DNA of 36,609 nucleotides from positions 1 to 36,609 of IMG/VR virus record IMGVR_UViG_3300036944_000576, one strand, 5' to 3'. This DNA comes from a virus. Below the pieces are notes generated by a model. The model saw only the letters and a list, made by a program, of their open reading frames with translations. It was not told the DNA's origin and did no database searches. A program made the position numbers and the translations under genes. This document shows, piece by piece, positions 1 to 36,609 of this stretch; within the stretch, counting starts at the first letter, position 1, and each line of letters begins with the position of its first letter.

Positions 1-12
1 GTAAACCTCTAT

Positions 13-18
13 TGTCAA
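13..18 (-). promoter_or_regulatory. Possible -35 box of a leftward promoter running off the window
   Basis: Read leftward this is TTGACA, a consensus -35 box. The -10 would fall before base 1, so the promoter cannot be confirmed. A copy of the repeated 12-mer GACCCTAAACCG lies just upstream at 39-50. No coding sequence could be supported between 1 and 88. Confidence 0.35.
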
Positions 19-88
19 GTGCGTTTTCAACCGCCTCTGACCCTAAACCGTAAGAAGTCCCACAATTTTAAGTGATTTGTGCACACAA

Positions 89-122
89 CAAAAAAGCCCA
101 CTTAACCGAAATTAAGTGGGCT
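89..122 (-). terminator. Rho-independent terminator of the leftward operon
   Basis: A 10-bp perfect stem (96-105 with 112-121, GCCCACTTAA/TTAAGTGGGC) is followed in the leftward direction by a run of six T. It lies just downstream of the leftward gene at 152-463 and probably ends that transcript. Confidence 0.85.
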
Positions 123-151
123 TTGGTGCGATTGTGTTGTATTATGTGCGA

Positions 152-463
152 TTATGCAGATTTAGGGTCACTTAACTTTTGCTGGATTAATTTAAGCACT
201 ACTTTGTTGACTTTTTCTAAGCTTTCGAGTAGTTCCAGGTCGCAGTCGAGTAAGGTGGCAATCTGTTCAATATGCTCCGACTTTTTAACCGGTACCTCTC
301 CCCGTTTGTTAAGGTACGATTTTTTCTGGTACACACCGAGGCTGCTGAGCTTGGCAATTATGCTGCGAACTGGTACTTGCAGCTGGTGGGCTAGCTCCTC
401 AACTGGCACCCCGGATTGGTAGTCGTGTACTAGACGGTCACAAATTTCTTTGGTATAAGTCAT
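152..463 (-). CDS. Small helix-turn-helix protein, related to the D5-like proteins of this phage
   Basis: A 103-residue protein. Residues about 5-45 look like a helix-turn-helix (EELAHQLQVPVRSIIAKLSS) ending in GVYQKK, and a helical C-terminal part follows a basic linker. The same layout, including the GVYxKK ending after the recognition helix, occurs in the protein at 23589-23954 and loosely in the larger protein at 26721-27470, so I infer a paralogous DNA-binding family. It is the last gene before the terminator at 89-122 and starts one base downstream of the stop of its neighbour. The target is unknown. Confidence 0.75.
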   Translation of the reverse strand: MTYTKEICDRLVHDYQSGVPVEELAHQLQVPVRSIIAKLSSLGVYQKKSYLNKRGEVPVKKSEHIEQIATLLDCDLELLESLEKVNKVVLKLIQQKLSDPKSA

Positions 464-464
464 T

Positions 465-1292
465 TTATAGCTCCCAAGGTAAATCTAAGCTAACACTAGG
501 GGCTGCTTGTGCTGATTTCTCAGGGTGTTTAAAAATATCTTGCGATACAAGTGGTGGAGGCATCCAGTCCCACGCATTGGGGTCTAGAATCATATATTCT
601 GTTCTTAAGCTAGGATGTGCTACCCAGATTTGGGTAAGCATAGTTCCGACTAGCTTTGGTGCTTTGGCAAGCTCTGTATTTTGCATACCTCGTAGACACC
701 ACGAACTAGTAGGACTCATGAATGTGTCCTTTCGTGGGCCAGTTTTAATCATTAAGCCCTTGTGTCGAAGCTCAATTAATCTATCAGACCCTAAACCGTA
801 GCGAATCTCTCCCATGTCCAAGTTTCCGTCAATTTGCTCTGCTTCCGTTGGCTGCCACAACATAGCTTCAAGCAAGTTTTTGTCTATAAGCTTGCAACTA
901 GGCTGAATATCCCATTGCATATACATAATGCCTCGGTATTTTTTCGAACCCATTAAGATTAGTGGAACTAGTGAAGAATAGCTAGCAAACTCTGGATTAA
1001 TCTGAGATTTTACTAGACTGCCTCGCTTGAGTTTAGTGCATACTCGCCACAAGCCTAGCTCCCAGTCTGACGTAATATTACGCTTGGCTGTAAGATTGCA
1101 ATCAATCTTATTACTATCACCATGTACTAAGTGCCAGTTATTGCCGTAGTGGTGTGCGATTTGGGGTAACATCCACGAATTCATTGTGGTTAGGTAATGA
1201 GTTTTAGCTAGATCTTCTAGCTGCGAGTCATTAAGGTGAGCATATTGCTCAAAAGGAAAGTCCTTGATCTGATTTGATTTTAGTGTTAACAT
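465..1292 (-). CDS. Phage protein of unknown function with SSB-tail-like C-terminus
   Basis: A 275-residue protein that I do not recognise with certainty. It is well behaved as a coding region, fills the space between its neighbours and has no obvious membrane segment. The C-terminus ends SLDLPWEL, reminiscent of the acidic-aromatic tails seen on replication proteins; the phage helicase at 27843 ends in a similar GADLPWNA. It contains the sequence YGLGSD, encoded by one copy of the repeated 12-mer. A DNA-metabolism role is only a guess. Confidence 0.75.
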   Translation of the reverse strand: MLTLKSNQIKDFPFEQYAHLNDSQLEDLAKTHYLTTMNSWMLPQIAHHYGNNWHLVHGDSNKIDCNLTAKRNITSDWELGLWRVCTKLKRGSLVKSQINPEFASYSSLVPLILMGSKKYRGIMYMQWDIQPSCKLIDKNLLEAMLWQPTEAEQIDGNLDMGEIRYGLGSDRLIELRHKGLMIKTGPRKDTFMSPTSSWCLRGMQNTELAKAPKLVGTMLTQIWVAHPSLRTEYMILDPNAWDWMPPPLVSQDIFKHPEKSAQAAPSVSLDLPWEL

Positions 1293-1435
1293 TTTTTAAA
1301 TAACAAAAGCGTTAGCTTCACAGTAGCTAACATAACTGACCCTAAACCGAATCCGTGGTCTAGGGTGGAAAGTGGGGCGGTTTGCTTGAATTTTGGTTGT
1401 AAATTCAATTATCAAATTTAAGAAGCCCAAATAAC
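1293..1435 (-). other. Non-coding leader region with hairpin and 12-mer motif
   Basis: No gene is visible. The region holds a 7-bp hairpin (GTTAGCT 1311-1317 with AGCTAAC 1325-1331) close to the start codon at 1292, and a copy of GACCCTAAACCG at 1338-1349. ACCCTA of that copy can pair with TAGGGT about 20 bases away. I read it as the 5' leader of the gene at 465-1292, possibly regulated. Confidence 0.4.
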
Positions 1436-1463
1436 AAAAAAGTGTTGCCTTATTTAAGCAACG
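1436..1463 (-). terminator. Leftward terminator of the ncRNA
   Basis: A stem GTTG-CTT/AAG-CAAC with one bulged C is followed leftward by AC and six T. It separates the ncRNA from the gene at 465-1292. Confidence 0.65.
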
Positions 1464-1612
1464 CTATGCGATTGACAGGATTGTAAACAATTTAAGAAAA
1501 TTGATGTATTTAATCCGTGTACGGGGCCCCTTCTCGTGACCTCACCTCCCCACACGGATTATACAACAATTTTAAATTGTACAATCCTCTAGCTGTCTTA
1601 CTCTCTAGTAAT
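1436..1612 (-). ncRNA. Candidate leftward structured ncRNA: promoter, 112-nt hairpin, terminator
   Basis: A leftward promoter at 1619-1647 would start RNA near 1612. The RNA then contains a long interrupted stem, with arms 1477-1484/1581-1588 (8 bp), 1487-1495/1572-1580 (9 bp), 1499-1503/1567-1571, 1505-1509/1561-1565 and 1512-1520/1552-1560 (9 bp). These enclose a G-rich 31-nt loop. The RNA ends at a hairpin with a U-run at 1436-1463. No convincing open reading frame is present. It could be an independent small RNA or an attenuated leader for the next gene. The AT-rich outer stem recalls the hairpins of the tRNA array. Confidence 0.6.
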
Positions 1613-1618
1613 AACTAA

Positions 1619-1647
1619 ATTATAGCACACTTTTTTGCAAAATACAA
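1619..1647 (-). promoter_or_regulatory. Leftward sigma70 promoter
   Basis: Read leftward it is TTGTAT, 17 bp, TATAAT. It would drive the structured RNA at 1436-1612. The gap from here to the mazG-like stop at 1705 shows nothing else. Confidence 0.65.
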
Positions 1648-1704
1648 GGTGTAAATTTTAGCGAGGAGTAAAAAAGTCGATTATTAGAGGAACTTTCTGA
1701 CATT

Positions 1705-1968
1705 TTAGCCTTTGATTAGTGCCATTGCCTTCTTTGCGATGTTTTCGCGACTTGGGGTCAGATCTAACCAGCCGGTTTGCTCAAGAACTCCGAGAATTGC
1801 AAGAAAATCTTCTAGTTCACCTACGAGTTCTTGTTTGTTAGTTGTTTGACGATCTGGGTGCCGATTCTGCTCACCAAACCGGTTGATTTTGCTAACCGCT
1901 TGAATTACCTCAGCTGCTTCTTCCTGCAGCTTGCAGATTAAGTACTGTGTTTTGTTGTTGTTGTTCAT
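1705..1968 (-). CDS. MazG-like nucleotide pyrophosphohydrolase
   Basis: An 87-residue protein with the MazG/phage NTP pyrophosphohydrolase pattern: KLQEEAAEVIQAVSKINRFG (the ExxE metal-binding helix) and, about 30 residues later, ELVGELEDFLAILGVLE (the second ExxD helix). The family hydrolyses NTPs or dNTPs to monophosphate and pyrophosphate. The short length matches phage forms rather than bacterial two-domain MazG. The start is the ATG at 1968. A 20-bp perfect palindrome lies upstream at 1995-2014. In this phage it could trim nucleotide pools or alarmones, alongside the HD hydrolase at 4009. Confidence 0.85.
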   Translation of the reverse strand: MNNNNKTQYLICKLQEEAAEVIQAVSKINRFGEQNRHPDRQTTNKQELVGELEDFLAILGVLEQTGWLDLTPSRENIAKKAMALIKG

Positions 1969-1994
1969 TTATTATACCATGTTTTCGAGAAATG

Positions 1995-2014
1995 TATGTG
2001 CGCTAGCGCACATA
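1995..2014. promoter_or_regulatory. 20-bp perfect palindrome, operator or hairpin
   Basis: TATGTGCGCTAGCGCACATA is a perfect palindrome in the 61-bp gap between two leftward genes, 27 bases before the MazG-like start. With no loop it is a poor RNA hairpin and looks more like a dimeric protein-binding site, but no T-run or clear promoter supports either role. Confidence 0.5.
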
Positions 2015-2029
2015 GCGATGTGTGTATTT

Positions 2030-2284
2030 TTAGTCAAACCCGTGTACCACAAAGTAGCCGCCCCCAGTGTGGAGTTGTGCGGTGCAACACCAGTGGTACT
2101 CATAGGGAACTTCCTCACCAGTAACCGCAACGTATACTTCGTATTCGTCTTGACAATCTGTGGTGTGTTCTAGTACCCAGGCATAGAGTTTGTTGTCCTG
2201 CCAGTCCATGTACAGTAGCTTGCTGGCACCTGGACTTGCGATTGTGTTGAGTCCTGTTTTTAGTGGATATTTTAGTACTCGCAT
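2030..2284 (-). CDS. Small phage protein of unknown function
   Basis: An 84-residue soluble-looking protein with aromatic-rich stretches (YEYHWCC, YFVVHGFD at the end). It is unrecognised. Its ATG shares base 2284 with the stop of the membrane protein upstream, so translation is probably coupled. It is the last gene before the palindrome and the mazG-like gene. Confidence 0.65.
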   Translation of the reverse strand: MRVLKYPLKTGLNTIASPGASKLLYMDWQDNKLYAWVLEHTTDCQDEYEVYVAVTGEEVPYEYHWCCTAQLHTGGGYFVVHGFD

Positions 2285-2448
2285 TAGCTCATCCAGTAGT
2301 CGGCTATGGTAATTATAGCCCAGAAAAGTGCAACCGCTACTAACATACCGCCTACAATAACCGGTTGAATAGTGGCTAGTCCAGCAATTATTAGTGCAAG
2401 TATTATGATTGCTGCACAGACGTTAAGTGGTGGTAATTTATCTCGCAT
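2284..2448 (-). CDS. Small membrane protein, two transmembrane helices
   Basis: 54 residues from the ATG at 2448; a longer in-frame reading would lie over the upstream gene and is unlikely. After MRDKLPPLN come two hydrophobic stretches (residues about 10-29 and 31-50) and a short tail, so an inner-membrane hairpin is likely. The start overlaps the end of the upstream gene by 11 bases. Its function is unknown; small two-helix phage proteins include holins, but nothing else here supports that. Confidence 0.65.
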   Translation of the reverse strand: MRDKLPPLNVCAAIIILALIIAGLATIQPVIVGGMLVAVALFWAIITIADYWMS

Positions 2449-2755
2449 CAACAATCTCCAAGAATCGGTACATGGTAATTTCAGTAGGGTCGTAAGCAAT
2501 GTCGTCGACGACGAACAGCATTGGCGCGTTGCCGTGGTCAGCTTCGTATATCCACCAGATAACCCAGTCAAAGAGTTCTGGGCCTAGGAGTTTTTCTACT
2601 AGGAGTGTGTATGCGTGCTCTAGTGGTTCGCACAGCGAGTATAGCAGGTTATCCGACCCTAAACCGCGCAGGGCGCTATTAAGTTGGTCAACTGCGGCAG
2701 CTTGTGTGATCTGTGCCATGCAGTAGTCGTAAGCGATTTGGTGTGTTTGTTTCAT
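2438..2755 (-). CDS. Phage protein of unknown function
   Basis: A 105-residue protein, acidic overall, with no recognised domain. It contains RGLGSD, encoded by a copy of the repeated 12-mer at 2655-2666. Its ATG overlaps the preceding stop (ATGA), typical of the translationally coupled leftward operon. Confidence 0.7.
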   Translation of the reverse strand: MKQTHQIAYDYCMAQITQAAAVDQLNSALRGLGSDNLLYSLCEPLEHAYTLLVEKLLGPELFDWVIWWIYEADHGNAPMLFVVDDIAYDPTEITMYRFLEIVDAR

Positions 2756-3066
2756 TGGTTGTATTTTTTATAGTCCAAGGCTGCTTGGCGTGTTGAAAAT
2801 GCCTGTGCAACCGGAATCTGATCAAAAAGATAGTAGTCAGTAAGTGCTTCTAGTGGAAGCATAGCGGCCTTGGTTGGCTTGCCAAGGGAGTCTAGAACCC
2901 ATACTTTGGTGCCTGCACAAACAAGTTCACCATCAGCTGTGAGTCCGTAATCGCGGTAGTTTATTAGTTGCTGCACAAGGTGTTCCAGCTCAGCGCGCTG
3001 TACAGGTCCCACCTTATACCACGCACGAAGTCGTGGCGTGCTGTCTAGTAGAGTATTTAAGTTCAT
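2752..3066 (-). CDS. Phage protein of unknown function
   Basis: 104 residues from the ATG at 3066, chosen because it forms an ATGA overlap with the upstream gene; an ATG two codons earlier is possible. The protein is soluble and mixed alpha/beta-looking, with no motif I recognise. Confidence 0.7.
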   Translation of the reverse strand: MNLNTLLDSTPRLRAWYKVGPVQRAELEHLVQQLINYRDYGLTADGELVCAGTKVWVLDSLGKPTKAAMLPLEALTDYYLFDQIPVAQAFSTRQAALDYKKYNQ

Positions 3067-3266
3067 GCACATTCCTGTTCAAAAAGTTGTTGTTGACAAC
3101 TGCATGGGTTTTGTATTTTACAAAGTTGTTCATAGTAGTTTTTTAAGTCACTGGCAGCGGCATCACTCCAATGGTACTCACGGTCACCAAACTGGCCACG
3201 ACAGCTGTGCAGTCGTTGTAGCACAAGTTGGCCACGCCAGTTTGTGCGAAATTGGTAGTTTTTCAT
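3063..3266 (-). CDS. Small cysteine-rich phage protein of unknown function
   Basis: 67 residues from the ATG at 3266, just past the upstream stop. The C-terminal part has four cysteines (C..NPCSC..ECA) that might bind a metal, but the spacing is not a standard zinc ribbon. Unrecognised. Confidence 0.65.
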   Translation of the reverse strand: MKNYQFRTNWRGQLVLQRLHSCRGQFGDREYHWSDAAASDLKNYYEQLCKIQNPCSCQQQLFEQECA

Positions 3267-3267
3267 G

Positions 3268-3558
3268 TTAGCTCCAAGTACGGTGAACTTCAGCAACCCA
3301 TTCATTGCCGTCATATTCTTCAATCGTCCAGGCTACATCATCTGGAATGGTTACCACTTTTAGTCTGGCATAAGGGCCACTAGCGCGCTCACCTAGATTA
3401 GCTATCACACTAATCAACTGCCGACTGTCTCGTGGAATTTCACAGTCGTATTGTTCAGGCTCAATACCTGCATCACGACAAAAAGCTGCATACAGCTCCG
3501 TGGCGTCTTTGCTAAGTCCAAACCCACCGTGGCGGGCGTTAATTACAATTTGTGTCAT
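3268..3558 (-). CDS. Conserved phage protein with N-terminal ARHGGFGLS motif
   Basis: 96 residues from the ATG at 3558, chosen for the ATGA overlap with the previous gene. It starts MTQIVINARHGGFGLS; proteins with this kind of start (GGFGLS then a helix) are common in tailed phages and have no known function. No catalytic motif is visible. Confidence 0.75.
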   Translation of the reverse strand: MTQIVINARHGGFGLSKDATELYAAFCRDAGIEPEQYDCEIPRDSRQLISVIANLGERASGPYARLKVVTIPDDVAWTIEEYDGNEWVAEVHRTWS

Positions 3559-3764
3559 GCAATCTCCTTGGGGTGCGTTGTGTTGCAAAGCACTGTTAGT
3601 GCTTGCAGTTCGCCCATTGTAAGATAAAAATTACGGTTGCCAAATGTTACGTCCCAACCTTCGCCACTGGTCCACTCACATACCTCTACCATGTCATGTG
3701 GTTTGGCGTGGTGGCAGTAGTCTTTGAGATCAGCATATACTGTTCTGCGTTGTGCAAATTTCAT
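3555..3764 (-). CDS. Small phage protein of unknown function
   Basis: A 69-residue soluble protein with a WTSGEGWDVTFGN stretch suggesting a small beta domain. It is coupled to both neighbours by ATGA overlaps. Confidence 0.7.
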   Translation of the reverse strand: MKFAQRRTVYADLKDYCHHAKPHDMVEVCEWTSGEGWDVTFGNRNFYLTMGELQALTVLCNTTHPKEIA

Positions 3765-4012
3765 TGTGTTTCCAGTTCTTTGTTAGTTACATCAAGTGTT
3801 TCTGGCCCAAAGTCTTCAAATGGGTACAGCCACTGCTTACGGCATCCGGTAAATAAACGACCGCGGCGGTCAACTAACTCTGGTTGGATCCAGTAAATAC
3901 TTTCTTCGGGAGTTTTAATATCCCCAACTACAACAATGTTGCCGTTAAGATCACTGCCCAGGCGATGGCTTGGCACGCCACGAATCATACAAAGTGTTCC
4001 AGGTTTAATCAT
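3761..4012 (-). CDS. Small phage protein of unknown function
   Basis: An 83-residue protein beginning MIKPGTLCMIRGVPSH. The pattern of short strands with a central glycine-rich turn (GNIVVVGD) suggests an SH3-like or other small beta fold, which is inference only. ATGA overlaps at both ends place it in the same operon. Confidence 0.7.
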   Translation of the reverse strand: MIKPGTLCMIRGVPSHRLGSDLNGNIVVVGDIKTPEESIYWIQPELVDRRGRLFTGCRKQWLYPFEDFGPETLDVTNKELETQ

Positions 4013-4458
4013 TGTGTTTCCAATTTTTGTTTGAGTTCAAGATAAAATGTGTGGTATTTGGCCATACGCTCAAGGTCTTTGGCTGTTACACCTTTAAGGC
4101 GTCTGATATCCGTGTTGTGTCGCAAGTCAGCCATTTTAACCTGCATAGCATCACGGTTTTTGAAAATCTTTTCCTTGTACTGGTCATAGGTATAACCACG
4201 TTCTTTGGTCAGTGCTCGGATACCCTCAACAACACGAAGACTCATATCAGCATAAATCAAATCGTTGTATGTGGTATCTGTGTCTTCAACAACATCGTGC
4301 AACAGTGCCATGCATTGCAGTTCTTCGTCATCGGTTTTTAAGAAGCTCATAACTCGTAGGGGGTGCAAGATATAAGGTTTGCCGCCTTTGTCAAACTGCC
4401 CGTGATGAGCGTTGGTAGCCAGGTGCAGGGCTTTGTCGAGCATTTCGCCGCGTTTCAT
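4009..4458 (-). CDS. HD-domain (p)ppGpp hydrolase-like protein (SpoT/MESH1 type)
   Basis: 149 residues, about the length of a stand-alone HD hydrolase domain. The signature is complete: AHHGQFDKGGKPYILHPLRV (first His and HP motif), ALLHDVVEDTDTTYNDL (HD motif and the EDT segment), and VKMADLRHN towards the end (the downstream Asp/Asn region). In the RelA/SpoT family this domain removes pyrophosphate from ppGpp using Mn2+. No synthetase domain is present, so degradation of the alarmone is the expected direction. It is the first gene after the promoter at 4482-4510. Confidence 0.85.
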   Translation of the reverse strand: MKRGEMLDKALHLATNAHHGQFDKGGKPYILHPLRVMSFLKTDDEELQCMALLHDVVEDTDTTYNDLIYADMSLRVVEGIRALTKERGYTYDQYKEKIFKNRDAMQVKMADLRHNTDIRRLKGVTAKDLERMAKYHTFYLELKQKLETQ

Positions 4459-4481
4459 AGTATTTCCCTTTCTAATCCTAT

Positions 4482-4510
4482 ATTATACACACAAATGACA
4501 AAGCCCTCAA
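4482..4510 (-). promoter_or_regulatory. Leftward sigma70 promoter whose -35 lies in a terminator stem
   Basis: Read leftward: TTGAGG, 17 bp, TATAAT. It drives the operon starting with the HD hydrolase. The -35 box is part of the downstream arm of the hairpin at 4501-4531. Confidence 0.75.
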
Positions 4511-4531
4511 GTGCATAAACACTGAGGGCTT
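4501..4531 (-). terminator. Hairpin terminator after the gene at 4557-4754
   Basis: A 9-bp perfect stem, AAGCCCTCA with TGAGGGCTT, has a 13-nt loop and is followed leftward by a weak T-rich stretch. It separates two leftward transcription units. Confidence 0.65.
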
Positions 4532-4556
4532 AGAATTTGTTGCACAAAAACAACAC

Positions 4557-4754
4557 TTATGGTGCACTATCGGGATTTTGTACTTCAACAACGAACTTTC
4601 CAAGAACATTGTTGTGTACTAGGTCTACGGATAGTGTAATGGTTGGTATCGGGCCTGTGGTTGGGTCAATGTTTATTAAGAAACCATCACGGTCTGGGAA
4701 TTGATCCATAACATACAAAACTTTTTCTGCTGATGATCGTAATAGGTATATCAT
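4557..4754 (-). CDS. Small phage protein of unknown function
   Basis: A 65-residue protein beginning MIYLLRSSAEKVLYVMDQFP. No motif is recognised. It overlaps the preceding small membrane protein by four bases (ATGA) and is last before the hairpin terminator. Confidence 0.65.
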   Translation of the reverse strand: MIYLLRSSAEKVLYVMDQFPDRDGFLINIDPTTGPIPTITLSVDLVHNNVLGKFVVEVQNPDSAP

Positions 4755-4876
4755 GGTCGGTTATGTGGAAAAGGCCAGTTGGGATTTTGCTCAGGTGTAG
4801 TGGCATCACGGTCTAGTGTATACCAAGCCACCACACCAGCAACAGCAACAAGCAGTAAAATTACTAAAAGTGTCAT
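4751..4876 (-). CDS. Small single-pass membrane protein
   Basis: 41 residues from the ATG at 4876. The N-terminus MTLLVILLLVAVAGVVAWYT is one hydrophobic helix, followed by a short hydrophilic proline-rich tail. It sits one base after the stop of the gene at 4878-5561; a longer upstream reading would only overlap that gene. The function is unknown. Confidence 0.65.
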   Translation of the reverse strand: MTLLVILLLVAVAGVVAWYTLDRDATTPEQNPNWPFPHNRP

Positions 4877-4877
4877 A

Positions 4878-5561
4878 TCAATCCCACAAATTTTCGTAGT
4901 ATTTTCCAAAAAGTCGGAAGCCGTTAGTGATACGGGCCTGCTCAACACGCATGCCTTCATAGTCGCAAACATAAGTATCATTAGGGCCAGTAACCATTTG
5001 GTACATAGTAGGATTACCTGCATCGTCCCAAGCACAAGCCTGTGTGCTCATGTCATGCTCACCACTAGAGTACTTGTCCTCCCATGTACCATCACGCTTA
5101 GCGGTGAAGGCAAAGATCATTTCGCCCAGTACGTACTCCCAGCGGTGGAAGTGGTTGGCATCAGTGTCCCAGTCGTGCTCTTTGGGGGGTGCCGCAGTGC
5201 TGCGCAGGTGTTCGGGCACATCAGCATCGTCTGTGAATGGAGCACCGTGCTTGGTGGCTTGCAACTGCACAAGCATGGGAGCAATAATATGTGAAAGTGT
5301 GCTGTCCATGCTCCAAGTGTCCGACTTGTCAATGCGAACGTAAATCTGACGAGTACGCTTCGACTCAATCCACTGACACACCTTAAGCAGGGTACTAGGC
5401 TTGCTGTCGCCGCCACTCAGCCAAGTGCCAAAATCGTGAACCCACAAAGGTTTAGATTTAAAGCCATGTTCGTCCGTCACGGGTTTAACCCACCAGCAGA
5501 GTGCATCAGCAATCTGGTACGGGCCAATCCACGACTTATATTTACCGATTTTAACGTGCAT
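4878..5561 (-). CDS. Conserved phage protein of unknown function
   Basis: A 227-residue protein with features I associate with a protein family widespread in tailed phages: KYKSWIGPYQIA near the start, RIDKSDTWSMDSTLSHIIAP in the middle, then TKHGAPF, STAAPP and HRWEYVLGEMIFAF. The invariant-looking D-TWSMD-L-H segment might be an active or metal site, but no activity is known to me. The start at 5561 shares one base with the previous stop. Confidence 0.85.
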   Translation of the reverse strand: MHVKIGKYKSWIGPYQIADALCWWVKPVTDEHGFKSKPLWVHDFGTWLSGGDSKPSTLLKVCQWIESKRTRQIYVRIDKSDTWSMDSTLSHIIAPMLVQLQATKHGAPFTDDADVPEHLRSTAAPPKEHDWDTDANHFHRWEYVLGEMIFAFTAKRDGTWEDKYSSGEHDMSTQACAWDDAGNPTMYQMVTGPNDTYVCDYEGMRVEQARITNGFRLFGKYYENLWD

Positions 5562-5875
5562 TAAAATAACTCCAATTGTTGTATGTGTGCGTGTAAGTTT
5601 TCCCGAGCACGGTCATAGACTTCCGACGGCTCCAGCAGCTCAGGGTCTAGACCCTCAACCGCACAAGCCCAGCTTAAAAAGCAAGTGTCAATTTCCAGCA
5701 ACATGGAATTAGCTCCAGCCACAAATGCCTGACGCATCCAGTAGTCACGATTGTCCTTGTTGCCAGGATTGCCGTAGCCGTACACTTGTGCACGATTGCT
5801 ACCCATTTCAGGATAATGCTCGTCAAAAAACCATGAATTAAACTCACGGGTAATGTTGTATGGCGGCTTTTGCAT
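5561..5875 (-). CDS. Phage protein of unknown function
   Basis: A 104-residue soluble protein rich in Asn, Tyr and Glu, with no recognised motif. Start and stop each share a base with the neighbouring genes. Confidence 0.7.
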   Translation of the reverse strand: MQKPPYNITREFNSWFFDEHYPEMGSNRAQVYGYGNPGNKDNRDYWMRQAFVAGANSMLLEIDTCFLSWACAVEGLDPELLEPSEVYDRARENLHAHIQQLELF

Positions 5876-6081
5876 TAGTAGGCTCCGGTTGAGTTGTCAA
5901 TGGCTGCACACAAGTCTGGAAAGAACTTGTCCACTGCTTTTAGTACATCAACATCAGTTCCATGTTTTTGTGCACTGCGCAGTGCGTTGTAAAAATCGTC
6001 AATTAAGTTAAGGTATTGTTGTGCATTTAAGTACACACGAGCATCTTCGGCGGTGTCACATTGGATTTTAAGTTCTAGCAT
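5875..6081 (-). CDS. Small acidic phage protein of unknown function
   Basis: A 68-residue mainly helical, acidic protein with no cysteine cluster or membrane segment. It overlaps the end of the zinc-ribbon gene by 14 bases. Confidence 0.65.
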   Translation of the reverse strand: MLELKIQCDTAEDARVYLNAQQYLNLIDDFYNALRSAQKHGTDVDVLKAVDKFFPDLCAAIDNSTGAY

Positions 6082-6262
6082 ATTTGTTTAATTGTTTAAG
6101 AGTGTTAATGTCGGTGATGGGCTGGTAATTAGACTTTGCCAGGGGCACAATGCAGTGCTTGAATTGGCGTGCAACTTTCTCGCCACACGGCAAGCAAGTG
6201 TGTTTGCCCAATGCCCAACGGCGTGGGTTTACGTCATCTGAACATTTTACGCAAAAATACAT
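6068..6262 (-). CDS. Small zinc-ribbon protein
   Basis: 64 residues: MYFCVKC at the start and HTCLPC about 20 residues later form a four-cysteine zinc ribbon (CxxC...CxxC). The C-terminal half is basic and helical. Similar single-ribbon proteins are common in phages, and I infer nucleic-acid or protein binding. It is the first gene after the promoter at 6289-6317, with a clear AGGAG ribosome site upstream of the ATG at 6262. Confidence 0.75.
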   Translation of the reverse strand: MYFCVKCSDDVNPRRWALGKHTCLPCGEKVARQFKHCIVPLAKSNYQPITDINTLKQLNKYART

Positions 6263-6264
6263 TG

Positions 6265-6317
6265 TTGAAGTCTCCTGAATATGTGATTATTATACACGGT
6301 TTAGTTGGAGACTTCAA
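6265..6317. repeat. 11-bp inverted repeat flanking a leftward promoter
   Basis: TTGAAGTCTCC (6265-6275) and GGAGACTTCAA (6307-6317) are perfect complements. One arm contains the -35 of the leftward promoter and the other the ribosome site of the gene at 6262. It may be a terminator-like stem for upstream transcripts or an operator pair. Confidence 0.6.
6289..6317 (-). promoter_or_regulatory. Leftward sigma70 promoter
   Basis: Read leftward: TTGAAG, 17 bp, TATAAT. The predicted start is near 6282, giving a short leader before the zinc-ribbon gene. Confidence 0.75.
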
Positions 6318-6321
6318 ATCT

Positions 6322-6681
6322 TTATTTTCGCATTGCTTTCACAAGCTGATCTGTTAGACCACGAATAACTTGTTTGTAACTATTAACGGCCTGACGCTGA
6401 CCAGGCAACCATTCCGGTCGCAAGGTCATTGCCAGTTCTTCGTCGTAGGTAATAAGCACAGGTTTTGTAGTGCCGTCTTTCCAGCGTAGCCGTTCACAGT
6501 AAATAGTAACAATTTGTGGCGTTTCATAGTCAGCCATTGTTTCGGCATCGGATACAAATTTAGCTGGCTGCATCACAGCCACACGCACAGCACCGATCTT
6601 TTCCATTTGCTCTAGTAACCATACCGGAAGGTCAATTACTGTAATTGGCTCAAAGTCTTCTGTGTAGATTACTACGTTCAT
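6322..6681 (-). CDS. Phage protein of unknown function
   Basis: A 119-residue protein. The N-terminus MNVVIYTEDFEPITVIDLP suggests a beta sheet, and a WKDGTT turn with a helical C-terminus follows. I think this type occurs in other phages but do not know a function. It ends just before the inverted repeat and promoter at 6265-6317. Confidence 0.7.
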   Translation of the reverse strand: MNVVIYTEDFEPITVIDLPVWLLEQMEKIGAVRVAVMQPAKFVSDAETMADYETPQIVTIYCERLRWKDGTTKPVLITYDEELAMTLRPEWLPGQRQAVNSYKQVIRGLTDQLVKAMRK

Positions 6682-6682
6682 G

Positions 6683-6895
6683 TTACAGCCTCTTTTTAAA
6701 GTGTTTAGCCAAGTCTAGCATTGCCAACTTGAAGTCTTCATCAGTTTCCACAAGTCTGCCGTTCCAGTATAGCTCACCAGTATGTGTAATACGAATTACT
6801 TCACGGCCTGGATTAGCTTGTACAAATAGTATATCTGGAGATAGGTTAGCAGCAGAAATGCCGCTACTAAGATTTAAATTATATTCCATTACCAA
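6683..6895 (-). CDS. Small phage protein of unknown function
   Basis: A 70-residue protein with a GELYWNGRLVETDEDFKLAM segment followed by a helix and a basic end. The WNGRLVETDEDF-type segment recurs in small phage proteins. Its start overlaps the end of the ThyX-like gene by 7 bases. Confidence 0.7.
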   Translation of the reverse strand: MVMEYNLNLSSGISAANLSPDILFVQANPGREVIRITHTGELYWNGRLVETDEDFKLAMLDLAKHFKKRL

Positions 6896-7815
6896 CGTGC
6901 CTCGCCCTTAATTAGTTTACGATGCTGAATCCAGCCACGTAAGTTGCCAGACCACAGGTCGCTGTTAGCACTTACGTGTGTAACACCAGGTTCCCACGTT
7001 TCTGGTTCAAAACTGCATATAGTGTCGTAGTCCATAGGCGTAGCCTGATGCTCAACTGGTGAGGCGTGTGCTGGCTCGCTCTCAATCAGCTGAGCATAAA
7101 TCTTACGTGCTTTTTCGAGTGAGTCGTCACTTTTGCGATAGCTAACCTGAGCACAGCAACTAGCCGATACAAAGATAGCGTCTTTTAGCGAGATACGATC
7201 AAATTCAGGAGTAAAGTATTGCAGTTCACCAGTAGGCACATAACGTGCAGTGGTTACGTACGGCAAGTGCCACTCACCTGGTTGTAGCAAGTCCGGTGTT
7301 GTGGCATCGTATGCTTGGTGCATTTTGCGTGCAAGCTCAGCGATTTCAGGCTGTGCATCTGGGTGATCACGCAACCAAAAGAAGTTAGCCCACTCAGTGC
7401 CCGAAATCACAGTTTTCATAATCATCCAAGGCTCTGTGACGCGGTTCGTGATTTGCTTGTGTACATTCAGGTCGGCCAACTCAGCAGACGCTTTAATAGC
7501 CTCGTCACGAGCATTAGCCCACACATACTTAGCCCAGGTAAGATCAGCTCCTGTTAGTTCTTCTTTTGCCTTCATGCCTGGCTGATTAATACCCCACGAC
7601 ACAGGAGCCGCAGTATTGTTACGAATATGCTCGTGCATAGCTTTAACAGGAATAGCCCGTGAACTGGCACTATTCTTGCTCAACATACGATGTGTATTAA
7701 GTTCAGCTAGGATAAAGCGTGGATACTCAATTTCCATAGTTGTCATACGATGACCGCTTGGTGAGATGCTATCAGCAATAATTTTAGCTGTAATAAGGTC
7801 TTGTGGTGTTTTCAT
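6889..7815 (-). CDS. thyX: ThyX-like flavin-dependent thymidylate synthase
   Basis: A 308-residue protein. The segment LNTHRMLSKNSASSRAIP (residues about 39-56) is a variant of the ThyX motif RHRxxSxNxxSxR that positions FAD and dUMP. A later FVSASCCAQVSYR and the final WIQHR also fit phage ThyX proteins. ThyX makes dTMP from dUMP with methylene-tetrahydrofolate and NADPH, so it would supply thymidine for replication. The first Arg of the motif is replaced by Thr here, so activity is likely but not certain. Confidence 0.8.
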   Translation of the reverse strand: MKTPQDLITAKIIADSISPSGHRMTTMEIEYPRFILAELNTHRMLSKNSASSRAIPVKAMHEHIRNNTAAPVSWGINQPGMKAKEELTGADLTWAKYVWANARDEAIKASAELADLNVHKQITNRVTEPWMIMKTVISGTEWANFFWLRDHPDAQPEIAELARKMHQAYDATTPDLLQPGEWHLPYVTTARYVPTGELQYFTPEFDRISLKDAIFVSASCCAQVSYRKSDDSLEKARKIYAQLIESEPAHASPVEHQATPMDYDTICSFEPETWEPGVTHVSANSDLWSGNLRGWIQHRKLIKGEARW

Positions 7816-7996
7816 TGGTTGTAATAGTTAGTGGTAAGTATGAGTTTGGTGTTGCACTAAAAAGCGCAAAATATTCACGTTTATGAAAATGATCGAGGTA
7901 GTGTTCAACAAAAAGCTCATTCTTGGCAGCAAGTTTATAGCCACAGGCAACAAGCTCGCAATTGTCACGAATTTCGTAGTAGCTTGGATTAGCCAT
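7784..7996 (-). CDS. Small phage protein of unknown function
   Basis: A 70-residue protein rich in Tyr, Glu and His, with no recognised domain. It overlaps the ThyX-like start by 32 bases and the end of the upstream gene by 8 bases. Confidence 0.6.
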   Translation of the reverse strand: MANPSYYEIRDNCELVACGYKLAAKNELFVEHYLDHFHKREYFALFSATPNSYLPLTITTNENTTRPYYS

Positions 7997-8156
7997 AGCA
8001 GTGAAACTCCAGATAATCTATAACTTTGTCTTCTGGAGCATCACAAGGGCACAGACCCTCAAACGCAGCATTTGGACTATTCCACCAAGCGTTTACAAGT
8101 TCTGTGCTACCAACAAGTGCAAATACCAAACAATTAATATAATCTGTGGTAATCAT
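7989..8156 (-). CDS. Short phage protein, possible MbcA/ParS-type fold
   Basis: 55 residues read from the ATG at 8156, which overlaps the metallophosphoesterase stop as ATGA. The segment LVGSTELVNAWWNSPNAAFE resembles the C-terminal toxin-binding domain of MbcA/ParS/Xre antitoxins (WW.SPN.AF), a pattern also seen in short phage proteins. There is no toxin gene beside it, so the similarity is structural inference only. Confidence 0.7.
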   Translation of the reverse strand: MITTDYINCLVFALVGSTELVNAWWNSPNAAFEGLCPCDAPEDKVIDYLEFHCYG

Positions 8157-8917
8157 ACCTCAATCACCTTGTATGGATCAAAGCCGTTGGTTTCTGTTTC
8201 GCCTGAACCATAGTAACCGTGTGGGTTGCATACTAGTCGTGTAGAGCCGCAAACCTTATCAACAGCGTCATGTGTGTGCCCAAAAAGCCAAGTAACATTG
8301 TTGAATGTTTTGATTTTTGACTCCAAGTCATTGGCAAAGTATGGGTTCAAGCCAGCAAGTCTTGGATCACGATACTTATCAGCAACGCAACTGTCTGTGG
8401 GTAAAAAGTGTGTTACAACAACGCAAGGTTTATCTTGGTGTTTAAAAGTCTCACGACTAATAAACTCCCAGTCGTCGCTGAACCTTTGCTTAGCATGACT
8501 TGTAGTAAAGCCTTTAATGTATTTAAAGTCCGCAATACTACGTTTAGCGGCGGTTTCTGCAAACCAGTCGTCACGGAAGTTAGTCCATAGTGTGGCTCCA
8601 ATAAATTGAACCCCGTTAATATCAACGCTGTTACCGTTCAAGTAATGTACACCATCAAGTTGTGCACACTTGTCTGCAATCTTTTGGTTAAAATCATCAA
8701 AGCTGGTGCCATAGTACTCGTGGTTGCCAGGCACGTACACGATCTGTGGAAAGCCACAGTCTTGGAAGTGACGGATAACGTCCACGGTATTGCTTGAACC
8801 GCTAGCAATGTCACCAGCAAGCACAAGCACATCTTCGCCACAATACTTGCTCATGGCATGAGTTTTGTATGGTAAGCGGAATTCTGTGTGTAAGTCTGAA
8901 AGTAGTCTGATTTTCAT
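8153..8917 (-). CDS. Calcineurin-like metallophosphoesterase
   Basis: 254 residues with the full motif set: SDLHTEF (DxH), LAGDIASG (GD), YVPGNHEYY (GNHE), VVVTHFLP and GHTHDAV (GHxH). These residues bind two metal ions in phosphodiesterases and phosphatases. The substrate is unknown; phage members include DNA-linked and nucleotide phosphatases. It is distinct from the SbcD-like nuclease at 36057. It is the first gene after the promoter at 8940-8968. Confidence 0.85.
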   Translation of the reverse strand: MKIRLLSDLHTEFRLPYKTHAMSKYCGEDVLVLAGDIASGSSNTVDVIRHFQDCGFPQIVYVPGNHEYYGTSFDDFNQKIADKCAQLDGVHYLNGNSVDINGVQFIGATLWTNFRDDWFAETAAKRSIADFKYIKGFTTSHAKQRFSDDWEFISRETFKHQDKPCVVVTHFLPTDSCVADKYRDPRLAGLNPYFANDLESKIKTFNNVTWLFGHTHDAVDKVCGSTRLVCNPHGYYGSGETETNGFDPYKVIEV

Positions 8918-8939
8918 AATTTTTCTCCGTTATGCCACT

Positions 8940-8968
8940 ATTATATCAGACTAAGCTGGGTGTGTCAA
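8940..8968 (-). promoter_or_regulatory. Leftward sigma70 promoter, consensus -35
   Basis: Read leftward: TTGACA, 17 bp, TATAAT. It overlaps the last bases of the cell wall hydrolase gene and drives the metallophosphoesterase operon. Confidence 0.8.
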
Positions 8969-9420
8969 GCATAAAAAATATGATTTCCAATAACGGCTAA
9001 TACACGCTTCTTGCGATTCCAGCGAGGTTTTACTTGTTTAGTGTGAAAATAAAGGGCTTTAAAGTCGGGCAAATATATTGATTTATTTAGTACAGCAGTG
9101 GCAACTGCTACCGAATCCCGCCAGGCTTTAGTGTCCTTGATCTTTTTTGGTTTACCAATAGTCCAGGAGAATTGGCGGTTAGCGTAAACAGTACCGCATA
9201 TACTAGACTGAAACTTGCCACTTTCAACACGATTAACTGTTACTTGTGCAACAGCAATTTGTCCGTGCAAGCTTTCACCGCGAGCTTCGTGGTAAATGTT
9301 ACGGGCAAGGCAGTCTACTTCCGAAACATTTGCAGTTTTAGTCGGAGTTAGCGGGATTGTAGCTAGGCCAATGGTCGTTGGAATTAGCAGACAAAGAATT
9401 CCTAATTTTAATGTTTTCAT
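8965..9420 (-). CDS. SleB-type cell wall hydrolase, likely endolysin
   Basis: 151 residues. The N-terminal hydrophobic stretch (residues about 4-22) after MKTLK is a signal peptide or signal-anchor. CLARNIYHEARGE carries the catalytic Glu region of the Hydrolase_2/SleB family, and QIAVAQVTVNRV, NRQFSW and ALYFHT complete the pattern. The family cleaves peptidoglycan glycan strands. The export signal suggests a secreted (SAR-like) phage endolysin. It overlaps the small gene upstream by 83 bases. Holin and spanin genes are not recognisable next to it. Confidence 0.85.
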   Translation of the reverse strand: MKTLKLGILCLLIPTTIGLATIPLTPTKTANVSEVDCLARNIYHEARGESLHGQIAVAQVTVNRVESGKFQSSICGTVYANRQFSWTIGKPKKIKDTKAWRDSVAVATAVLNKSIYLPDFKALYFHTKQVKPRWNRKKRVLAVIGNHIFYA

Positions 9421-9532
9421 TTAGCATCTCCATTAGCGCATCAAAACTACGTTGTTCAAGGTCTGTACCTTGTCCAGCATCCAAACGCTCAGCTAGATGT
9501 TGTAGCAGTATTGTTAGTTCGAAGGGTTTCAT
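9338..9532 (-). CDS. Small overlapping phage protein, possible lysis accessory
   Basis: A 64-residue mainly helical protein (FELTILLQHLAERL...) in another frame across the start of the endolysin gene and the end of the coiled-coil gene. It has no membrane helix. The overlaps on both sides (44 and 83 bases) are large but consistent with this compact operon. The evidence is positional only. Confidence 0.45.
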   Translation of the reverse strand: MKPFELTILLQHLAERLDAGQGTDLEQRSFDALMEMLNENIKIRNSLSANSNDHWPSYNPANSD

Positions 9533-9743
9533 ATTGTTGCGCGAGTTCAGTTAGTTGATTCTGCAAGTTGTTGACTACAGCTGAGGAGTGTTGTAGTTGT
9601 TGATCTAAGTGCAGAATAACATTGGCCGCTTTAATCATTAAGTGATTGGGCGGATTATTGACTTGATAGGGGTCGTTATCCCCATCTTGTACCATATAGC
9701 TGTCTCCGTGTTTGAGACGTTGTACGAGCAGATTAATGTCCAT
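9489..9743 (-). CDS. Small coiled-coil phage protein
   Basis: 84 residues from the ATG at 9743; the longer upstream reading crosses the promoter and is rejected. The C-terminal half (LDQQLQHSSAVVNNLQNQL and on) is predicted coiled coil, ending in a Thr/Ser tail. It is the first gene of the leftward unit that leads into the endolysin. The function is unknown. Confidence 0.65.
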   Translation of the reverse strand: MDINLLVQRLKHGDSYMVQDGDNDPYQVNNPPNHLMIKAANVILHLDQQLQHSSAVVNNLQNQLTELAQQYETLRTNNTATTSS

Positions 9744-9772
9744 GTTTTGTGTGAAATTTATAATCGAACCCC

Positions 9773-9802
9773 AATTATAACTCAAACGGCGCGTAGCGGC
9801 AA
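9773..9802 (-). promoter_or_regulatory. Probable leftward promoter of the endolysin unit
   Basis: Read leftward: TTGCCG, 17 bp, TATAAT. Together with the rightward promoter at 9850-9878 it forms the divergent region that separates the two arms. Confidence 0.6.
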
Positions 9803-9849
9803 GCGCAAATTTATAACATCTGCGCCAATCGCCATAAAAAATTTTAGTG

Positions 9850-9878
9850 TTGACTTTGTATGGCCTAACTGATATAAT
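9850..9878 (+). promoter_or_regulatory. Rightward sigma70 promoter
   Basis: TTGACT, 17 bp, TATAAT. It is the first rightward promoter and drives the genes from 9909 onward. Confidence 0.8.
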
Positions 9879-9908
9879 TAGTGATCTGGTACACTTGGGC
9901 TCTTTAAT

Positions 9909-10055
9909 ATGACATTCAGCGAGTTTATAAAAACATACGCACTTCAAGCGTATCTTGACTTTTGCAAGCGCAATAAATTAACACCTAAAGTAGACATTGT
10001 ACCCGAGCCAGAAACCAAACTATGTGCCCTACTAAAGAAAAAACCAAATGCCTAA
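9909..10055 (+). CDS. Short phage protein of unknown function
   Basis: 48 residues from ATG 9909 to TAA 10055, basic at the C-terminus (LLKKKPNA). It overlaps the next start by 8 bases and is about 20 bases downstream of the predicted transcription start. No motif is recognised. Confidence 0.6.
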   Translation: MTFSEFIKTYALQAYLDFCKRNKLTPKVDIVPEPETKLCALLKKKPNA

Positions 10056-10485
10056 AACAGAAGAATTTACCGCAACACTAGAACACCAAACAGTATTTGG
10101 AGCAATTCCAGATACAGTTATCGTACCACAAGAAACCATCGACAAAATTAATAAACAGTTTGGCACTGCAATTAAGTTTGATGGTGATAAACTACCGCTA
10201 CACTTGCTAAGCACAGAAGCCATGAATCAAACAGCGGCTGTGTTAAAATTTGGTGCACAAAAATACGCGGAACACAACTGGCGCAATGGCTTTGACTGGA
10301 GCCGACCCTTAAGCGCAGCAATGCGACACATTACAGCTTTTAATGATGGTGAAGATCGTGACCCTGAATCGGGGCTATCGCACTTGGCTCATGCAGCCTG
10401 CTGTATTATGTTCCTCCTTGAATTCGAGAAGACTCACCCACACCTAGATGACCGATACAAACCCACAGTACAGAAAACTAGTTAA
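10048..10485 (+). CDS. dATP/dGTP diphosphohydrolase-like protein (MazZ/DUF5664 type)
   Basis: 145 residues. KFDGDKLPLHLLSTEAM, FGAQKYAEHNWRNGFDWSRP, and DGEDRDPESGLSHLAHAACC match the pattern of phage dATP/dGTP pyrophosphohydrolases (RHL..., GED-DPETGLPHLAHA). In cyanophage S-2L the related MazZ helps make Z-containing DNA by removing dATP, but no PurZ homologue is visible here, so the likelier role is shaping the dNTP pool. The start is the ATG at 10048 overlapping the preceding gene. Confidence 0.8.
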   Translation: MPKTEEFTATLEHQTVFGAIPDTVIVPQETIDKINKQFGTAIKFDGDKLPLHLLSTEAMNQTAAVLKFGAQKYAEHNWRNGFDWSRPLSAAMRHITAFNDGEDRDPESGLSHLAHAACCIMFLLEFEKTHPHLDDRYKPTVQKTS

Positions 10486-10681
10486 GCAACTAGTTGGTAC
10501 ACGTAAAACCCTTACTCAAGCTTGTCGTGACTCCGACACTGATATTGAAGATGTTGATGACTATTACCTAGGACAAGTGGTACAGCAGTGCTCACACTGT
10601 GATATTTGGGGTACACAGCACAAAACTGACAGTGATCTTAATCCTGTGTGTGCTTTGTGCCTTCGCCTAGTAGGATCATAA
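10448..10681 (+). CDS. Small zinc-ribbon phage protein
   Basis: 77 residues. The C-terminal half has QQCSHCDIWG and, after about 15 residues, PVCALC: a CxxC...CxxC zinc ribbon. The N-terminal half is helical and resembles a helix-turn-helix (LTQACRDSDTDIEDVDDYY). It overlaps the diphosphohydrolase gene by 38 bases. It may bind nucleic acid. Confidence 0.7.
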   Translation: MTDTNPQYRKLVKQLVGTRKTLTQACRDSDTDIEDVDDYYLGQVVQQCSHCDIWGTQHKTDSDLNPVCALCLRLVGS

Positions 10682-10689
10682 ATATTGAT

Positions 10690-10718
10690 TTGATTCGTCT
10701 CCCTAAATAGAGTATAAT
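10690..10718 (+). promoter_or_regulatory. Rightward sigma70 promoter
   Basis: TTGATT, 17 bp, TATAAT, with a strong GGAG ribosome site following before the ATG at 10743. Confidence 0.75.
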
Positions 10719-10742
10719 TACTGATTACTTAGGAGAAACATA

Positions 10743-11006
10743 ATGATTGAGCAACACCTACTAGATTTGGTTACCAAAAATGCTTATACTCACGTTATTG
10801 GTATAAGCTGTACAGCTACCGAATCTATAAAATATACCGCTAAATTGGTTAAAGTATTGAAAGATTATACAAATAAAGTAGTAATCTTTTCTTGTCCTAC
10901 AGATCCGTCTGAATTTACTGGTCATGTTGGTATGCACGTACAAGTCTTGGCACTACCACAAGTGCATAAAGAAGTATACTCATTGGTAGACTCTTTGTCA
11001 TTTTAA
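10743..11006 (+). CDS. Phage protein of unknown function
   Basis: An 87-residue alpha/beta protein: the alternation of VIGISCTATES, KVVIFSCPTD and MHVQVLALP looks like a small Rossmann-type sheet. No catalytic motif is recognised. It has a good ribosome site (TTAGGAGA) and its own promoter, and is followed after one base by the UvdE gene, so the two may share a transcript. Confidence 0.7.
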   Translation: MIEQHLLDLVTKNAYTHVIGISCTATESIKYTAKLVKVLKDYTNKVVIFSCPTDPSEFTGHVGMHVQVLALPQVHKEVYSLVDSLSF

Positions 11007-11007
11007 A

Positions 11008-12012
11008 ATGAACTCATTTAATCAAAATATCAATCGCATCGGTTTTGCTTGCAAAATCCAAACCGATCACGATACAGCACATCCTGACTTGAATACCAAG
11101 TCTACTACTATTACTTATCTTGCTCGTCAGACCGAAGACGCGGCACGATCAAAGCTGTGGGGTTTGCTTGACCATAACTTGAATGCGTTTTATCGCCAGC
11201 TTAAGTGGGTTGCCAAGCAGCCAAACAATCAGCGTATGTTCAGAATCACAAGTGACCTGTTGCCAGCATATACTCATGACGACTATATGCCCTTCTACTT
11301 TCAGTCAGATGTAGTTGCCAAGATTGAAGCACACCTGAGTATGTGCGGTGACTTTGCTCGCGAGCACGATATTCGACTGAGCTTTCACCCAGGTCAGTTC
11401 TGCGTACTTGCCAGTGACAATCCTGGTGTAGTTGAAAATTCAATTATGGAATTCGAGTACCATGCCGACCTGATTCGTTACATGGGCTACGGCAAAACAT
11501 TCCAAGACTTCAAATGCAATGTACACGTAGGTGGCAAGCAAGGTCCGGATGGCATCAAAGCTGCTATGCGCAGGCTCAGCCCCGAAGCACGCAATTGCCT
11601 AACAATCGAAAATGCCGAGTTTACCTGGGGTCTTGATGCATCGCTAGAGCTGGTAGACACCTGTGCGCTTGTCCTAGACATTCACCACCACTGGATTAAC
11701 TCTGGAGAATACATTGAACCCACTGATGACAGGTTCAAGCGTGTGCAAGATTCTTGGCGTGGTGTGCGTCCTGTTATTCACCTTAGTACTAGCCGTGAAG
11801 ACGTCATCGTTGACCACGATGCCTCAGTGCGTCCTGACTTAAAGCAATTGAAGTCCATGGGTTTTACAGCTGCTAAACTTCGTGCTCACAGTGACTACTG
11901 CTGGAATCAAGCTGTTAACACGTGGGCCTTGACATTTAGTCCACACGCAGATATAATGGTTGAAGCAAAGCAAAAAAACTTAGCAAGCACACAACTAATA
12001 CAACAACTATGA
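11008..12012 (+). CDS. uvdE: UV damage endonuclease (UvdE/UVDE family)
   Basis: 334 residues, the usual length for the family. RIGFACK at the start, FRITSDLLPAYTHDD, RLSFHPGQFCVLAS, the metal-binding NVHVGGKQG, LTIENAEF, LVLDIHHHW and HLSTSR follow the TIM-barrel UVDE order with its metal-ligand His, Glu and Asp residues. The enzyme nicks DNA 5' of UV photoproducts and abasic sites and starts excision repair. A phage copy would repair its own genome or help after light exposure. It is coupled by an ATGA overlap to the phosphatase-like gene. Confidence 0.92.
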   Translation: MNSFNQNINRIGFACKIQTDHDTAHPDLNTKSTTITYLARQTEDAARSKLWGLLDHNLNAFYRQLKWVAKQPNNQRMFRITSDLLPAYTHDDYMPFYFQSDVVAKIEAHLSMCGDFAREHDIRLSFHPGQFCVLASDNPGVVENSIMEFEYHADLIRYMGYGKTFQDFKCNVHVGGKQGPDGIKAAMRRLSPEARNCLTIENAEFTWGLDASLELVDTCALVLDIHHHWINSGEYIEPTDDRFKRVQDSWRGVRPVIHLSTSREDVIVDHDASVRPDLKQLKSMGFTAAKLRAHSDYCWNQAVNTWALTFSPHADIMVEAKQKNLASTQLIQQL

Positions 12013-12464
12013 ATCCCAACAATCCAAACTTACGCGAATTTGCAGATGGCACTAAAAACAGCAGTATATTTACCACCTCGGCACCTTATGCCAACGAGTT
12101 TCAGGGCCAAGCTCCTCGCTGGTTATTTGTTTGCAGTGCTGGACTACTTCGCAGTCCTACTGGTGCTGCTCTTGCCATTCAACGTGGTATTAATGCTCGT
12201 AGTTGCGGCAGTAACTTTAACTATGCGCTAATTCCTTGCAGTGCCAACTTGATTAACTGGGCACAAAAGATTGTGTTTGTTAATCGGGAAAACTTGTGGC
12301 AACTAGAAGATAACTTCTTAGGTCACAAAGAACTCCTGGATCAAATCGAACGCAAGCAAATTGTGTTAAACATTCCAGACAATTACGAGTACATGGATAA
12401 AGAATTGCAAGGGTTCTTTGAAACCGAGTTATTCCAACCATACGGCCCAGTTACTACTAAATAA
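12009..12464 (+). CDS. Low-molecular-weight protein tyrosine phosphatase-like protein
   Basis: 151 residues. LFVCSAGLLRSPTGAALA carries the P-loop C-x5-R-S (Cys about residue 43) of low-molecular-weight tyrosine phosphatases and ArsC-like proteins, preceded by a beta strand. The later DPYR-type Asp motif of classical enzymes is not obvious; PDNYEYMD may replace it. Targets are unknown. The stop abuts the tRNA-Arg gene with no gap. Confidence 0.75.
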   Translation: MNPNNPNLREFADGTKNSSIFTTSAPYANEFQGQAPRWLFVCSAGLLRSPTGAALAIQRGINARSCGSNFNYALIPCSANLINWAQKIVFVNRENLWQLEDNFLGHKELLDQIERKQIVLNIPDNYEYMDKELQGFFETELFQPYGPVTTK

Positions 12465-12541
12465 TCCGCCCGTAGTCTAACGGATAAGACAAGGGTCTTC
12501 TACACCCTTAGATGTGGGTTCGAATCCTGCCGGGCGGACCA
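12465..12541 (+). tRNA. tRNA-Arg (anticodon TCT)
   Basis: 77 nt with encoded CCA. Acceptor TCCGCCC/GGGCGGA, anticodon arm AGGGT-CTTCTAC-ACCCT, T-arm with TTCGAAT. Reads AGA/AGG, rare in many proteobacteria. It follows directly on the phosphatase stop codon. Confidence 0.93.
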
Positions 12542-12555
12542 TCAAGAAAACAGAC

Positions 12556-12584
12556 TTGAACATTTGCCAAAATCAGATTATAAT
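12556..12584 (+). promoter_or_regulatory. Rightward sigma70 promoter
   Basis: TTGAAC, 17 bp, TATAAT, 21 bases before the next start codon. Confidence 0.8.
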
Positions 12585-12605
12585 ATAGTCTGATTTGGAG
12601 ATATT

Positions 12606-12806
12606 ATGGCAGGCTATTCACGCGACTTTTTAATTAGTGCTTTTATGTCACGATACATTACCTGCACGAAACTTACGATCGAGCAGTTGGTACGGCTAGA
12701 ACAAATGGCAAGCGATCTTTATGATCTAGTTGGTCGCGACAGCTTTCGTAGTTATGCCAGCTTAGATGCTGATGCAATTCGAGTCTATAAAAATAGTGTT
12801 GACTGA
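12606..12806 (+). CDS. Small phage protein of unknown function
   Basis: A 66-residue helical protein with a GGAG ribosome site close upstream and its own promoter. No motif is recognised. Its end overlaps the -35 of the next promoter. Confidence 0.65.
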   Translation: MAGYSRDFLISAFMSRYITCTKLTIEQLVRLEQMASDLYDLVGRDSFRSYASLDADAIRVYKNSVD

Positions 12807-12827
12807 TCGAGGTCTTTACTGTATAAT
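12799..12827 (+). promoter_or_regulatory. Rightward sigma70 promoter of the main tRNA array
   Basis: TTGACT, 17 bp, TATAAT. RNA would begin near 12835 and first run through about 200 nt of structured non-coding sequence before the first tRNA. Confidence 0.8.
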
Positions 12828-12834
12828 TAGTTCT

Positions 12835-13031
12835 TTAAATAATAAAATTAGTCCCGCTTATGCTTGCCCAATACATCCCTAGTATCGGGCAGCACACTTC
12901 AAGCGAGGCGGGTGTAAGCCCCGTCACTAAAATAAACGTCCCGCCGCTGTAGAGGGAATGTTTGGATTTCTAAGATACAGCAGGATTGTCGTCCTGGTTC
13001 AAGACTGTATGTGGACACTTTAGGGAGTGTC
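12835..13031 (+). ncRNA. Structured non-coding leader of the tRNA array
   Basis: No gene is visible. TTAGT near 12847 can pair with ACTAA near 12927, enclosing CCCGC/GCGGG and GCCC/GGGC helices. A second part has GCTGTA/TACAGC, AGGA/TCCT and GACACT/AGTGTC hairpins. The compact nested folding argues for a real RNA, but I cannot assign it to a known family. Confidence 0.45.
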
Positions 13032-13104
13032 TCCATATATTAGCGTAATTGATGAACAATGGCCCCGATTGCGGCCTAAGTAGTTGATTATGCTAATATA
13101 TGGA
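13032..13104 (+). repeat. Long-stem hairpin element 1
   Basis: Arms 13032-13049 and 13087-13104 pair over 18 bp with one G-U. The 37-nt interior contains GGCCCCGATTGCGGCC, itself a short hairpin. The 3' arm overlaps the first three bases of the next tRNA. Shares the CCATATATTAGC-type arm with elements at 18637 and 19822. Confidence 0.75.
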
Positions 13105-13282
13105 TCGGTAGCTTAACTTGGTTAAAGCACAAAAGCCGGCATACCTATCCTTCAGACAATGGTCACCGTGTTAACCGCACGCAATGCGAGTTCTATGTGA
13201 CTAGTTCTGGCCTGAATTCGAATACATGGTTATGGGAAGGTATAATTTTAGGAAGCAGGTTCGAGTCCTGCCCGATCCACCA
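13102..13282 (+). tRNA. tRNA with about 105-nt insertion in the anticodon arm (isotype unclear)
   Basis: The acceptor (GGATCGG/CCGATCC plus ACCA), D-arm (GCTT...AAGC) and T-arm (GCAGG-TTCGAGT-CCTGC) are normal, but the ends are 181 nt apart. The anticodon stem (AAAA/TTTT) is interrupted by a structured insert with helices ATACC/GGTAT, TTCAG/CTGAA, GTCAC/GTGAC and CGTG/CACG. It may be an intron, too short for a normal group I intron, or a broken tRNA. The anticodon cannot be fixed without knowing the junctions. Confidence 0.6.
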
Positions 13283-13377
13283 TATTCAAGTAACCTGGCG
13301 TGGCCAGCGGGGAAGAGGCTATGGCTCCGGTGAATGTCCATCTTTTCCTGTCGCAGTAACAGGTTATTTAAATATGG
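13280..13377 (+). repeat. Long-stem hairpin element 2
   Basis: Arms 13280-13297 and 13360-13377 pair over 18 bp with one mismatch and one G-U. The 5' arm begins on the CCA of the preceding tRNA. The 62-nt GC-richer interior could fold further. No T-run follows, so it is not a simple terminator. Confidence 0.75.
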
Positions 13378-13393
13378 CTTTAAAATTTTACAC

Positions 13394-13422
13394 TTGTGGT
13401 AAAATGCTTTTTCAAGTATAAT
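13394..13422 (+). promoter_or_regulatory. Rightward sigma70 promoter
   Basis: TTGTGG, 17 bp, TATAAT. It drives the tRNAs from 13499. The leader contains two small hairpins, ACTGGA/TCCAGT (13439-13463) and GTTAGTTT/AAACTAAC (13471-13494), the latter ending just before the tRNA. Confidence 0.7.
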
Positions 13423-13498
13423 TATTATTCTTTGTTGCACTGGACAGTTATGCGTATTCCAGTAAGTTTTGTTAGTTTGCTTCAATAAACTAACATAT

Positions 13499-13572
13499 CA
13501 GGGCGTAGTGAAATGGCATCACCCGACGTTTGGGACGTTGAAGCGCAAGTTCGATTCTTGCCGCCTTGACCA
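13499..13572 (+). tRNA. tRNA-Pro (anticodon TGG)
   Basis: 74 nt with CCA. Acceptor CAGGGCG/CGCCTTG, anticodon loop TTTGGGA, T-loop TTCGATT. The CCA is the first part of the next long-stem element. Confidence 0.88.
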
Positions 13573-13754
13573 TTTTAGTTTGTATATTGCTAGATTCCGG
13601 TTCAGTCTCGGAGCTTTATGTACTTGAGACCTATATGTCCTAGGAAACTTGTAGGGTATGGTATGAATCTTGAAACAGGCTTGCGTCATGAACAAGATAA
13701 GTCAAGATCACGGTCTTAGCGGACTGGGTAGTAAACAGTATACAATCTAAAATG
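13570..13754 (+). repeat. Long-stem hairpin element 3, with 152-nt interior
   Basis: Arms 13570-13586 and 13739-13754 pair over 16 bp with one T-T mismatch. The interior holds further helices (GTCTC/GAGAC; ATCTTGA/TCAAGAT). This is the largest member of the family and fills the whole gap between tRNA-Pro and tRNA-Leu. Confidence 0.7.
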
Positions 13755-13761
13755 AACTTAT

Positions 13762-13845
13762 GCGTTGGTGGTGGAATGGTATACACGCTGGTCTTAGAAG
13801 CCAGTGCCGAAAGGATTGAGAGTTCGAGTCTCTCTCGACGCACCA
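13762..13845 (+). tRNA. tRNA-Leu (anticodon TAG)
   Basis: 84 nt with CCA and the long variable arm of leucine tRNAs. Anticodon loop CTTAGAA. Confidence 0.92.
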
Positions 13846-13851
13846 CAATTT

Positions 13852-13926
13852 GGGCTGTTAGTGATAATGGTAGCACGGGGCCTTTGCAAGGCTCGGGCGG
13901 GAGTTCGATTCTCCCACGGTCCACCA
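13852..13926 (+). tRNA. tRNA-Ala (anticodon TGC)
   Basis: 75 nt with CCA. Acceptor GGGCTGT/ACGGTCC includes the G3-U70 pair that marks alanine tRNAs. Anticodon loop TTTGCAA. Confidence 0.93.
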
Positions 13927-13936
13927 AAAGGAAACT

Positions 13937-14059
13937 ATGAAAACACGAAAACCTCGTAACCACGTCGCACTAGCTTTACAGAAGCGTGGTGGCAGTGGTT
14001 CACATACAAAAAGCCACAAACAGCTTCGTGGCCAATGGAAGCGTAGCATGGACGTATAA
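13937..14059 (+). CDS. Short basic phage protein inside the tRNA array
   Basis: 40 residues from ATG 13937, preceded by an AAAGGA ribosome site. MKTRKPRNHVALALQKRGGS followed by a Lys/His/Arg-rich helix resembles small basic proteins that recur in other tailed phages. It is strongly positively charged, so nucleic-acid binding is plausible. The stop codon lies 10 bases inside tRNA-Lys. Confidence 0.75.
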   Translation: MKTRKPRNHVALALQKRGGSGSHTKSHKQLRGQWKRSMDV

Positions 14060-14124
14060 CTTAACGGCTAAAGTAGCTGGCTTTTAACCAGCAAATCAGA
14101 GTTCGATTCTCTGTGCGTCTACCA
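14050..14124 (+). tRNA. tRNA-Lys (anticodon TTT)
   Basis: 75 nt with CCA. Anticodon arm GCTGG-CTTTTAA-CCAGC; T-arm AGAG-TTCGATT-CTCT. The first acceptor pair is G-U. The 5' end overlaps the preceding small gene. Confidence 0.9.
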
Positions 14125-14233
14125 TATAAAAACACATTAACTTGCAGGACTGCCGATTCGGTCTGTTACTCCTAGCTGTAACCTATCGTGAGAAATAGGG
14201 GAGTGCAATTCTCATAGTGTGTTTCTATATGGT
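14121..14233 (+). repeat. Long-stem hairpin element 4
   Basis: Arms 14121-14136 and 14218-14233 pair over 16 bp with one mismatch, and the 5' arm includes the CCA of tRNA-Lys. The 81-nt interior has several short helices (TTAC/GTAA, CTAT/ATAG). It ends six bases before the next tRNA. Confidence 0.72.
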
Positions 14234-14239
14234 AATTAT

Positions 14240-14331
14240 GCCCCTATAGTTTAATGGTAAAACGGCGGATTTATATCCCGTAAGCAACAGATAATTGGTT
14301 CATCTGGGTTCGAGCCCCGGTGGGGGTACCA
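14240..14331 (+). tRNA. tRNA with anticodon TAT (Ile?) and extended variable arm
   Basis: 92 nt with CCA. The D-arm (GTTT/AAAC), T-arm (CTGGG-TTCGAGC-CCCGG) and acceptor are sound. The anticodon loop TTTATAT gives TAT, with an A-C mismatch closing the stem. A 22-nt variable region with an AGAT/ATCT stem is unusual for isoleucine. It could be a leucine-like tRNA with an altered loop. Confidence 0.65.
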
Positions 14332-14340
14332 AATAAATTC

Positions 14341-14428
14341 GGGACATTACTCAAGTGGTTACGAGAGCGGTTTGCTAAACCGTCGTTGAGAAATCGGCGC
14401 ACAGGTTCGAATCCTGTATGTCCCGCCA
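14341..14428 (+). tRNA. tRNA-Ser (anticodon GCT)
   Basis: 88 nt with CCA and long variable arm; anticodon loop TTGCTAA, acceptor GGGACAT/ATGTCCC, discriminator G as in serine tRNAs. Confidence 0.93.
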
Positions 14429-14442
14429 AACAAAGGAAATTT

Positions 14443-14679
14443 ATGCCTTGCATGAAATGTGCTAATGGTAAGTATAAGTATGGCGAAGGTGGCCGTTGCC
14501 AGTTTGATACGCTAGGTGCGTGTAAAGCAGCAGCAGCTGCAATTCATGCTAAACCTAAGAACAATGCAGCAGGTAGTGTAATGGAAGCACCCGACTCTGT
14601 GAAAGTCGTAGACCGAGATCGAAACTCGACTGTCTGCCCAAAGGATAGCCATGACGCAATTACAAGAGCTACTAGATAA
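14443..14679 (+). CDS. Small cysteine-containing phage protein, reading through tRNA-His
   Basis: 78 residues from ATG 14443 (GGAAAT upstream). MPCMKCANGKYKYGEGGRCQ then FDTLGACKAAAAAIHAKP is a short Cys-rich type found in many phages, where it normally ends near residue 40. Here the frame continues through the whole tRNA-His gene (14569-14640) and into the next gene. The last 35 residues are therefore probably an accidental tail created by insertion or formation of the tRNA. Confidence 0.65.
   Translation: MPCMKCANGKYKYGEGGRCQFDTLGACKAAAAAIHAKPKNNAAGSVMEAPDSVKVVDRDRNSTVCPKDSHDAITRATR
14569..14640 (+). tRNA. tRNA-His (anticodon GTG)
   Basis: 72 nt with CCA and discriminator C. Acceptor GCAGGTA/TGTCTGC, anticodon arm CGACT-CTGTGAA-AGTCG. 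The base before it is A, so the extra G-1 typical of histidine tRNA is not encoded. It is embedded in the reading frame of the gene at 14443. Confidence 0.85.
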
Positions 14680-14863
14680 AGAAGCTAGTTTAGCTAATCG
14701 TCGTGACCTCGTGCACAAACAAATTAAAGTGCTACGTGGTGAAGATCCTCCAGTATGTTGGGGAAATGACGACTGTTCAACACTTGTGCTGTCACATTGC
14801 CCTTGGCGCATTGATTGTGGTAGCTATGCCGCACAGCATTGGCAAGAAAACAGTACCTGGTAA
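14651..14863 (+). CDS. Small phage protein with C-terminal cysteines
   Basis: 70 residues from ATG 14651. The N-terminal half is a predicted coiled coil (LQELLDKEASLANRRDLVHK). The C-terminal half has Cys at CWGNDDC, HCPW and DCGS, which might bind zinc. It overlaps the previous frame by 29 bases and ends two bases before tRNA-Phe. The function is unknown. Confidence 0.7.
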   Translation: MTQLQELLDKEASLANRRDLVHKQIKVLRGEDPPVCWGNDDCSTLVLSHCPWRIDCGSYAAQHWQENSTW

Positions 14864-14865
14864 AA

Positions 14866-14941
14866 GCCGATGTAGCTCAGGTGGTAGAGCAGCGGATTGA
14901 AAATCCGTGTGTCACTGGTTCGACCCCAGTCTTCGGCACCA
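14866..14941 (+). tRNA. tRNA-Phe (anticodon GAA)
   Basis: 76 nt with CCA. Anticodon loop TTGAAAA, D-arm TAGCTCAGGTGGTAGAGC, T-loop TTCGACC. Confidence 0.95.
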
Positions 14942-14957
14942 CCTATAAACAAACAAC

Positions 14958-15032
14958 ACTCCGGTCGTCTAGTGGCTAGGACGCCAGCCTTTCAAGTTGG
15001 AGAAGCGGGATCGAAACCCGTTCGGAGTACCA
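14958..15032 (+). tRNA. tRNA-Glu (anticodon TTC)
   Basis: 75 nt with CCA. Acceptor ACTCCGG/TCGGAGT, anticodon arm CCAGC-CTTTCAA-GTTGG. Confidence 0.9.
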
Positions 15033-15095
15033 AGTTTATGAGTTCGTCTAGAAACCGGTAAATTGTAGTTTAGTCTACAAGCTCGTAATTATTAT

Positions 15096-15170
15096 ACTGG
15101 GGTAGCTCAGCGGCAGAGCACTCGCTTGATAAGCGATAGGTCGAGGTCTCGGAATCCTCCCTCAGTACCA
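15096..15170 (+). tRNA. tRNA-Ile (anticodon GAT), unusual T-arm
   Basis: 75 nt with CCA. Acceptor ACTGGGG/CCTCAGT, anticodon loop TTGATAA. The T-stem closes with a T-T mismatch and the loop reads CTCGGAA rather than TTCGAAT. A small TTGTAG/CTACAA hairpin lies in the 63-nt gap upstream. Confidence 0.85.
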
Positions 15171-15241
15171 AATATCACACGGCCTAGATGCCGCAAGTAG
15201 GTGCAAGGCCTACACTTTACACAACACACATAGGAATTATT

Positions 15242-15469
15242 ATGAATCCATTTGAAATCCGTGCTCAACTAATTGAGCAGGCTGCTGACTTCCTAAAGCG
15301 TCAGCACGAAATCAACACTGAGTTTGCTAAGAAAACATTCGACCAACTTGTATCTCAAGGCCAAAAAGTTCAAGCAGATTACAAACAGTACGTGCCAGCC
15401 ATGTACAGCTTTGAAGATGTAATTGCACAGGCTGAAAAGCTATATGGGTTTGTCAAAAATGCTAAGTAA
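15242..15469 (+). CDS. Small helical phage protein, phasin-like appearance
   Basis: 75 residues from ATG 15242. It is helical throughout (NPFEIRAQLIEQAADFLKRQ and on) with no transmembrane segment or known motif. The amphipathic helices recall small phasin-like proteins, which is weak inference. It is followed by a coupled short gene. Confidence 0.7.
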   Translation: MNPFEIRAQLIEQAADFLKRQHEINTEFAKKTFDQLVSQGQKVQADYKQYVPAMYSFEDVIAQAEKLYGFVKNAK

Positions 15470-15569
15470 AGTAAGCGAGCTTTTCTCCACTTTTATTGAA
15501 GCAATGCAGTCAGCCAAAGCTGCCCGTGCAAAGTATTATGTTAAATACTATGGCGGAGGTTGGGAATGA
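15459..15569 (+). CDS. Short phage protein of unknown function
   Basis: 36 residues from ATG 15459, overlapping the previous gene by 11 bases. MLSKVSELFSTFIEAMQSAK then AARAKYYVKYYGGGWE: an amphipathic helix with an aromatic, glycine-rich end. Overlap with both neighbours supports it. Confidence 0.6.
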   Translation: MLSKVSELFSTFIEAMQSAKAARAKYYVKYYGGGWE

Positions 15570-15733
15570 TTCAAGAACTAATGGCCAGAGTGCTGGAGTT
15601 CTTTGACCCTAAACCGTACGGCTTGGAACAATTTATTCAAGAGGGTAATCCTCAAGATTATGGTGACCTGCAACGATTGGAACGTACTTGGTACCAACTA
15701 CAAAATCGTGGTTACTTTAATCAAACATTTTAA
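15566..15733 (+). CDS. Short phage protein of unknown function
   Basis: 55 residues from ATG 15566 (ATGA overlap). It contains FFDPKPYGL, encoded by the repeated 12-mer at 15605-15616, and ends in an aromatic-rich segment. The stop is immediately followed by the next tRNA. Confidence 0.65.
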   Translation: MIQELMARVLEFFDPKPYGLEQFIQEGNPQDYGDLQRLERTWYQLQNRGYFNQTF

Positions 15734-15802
15734 CGCGGGAAATCAGGTGATAGGTCAGTCTCATAAGCTCGGCCCAGAGGTTCGAATCCTTACCCGCAAC
15801 CA
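15734..15802 (+). tRNA. tRNA-Met, initiator-like ends but reduced body (anticodon CAT)
   Basis: 69 nt with CCA. The ends CGCGGG...CCCGCAACCA, with unpaired C1 and A72, are those of bacterial initiator tRNA, and the loop is CTCATAA. However the D-arm is shortened, the T/acceptor helix is one base short on the 3' side, and the three G-C pairs of the initiator anticodon stem are missing. It may be a diverged initiator tRNA or a decaying copy. Confidence 0.6.
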
Positions 15803-15887
15803 AATTGTAAAAGCACACGTGCCAGACTAGCTCGAGCTATCGGAGTGCTCCGACTATACAGGAAGATTGGCTCCTGTTATTACAATT
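15803..15887 (+). repeat. Hairpin element 5 after the initiator-like tRNA
   Basis: Closing stem AATTGTAA (15803-15810) with TTACAATT (15880-15887), 8 bp, starting right after CCA. The interior has CGGAG/CTCCG and ACAGGA/TCCTGT hairpins. A shorter stem than other members. Confidence 0.6.
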
Positions 15888-16138
15888 GCAGGCTTGTAAA
15901 CAAATTAATGCGTAAAGGCATTATCCTGCGTCCGCTGAAGCGAAAACAAGATGGGCTGCTCTCACGGGGTTAAAGTTTTCCTGACACAAAAATAACTATG
16001 TATCTGTTTACTTAAGGCTAAAGACTATGCCCCTATATGGAACTTAAACAGCGTCAATGTCTTCAGACACAACGAAATGTGTCGCCGGAGAATGTAACCG
16101 GCAACTATTTATTCAGCCAGAGAGTTTCTCTGGCTTTT
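15888..16138 (+). ncRNA. Structured non-coding region between tRNAs
   Basis: 251 bases without a gene. Helices visible: GTAAACA (15896-15902) with TGTTTAC (16005-16011) enclosing TAATGC/GCATTA; then GACACA/TGTGTC, GCCGG/CCGGC and, at the end, AGCCAGAGA/TCTCTGGCT followed by four T, which may be a weak terminator. At least one folded RNA is likely, but no family is recognised. Confidence 0.45.
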
Positions 16139-16213
16139 GGTTTTGTAGCACAGCGGTAGTGCACGGTCTTCATACGGCTTAGGTCAGTAGTTCGAATCTA
16201 CTCAAAACCACCA
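16139..16213 (+). tRNA. tRNA with anticodon CAT (Met or Ile2)
   Basis: 75 nt with CCA. Acceptor GGTTTTG/CAAAACC, T-arm GTAG-TTCGAAT-CTAC, loop TTCATAC. Whether it is elongator Met or an isoleucine tRNA needing lysidine at C34 cannot be told by eye; a clear elongator Met tRNA is present at 21844. Confidence 0.85.
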
Positions 16214-16217
16214 ACTT

Positions 16218-16292
16218 ATGTCCCTAGTGTAATTGGCAGCACTATAGTCTCCAAAACTATCAGTCACGGTTCGAGTCCGTGGGGGCGTGCCA
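16218..16292 (+). tRNA. tRNA-Trp (anticodon CCA)
   Basis: 75 nt. Acceptor ATGTCCC/GGGGCGT, anticodon arm ATAGT-CTCCAAA-ACTAT, discriminator G as expected for tryptophan. Confidence 0.9.
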
Positions 16293-16302
16293 AAACTTAA
16301 AT

Positions 16303-16331
16303 TTGATTTGTTTGCTAAATCTTGATATAAT
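16303..16331 (+). promoter_or_regulatory. Rightward sigma70 promoter
   Basis: TTGATT, 17 bp, TATAAT, about 25 bases before the next gene. Confidence 0.75.
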
Positions 16332-16355
16332 TATTCTTTACAGCAAGGAATAATC

Positions 16356-16568
16356 ATGAACGCATTAGATCAAATTGCTAAACCTCTTGTAGTTATGCCA
16401 GCATATGGCCGAGACTATAAAACTCGCAAAGATGTAATCCAAGCCTGGAAGTCTGGACAAGATTTCAAAATAGTTAATGGCCCTTACTGCTCTATCAGAG
16501 ATATTGCTAAGTTAGGTTGCAGTTCAGTTTGGATTGACTTAGTTACTTCAATGATAAGGGTTGAATAA
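16356..16568 (+). CDS. Small phage protein of unknown function
   Basis: 70 residues with an AAGGA ribosome site. KPLVVMPAYGRDYKTRKDVI then AWKSGQDFKIVNGPYCSIRD looks like a small conserved phage protein, in my memory common in phages of proteobacteria, but without known role. Confidence 0.75.
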   Translation: MNALDQIAKPLVVMPAYGRDYKTRKDVIQAWKSGQDFKIVNGPYCSIRDIAKLGCSSVWIDLVTSMIRVE

Positions 16569-16576
16569 ATTTAGAT

Positions 16577-16605
16577 TTGCCAGTGATTGCCAAATCGGGT
16601 ATAAT
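16577..16605 (+). promoter_or_regulatory. Rightward sigma70 promoter of tRNA-Tyr
   Basis: TTGCCA, 17 bp, TATAAT. The predicted start is about five bases before the tRNA. Confidence 0.75.
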
Positions 16606-16617
16606 TGTTCTTTAAAC

Positions 16618-16702
16618 GGAGAATCCGCCGCAATGGTGTGGCAGGGGATTGTAAATCCTCCAACTTAGGTTACGACAGGTTCGATCCCTGTATTCTCCAC
16701 CA
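16618..16702 (+). tRNA. tRNA-Tyr (anticodon GTA)
   Basis: 85 nt with CCA, acceptor GGAGAAT/ATTCTCC, anticodon loop TTGTAAA, and the long variable arm of bacterial tyrosine tRNAs. Confidence 0.93.
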
Positions 16703-16707
16703 ATATA

Positions 16708-16883
16708 TGAGCAAAAAGGGTAGCTCCCCTGGCATTGCTAACTCAATGCATAGCTCACCAATTAACCTAGTTAGAGGTTTGTATGATAAAAGTATTAGAC
16801 TGGATAAAAGAATCCAGAGAAGTAAGAACACAGCATCTAGACTTAGAGACATCCTGCGTAGAGCGAGGCGGAAACAGCACTAA
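16708..16883 (+). CDS. Small basic protein overlapping the HNH gene
   Basis: 58 residues from ATG 16708, ending in an Arg/Lys-rich helix. It overlaps the HNH frame for 101 bases. The start MSKKGSSPGIANSMHSSPIN looks like genuine phage coding sequence, so either two proteins overlap or one original gene has been frameshifted. Confidence 0.45.
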
Positions 16884-17115
16884 TCACAGAGGTGTTTTAG
16901 CAGAGTTTTTAGATTCTGATTTTCCCAAAGGCGTTGGGATTGACTTATGTCACGCTTGCCACAATGGAAACTGCTCGAACCCAAAACATATGTATTGGGG
17001 CACTAGAAAAGAGAACGTAGCCGATGCAAGATCTCAAGGTACTCATAAAAATCCCTTTGAAAATGCAGTTGCTAAATATGGTTATGAAAAAGCCTGTGAG
17101 ATGAATAAAAGATAA
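16783..17115 (+). CDS. HNH endonuclease (homing type)
   Basis: 110 residues. HACHNGNCSNPKHMYWGTRK matches the core of phage HNH nucleases (CHxCxxxxCxNPxHLxxGT), preceded by a helical DNA-binding part and followed by a short tail. Such proteins cut DNA and spread into tRNA or gene borders. It lies just downstream of tRNA-Tyr, a typical place. It lacks an obvious ribosome site. Confidence 0.75.
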   Translation: MIKVLDWIKESREVRTQHLDLETSCVERGGNSTNHRGVLAEFLDSDFPKGVGIDLCHACHNGNCSNPKHMYWGTRKENVADARSQGTHKNPFENAVAKYGYEKACEMNKR

Positions 17116-17116
17116 C

Positions 17117-17203
17117 GCGAGAGTGGTGGAACGGTATACACAGTAGACTTAAAATCTACCGCCTGTAATGGGCTTACGGGTTCGAGTCCCGTCTCTCGTA
17201 CCA
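17117..17203 (+). tRNA. tRNA-Leu (anticodon TAA)
   Basis: 87 nt with CCA and long variable arm. Anticodon arm GTAGA-CTTAAAA-TCTAC. The first acceptor pair is G-U. It starts right after the HNH stop codon. Confidence 0.92.
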
Positions 17204-17207
17204 GTTT

Positions 17208-17283
17208 GGGTCTAAAGTGTTCATGGACGCACACGGCACTGTCACTGCCGAAGAGTGGGGATCGTTACCCCCTAGACCCGCCA
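17208..17283 (+). tRNA. tRNA-Asp (anticodon GTC)
   Basis: 76 nt. Acceptor GGGTCTA/TAGACCC, anticodon arm CGGCA-CTGTCAC-TGCCG, discriminator G. The T-loop differs from the TTCGANN consensus. Confidence 0.85.
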
Positions 17284-17375
17284 AAACCTGCCTTAGGTCC
17301 GTGCCGTTCCGGTTAGAGCGTCCGTAACCCAATCGGTGACTACGACAATGTCACGCTGTATATCGTAAGCAGCAC
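17284..17375 (+). other. Structured spacer between tRNA-Asp and hairpin element 6
   Basis: No gene. Helices GGTTA/TAACC and GTGAC/GTCAC are visible, and GTCCGTGC near 17297 could pair with GCACGGAC inside the D-arm region of the following tRNA-Asn, an alternative fold that would compete with that tRNA. Confidence 0.4.
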
Positions 17376-17474
17376 TATTTAATACTAGCAAATTCATTGG
17401 CTATAGTGTGTAGGCACAGTTCCTTCCTGTGTTGAAGCTACCTGGAGATTGCGACCAGGTGCTAGTATTAAGTA
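17376..17474 (+). repeat. Long-stem hairpin element 6
   Basis: Arms 17376-17390 and 17460-17474 pair over 15 bp with one G-U; the core TTAATACTAGCA/TGCTAGTATTAA is perfect. The 69-nt interior contains CACAG/CTGTG and CCTGG/CCAGG hairpins. It ends two bases before tRNA-Asn. Confidence 0.7.
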
Positions 17475-17475
17475 T

Positions 17476-17554
17476 TCCGTAGAATCCGAGCTAGGTGCAC
17501 GGACTTGACTGTTAATCAATGACTAGACTGGTTCGAATCCAGTATACGGAGCCA
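17476..17554 (+). tRNA. tRNA-Asn (anticodon GTT)
   Basis: 79 nt. D-stem TCCG/CGGA, anticodon loop CTGTTAA, T-arm ACTGG-TTCGAAT-CCAGT, discriminator G and CCA encoded. Confidence 0.9.
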
Positions 17555-17564
17555 CATATTTTGT

Positions 17565-17638
17565 TCGGGGATGGTGTAATGGCAACACAACACACTTTGA
17601 CTGTGTCGTTCTAGGTTCGAGCCCTAGTCCCCGTGCCA
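17565..17638 (+). tRNA. tRNA-Gln (anticodon TTG)
   Basis: 74 nt. Anticodon arm CACA-CTTTGAC-TGTG; T-arm CTAGG-TTCGAGC-CCTAG; discriminator G. The 1-72 pair is weak (T-T), as is common in glutamine tRNAs. Confidence 0.9.
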
Positions 17639-17644
17639 CAATTT

Positions 17645-17721
17645 GGGTCTATAGCACAACTGGATAATGCACCGGTTTACGAAGCCGTGAAGTGAGAGTT
17701 CAAATCTTTCTAGACCCACCA
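17645..17721 (+). tRNA. tRNA-Arg (anticodon ACG)
   Basis: 77 nt with CCA. Acceptor GGGTCTA/TAGACCC, anticodon loop TTACGAA. The A34 would need deamination to inosine by host TadA to read CGU, CGC and CGA. Confidence 0.88.
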
Positions 17722-17733
17722 AATAAGACTACT

Positions 17734-18204
17734 ATGCGTCAATTTAACATCAACGAAGTAAAAGACTATATTCGTAATTCTAGTCCAGAAACCAAGATTT
17801 ATCTTGGTGCGGATTCGGAACGTGTTAAAATTGGCGACAAATGGTACGCAGACTATACACTGGCTGTTGTAGTACACATTGACGGCAATCATGGTTGCAA
17901 AATCTTTGGTGATGTTCAGCGCGAACGCGACTGGGACCAAAAAGCCAATAAACCATCAATGCGACTAATGCAAGAAGTTTATAAAGTTAGTGACCTGTTT
18001 CATGAATTAGCGGACGTCTTAGAAGACCGTCACGTTGAAGTTCACCTAGATATTAACCCCAGTGAACGCTATAAAAGTTCAGCGGTTGTACAGCAAGCTG
18101 TTGGATATATAAAAGGCACTTGTAACATTGACGCTCAGGTTAAACCCCGAGCATTTGCTGCAAGTTATGCAGCTGACCGATTAAAATTTGTACTGGCTAA
18201 CTAA
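17734..18204 (+). CDS. RNase H-like fold protein (DUF458/YkuK type)
   Basis: 156 residues from ATG 17734. IYLGADSERVKIGDKWYADY, TLAVVVHIDGNHGCKIFGD and EVHLDINPS carry the Asp-containing strands of a ribonuclease H-like fold, as in the DUF458/YkuK family. The nuclease activity of that family is not established as far as I know. It is coupled to the next small gene, with one base between. Confidence 0.75.
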   Translation: MRQFNINEVKDYIRNSSPETKIYLGADSERVKIGDKWYADYTLAVVVHIDGNHGCKIFGDVQRERDWDQKANKPSMRLMQEVYKVSDLFHELADVLEDRHVEVHLDINPSERYKSSAVVQQAVGYIKGTCNIDAQVKPRAFAASYAADRLKFVLAN

Positions 18205-18205
18205 A

Positions 18206-18409
18206 ATGACTGACCGATTCGATCTAGAACAAAATATCATGCAATGCTGGAATGTTTGTGATGACATTCAGTTGTACTTGGATATGTATGATGACATGGA
18301 CGAAGATCAGCGTATGAATTACCTGATCGGACTCAAGCAAATGTATCAAATGAAATTTGAGCGTTGCTTTAGTAGTTTTGAAACCTGTGTTCGTACAAAA
18401 CAAGTTTAA
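18206..18409 (+). CDS. Small acidic phage protein of unknown function
   Basis: 67 residues from ATG 18206. Very acidic helical segment (DDIQLYLDMYDDMDEDQ) and two cysteines near the end. The stop lies just before tRNA-Cys. Confidence 0.7.
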   Translation: MTDRFDLEQNIMQCWNVCDDIQLYLDMYDDMDEDQRMNYLIGLKQMYQMKFERCFSSFETCVRTKQV

Positions 18410-18410
18410 T

Positions 18411-18487
18411 GTCGGTGTGTAGCCGAATGGCTAGGCCACGGATTGCAAATCCGTTTTATGCAGGTTCAAGTCCTGTCACCGACTCCA
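18411..18487 (+). tRNA. tRNA-Cys (anticodon GCA)
   Basis: 77 nt. Acceptor GTCGGTG/CACCGAC, discriminator T as in cysteine tRNAs, anticodon loop TTGCAAA, CCA encoded. The 79-nt gap after it has possible TTCC/GGAA and TGAC/GTCA pairing but no gene. Confidence 0.93.
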
Positions 18488-18566
18488 ATCAGTCAGTTCC
18501 CAGATGACTTTAAAAATGTGGGCTGCTCAAGGGCCAACGCCAAGAGCATAAGGTCACAGTTGGAAA

Positions 18567-18640
18567 GCCCTATTAGTATAATGGTATTACACCTGTTTTG
18601 TAATCAGGTTACGGCAGTTCGATTCTGTCATGGGGCACCA
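18567..18640 (+). tRNA. tRNA-Thr (anticodon TGT)
   Basis: 74 nt with CCA. Acceptor GCCCTAT/ATGGGGC, anticodon loop TTTGTAA. The CCA is part of the next long-stem element. Confidence 0.9.
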
Positions 18641-18706
18641 TATTTTAGCACATTGAACCACACAGGGCAACCAGAGCCGGACTGTCGTAGTGTGCTAAAA
18701 TATGGT
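18637..18706 (+). repeat. Long-stem hairpin element 7, before the tmRNA
   Basis: Perfect 16-bp arms (18637-18652, 18691-18706) enclosing 38 nt. It starts on the CCA of tRNA-Thr and ends where the tmRNA acceptor piece begins. Confidence 0.8.
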
Positions 18707-18765
18707 TGTATGAAGCAGACCCAAAAGAGTTCGACACGCGGGGGCAGTGCCCGCCAGGTCCACCA
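18707..18765 (+). ncRNA. tmRNA acceptor piece (3' part, encoded first)
   Basis: Contains the P2 3' strand, T-arm and acceptor 3' strand ending in CCA at 18763-18765. The 5' end is inferred from the end of hairpin element 7 at 18706. Confidence 0.8.
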
Positions 18766-18831
18766 TAAACATATTAGTGGTCTTGAAACCCACAATTCAT
18801 AGTTAAGTCTATGTGCTAGTATGTTTTTGAT

Positions 18832-19017
18832 GGGCCTGACACAGGATCGACCGAGCTAAGAGTAGCAAAGTAGACAACTCGGCAATGTAGAAGCCGTAGG
18901 GTTGGGGATTCCTGGCCGCAGAAGCAAAACAAAAATAACTGCAAACGATAACACGTACGCATTAGCAGCCTAAACGCCGCTTAGGGTTTCGCCAGTTCCT
19001 CGTAACAGAATACTGGC
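18832..19017 (+). ncRNA. tmRNA coding piece (5' part, encoded second)
   Basis: It starts with the acceptor 5' strand and ends with the GCCAGT/ACTGGC hairpin (3' end near 19017), just before the next long-stem element. The A-rich stretch before the tag (AAGCAAAACAAAAATAACT) matches the single-stranded resume region of known tmRNAs. Confidence 0.8.
18941..18973 (+). other. tmRNA tag reading frame, ANDNTYALAA plus stop
   Basis: Ten codons from GCA 18941 and TAA 18971-18973. With the alanine carried by tmRNA the appended tag is AANDNTYALAA. The ALAA end is the ClpX recognition signal in E. coli, and AND at the start matches the SspB/ClpA-contact part of known tags. Confidence 0.92.
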
Positions 19018-19111
19018 ACTATATTTTAATACTCTGGTCAGCACTGTGAGAAGCGCAGATCGACAAGACTAGAACACGGTTTGAATCCAAGCTAGAGTAT
19101 TAAAATATAGT
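19018..19111 (+). repeat. Long-stem hairpin element 8, after the tmRNA
   Basis: Perfect 18-bp arms (19018-19035 and 19094-19111) enclosing 58 nt. The interior contains a tRNA T-arm-like GGTTTGAATCC and further short pairings. It lies between the tmRNA and the ClpP-like gene and has no T-run. Confidence 0.8.
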
Positions 19112-19121
19112 AAAGGAACTT

Positions 19122-19724
19122 ATGCGCTCTAACCTTCTCGACCCTAAATTGTTTGAATCCAACAAGTTTACAAATAACTTTTCAAAGCCAGTAGCACAAG
19201 TTCATGAGTTTTATCTAACAGGTGAAATTTCAGATGCTGAAAACTACATTGAGTGGTTTGACATTATTCGTAATGCTAGTCCAGTAGATACCATTCGTAT
19301 TTACATTAACTCGCCAGGTGGTGATCTATTCACCACACTGCAATTCCTGCGAGTAATGGCCGAAAGCGAAGCTAATATTGTTACTTCAGTAGAAGGTGCT
19401 TGCATGAGTGCAGCAACCATGATTTTTCTACACGGTCATACCCAAGAAGTCACTCCACACAGCCTGTTTATGTTTCACGATTACTCGTCAGGAACATTTG
19501 GCAAAGGTGGCGAGCAATACGACCAGATTCAATTTGAACGTGGCTGGTCACGTAAGTTCATGTCGGAAGTATATGCAGACTTTTTAACGCCTGCTGAAAT
19601 TGAGTCGATGATGCACAACAAAGACATTTGGATGGGTTCAGAAGAAGTTGTTGAACGACTAACTGCACTGCAAGCCGAGCGTGAAGCTGAAGCGGCAGCC
19701 GCTGAAGCAGAAGCTACAGAATAA
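19122..19724 (+). CDS. clpP: ClpP-like ATP-dependent protease proteolytic subunit
   Basis: 200 residues, the usual ClpP length. IYINSPGGDLFTTLQFL, VEGACMSAATMIFLHG (catalytic Ser about 96) and PHSLFMFHDYS (catalytic His about 119) follow the ClpP/crotonase serine protease order; a downstream Asp completes the triad. The C-terminus is a Glu/Ala-rich helix not seen in bacterial ClpP. It follows the tmRNA directly, so it may degrade tagged proteins with a host ClpX or ClpA. A head-maturation protease role is the alternative, but no capsid genes are nearby. An AAAGGA ribosome site is present. Confidence 0.88.
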   Translation: MRSNLLDPKLFESNKFTNNFSKPVAQVHEFYLTGEISDAENYIEWFDIIRNASPVDTIRIYINSPGGDLFTTLQFLRVMAESEANIVTSVEGACMSAATMIFLHGHTQEVTPHSLFMFHDYSSGTFGKGGEQYDQIQFERGWSRKFMSEVYADFLTPAEIESMMHNKDIWMGSEEVVERLTALQAEREAEAAAAEAEATE

Positions 19725-19732
19725 TAAACAGT

Positions 19733-19824
19733 GGGTGGTAATGCAGCGGGGTTGGTCCTGCGACTGGCCTTGAAAACCAGGTTCTCGGAAACGGGATGGG
19801 GTTCGACTCCTCTGCCACCCGCCA
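19733..19824 (+). tRNA. tRNA-Ser (anticodon TGA)
   Basis: 92 nt. Acceptor GGGTGGT/GCCACCC, long variable arm, anticodon loop CTTGAAA, discriminator G, CCA encoded. Confidence 0.92.
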
Positions 19825-19894
19825 TATATTAGCACACTCCGCTGATGTGTAAAAACTGGGGCTGCTTGCTAGCAAAGCGTGTGCTAATATATGG
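19822..19894 (+). repeat. Long-stem hairpin element 9
   Basis: Perfect 16-bp arms (19822-19837 and 19879-19894) enclosing 41 nt; the 5' arm begins on the CCA of tRNA-Ser, and the 3' arm covers the start codon of the next gene, so the stem could block its translation in long transcripts. Confidence 0.78.
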
Positions 19895-20052
19895 CAAAGA
19901 AATTATGGACACTATGGGCAAATGCCCTCGGCGCCAAAGCCGGAAAAAACAACAGCGAAGCTGACGTGATAGCAATTATCAGAACACTGATAATTCTTAG
20001 TTATATAGTCACTAATTGCTTTATTATTGCAGGTGTATGGAGGCATTGGTAG
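19891..20052 (+). CDS. Small membrane protein
   Basis: 53 residues from ATG 19891. MAKKLWTLWANALGAKAGKN is followed by SEADVIAIIRTLIILSYIVT and a hydrophobic end: one transmembrane helix (about 28-49). Proteins with this WANALG and EADV-AIIRT pattern are found in other tailed phages, function unknown. The start codon lies inside the hairpin arm. Confidence 0.75.
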   Translation: MAKKLWTLWANALGAKAGKNNSEADVIAIIRTLIILSYIVTNCFIIAGVWRHW

Positions 20053-20348
20053 TGGCTCTACAGTTCAATAAATTAAAGAACCCTAAACTTGGGCTAACAG
20101 ACACTATTACATTTGGTAAACTAGCCGGATGCCGTATTTGTGATGTTGCACAAGATCACTACGAGTACTTGATCTGGGCTGAAAAGTCAGGCTTTGTTAA
20201 GTACCAACCCGAAGTAGTTAGTCTAATTCAAGAACAAGCTAATTTTGCCCGTTGGACAATTCACCAAGCAGAAGAAGTCGATCCTTACAAAGACGATTTT
20301 GATCTGCCAAAACCAGTCATCTTTGACGATGACGATGTACCATTTTAA
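20037..20348 (+). CDS. DUF3820-like protein with SSB-type acidic tail
   Basis: 103 residues from ATG 20037, overlapping the preceding gene by 16 bases; a TTG further upstream is also possible. LTDTITFGKLAGCRICDVAQ and DHYEYLIWAEKSGF match the short DUF3820 pattern (FGKYKG...L.DIP..Y+.WL). The last residues FDDDDVPF copy the C-terminal tip of bacterial SSB (DDDIPF), the docking site for repair and replication proteins. This tip on a DUF3820 protein suggests it competes for, or recruits, SSB partners. Confidence 0.75.
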   Translation: MEALVVALQFNKLKNPKLGLTDTITFGKLAGCRICDVAQDHYEYLIWAEKSGFVKYQPEVVSLIQEQANFARWTIHQAEEVDPYKDDFDLPKPVIFDDDDVPF

Positions 20349-20423
20349 GCAGGATTAATTCAGTGGTAGAATGTCTCGTTGCCAACGAGAATGTCGTCGG
20401 TTCGAACCCGACATCCTGCTCCA
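20349..20423 (+). tRNA. tRNA-Gly (anticodon GCC)
   Basis: 75 nt. Acceptor GCAGGAT/ATCCTGC, anticodon arm CTCG-TTGCCAA-CGAG, discriminator T, CCA encoded. Confidence 0.93.
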
Positions 20424-20433
20424 GATAATTATT

Positions 20434-20643
20434 ATGTACCGAATATACTACACAGACCCTAAAGCAGTGCATCTTCCAAAGTATCAAGACGTTGGCGAGT
20501 TAAGCAACGCACTAGAATGTTGCGAGTTTTTGCGTAAGGTCAACATGATCTACGTGGTTATGGTTTCGGACTACCAAGACATGATAGGCAAACCAGGTGC
20601 TAGTAGCCCAGATGCCAACTATGTACCACAAATGTTAAATTAA
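20434..20643 (+). CDS. Small phage protein of unknown function
   Basis: 69 residues from ATG 20434. MYRIYYTDPKAVHLPKYQDV and later VNMIYVVMVSDYQDMIGKPG suggest a small beta-alpha-beta domain, as in several short phage proteins with no assigned role. It lies between two glycine tRNA genes. Confidence 0.7.
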   Translation: MYRIYYTDPKAVHLPKYQDVGELSNALECCEFLRKVNMIYVVMVSDYQDMIGKPGASSPDANYVPQMLN

Positions 20644-20647
20644 TAGT

Positions 20648-20721
20648 GCGGGGTTAGTTTAGTGGCAAAATGCTATCCTTCCAAGTTAGAGTTGCGAGTT
20701 CGATTCTCGCACCCCGCTCCA
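20648..20721 (+). tRNA. tRNA-Gly (anticodon TCC)
   Basis: 74 nt. Acceptor GCGGGGT/ACCCCGC, anticodon loop CTTCCAA, discriminator T, CCA encoded. Confidence 0.93.
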
Positions 20722-20723
20722 GT

Positions 20724-20798
20724 GCATCCTTAGCTCAGTGGTAGAGCGTCTCGCTTACACCGAGAGGGTCGGCAGTTCGAAACTGTCAGGATGTACCA
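20724..20798 (+). tRNA. tRNA-Val (anticodon TAC)
   Basis: 75 nt. Acceptor GCATCCT/AGGATGT, anticodon loop CTTACAC, T-loop TTCGAAA, CCA encoded. Confidence 0.92.
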
Positions 20799-20806
20799 AA
20801 ATTCAC

Positions 20807-20835
20807 TTGAAATCTGTCCCTGAATACGGTATAAT
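20807..20835 (+). promoter_or_regulatory. Rightward sigma70 promoter of the rubrerythrin operon
   Basis: TTGAAA, 17 bp, TATAAT, about 40 bases upstream of the start codon. Confidence 0.8.
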
Positions 20836-20873
20836 AATTACTGTTTCGGGGATTATTTATTTATAACAAAACA

Positions 20874-21323
20874 ATGTCAATAACATTAGAAAACTTAGAA
20901 GGTGCCTTGGCCGGAGAGTCTATGGCACACGCAAAGTATCTGTACTTTGCACGTATTGCGCGAGCCGAGGGCTTTGAAGATGTGGCACAACACTTTGAGC
21001 ACACAGCAGCACAAGAACTAAAGCACGCTTGGGGTCACCTAGAGCTGCTGATTGGCACGCCTAGTACACGAGAGTGCCTAGAAAAAGCCATCGAAGGTGA
21101 AACATACGAGTACACAACAATGTACCCTCAGTTTGAGCGTCAGGCAAAAGCCGAGAAAAACATTGAAGCTGTTAAGGAGTTCAACGAACAAGGTCGTGAA
21201 AGCCTACAACACGCCCAAGAATTTCAAGCCGTACTAGATAAAGCTGCAAAACGCTTTGCTGCACTAAAGCGTGTAGAGCAACGTCATGCACAAGCATATC
21301 AACAAGTATTAGAAAGCATTTAA
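20874..21323 (+). CDS. Rubrerythrin-like diiron protein
   Basis: 149 residues, all helical. The first pair of helices (LAGESMAHAKYLYFARIARA, then FEHTAAQELKHAWGHLELL) and the second pair (EGETYEYTTMYPQFERQAKA, then EFNEQGRESLQHAQEFQ) carry the Glu and ExxH ligands of a rubrerythrin diiron site. The usual C-terminal rubredoxin domain is missing but is supplied by the next gene. Rubrerythrins reduce hydrogen peroxide. The phage pair could protect replication from peroxide. Confidence 0.88.
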   Translation: MSITLENLEGALAGESMAHAKYLYFARIARAEGFEDVAQHFEHTAAQELKHAWGHLELLIGTPSTRECLEKAIEGETYEYTTMYPQFERQAKAEKNIEAVKEFNEQGRESLQHAQEFQAVLDKAAKRFAALKRVEQRHAQAYQQVLESI

Positions 21324-21457
21324 TGACACACATTTGCATTGTATGTGACCATGTTCACGACCCAGAAATCGAAGGCGCCTGGGATACTCTACCAGATGAC
21401 TTTGAGTGCCCTGAGTGCGGCGTAGGCAAAGAAGACTATGTAGAATTTGAGGACTAA
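21323..21457 (+). CDS. Rubredoxin
   Basis: 44 residues from ATG 21323. HICIVCDHVHDP near the start and FECPECGVGKEDY near the end give the two CxxC knuckles that hold one iron, with the usual spacing; EIEGAWDTLPDDF matches the P-x-D-F segment of rubredoxins. It shares a base with the rubrerythrin stop, so it is the expected electron donor. Slightly shorter than typical rubredoxins (about 52). Confidence 0.92.
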   Translation: MTHICIVCDHVHDPEIEGAWDTLPDDFECPECGVGKEDYVEFED

Positions 21458-21850
21458 ATGCTAGAGTGTTTAATCTTAGGTGATAGTATTGCTGTTGGTA
21501 TCGCACAACACAGACCAGAGTGCGCTGTGTATGCCCAAGTAGGTATTACTAGTCGCGGCTGGAACAACAAGTATCTGGTTAAAAAACCAGATGCTAAAAC
21601 AACAGTGGTTAGCCTAGGTACAAACGACTATAGCGAAACAGCTACATTCAGAGAGCTTTATGCGTTAAGGCAAACATTACCTAGTAAGGTAGTATGGATT
21701 CTTCCAGCAAATGGTGTAGACCGACAAACTGCTGTGGTAAAAATTGCTCAGATGTATAACGATGCTACAGTGGTTATACCCGAGCTATCCAAAGATAAAA
21801 TACACCCCACAGCCCGTGGGTATCGTGAATTAGCAGAACAAGTGCGCTGA
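21458..21850 (+). CDS. SGNH/GDSL hydrolase-like protein
   Basis: 130 residues. The blocks are ILGDSIAVG (block I Ser), AQVGITSRG (block II Gly), SLGTNDYSE (block III Asn) and DKIHPTARG (block V Asp/His), so the catalytic set is complete. The family contains esterases, lipases and deacetylases of sugars. Here it could modify cell surface or phage-related glycans; the substrate is unknown. The start follows the rubredoxin stop with no gap, and its last seven bases lie in tRNA-Met. Confidence 0.85.
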   Translation: MLECLILGDSIAVGIAQHRPECAVYAQVGITSRGWNNKYLVKKPDAKTTVVSLGTNDYSETATFRELYALRQTLPSKVVWILPANGVDRQTAVVKIAQMYNDATVVIPELSKDKIHPTARGYRELAEQVR

Positions 21851-21920
21851 TAGCTCAGTTGGTTAGAGCAGTGAACTCATAATTCATTGGTCACAGGTTC
21901 AAGTCCTGTTCGGCGTACCA
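21844..21920 (+). tRNA. tRNA-Met, elongator (anticodon CAT)
   Basis: 77 nt with CCA. D-arm TAGCTCAGTTGGTTAGAGC, anticodon arm GTGAA-CTCATAA-TTCAT, T-arm ACAGG-TTCAAGT-CCTGT. The 5' end overlaps the stop of the SGNH gene. Confidence 0.93.
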
Positions 21921-21930
21921 ATACCACACC

Positions 21931-21960
21931 AAACCCACCATCAAGGTGGGTTTTTTGTTT
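21931..21960 (+). terminator. Rho-independent terminator ending the tRNA array
   Basis: A strong stem AAACCCACC/GGTGGGTTT with a five-base loop, followed by a T-run. Confidence 0.9.
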
Positions 21961-21974
21961 GTGGAAATATTCAC

Positions 21975-22003
21975 TTGAAATAATGATTACTTTCGGATAT
22001 AAT
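21975..22003 (+). promoter_or_regulatory. Rightward sigma70 promoter
   Basis: TTGAAA, 17 bp, TATAAT. It starts the next block right after the terminator. Confidence 0.8.
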
Positions 22004-22038
22004 TATTCTTTAACAACGCAACCCAACCACAAAACAAC

Positions 22039-22398
22039 ATGAAAATTAATTTTGCTCAAGTTTCCCACACAGACATTGATATGTTTGGTGATGACAGCCT
22101 ATTCGGCCCTGATGAGTCTGGTGACTTTTACTACAACTATGTAGAGTTCGGTACAAACCCAGGTGGCGTAGACGAAGTTGCTATCCACGATGGTTGCAAT
22201 CGCTATATGCCTATTGCAGTTGAACACATTCCAGCACTGATTGCCGCACTAGACGAGTGTTTCAAAATCGCAGAGTCACTGCGTCATGCCGATAAAATCC
22301 TAGACTACGTTTCCTCTGACTCACAAGCATACGTTAATGATGACACAATCGACTACGAACCCATTCAAAACGCTGCTCTCTGGCCTTTCACAGAATAA
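22039..22398 (+). CDS. Acidic phage protein of unknown function
   Basis: 119 residues, acidic, with a DESGDFYYNYVEFG segment and a helical middle (HIPALIAALDECFKIAESL). No catalytic motif is recognised. Confidence 0.7.
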   Translation: MKINFAQVSHTDIDMFGDDSLFGPDESGDFYYNYVEFGTNPGGVDEVAIHDGCNRYMPIAVEHIPALIAALDECFKIAESLRHADKILDYVSSDSQAYVNDDTIDYEPIQNAALWPFTE

Positions 22399-22576
22399 AA
22401 CCTACCCAGTTACCTTGCAATTCTTAGAGTGGGTAACTGGAGTTATTAATGAACCCAGTGTAGTTGTTCAAACATACGGCGAAGCGTTTCAAGTGCTAGA
22501 GTTCTTGGATGCTGCTCGTGTGGTTAAATTAACAAAAATACCTGAATCTGAAATATACACAATCGAGAAACTATAA
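22337..22576 (+). CDS. Small phage protein of unknown function, start uncertain
   Basis: 79 residues from ATG 22337, overlapping the preceding gene by 62 bases, more than usual here. A 9-bp inverted repeat (CCAGTTACC 22406-22414, GGTAACTGG 22432-22440) lies in the 5' part, so a later non-ATG start is possible. The C-terminal half (VVQTYGEAFQVLEFLDAARV) is clearly protein-like. Confidence 0.6.
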   Translation: MMTQSTTNPFKTLLSGLSQNKTYPVTLQFLEWVTGVINEPSVVVQTYGEAFQVLEFLDAARVVKLTKIPESEIYTIEKL

Positions 22577-22962
22577 TGGCAACAAAATCTAAAACACCCG
22601 CAACAGCAGTTGCCGTACCCCAAGGCGTAGCACGTACTCAAGCCAATCGTAAGCGTAGACTTCAGCGAACACTTAAGCAGCAGCCAAATAACACGCAAGT
22701 GCAAAATGCCCTGCTGGAAGTTGGTCGTCAACGCAAAGCACCTGTTACGGCTCAGTGGTCTCATACCGCAATTCGTTTGGCAAAACTGTATAAAGAATTT
22801 ACAGGACGTGCTCCAAAAGAACTGTTTAGTTCTAACCCTAAGGTAGCGCAAGCGGCAGCGAGTGTGCCAAGCACAAAACAGTTTGTGAACCTGCCACAAG
22901 GCAAAGTAGACTTCTCAATTGGTGCACGTGCCTTTATGCGTGAGAATAAGACATGGAATTGA
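22576..22962 (+). CDS. Basic phage protein of unknown function
   Basis: 128 residues, rich in Arg, Lys and Gln with low-complexity Ala/Pro/Thr at the start. High positive charge without cysteines suggests nucleic-acid contact. Its start shares one base with the preceding stop. Confidence 0.7.
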   Translation: MATKSKTPATAVAVPQGVARTQANRKRRLQRTLKQQPNNTQVQNALLEVGRQRKAPVTAQWSHTAIRLAKLYKEFTGRAPKELFSSNPKVAQAAASVPSTKQFVNLPQGKVDFSIGARAFMRENKTWN

Positions 22963-23213
22963 TTGGGTACTATGTTATATTTGCATTTACTACCTCAATT
23001 ACTGCTTGCATTTTTTGGTTCTGGCCGCTAATAAAAGAAGCACAGCAGCTAGAAGTAGTCAATAGTTTTACACAATATCCATTAATTAGTACTGTTATTT
23101 ATATTTTTCTAAGTGCCTTGGTAGCTCCTATGCTGATACCACCAATGTTTAGTCAAGCCATGGCTGATCGCTTCTCTCGTGGCTTGAGGACAGAAATCTT
23201 AAAATCAGATTAA
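22953..23213 (+). CDS. Two-helix membrane protein
   Basis: 86 residues. Hydrophobic helices at about 5-26 and 43-65 with a short hydrophilic loop and a charged tail. The topology is compatible with a holin or inner-membrane accessory protein, but no lysis genes are adjacent. It overlaps the preceding gene by 10 bases. Confidence 0.65.
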   Translation: MELIGYYVIFAFTTSITACIFWFWPLIKEAQQLEVVNSFTQYPLISTVIYIFLSALVAPMLIPPMFSQAMADRFSRGLRTEILKSD

Positions 23214-23224
23214 AAAATTCAATC

Positions 23225-23253
23225 TTGAACGCATAGTTTAATCGCTGTATAAT
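23225..23253 (+). promoter_or_regulatory. Rightward sigma70 promoter
   Basis: TTGAAC, 17 bp, TATAAT, 33 bases before the next start. Confidence 0.78.
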
Positions 23254-23286
23254 AGTGGCTTAGATTGATACAAAACAGGATACACA

Positions 23287-23559
23287 ATGAAAATCAAAGA
23301 ATTTACATACACAAAACCAAATGGTGAAGTATCTCAACGCACTCTTGTTGAGTTGGTTAGCCCAACTGAGCACATTGAAGGCATTGATGTTACCGAGCTT
23401 AGCATGGATGCCTATGCCGATTTTACGACACAGTTGCGCGAACTTGAGTCCAATCTTTACACACAACGTATGGCATTGTATTCGCAGTTTGACTTAGCAC
23501 ACAACTACCGACGCTTTTTGCCATCTCGTATGACAAACGTAACCACCGAATTCGCTTAA
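23287..23559 (+). CDS. Phage protein of unknown function
   Basis: 90 residues, beginning MKIKEFTYTKPNGEVSQRTL with a beta start and a helical C-terminal half (FTTQLRELESNLYTQRMALY). This layout recalls small phage regulators, but no motif is certain. Confidence 0.7.
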   Translation: MKIKEFTYTKPNGEVSQRTLVELVSPTEHIEGIDVTELSMDAYADFTTQLRELESNLYTQRMALYSQFDLAHNYRRFLPSRMTNVTTEFA

Positions 23560-23588
23560 TTTAAAAAATCACAGAAAGAAAATATATC

Positions 23589-23954
23589 ATGGCAGCTACC
23601 TGGACAGACGAACTCAAATCCGAAGTTATTGCAAAATACGAAGCCGCAGGCCCAACTCCTGAGTCTTCAACCGAAATCATCAAAGACATTGCCGAAGAAT
23701 TCGAGCAGTCTCCTAACGGCGTGCGTATGGTGCTGGTACAAGCTGGCGTTTATGTCAAGAAAGACCCAAGCGCACCCAGCACATCAAAAACCAAAACTGG
23801 TACAACTGGCGACAAGCCTGCTCGTGTGAGCAAAGAGTCGGCTATTGCTGACTTGAAAGCAGCTATCGAAGACGCTAACAAGCCAGTTGATGAAGACATC
23901 CTGAGTAAGCTGACAGGCAAAGCCGCAGTTTACTTCCTCAGCATTATCAAGTAA
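23589..23954 (+). CDS. Helix-turn-helix protein of the D5-like family
   Basis: 121 residues. A winged or SANT-like helix-turn-helix (IIKDIAEEFEQSPNGVRMVL, then QAGVYVKKD) is followed by a Lys/Thr/Ser-rich linker and a helical end (ALSKLTGKAAVYFLSIIK-like). It has the same architecture as the protein at 152-463 and resembles the repeat unit of the protein at 26721. A GAAAG ribosome site precedes it and a terminator follows. Confidence 0.75.
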   Translation: MAATWTDELKSEVIAKYEAAGPTPESSTEIIKDIAEEFEQSPNGVRMVLVQAGVYVKKDPSAPSTSKTKTGTTGDKPARVSKESAIADLKAAIEDANKPVDEDILSKLTGKAAVYFLSIIK

Positions 23955-23956
23955 TC

Positions 23957-23984
23957 ACAAGCGGCCTAGTGCCGCTTGTTTCGT
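23957..23984 (+). terminator. Probable intrinsic terminator
   Basis: A 9-bp stem ACAAGCGGC/GCCGCTTGT with a five-base loop and a short T-rich tail. The weak tail may let part of the transcription continue. Confidence 0.6.
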
Positions 23985-23997
23985 TTAAAGGACTATT

Positions 23998-24624
23998 ATG
24001 GCAACCAAGAAGCGTAGTGAATTAGAAACCGAACTGATGACTCCGGCTAACATTAGCCGAGTTATTCGTCTGCTTGAACCGGCCGAAGAAGGTGTAAAGC
24101 CTATTACTAAAAAAGATGCTTGTCAAATTCTTGGCATGGCATATAATACTACGCGTCTTGGTACAATCATTGACGAGTTTAAAAAGACTCAGGCGCGTAA
24201 TGCACAACGTCGTGCTGAACTTCGTGGCAAGCCCGCCTCGCGGGAAGATGTAGTTTATATTATTAGCGAGTACCTGAACGGCGAGACTGTAGACGCTATT
24301 TCAAAGATGACTTATCGTAGTCCAACTTTTATCAAGCGTATCTTAGAAGATAATGCTGTACCTATTCGTGTTCCAGGTTCAACCTACTTTAATCCTGAAA
24401 TGATCCCTGATGGTGCACAGCGTGATCGCTTTAGTGTTGGTGAAGTGGTGTACTCAACCAAGTACGATTCCACTGCACTGATCGAATCAGAAAAACTCAC
24501 TGAAAAGTACGGCTATATCTACCGCATCTTCCTGCTAAGTGACAAGTGGTTGCAGAGTGCTTGGCAAGAGCACTATGAACTGGCCAGCTTGCAACATCTT
24601 CGCGAACTAGGAGTACGAATCTAA
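23998..24624 (+). CDS. Helix-turn-helix phage protein of unknown role
   Basis: 208 residues. ITKKDACQILGMAYNTTRLG and, later, ETVDAISKMTYRSPTFIKRI both look like helix-turn-helix segments; the C-terminal half is a beta-rich domain ending in a helix. I infer a DNA-binding regulator or architectural protein. It is coupled by a one-base overlap to the next gene. Confidence 0.7.
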   Translation: MATKKRSELETELMTPANISRVIRLLEPAEEGVKPITKKDACQILGMAYNTTRLGTIIDEFKKTQARNAQRRAELRGKPASREDVVYIISEYLNGETVDAISKMTYRSPTFIKRILEDNAVPIRVPGSTYFNPEMIPDGAQRDRFSVGEVVYSTKYDSTALIESEKLTEKYGYIYRIFLLSDKWLQSAWQEHYELASLQHLRELGVRI

Positions 24625-24902
24625 TGGATGAAAATATACAGTTTAGCAAAATCATTGACGAAAACATGGAAAAAGGTTTTCAGATCAGACTAGCTGTTAA
24701 TGATTTTCGTGACATTACCTACATTCAACTTCGTAAGTTCTTTTTGAGCTACGAAGGTGAGTGGGTTCCTAGTCGTGAAGGTGTCAGTATTCCAGCGAGT
24801 ACTGAAAATATCTATGCCATCTTAGATGGTTTGTTTGAAATCTGTAGTGTGGCTGAAGGCGAAGAAATTATAAAACGCTATTCAGACCGGCTAAAATCTT
24901 AA
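24624..24902 (+). CDS. Phage protein of unknown function, possible coactivator-type fold
   Basis: 92 residues. IRLAVNDFRDITYIQLRKFF with a later GEWVPSREGVSIP resembles the strand-turn pattern of transcriptional coactivator p15 (PC4)-like domains, where residues before a W/VPS-K turn bind single-stranded DNA. The match is from memory only. It is the last gene before the ligase promoter. Confidence 0.65.
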   Translation: MDENIQFSKIIDENMEKGFQIRLAVNDFRDITYIQLRKFFLSYEGEWVPSREGVSIPASTENIYAILDGLFEICSVAEGEEIIKRYSDRLKS

Positions 24903-24903
24903 C

Positions 24904-24932
24904 TTGTTTCTGTGACCCTAAACTGGTATAAT
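24904..24932 (+). promoter_or_regulatory. Rightward sigma70 promoter of the ligase gene
   Basis: TTGTTT, 17 bp, TATAAT. The GACCCTAAA word (24914-24922) lies in the spacer. The -10 ends only 7 bases before the ligase ATG, so the mRNA is probably leaderless. Confidence 0.75.
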
Positions 24933-24939
24933 TGTCTTT

Positions 24940-25890
24940 ATGAACAAAATTACACAATATTTAGACTCAGCATCAAAAGCATACTACGCAGGCTGGCCCA
25001 TTATCACGGACGAGCAGTTTGATCGCTTGGCTGAGTCAGTTGGTTACAATGCTGTGGGCGCTAAGCAAAACTCCAAAACCGAGCGTCATTTGTTTCAAAT
25101 GTACTCACTACAGAAGTATTACGAAGATGAAGGTACCAAACCACTCCAAGATGTTAGATCGATTGCTACAAGTATTAAGTTGGACGGGGCAGCTCTCAGC
25201 CTACTTTATGTTGATGGTAATCTTGTTCGAGTTCTTACCCGTGGGGATGGTGTAGAAGGTCAAATTGTAACTGACAAGTTCCTGGGCAATCCTATTGTTC
25301 CACAAACTGTCCCATTCCAAGGTGTATACCAGATCACTGGCGAGATTGTTGCTCCAATCAATATTGAAAATGCTCGCAACTACGCAGCAGGCGCTCTTAA
25401 CTTAAAAGATGTAGCAGAATTTCAATCACGAGCACTATCGTTCTTTGCATACGGTGTTCAGCCTAGCTTAGCATCTACATTTAACGAAGACCTATCCATG
25501 CTTAAAATGGCAGGTTTTGGAGTAATCAATGAAGCAGACTTGGACAAAATATTTCCCTGCGACGGCATCGTGTTCCGAGTCAATGACAACAAGACCTTCT
25601 ACGAGATGGGTTACACAGCAAAGCATCCTCGCGGTGCATACGCTAAAAAAGAACGAGCAGCCCATGTTGAAACCCGTTTACTCGACGTCGAGTGGCAAGT
25701 CGGCAAGTCTGGTAAGGTTACTCCTGTTGCTATTCTTGAGCCTGTTCTTGTTGGTGATGCCTTGGTATCTAGGGCTACCCTTAACAATCCTGGCTTTATC
25801 GAAATGCTAGACCTGCGAATTGGTGACACAGTGGCGGTTATCCGAGCTGGAGAAATCATTCCTTGTATTCTACACAAAGTCGATGCTTAA
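24940..25890 (+). CDS. ligA: NAD+-dependent DNA ligase, catalytic half (adenylation and OB domains)
   Basis: 316 residues. After a short N-terminal Ia-like part (AYYAGWPIITDEQFDRL), the nucleotidyltransferase motif I is TSIKLDGAALS with the AMP-accepting Lys near 80. Motifs RGDGVEG (III), GEIV, CDGIVFRV (IV) and AYAKK (V) follow, then the OB fold WQVGKSGKVTPVAILEPV to RAGEIIP. The zinc finger, HhH and BRCT parts are missing and are encoded by the next gene. Phage T5 has the same two-gene ligase. It seals nicks in replication and repair. Confidence 0.93.
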   Translation: MNKITQYLDSASKAYYAGWPIITDEQFDRLAESVGYNAVGAKQNSKTERHLFQMYSLQKYYEDEGTKPLQDVRSIATSIKLDGAALSLLYVDGNLVRVLTRGDGVEGQIVTDKFLGNPIVPQTVPFQGVYQITGEIVAPINIENARNYAAGALNLKDVAEFQSRALSFFAYGVQPSLASTFNEDLSMLKMAGFGVINEADLDKIFPCDGIVFRVNDNKTFYEMGYTAKHPRGAYAKKERAAHVETRLLDVEWQVGKSGKVTPVAILEPVLVGDALVSRATLNNPGFIEMLDLRIGDTVAVIRAGEIIPCILHKVDA

Positions 25891-25907
25891 GCAGTAAAAA
25901 TTTACAC

Positions 25908-25936
25908 TTGTCAAACCATACCTAATCAGATATAAT
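25908..25936 (+). promoter_or_regulatory. Rightward sigma70 promoter between the ligase halves
   Basis: TTGTCA, 17 bp, TATAAT. It gives the second ligase gene and the D5-like gene their own transcription. Confidence 0.78.
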
Positions 25937-25960
25937 ATAGTCTACAAAGCAATAAACAAC

Positions 25961-26728
25961 ATGAAGATCCAAATCCCCACAACCTGCCCTTGCTGTGATT
26001 ACAAACTTGAATTGGTCAACGATCAATTGTTTTGTCGCAACACGGCTTGCGGTGCTCAGCTTGGTAAAAAAGTTGAACATTTTTGCAAGACACTAGGCAT
26101 CAAAGGCATGGGGCCTAAGAGTGTTGAAAAACTAAATCTACAAGACTTAACTGAGCTATTTTACTTAGACCCAGATTCAGTAATCGAAGCACTTGGCAGT
26201 GAGAAAACTGCACACAAGTTACTAGATGAAATTGATCGTGCTAAGAGTGCTGATTTAGCAACTGTGTTGGCTAGTTTTAGTATTCCACTTGTTGGCAACA
26301 CAGCTTCACAAAAGATTTGTAGCGTTGTAGACCATATCAGCCAAATCAATTACGAAACTTGCAAAGCAGCAGGTCTAGGTGACAAAGTTACCGAAAACTT
26401 AGTTGGCTGGCTACAAACAGATTTCCCTGACTTACAAGAGTTTTTGCCGTTCTCTTTTAAGTCCAACCGCAATTCCACATCAAACAGTAATAATAATTCC
26501 AAGACTGTTTGTATCACTGGAAAGTTATCTTCTTATAAAACTAAAGCAGAAGCCTACAAAGCACTAGAAGAGGCTGGTTTTAAAGTTACAGAAACTGTAA
26601 CCAAAGCCACTGACATTTTAGTTGATGAAGAAGATAAAGCTAGTACAAAACGCAAAAAAGCCGAGTCCCTTGGCATCCAAATCATAACAAACCTAAATAC
26701 TTTCTTGAAAGAAAATACAAATGACTGA
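25961..26728 (+). CDS. ligB: NAD+-dependent DNA ligase, C-terminal half (Zn finger, HhH, BRCT)
   Basis: 255 residues. TTCPCCDYKLELVNDQLFCR with a following NTACG gives the four-cysteine zinc finger. Residues about 40-160 are helix-hairpin-helix repeats (LGIKGMGPKSVEKL). The last 80 (KTVCITGKLSSYKTKAEAYK and on) form a BRCT domain. It has no catalytic Lys, so it must work with the protein at 24940 as a second subunit. It overlaps the D5-like gene by 8 bases. The symbol follows the T5 usage as I recall it. Confidence 0.9.
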   Translation: MKIQIPTTCPCCDYKLELVNDQLFCRNTACGAQLGKKVEHFCKTLGIKGMGPKSVEKLNLQDLTELFYLDPDSVIEALGSEKTAHKLLDEIDRAKSADLATVLASFSIPLVGNTASQKICSVVDHISQINYETCKAAGLGDKVTENLVGWLQTDFPDLQEFLPFSFKSNRNSTSNSNNNSKTVCITGKLSSYKTKAEAYKALEEAGFKVTETVTKATDILVDEEDKASTKRKKAESLGIQIITNLNTFLKENTND

Positions 26729-27470
26729 AAAAACAACTAAAAACTGGTCTGACGAAGCTGTTGACCAACTGATGAACATCGTTGGAAACGAAAGCCCTGT
26801 TAGCGTTGAAAGCGTTGAGCGTGCTGCTGAACAACTGGGTAAAACCACTCGTAGCATTGCCAGCAAACTGCGTCAACTAGACCGTGAAGTTGCTAGTCTT
26901 GCAAAAGAAAAAACATCTGCATTTACTGCTGACGAAGGCGCTGATCTTGCCGATTTCGTCCAAGCTAACGCAGGTAACTTGACATACAAAGATATTGCTG
27001 AAAACTTTGCTGGCGGCAAATTCACTGCCAAACAAATCCAAGGCAAACTGTTGGCCTTGGAATTGACTGGTTCAGTTAAGCCAGCCGAAAAAGTTGAAGT
27101 TGCACGTACATACACAGAGTCCGAAGAAATGACTTTTGTGAAAATGGCCGATGCAGGTAGCTACATCGAAGAAATCGCTGCTAAACTCAACAAAACCGTT
27201 GCATCGGTTCGTGGTAAAGCACTGAGCTTGACTCGCAAAGGTCAGATTGCTAAGATTCCTGCACAAAAAGAATCTCATGCTAAAGAGTCCGTTGACCAAG
27301 TTAGCGCATTGGGTGCAGCAATTGCAACAATGACTGTAGCAGAAATTGCTGCTAAGGTTGACAAAACCGAGCGTGGTCTGCGTACATTGCTGACTCGCCG
27401 TGGTATCAAAGTTGCTGACTATGATGGTGCAGCTAAAAAAGCCAAAGCAGAAGCCAAAGCTGCTGCTTAA
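26721..27470 (+). CDS. D5-like DNA-binding protein (T5-type)
   Basis: 249 residues with several helix-turn-helix or SANT-like repeats: WSDEAVDQLMNIVG with GKTTRSIASKLRQL, then FTADEGADLADF with FTAKQIQGKLLALE, then YTESEEMTFVKMAD with LNKTVASVRGKALSL, then a basic Ala/Lys tail. Position after the two ligase genes and before the helicase matches T5 D5, a nonspecific DNA-binding protein and late transcription factor. It was probably built by tandem duplication of an HTH unit. The role is inferred from synteny. Confidence 0.8.
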   Translation: MTEKTTKNWSDEAVDQLMNIVGNESPVSVESVERAAEQLGKTTRSIASKLRQLDREVASLAKEKTSAFTADEGADLADFVQANAGNLTYKDIAENFAGGKFTAKQIQGKLLALELTGSVKPAEKVEVARTYTESEEMTFVKMADAGSYIEEIAAKLNKTVASVRGKALSLTRKGQIAKIPAQKESHAKESVDQVSALGAAIATMTVAEIAAKVDKTERGLRTLLTRRGIKVADYDGAAKKAKAEAKAAA

Positions 27471-27486
27471 TTTGGTTTAAACCAGT

Positions 27487-27520
27487 AGCCCGGGAGTTCC
27501 ATAAAGCTCCCGGGCTTTTT
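27487..27520 (+). terminator. Strong rho-independent terminator
   Basis: A 10-bp GC-rich stem AGCCCGGGAG/CTCCCGGGCT with a T-run. Confidence 0.92.
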
Positions 27521-27540
27521 CTGTTTAGGAGGTTCATAGT

Positions 27541-27840
27541 ATGAAGGTAACAATTACATACCATGACAACGAGTCATTTACAATGGAAGAAGTTGTAAAG
27601 CAGGCCGTTCATAATTATGGAAAAGCAGCTCAAGTAGAAATCAAACCAGAATCTACTATGGCGTATGACCACATCTATTTTGGTCTACAGCAACTAATTA
27701 CTCACGAACAACTGAGTTTGCTATATGATAGTGGTGCAACTTATCAGCAAGATTTAAAAAAGCTACGAGAGCAAGTAATGTACAAAGTTACTGAAATCGT
27801 GGATCAAGTTATTATTGACAATGAAGCGAAAGTAGGGTAA
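27541..27840 (+). CDS. Phage protein of unknown function
   Basis: 99 residues, mixed beta start and helical end, acidic. A GGAGG ribosome site lies upstream and it directly precedes the helicase gene, so a helicase accessory role is possible but unproven. No motif is recognised. Confidence 0.7.
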   Translation: MKVTITYHDNESFTMEEVVKQAVHNYGKAAQVEIKPESTMAYDHIYFGLQQLITHEQLSLLYDSGATYQQDLKKLREQVMYKVTEIVDQVIIDNEAKVG

Positions 27841-27842
27841 TC

Positions 27843-29231
27843 TTGGATACTAGTGCAGTAGTCTTAAACAAATTATTAACTGAGCGTAACCTAGATATTT
27901 GGGCTAAACTCAAGTTGGTATTTTTAGACCCTGCGTATTCTTCCTTGTACAGCGTAGTAAACAAATACTACGAAAAGTACAGCGCAATTCCGTCTTTTGA
28001 CGATCTTGAGCTAACCTTAAGGGAGGGTCCGGCGTCTAAAACACTGGCAACTCTCCGGTTAACCGAGGTACCAGACGTTTCCGCAGAAGTAGCACTGGAC
28101 GCACTAATCGACCAGTATACTCAGAACGAAACGGTAAAATTATTAGATAAATTCGTAGACAAATTACCCCTCTACGATACAAATGAAATAAAAGAAAACT
28201 TAGCCTCCATTGCACTAACAATCGAGGAAAAGACGCATACAAGCGAAAAAGTGTTTACAATGGCTGACATGATGATGTTTAGCCATCCAGAAGATTTGGA
28301 GAAAGAACGTGTTTACCTTGGTCTCAATAACGGCTTTGATAGTGTTCTTGGTGGAGTTGCTCGTCAAGAACTCATTCTCATTGGGGGCAAACGGGGATCC
28401 GGCAAATCTATTGCTAGTAGTAATCTTTTTGTTAATCAATATGAGTCTGGTAACAGTAGCATTTATTTCAGTATTGAAATGACCGCTAAAGAAACTATGG
28501 AACGTAACCTTAGTATCTTAGCTAATGTAAACTTACAAAATTTAAAACAACATAAACTAACAGACGACGAACTGCTACGAGTAGTAAAAGCTCGTGCAGA
28601 AATGTTTGTGGACAGTGGTGACTTAGTAAGCGAGTTTTTGCGTCACAGAGACCGCTTTAAGTTTGAAGAAACCCTAGTGCGTAACTGCGTACTAAAAGCT
28701 GATAATCAGATGATTATTGTTGATGACCGTGATCTGACCCTAAGCAGTATCGACTTGCACATTGGTAAAGCCAAAGCAAAGTTCGGTGATAAACTCAAGC
28801 TAGTAGTAGTTGACTACCTTAACCAAATTGTACTAGAAGGAAACGATCAGTATGACTGGAAACCGCAGATCGAAGTCTCCAAGAAACTTAAGAATCTCGC
28901 CCGTAAGTACGAAATTGTCATGGTTAGTCCATATCAAATCGACGCCAACGGGGAAGCTCGTTTTGCGAAAGGTATTCTTGACGCAGCGGATATTGCTCTT
29001 ACCATGGAAGCTCACGATAAAGAGACCAACGCGATCTCGTTTGCTACGACCAAGATTCGTGGCGGCAAGGAAATGGCGTTTACATGTCCAATTGACTGGG
29101 ATACCTTACGTATCTCGCCACAAAGTGTGGATAAGCCTCAAGCTAAAGAAGCAGTTAAAAAAGTAAAGAAAGGCCAAGAAGAAGCAGCACCTGTTAGTGA
29201 TAGCGGAGCAGACTTACCTTGGAACGCATAA
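27843..29231 (+). CDS. Replicative DNA helicase, DnaB type
   Basis: 462 residues from a TTG start two bases after the preceding stop; no in-frame ATG is better placed. ELILIGGKRGSGKSIASSNL (Walker A near 181-190), SSIYFSIEMTAKETMERNL (H1a), KLKLVVVDYLNQIV (Walker B) and the following MVSPYQIDANGEARF region match the RecA-fold domain of DnaB/T7 gp4-type hexameric helicases. The N-terminal 150 residues are a separate helical domain. The C-terminus ends SGADLPWNA, an SSB-tail-like tip. The primase is separate, encoded next. Confidence 0.9.
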   Translation: MDTSAVVLNKLLTERNLDIWAKLKLVFLDPAYSSLYSVVNKYYEKYSAIPSFDDLELTLREGPASKTLATLRLTEVPDVSAEVALDALIDQYTQNETVKLLDKFVDKLPLYDTNEIKENLASIALTIEEKTHTSEKVFTMADMMMFSHPEDLEKERVYLGLNNGFDSVLGGVARQELILIGGKRGSGKSIASSNLFVNQYESGNSSIYFSIEMTAKETMERNLSILANVNLQNLKQHKLTDDELLRVVKARAEMFVDSGDLVSEFLRHRDRFKFEETLVRNCVLKADNQMIIVDDRDLTLSSIDLHIGKAKAKFGDKLKLVVVDYLNQIVLEGNDQYDWKPQIEVSKKLKNLARKYEIVMVSPYQIDANGEARFAKGILDAADIALTMEAHDKETNAISFATTKIRGGKEMAFTCPIDWDTLRISPQSVDKPQAKEAVKKVKKGQEEAAPVSDSGADLPWNA

Positions 29232-30086
29232 ATGTCAGACCCAGTACTAGAACTAATTCAAAAGAACGATCTCCAGTTTACAGTATCTGGGCGTGACTAC
29301 CTAATCAAATGCTTGAACCCAGATCACAGCGACAGCAACCCAAGTTTCAGAGTTGATAAAGTTAGCGGTGTAGCACACTGCTTTGCGTGTGGCTTTAAAA
29401 CCAATCTTTTTAAGTTCTACGGTGTTTTCACAAACCCAGTACCTATTAAGATTATGGCCTTAAAAGAAAAGCTGGATGTACTAAAACGGTTTGGTCAAGA
29501 ACTAGACCTTCCACAAGGATATACACCCTGGACAAAAGTGTTCCGTGGTGTTAGTCCTCAAACACTAAAACACTTCGGTGCTTTTTATACTAACCAAGTA
29601 GAAAAGCTTCAAGATCGTATTGTGTTTCCTGTAAAAGATATTACAGGTAAAAATGTTGTGTTTGTTGCACGTCATACTATGTCGCAAGGAAATCCCCGAT
29701 ATGTTAACTATCCCGTAGGAGTTAAGATGCCGGTGTTTCCTGCACACTTACCAAGTGGATACAGTTCAATGGTAATTGTAGAAGGTATGTTTGATATGCT
29801 AAACTTATACGACAAAGGTTGTGAAAATGTGGTATGTGCATTTGGCACTAACACACTGCAAAATGACACTAAAGCTAAACTTTTACCATTTAAAGCGCAA
29901 GGTATCACACACGTATACTTGCTGTTTGATGGAGACGAAGCTGGACGCAAATCAGCTAAATTAATGAAGCCACTTATCGAAGACGAAGGATTCATTGTGG
30001 AAGTCGTTGACCTACCAGATGGAACCGACCCAGGTGAACTAGACACAGAGAATGTACGAAGCATTGCCGAGTACATTAATAAATAA
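29232..30086 (+). CDS. DNA primase (zinc-binding and TOPRIM domains)
   Basis: 284 residues. KCLNPDHSDSNPSFRVD with HCFACG forms the CHC2-type zinc motif at the N-terminus. A TOPRIM domain follows: MVIVEGMFDMLNLYDKGCEN with the catalytic Glu, and YLLFDGDEAGRKSA with the DxD. The helicase-binding C-terminal domain of DnaG is absent. It makes RNA primers for lagging-strand synthesis, working with the helicase gene that it follows with no gap. Confidence 0.9.
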   Translation: MSDPVLELIQKNDLQFTVSGRDYLIKCLNPDHSDSNPSFRVDKVSGVAHCFACGFKTNLFKFYGVFTNPVPIKIMALKEKLDVLKRFGQELDLPQGYTPWTKVFRGVSPQTLKHFGAFYTNQVEKLQDRIVFPVKDITGKNVVFVARHTMSQGNPRYVNYPVGVKMPVFPAHLPSGYSSMVIVEGMFDMLNLYDKGCENVVCAFGTNTLQNDTKAKLLPFKAQGITHVYLLFDGDEAGRKSAKLMKPLIEDEGFIVEVVDLPDGTDPGELDTENVRSIAEYINK

Positions 30087-30088
30087 AC

Positions 30089-30117
30089 TTGAAATGTTAG
30101 CCAAGATACGCTATAAT
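30089..30117 (+). promoter_or_regulatory. Rightward sigma70 promoter of the polymerase gene
   Basis: TTGAAA, 17 bp, TATAAT, followed by an AAAGGA ribosome site. Confidence 0.8.
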
Positions 30118-30139
30118 AAAGTATCAAAGGAAATTATAA

Positions 30140-32419
30140 ATGAAAATTGCCATTATTGACAAAGCACCCAATCGTACACGATATTCGGACTATTTTGAGT
30201 TTGAGTACGATCAGTACCACATGAGTTCAGTTCCGATTACCAAGCTACTGAAAAAAGATGTAGACTTGGTAGTGGACTTGGAACCTTATGATTTTGTGAT
30301 CTTGGTTGGAGCAGAAGCCGCCAAAGAGTACGCAAAGATTACCTCGGTCACAAATATGGCGGGTCAACTGGTGCAAGACAAGTATATTGCTATTTCAAAT
30401 CCAGCAATGTTGAGTTTTAAACCAGAAGGTAAGCCCGACTTTCAGCGTGCAGTCGATCGTATTCACAAGTACGTTAAAGGTCAGCTAAAGCCCACAGTAC
30501 AAGGTGACTTTAAGGGTATTGATGACACAGCAGAAGCCAAACGATTCTTGCGTGAAGTGCTAGACAATGCTCAAGGCTATGTTGCGTGGGACACGGAAAC
30601 AACTTGCCTGTATCCACGTGATGGTTACGTGCTTGGCGTGTCTATGAGCTACAAAAGCAAGCACGGCAGATATATCTTAACTGATTGCCTAGACGATGTT
30701 TGCCTAGACTTGATGCAAAAGATTGCTAATGAGTTTTACACAGTGTTTCACAACATGAAGTTTGACTACAAGATGATTAAGTATCACCTTGATATCGACT
30801 TTCCTCGTAAGCGTGTGCATGACACTATGGTTATGCACTATGTACTGGACGAAACTGATAGTCATGGTTTGAAACCTCTGGCCCTAAAGTACACCGATTA
30901 CGGTGACTATGACAGCGAACTGGATGACTTTAAAAAGGCATACTGTGCAGCACATGGCTTGTTGCAAGATGACTTCACCTATGACCTTATTCCCTTTGAT
31001 ACGATTAGTCGTTACGCTTCGATTGACACGGCCGTTACATACGACCTTTTCCATAAGTTCTGGCCGATTGTCCAAACCAATGATAAACTGCGTAAAGTTT
31101 ACGAAGAAATCTTGATTCCTGGTACACTATTCCTAATGGACATGGAAGAAGTAGGTATTCCTATGAGTACTGAGCGTATGGCTGCTGCTAGCAAGTACTT
31201 AGACTATGAAATTGAAGAAGCCAAAAAAGTTGTTTACAGCTTTGATGCAGTAAAACAATATGAAAAAGATAGTGGCAAGATCTTTAATCCTAATTCGGTT
31301 ATGCAGCTTCGCGTTGTGCTTTTTGACTATTTGGGTCTTAACCCAACTGGTAAAAAGACCGCTACTGGTGCTGTTTCTACTGATGCTGAAGTATTGGGTG
31401 AGTTATCAGACGAGCATCCACTACCAGCCGCAATCCTAAAGGTGCGTCAACTTGGTAAAATTCAAAACACCTATATTCAAAAGATTCTGCCAGAAATTGA
31501 CCGTGATGGTCGTATCCGTACGAATTTTAATCTTATCTTTACTACTAGTGGTCGCTTGTCTAGTAGTGGCAAGTTCAACGCTCAGCAAATTCCTCGGGAC
31601 GACCCTATTATCAAAGGTTGTATTGAGGCTCCAGCAGGATATAAGATTGTATCGCAAGACTTGACCACAGCTGAGATGTATTATGCGGCTGTGTTGAGTG
31701 GCGACAAGAATCTACAAGAAGTTTTTAGCAGTGGCGGTGACTTTCACTCAACAATCGCTAAGATGGTATTTAACCTGCCTGGCCCTGTTGAAGAAGTCAA
31801 AAAACTATACGGCTCAATGCGTCAATCGGCTAAGGCTATTTCATTCGGTATCTTATACGGTTCAGGTGCTAATAAAGTATCTCAGACCGTATCAAAAGCC
31901 ACTGGTGAAGTCTACCCTGTTGAGCAGGCACGAGACGATATTAAACAATACTTTACTAAATTCAATCGCCTTAAAAAGTGGTTGGAAGATCGCAAAAACT
32001 TTATTCAAACCAATGGCTATACATACTCATTCTTTGGTCGGAAACGCAGACTACCTAATGTATTTAGCGCAGATAAAGGAATTGCCGCTCACGAAGTTCG
32101 TAGTGGCATTAACGCCGAAGTACAAAGTCTTGCCAGCGATGTTAACTTACTTGGAGCTATGCGAACAGCAGAAGAAATTGCGGCAAAGGGACTAGACGCT
32201 AAAATCTTTATGCTAGTTCATGACTCAATTGTTGCGCTCGTAAAAGACGCTAATGTGGTGGAATACTGCGAGATCCTAAAGCGCAACACGCAACACCAGT
32301 GGGGCTGTGAGATTCCAAATGCCCCAATCGGTGTAGATCAAGATATTGGCGAGGACTATAGTTTTGGACATTTTAGCGAAACATACAAGTTTGTTGGAGA
32401 TACGCTGGCCCGTGTTTAA
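30140..32419 (+). CDS. DNA polymerase, family A, with 3'-5' exonuclease
   Basis: 759 residues. The 3'-5' exonuclease starts with VAWDTETTCLYP (Asp 151, Glu 153), then FHNMKFDYKMIKYHLD and YASIDTAVTYDLF. The polymerase has motif A SQDLTTAEMYYAAVLSG (near 507), motif B RQSAKAISFGILYGSG (near 560) and motif C MLVHDSIVAL (near 693). A 140-residue N-terminal extension resembles the start of T5-type polymerases. No 5'-3' exonuclease. It is the replicative polymerase. The Asp of motif A is followed by Leu-Thr-Thr instead of the usual Tyr-Ser. Confidence 0.95.
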   Translation: MKIAIIDKAPNRTRYSDYFEFEYDQYHMSSVPITKLLKKDVDLVVDLEPYDFVILVGAEAAKEYAKITSVTNMAGQLVQDKYIAISNPAMLSFKPEGKPDFQRAVDRIHKYVKGQLKPTVQGDFKGIDDTAEAKRFLREVLDNAQGYVAWDTETTCLYPRDGYVLGVSMSYKSKHGRYILTDCLDDVCLDLMQKIANEFYTVFHNMKFDYKMIKYHLDIDFPRKRVHDTMVMHYVLDETDSHGLKPLALKYTDYGDYDSELDDFKKAYCAAHGLLQDDFTYDLIPFDTISRYASIDTAVTYDLFHKFWPIVQTNDKLRKVYEEILIPGTLFLMDMEEVGIPMSTERMAAASKYLDYEIEEAKKVVYSFDAVKQYEKDSGKIFNPNSVMQLRVVLFDYLGLNPTGKKTATGAVSTDAEVLGELSDEHPLPAAILKVRQLGKIQNTYIQKILPEIDRDGRIRTNFNLIFTTSGRLSSSGKFNAQQIPRDDPIIKGCIEAPAGYKIVSQDLTTAEMYYAAVLSGDKNLQEVFSSGGDFHSTIAKMVFNLPGPVEEVKKLYGSMRQSAKAISFGILYGSGANKVSQTVSKATGEVYPVEQARDDIKQYFTKFNRLKKWLEDRKNFIQTNGYTYSFFGRKRRLPNVFSADKGIAAHEVRSGINAEVQSLASDVNLLGAMRTAEEIAAKGLDAKIFMLVHDSIVALVKDANVVEYCEILKRNTQHQWGCEIPNAPIGVDQDIGEDYSFGHFSETYKFVGDTLARV

Positions 32420-32915
32420 GCTAGGTGACAAGAAGCCAACCCAGCAAGATGGGTTGGTATTCTATCATACACACTACGTAGATGAAAATAATTCGGAGAC
32501 TTATACTATTAGAATGGTTGATGATAAAACACTGCCACAGGCGACACTTGGTCTCAGACGACTAGCAATGAAAGCACTAAAGGTTGAGTTGTTCCCAATC
32601 CGCACAGCCATCTACTTTTTAGCAGACTTGGTTAAACTTGCAAAAGCAACTACTTGGTTTGTGGACAGCAGTGGCAGAGTATTTCAGTACGAAAAAACCA
32701 CACGCGCCAAACTCACAACAAAGAAACTAAAAAATGTTTTACCTGCGGAAGGGTTAGGGTGTGTGTTTGAATTAGTGGGAGTACCTAACCGATTTAAAGC
32801 AATGCGTCACCCTGATGATAGCGAACAGTATGCCCGAGTGTTGCAGTTGGGTATGGCATTTATTTTTTATGGTTTTTGCAGTGAGCACAAACCCGATAGT
32901 TGGAGAATGGTATGA
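32412..32915 (+). CDS. Phage protein of unknown function
   Basis: 167 residues from a GTG at 32412 that overlaps the polymerase stop; the longer ATG reading would begin deep in the polymerase gene. Beta-rich first half, basic middle (YEKTTRAKLTTKKLK). No motif is recognised. Confidence 0.65.
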   Translation: MFKLGDKKPTQQDGLVFYHTHYVDENNSETYTIRMVDDKTLPQATLGLRRLAMKALKVELFPIRTAIYFLADLVKLAKATTWFVDSSGRVFQYEKTTRAKLTTKKLKNVLPAEGLGCVFELVGVPNRFKAMRHPDDSEQYARVLQLGMAFIFYGFCSEHKPDSWRMV

Positions 32916-33160
32916 ACAAAAGAATTGAAGAACTTTGGAACAAAGCAGCAGCACAGTCTAGTGACTCTTGGGAAGGCCAAAAAAAGTTTGTGGAAGCACT
33001 AGTTCAGCTGGCTGTACAAGATTGCATTGACAAGATCGAGACTTATCATATTCCAGTTGGAAACAGTGCAGCGGGTGAAATAGCGTGTGAAATGACGTAT
33101 TTTGCACTACGTGATATTCGGGACGATATTCGCGAGACATTTGGAATAACGGATGCCTAA
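32912..33160 (+). CDS. Small acidic phage protein of unknown function
   Basis: 82 residues from ATG 32912 (ATGA overlap). Helical: NKRIEELWNKAAAQSSDSWE, with further helices. No domain is recognised. Overlaps the helicase gene by 8 bases. Confidence 0.7.
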   Translation: MNKRIEELWNKAAAQSSDSWEGQKKFVEALVQLAVQDCIDKIETYHIPVGNSAAGEIACEMTYFALRDIRDDIRETFGITDA

Positions 33161-34448
33161 AGCAGTAATATCAAATAGAATATACATGGATAATCCTGGT
33201 GTAGAGCATACTAAAAAGATTATCGGTGCACTTACATACAAGATCAAAAAAGATACTGGAAGCAAACGGTTTGCTACAGTAGAAACTATCAAGAATTATA
33301 GGGTGTTGCCAAAAGGTATTCTTAGTATTCCACAAGGCCGACTAGATTTGATACCCGAAGATTATGAAATCATTGATAAACGAGTGCTTGAGGATGTACC
33401 TTTCCCAACGCCTAAATTCCCCCTACGACCCGAACAGCAAGTCGTTTATGACCCAATCGACGACACGTGCTTTATTAACGCTCTTGTCGGCTGGGGGAAA
33501 ACCTTTACAGCTTTACACCTCGCCCACAAGTTTGGGCAAAAAACATTGGTTATCACTCATACAGCAGCTCTCCGAGACCAGTGGTGTGAAGAAGTCGAAG
33601 TCCTATTCGGGATACAACCCGGAGTTATTGGTGGTGGACGAGTTGACCACGCCGACCACTTTATCACAGTTGCGAATATACAGACGCTCAGCAAGTGTGC
33701 TGGTGACTTGGCTAAGGAGTTTGGGACTATTATCTTGGACGAAGCCCACCACTGTCCTGCCACTACATTTGCACAAACAGTGGACGTGTTCCATGCCCGT
33801 TACCGAATCGCCCTTAGTGGCACAATGATTCGCAAAGACGGCAAGCACATCTTGTTCGGTGACTACTTTGGACCACTGGTATACAAACCACCACAGAGCA
33901 ACACACTGACTCCAACAGTGCATATTGTTAAGTCGGGTATTACCCTAAAGCCAGGAGTACCGTGGGTAGAAAAAGTCAGTGATCTACTAGAATCAGAAAA
34001 GTATAGACAGTTTATTGCAACTATTGCACTAATGCATATGCAAGAGGGTCACTCAGTGTTGGTAATCGCTGACCGAGTGGAGTTTTTACACAAAGTGAAA
34101 GAATACATTGGCGAAGATTGCGCGGTTGTTACAGGCGACACAGACTACGAAGAACGACAGTACATCAAACAAGAAGTGCTTTCAGGAACCAAAAAAGCTA
34201 TATGCGGCAGCAGGCAAATATTCTCAGAAGGCATATCTATTAACACACTCAGCTGTGTTATTCTTGCAGCCCCAATGAGTAACGATAGTCTGCTAGAACA
34301 AATTGTGGGTCGCGTTCAGCGATTGCATGAAGGTAAACTTGACCCACTAGTTGTGGACATTAACTTTGCTGGTTATGCGGATAAAAAACAAAACAACGAT
34401 AGACTAGCCTTGTATTTACGTAAAGGCTGGCAGGTAATAACAGCATGA
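33153..34448 (+). CDS. SF2 DNA helicase, D10-like
   Basis: 431 residues. Motif I INALVGWGKTFTALHLAHKF (GWGKT replaces the usual GxGKT), motif II IILDEAHHCP (DEAH), motif III LSGTMIR, and motif VI EQIVGRVQRLHEGK with a C-terminal helicase domain. It is similar to the UvsW/RecG-like branch of phage helicases and in the position of T5 D10, and would act in branch migration or replication initiation. It overlaps the previous gene by 8 bases. Confidence 0.92.
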   Translation: MPKAVISNRIYMDNPGVEHTKKIIGALTYKIKKDTGSKRFATVETIKNYRVLPKGILSIPQGRLDLIPEDYEIIDKRVLEDVPFPTPKFPLRPEQQVVYDPIDDTCFINALVGWGKTFTALHLAHKFGQKTLVITHTAALRDQWCEEVEVLFGIQPGVIGGGRVDHADHFITVANIQTLSKCAGDLAKEFGTIILDEAHHCPATTFAQTVDVFHARYRIALSGTMIRKDGKHILFGDYFGPLVYKPPQSNTLTPTVHIVKSGITLKPGVPWVEKVSDLLESEKYRQFIATIALMHMQEGHSVLVIADRVEFLHKVKEYIGEDCAVVTGDTDYEERQYIKQEVLSGTKKAICGSRQIFSEGISINTLSCVILAAPMSNDSLLEQIVGRVQRLHEGKLDPLVVDINFAGYADKKQNNDRLALYLRKGWQVITA

Positions 34449-34460
34449 TAAAATTTACAC

Positions 34461-34489
34461 TTGCAGTAGGTTCGCTATTATGCTATAAT
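34461..34489 (+). promoter_or_regulatory. Rightward sigma70 promoter
   Basis: TTGCAG, 17 bp, TATAAT. The predicted start gives a leader of only about 12 bases to the next ATG. Confidence 0.75.
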
Positions 34490-34508
34490 ATAGTCTAAGT
34501 CAAGCATT

Positions 34509-34886
34509 ATGGCACTCTTTTTTAACCTGGATTTATTAGAAACAGAAACACATTGTGACCCTAAATTAATGTTAAGTATGCTGGAAAGGCATTATGGCAA
34601 AAAGCCAGTACCGAAAAACCACCGTGAACTAAATAGCTTCAAAAACTTGTCGGGTCACAGCTTTTTGTTAAATGCCCAACCTCTTTTTCAAGACACTTGT
34701 GATATTGCGTATAAAGCGCAGTATATCAGACTTGCAGGAAGGCGTGATTATAGCTTATATAAACTTTATCGTGTAGTCTATCTAGACCTAAGCTATTTTA
34801 AAGATCTTGACTTAGACATCTTAAAACACAATCCACTGCTTACAATAACAGACAACAAAATTTACTTTAAATACGAAAACAACTAA
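34509..34886 (+). CDS. Phage protein of unknown function
   Basis: 125 residues. Contains HCDPKLMLSMLERHYGKK (encoded in part by the GACCCTAAA word at 34557) and a Tyr-rich segment; beta end. No motif is recognised. The position in front of the ssDNA-binding protein suggests a replication accessory, unproven. Confidence 0.7.
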   Translation: MALFFNLDLLETETHCDPKLMLSMLERHYGKKPVPKNHRELNSFKNLSGHSFLLNAQPLFQDTCDIAYKAQYIRLAGRRDYSLYKLYRVVYLDLSYFKDLDLDILKHNPLLTITDNKIYFKYENN

Positions 34887-34888
34887 CT

Positions 34889-35530
34889 ATGGCAATTTCA
34901 TTTAAAAACACCAAAGGCAAAGCTCAATCAAACAAAGTTGAGGCTTATGAATACAAAGACGGCGAAAACACCGTTCGCTTAGTAGGCGGAGTTCTTCCTC
35001 GCTACATTTACTGGATCAAGGGCAGCAATAACAAGGATATTCCTGTTGAGTGCTTGGCTTTTAGCCGTGACAAAGAAAAATTCGACAACATCGAAAAAGA
35101 TCACGTTCCACAATTCTACCCAGAATTGAAGTGTAGCTGGAGCTATACAGTTAACTGTATTGACCCAAAAGACGGCAAAGTAAAAGCACTAAACTTGAAA
35201 AAGAAACTTTTTGAGCAAATCGTAAGTGCAGCAGAAGATTTAGGTGATCCAACCGATTTTGATACTGGTTGGGACGTTGTATTCAAGCGTACTAAAACAG
35301 GCCCACTAGCTTTTAATATCAGCTACGATCTGAGCGTACTGCGTTGCAAGCCACGTAAGCTAACACCTGAAGAACGTGCAGCAGCTGAAGCAGCTAAGTC
35401 TATTGATGAAAAATATCCTCGCCCTACAGAAGCTGATGTACTAGCACTGTTGGAAAAAGTTACTACTAACACAGATGACAGCGATGCAGGCGATGATTCT
35501 GCCCAAGAAGCTGTTAAAGAACTAGGTTGA
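34889..35530 (+). CDS. Single-stranded DNA-binding protein (gp32-like)
   Basis: 213 residues. The N-terminal part (KDGENTVRLVGGVLPRYIYW, then IPVECLAFSRD) carries OB-fold strands with aromatic residues, and the C-terminus is very acidic (DDSDAGDDSAQEA), as in gp32 and SSB proteins. It lies between the D10-like helicase and the SbcD-like nuclease, consistent with coating single strands during replication and recombination. A zinc site, as in T4 gp32, is not clear. Confidence 0.8.
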   Translation: MAISFKNTKGKAQSNKVEAYEYKDGENTVRLVGGVLPRYIYWIKGSNNKDIPVECLAFSRDKEKFDNIEKDHVPQFYPELKCSWSYTVNCIDPKDGKVKALNLKKKLFEQIVSAAEDLGDPTDFDTGWDVVFKRTKTGPLAFNISYDLSVLRCKPRKLTPEERAAAEAAKSIDEKYPRPTEADVLALLEKVTTNTDDSDAGDDSAQEAVKELG

Positions 35531-35537
35531 TATATGT

Positions 35538-35573
35538 AGCCCGCAATCCTAAACAGCTTGCGGGCTATTTATT
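35538..35573 (+). terminator. Probable terminator after the ssDNA-binding protein gene
   Basis: A 9-bp stem AGCCCGCAA/TTGCGGGCT with an 11-base loop, followed by a short T-rich stretch. The HNH gene has been placed right after it. Confidence 0.7.
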
Positions 35574-35589
35574 CTCTAAAAGTTACAGC

Positions 35590-36060
35590 ATGAATCATAT
35601 TAAACACGAAAGACTATGTGAATTATTGCACTACTGCCCAGATACTGGAATATTTACTTGGAAAGTAGATAGAAAAAGGCTAGCTAAAGCAGGTACAATT
35701 GCTGGTAGTAAGAATGGTACTGGGTATATACAAATAAGTGTTGATGGTAATCTATATTTAGCTCACAGATTGGCATGGTTCTACTGTTTTCAAGAATGGC
35801 CAGAAAAAGTAATAGATCATATAAATAGTATTAGAGATGACAATAGATTAGACAACCTACAGGATGTATCGCAAAATACTAACATTAGAAAAGCTAATGG
35901 TAAGGTAGGCGTTTCTGGTTATCGTAATGTTAGAAAAATATGCAACAGGTATCAAGCTGCTATAAAAGTTTCTGGTAAAACAATACACATAGGTATGTAT
36001 GAATCAGGCAAAGCCGCAAGCGAAGCAGTTGAAAAATATAAGAAAGATAATAACATATGA
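35590..36060 (+). CDS. HNH-AP2 homing-type endonuclease
   Basis: 156 residues from ATG 35590. The HNH domain is visible as AHRLAWFYCFQEWPEKVIDH followed by NRLDNLQDVSQNTNI, the pattern of HNH_3 endonucleases, and the last third (VSGYRNVRKICNRYQAAIKV) is an AP2-like DNA-binding domain. Such genes are mobile and drive their own insertion. It is located between a terminator and the nuclease gene, with an ATGA overlap to the latter. Confidence 0.88.
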   Translation: MNHIKHERLCELLHYCPDTGIFTWKVDRKRLAKAGTIAGSKNGTGYIQISVDGNLYLAHRLAWFYCFQEWPEKVIDHINSIRDDNRLDNLQDVSQNTNIRKANGKVGVSGYRNVRKICNRYQAAIKVSGKTIHIGMYESGKAASEAVEKYKKDNNI

Positions 36061-36609
36061 AAATTCTCTTCTGTGCCGACGTGCACATAAAGTTGGGAAG
36101 TAAAAACGTACCAGTAGATTGGTCTAAAAATAGGTTCAAGATGTTTTGTGAGCAATTTGCAGAAATGCAGCACCAAGCAGACTTGATAATTGTAGGCGGC
36201 GATGTGTTCGACCGGTTGCCTACAATGGACGAAGTTGAGCTCTACTTTGACTTTGTGGAAAGCTTCCACAAACCTACACTGATTTATCCAGGTAATCACG
36301 AAATGTTGAAAAAAGACTCAACATTTTTGACTAACCTTAAAAAGTCCACACACCGATTAAATCCACTAGTAACTATTATTGATGACTTTTATTCGGACGA
36401 TATAGTAGATATTATTCCATATAATAAGTTAAAAGAGTTTGAAAAAGCTCCGCACTTAACACATGGCAAAATATGCTGTACACATGTACGCGGCGAAATT
36501 CCTCCACACGTTAAGCCTGAAATAGATTTAAGTTTACTAGATCGCTGGGACGTTGTACTAGCAGGTGACCTACACTCATATGAAAACTCTCAGCGCAATA
36601 TTCTTTATC
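36057..36609 (+). CDS. SbcD/gp47-like recombination nuclease (partial)
   Basis: 184 residues visible; the gene runs off the window. KILFCADVHIKLGS (DxH), IIVGGDVFDRLPT (GD), YPGNHEML (GNHE) and CTHVRGE are phosphoesterase motifs of the Mre11/SbcD/T4 gp47 (T5 D12) type. With an SbcC/gp46 partner, expected downstream, it processes DNA ends in recombination. The predicted start ATG overlaps the HNH stop. Confidence 0.9.
   Translation, partial: MKILFCADVHIKLGSKNVPVDWSKNRFKMFCEQFAEMQHQADLIIVGGDVFDRLPTMDEVELYFDFVESFHKPTLIYPGNHEMLKKDSTFLTNLKKSTHRLNPLVTIIDDFYSDDIVDIIPYNKLKEFEKAPHLTHGKICCTHVRGEIPPHVKPEIDLSLLDRWDVVLAGDLHSYENSQRNILY

Follow-up and report, generated by a model that had tools for sequence, protein, structure and literature searches.

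We describe a rubrerythrin–rubredoxin gene pair, conserved among phages, which with a probability of roughly 70% was acquired from a host and serves as an auxiliary module encoding a two-protein NAD(P)H:H2O2 reductase. The pair was analyzed on a 36.6-kb virus record, the whole of which is hereafter called the window.

The transcription unit and its carrier phage

The unit lies on the plus strand and starts with a sigma-70-type promoter, TTGAAA-17-TATAAT (20807..20835), matching the consensus at 11 of 12 positions; the same pattern occurs at three sites in the window, compared to 0.04 expected. It is followed by the gene of a single-domain rubrerythrin of 149 aa without a rubredoxin domain (20874..21323), with no Shine-Dalgarno sequence visible upstream of its ATG, and by that of a short rubredoxin of 44 aa (21323..21457), the two ORFs sharing one base, the A of TAATG. 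The ORF of an SGNH hydrolase (130 aa; 21458..21850) begins on the base right after the rubredoxin stop, and a tRNA-Met gene with a CAT anticodon (21844..21920) overlaps its end by 7 nt. With an intrinsic terminator at 21931..21953, promoter and terminator bound a single unit composed of rubrerythrin, rubredoxin, SGNH hydrolase and tRNA-Met. A preliminary description of this DNA had proposed the base-sharing pair, the single strong promoter and the gapless SGNH gene, all of which are borne out by the ORFs and the promoter match.

Both members of the pair exceed the curated Pfam cut-offs, the rubrerythrin for PF02915 (65.7 bits, cut-off 22.8, E = 7.3e-18) and the rubredoxin for PF00301 (34.7 bits, cut-off 23, E = 1.8e-8). 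The cut-offs of the NCBIfam equivalogs were not reached, either by the rubrerythrin (NF045767, two-domain rubrerythrin; 66.9 bits versus 200, for a model of 194 residues that is longer than the part matched) or by the rubredoxin (NF045768; 33.9 bits versus 90), and PHROGs holds no family for either protein. The rubredoxin displays two CxxC pairs, and its four cysteines are invariant in 18 aligned sequences.

The SGNH hydrolase, below the Pfam cut-off by sequence, is identified from its AlphaFold model (pLDDT 92.7), which matches the SGNH catalytic domain of OatA (E = 1.8e-6), and from the catalytic residues S10, G29, N56, D113 and H116 (GDS, Gly, GxND and DxxH blocks), invariant in 18 homologues. 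It directly follows the rubredoxin in about 22–24 of the best 80 rubrerythrin loci, while the pair lies directly upstream in only about 10 of the 80 closest SGNH loci. These counts bear on whether the three proteins form one pathway in which the esterase acts with the redox pair: the zero gap in the window, the shared promoter and terminator and the recurrence of the arrangement are in its favor, but most pairs have no adjoining SGNH gene and few SGNH loci have the pair, and we consider such a pathway very improbable. An obligatory partnership was rejected on the same counts. The SGNH hydrolase is an optional neighbor, or passenger, in the same transcript and outside the conserved module; its place in the operon, as first described, thus holds for the window but for only about 24 of 80 loci. 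Dps-like proteins are encoded in two phage contigs with an SGNH relative (L232:4274-4708 and L269:3683-4141).

The window also encodes a DnaB helicase, a PolI-type polymerase, a primase and an NAD-dependent DNA ligase split across two ORFs (24940-26728), and its nearest matches are 110- to 130-kb phages of Vibrio, Salmonella, Escherichia and Aeromonas. The replication genes and nearest matches point to a fragment of a T5-like phage, the T5 label being based on the ligase, which is split in T5 as well, and the kinship of the gene pair leads us to guess at a beta- or gammaproteobacterial host. The rubrerythrin unit sits within a tRNA-rich region: the window holds 24 tRNA genes, dispersed among small ORFs (12466-21920), and a permuted tmRNA gene (18673-19064; Rfam RF04321, 1.1e-18) with the tag ANDNTYALAA, adjoined by the gene of a ClpP-like ATP-dependent protease (19122-19724). 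ARAGORN flagged tmRNAs in several relatives (e.g. L004, L025, L037, L055, L056 and L059).

Spread among phages and bacterial origin of the pair

Relatives of the rubrerythrin are encoded by 296 viral stretches. A rubredoxin lies directly downstream in 79 of the best 80 viral rubrerythrin loci, its four-cysteine ORF starting from −15 to +16 nt relative to the rubrerythrin stop; the one exception is a contig that breaks off at that stop. The reciprocal search retrieved at least 585 rubredoxin loci, and the rubrerythrin is directly upstream in all of the best 80, the rubredoxin never being alone among these. Note that the two sets overlap and that each was drawn from the top of its similarity ranking, leaving divergent relatives under-sampled. 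Chance adjacency was rejected on these counts (79/80 and 80/80), and the pair is a conserved module, as the phage survey proposed in the preliminary description finds. That description had also doubted that the pair was a common phage feature. This stands for the 50,697 catalogued phage records, none of which carries the pair, but not for the viral stretches counted above; a rubrerythrin match is present in only eight of the catalogued records, always below 60% identity, and none of these eight phages is among the matches of the window's rubredoxin.

The constancy of the pair also weighs on the possibility that the main electron acceptor of the rubredoxin is some other enzyme of host or phage, for instance an oxygenase or, among di-iron proteins, ribonucleotide reductase, with the rubrerythrin being secondary. 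Rubredoxins serve many partners, and 7 of 20 records encode the small subunit of a class I ribonucleotide reductase; however, no NrdB was seen in the other 13, the window included, and the phage rubredoxin is always accompanied by a rubrerythrin in its best 80 loci, so that we hold this option to be quite improbable. We likewise rejected the idea that the pair is tied to a phage ribonucleotide reductase sensitive to oxygen (NrdD in 0/20 records, class I NrdB in 7/20).

T4-type clamp-loader or RegA genes are found at 37 of the 80 loci, genes shared with the window at 13, and both at none. Since no locus has both gene types and the tree requires two type changes, the module, present in what appear to be T5-like and T4-like phages, has probably moved between phage lineages.

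The closest cellular relatives of the rubrerythrin are proteobacterial (Gallionellales, Nitrosomonadales and Comamonadaceae; 54–61% identity). This variant occurs in 30 of 369 genomes of the relatives' class, scores well apart from the common B. pseudomallei-type rubrerythrin, and has a full-length rubredoxin immediately downstream in 39 of 39 distinct bacterial loci. In the four bacterial loci analyzed in detail (L084:2936-6363, L307, L308 and L309), the pair stands beside an OxyR-type regulator (match to 4x6g, 5e-109) and a rubredoxin reductase with a rubredoxin-binding domain (PF18113; match to the P. aeruginosa rubredoxin reductase 2v3a, 6e-125). Of 48 bacterial stretches retrieved, 33 carry OxyR and 41 the reductase, in a sample in which some genomes count twice and most stretches have only 1.5 kb of flank; most of the 15 stretches in which OxyR was unseen have short flanks. 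Neither OxyR nor rubredoxin reductase was found in 244 phage loci, and a search for a reductase elsewhere in the phage, covering 16 records of which many are fragmentary, turned up no Pyr_redox_2 protein. The tree groups the phage rubrerythrins into a single clade (100/100) nested among the bacterial homologues, with a stem of 0.82. From this nesting, the bacterial OxyR/reductase neighborhood and its absence from the 244 phage loci, the history as sampled would be a single capture in which regulator and reductase were not kept, followed by shortening of the rubredoxin and spread among phages. The CxxC pairs are 20 residues apart in the phage rubredoxin and 29 in its bacterial partner (one bacterial sequence counted), the intervening loop being about 9 residues shorter in the phage protein.

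Descent from bacterial genes is also what would be seen with host DNA misplaced in viral contigs or with a decaying, functionless passenger. We find this scarcely credible: an identical rubrerythrin lies on a 73-kb contig together with genes for terminase, portal, protease-head and major tail proteins, RegA and clamp-loader genes are present at the T4-like loci, and selection is strong. Purifying selection acts on both genes, with median dN/dS values of 0.083 (rubrerythrin, 360 pairs) and 0.168 (rubredoxin, 425 pairs). Host contamination itself is refuted, since the contigs also carry phage structural genes. Overall, the structural genes of the 73-kb contig and the nested clade indicate that the pair is descended from cellular genes and resides on a phage genome.

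Fold and putative metal site of the phage rubrerythrin

The structure prediction suggested at the outset gives a rubrerythrin fold for the phage protein (pLDDT 94.6), with an rmsd of 1.3 Å over 126 residues to the rubrerythrin 9onr and about 1.4–1.6 Å over 126–127 residues to the B. pseudomallei rubrerythrin 4di0 (1.4 Å) and sulerythrin 1j30. Residues 1–128 superpose on the rubrerythrins of B. pseudomallei, P. furiosus and C. difficile and on sulerythrin, and did not superpose on that of D. vulgaris (about 14 Å). The best Foldseek and VIA matches are rubrerythrins, ahead of ferritins.

Residues E15, E48, H51, E76, E79, H113, E135 and H138 are invariant in 81/81 phage rubrerythrins. The canonical helix-D glutamate position is occupied by Ser110 in all 81, directly preceded by E109 in 80 of them, and the bacterial homologues share this Ser110-type pattern. 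The question of incomplete metal ligands, raised in the preliminary description, thus receives a divided answer, E15, E48, H51, E76, E79 and H113 being kept and the helix-D glutamate being replaced. With Ser110 throughout at this position, the metal site may differ from the canonical one. In the AlphaFold model, helix D has double length (residues 97–148). Its first segment (residues 97–122; 21162..21239, plus strand) contains E109, S110 and H113, and the second (residues 123–148; 21240..21317, plus strand) repeats the canonical motif FxxLxxxExxHAxxY, with a second ExxH (E135/H138). In column shuffles, whose scores are also compatible with convergence of ligand helices since a comparison of helix B with helix D likewise scored, the z-scores were 5.9 for the second segment versus canonical helix D, 4.0 for the first versus canonical and 4.4 between the two segments, and no other register tested scored as well. 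A repeat of helix D is therefore apparent, and because of Ser110 at the ligand glutamate and the second ExxH on the repeat, the putative metal site is unusual.

We tentatively suggest, as a possibility that we doubt more than we favor, that helix D was tandemly duplicated, that the first copy lost its ligand glutamate and that the second, in a domain-swapped dimer, supplies E135/H138 to the neighboring bundle. This would apply to the whole family, bacterial and phage, with a geometry that we infer; each di-iron site would then be made of three chain segments from two subunits, a new rubrerythrin-site architecture spread among phages.

The ligand set, unlike that of canonical rubrerythrins, could also fit a protein mainly devoted to iron handling, a ferroxidase of the ferritin/Dps kind for which electrons from the rubredoxin would mobilize iron rather than reduce peroxide. 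The ferritin-like fold, with a weak PF00210 match, and a Dps gene in the operon of two bacterial stretches (same genome; L084) are in line with this role; the fold, however, matches rubrerythrins before ferritins, and the bacterial operons keep OxyR and rubredoxin reductase, as fits H2O2 reduction, which leaves iron handling unlikely as the main function.

Proposed peroxide reduction and comparison with known systems

For the two-protein peroxide reductase, which we favor, the working cycle would be as follows. Upon infection, the phage's own promoter would express the rubrerythrin–rubredoxin pair, free of OxyR control; the rubredoxin reductase of the host (or a ferredoxin or NorW-type reductase) would use NAD(P)H to reduce the phage rubredoxin, and this in turn would reduce the di-iron site of the rubrerythrin, where H2O2 would be converted to water. 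Peroxide levels in the host cell, be it aerobic or microaerobic, would thereby be held down while the phage replicates. The reductase step is proposed because a rubredoxin reductase is present in the bacterial gene neighborhood, and the peroxide step because of the biochemistry of the family, including ferriperoxin. The initial view of a peroxide-reducing pair lacking only its reductase gains support from the bacterial relatives, whose pair is mostly found beside the OxyR and reductase genes that the phage loci do not show. The partial literature searched yielded no paper that links rubrerythrin with both OxyR and rubredoxin reductase.

Group 5, “cyanobacterial-type” (Cardenas 2016; PMC5114695), likewise includes proteobacterial rubrerythrins that lack a rubredoxin domain and differ from the aerobic type; the covered part of the paper mentions neither a separate neighboring rubredoxin gene, nor OxyR, nor phages. 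Kinship with this group would fit by the missing domain and the proteobacterial relatives. The 29-residue CxxC spacing of the bacterial partner counts as “long-spaced” in the terms of that paper, whereas the 20-residue spacing of the phage rubredoxin fits neither of its classes. The B. pseudomallei rubrerythrin 4di0 and sulerythrin 1j30, of the aerobic-type group 4, have the same fold and also lack the rubredoxin domain, but they have a glutamate in place of Ser110, a longer B–C linker and no second helix-D segment; the phage rubrerythrins fall outside group 4, across a 100/100 branch from the B. pseudomallei type. The P. furiosus rubrerythrin 1nnq, described in a cited title as a rubredoxin-dependent peroxidase, has a short B–C linker as in the phage protein, aligns without gaps over residues 3–126 and matches it in fold at an rmsd of 2.0 Å, but its own C-terminal rubredoxin domain takes the place of the helical extension of the phage protein. 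In Hydrogenobacter thermophilus, ferriperoxin, which has been proven to be an NADPH-dependent peroxidase (PMC3317640), also lacks a rubredoxin domain and receives electrons from a separate partner, as the phage rubrerythrin is predicted to do; that partner is a ferredoxin:NADPH reductase instead of a neighboring rubredoxin, and the system is cellular, not phage-borne.

Among phages, lone rubrerythrins occur in Pelagibacter phage Mosig (43% identical, with no annotated rubredoxin among its neighbors) and in vOTUs from silage and mouse gut, in papers that do not mention a rubredoxin. Vibriophages J26 and Virtus have lone rubredoxin-fold proteins, that of J26 being a proposed aid against oxidative stress; no rubrerythrin partner is mentioned, and neither protein is among the matches of the window's rubredoxin. 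In the literature searched, with partial coverage, only such lone phage genes were found and a phage-borne pair is undescribed. Lone phage rubrerythrins were thus already known as viral auxiliary genes, and within that literature the paired rubrerythrin–rubredoxin module is new. It is found in hundreds of uncultured phage contigs, in at least two phage types, trimmed to what would be of use to a phage; should it function as we infer, infection of these hosts would regularly call for control of H2O2.
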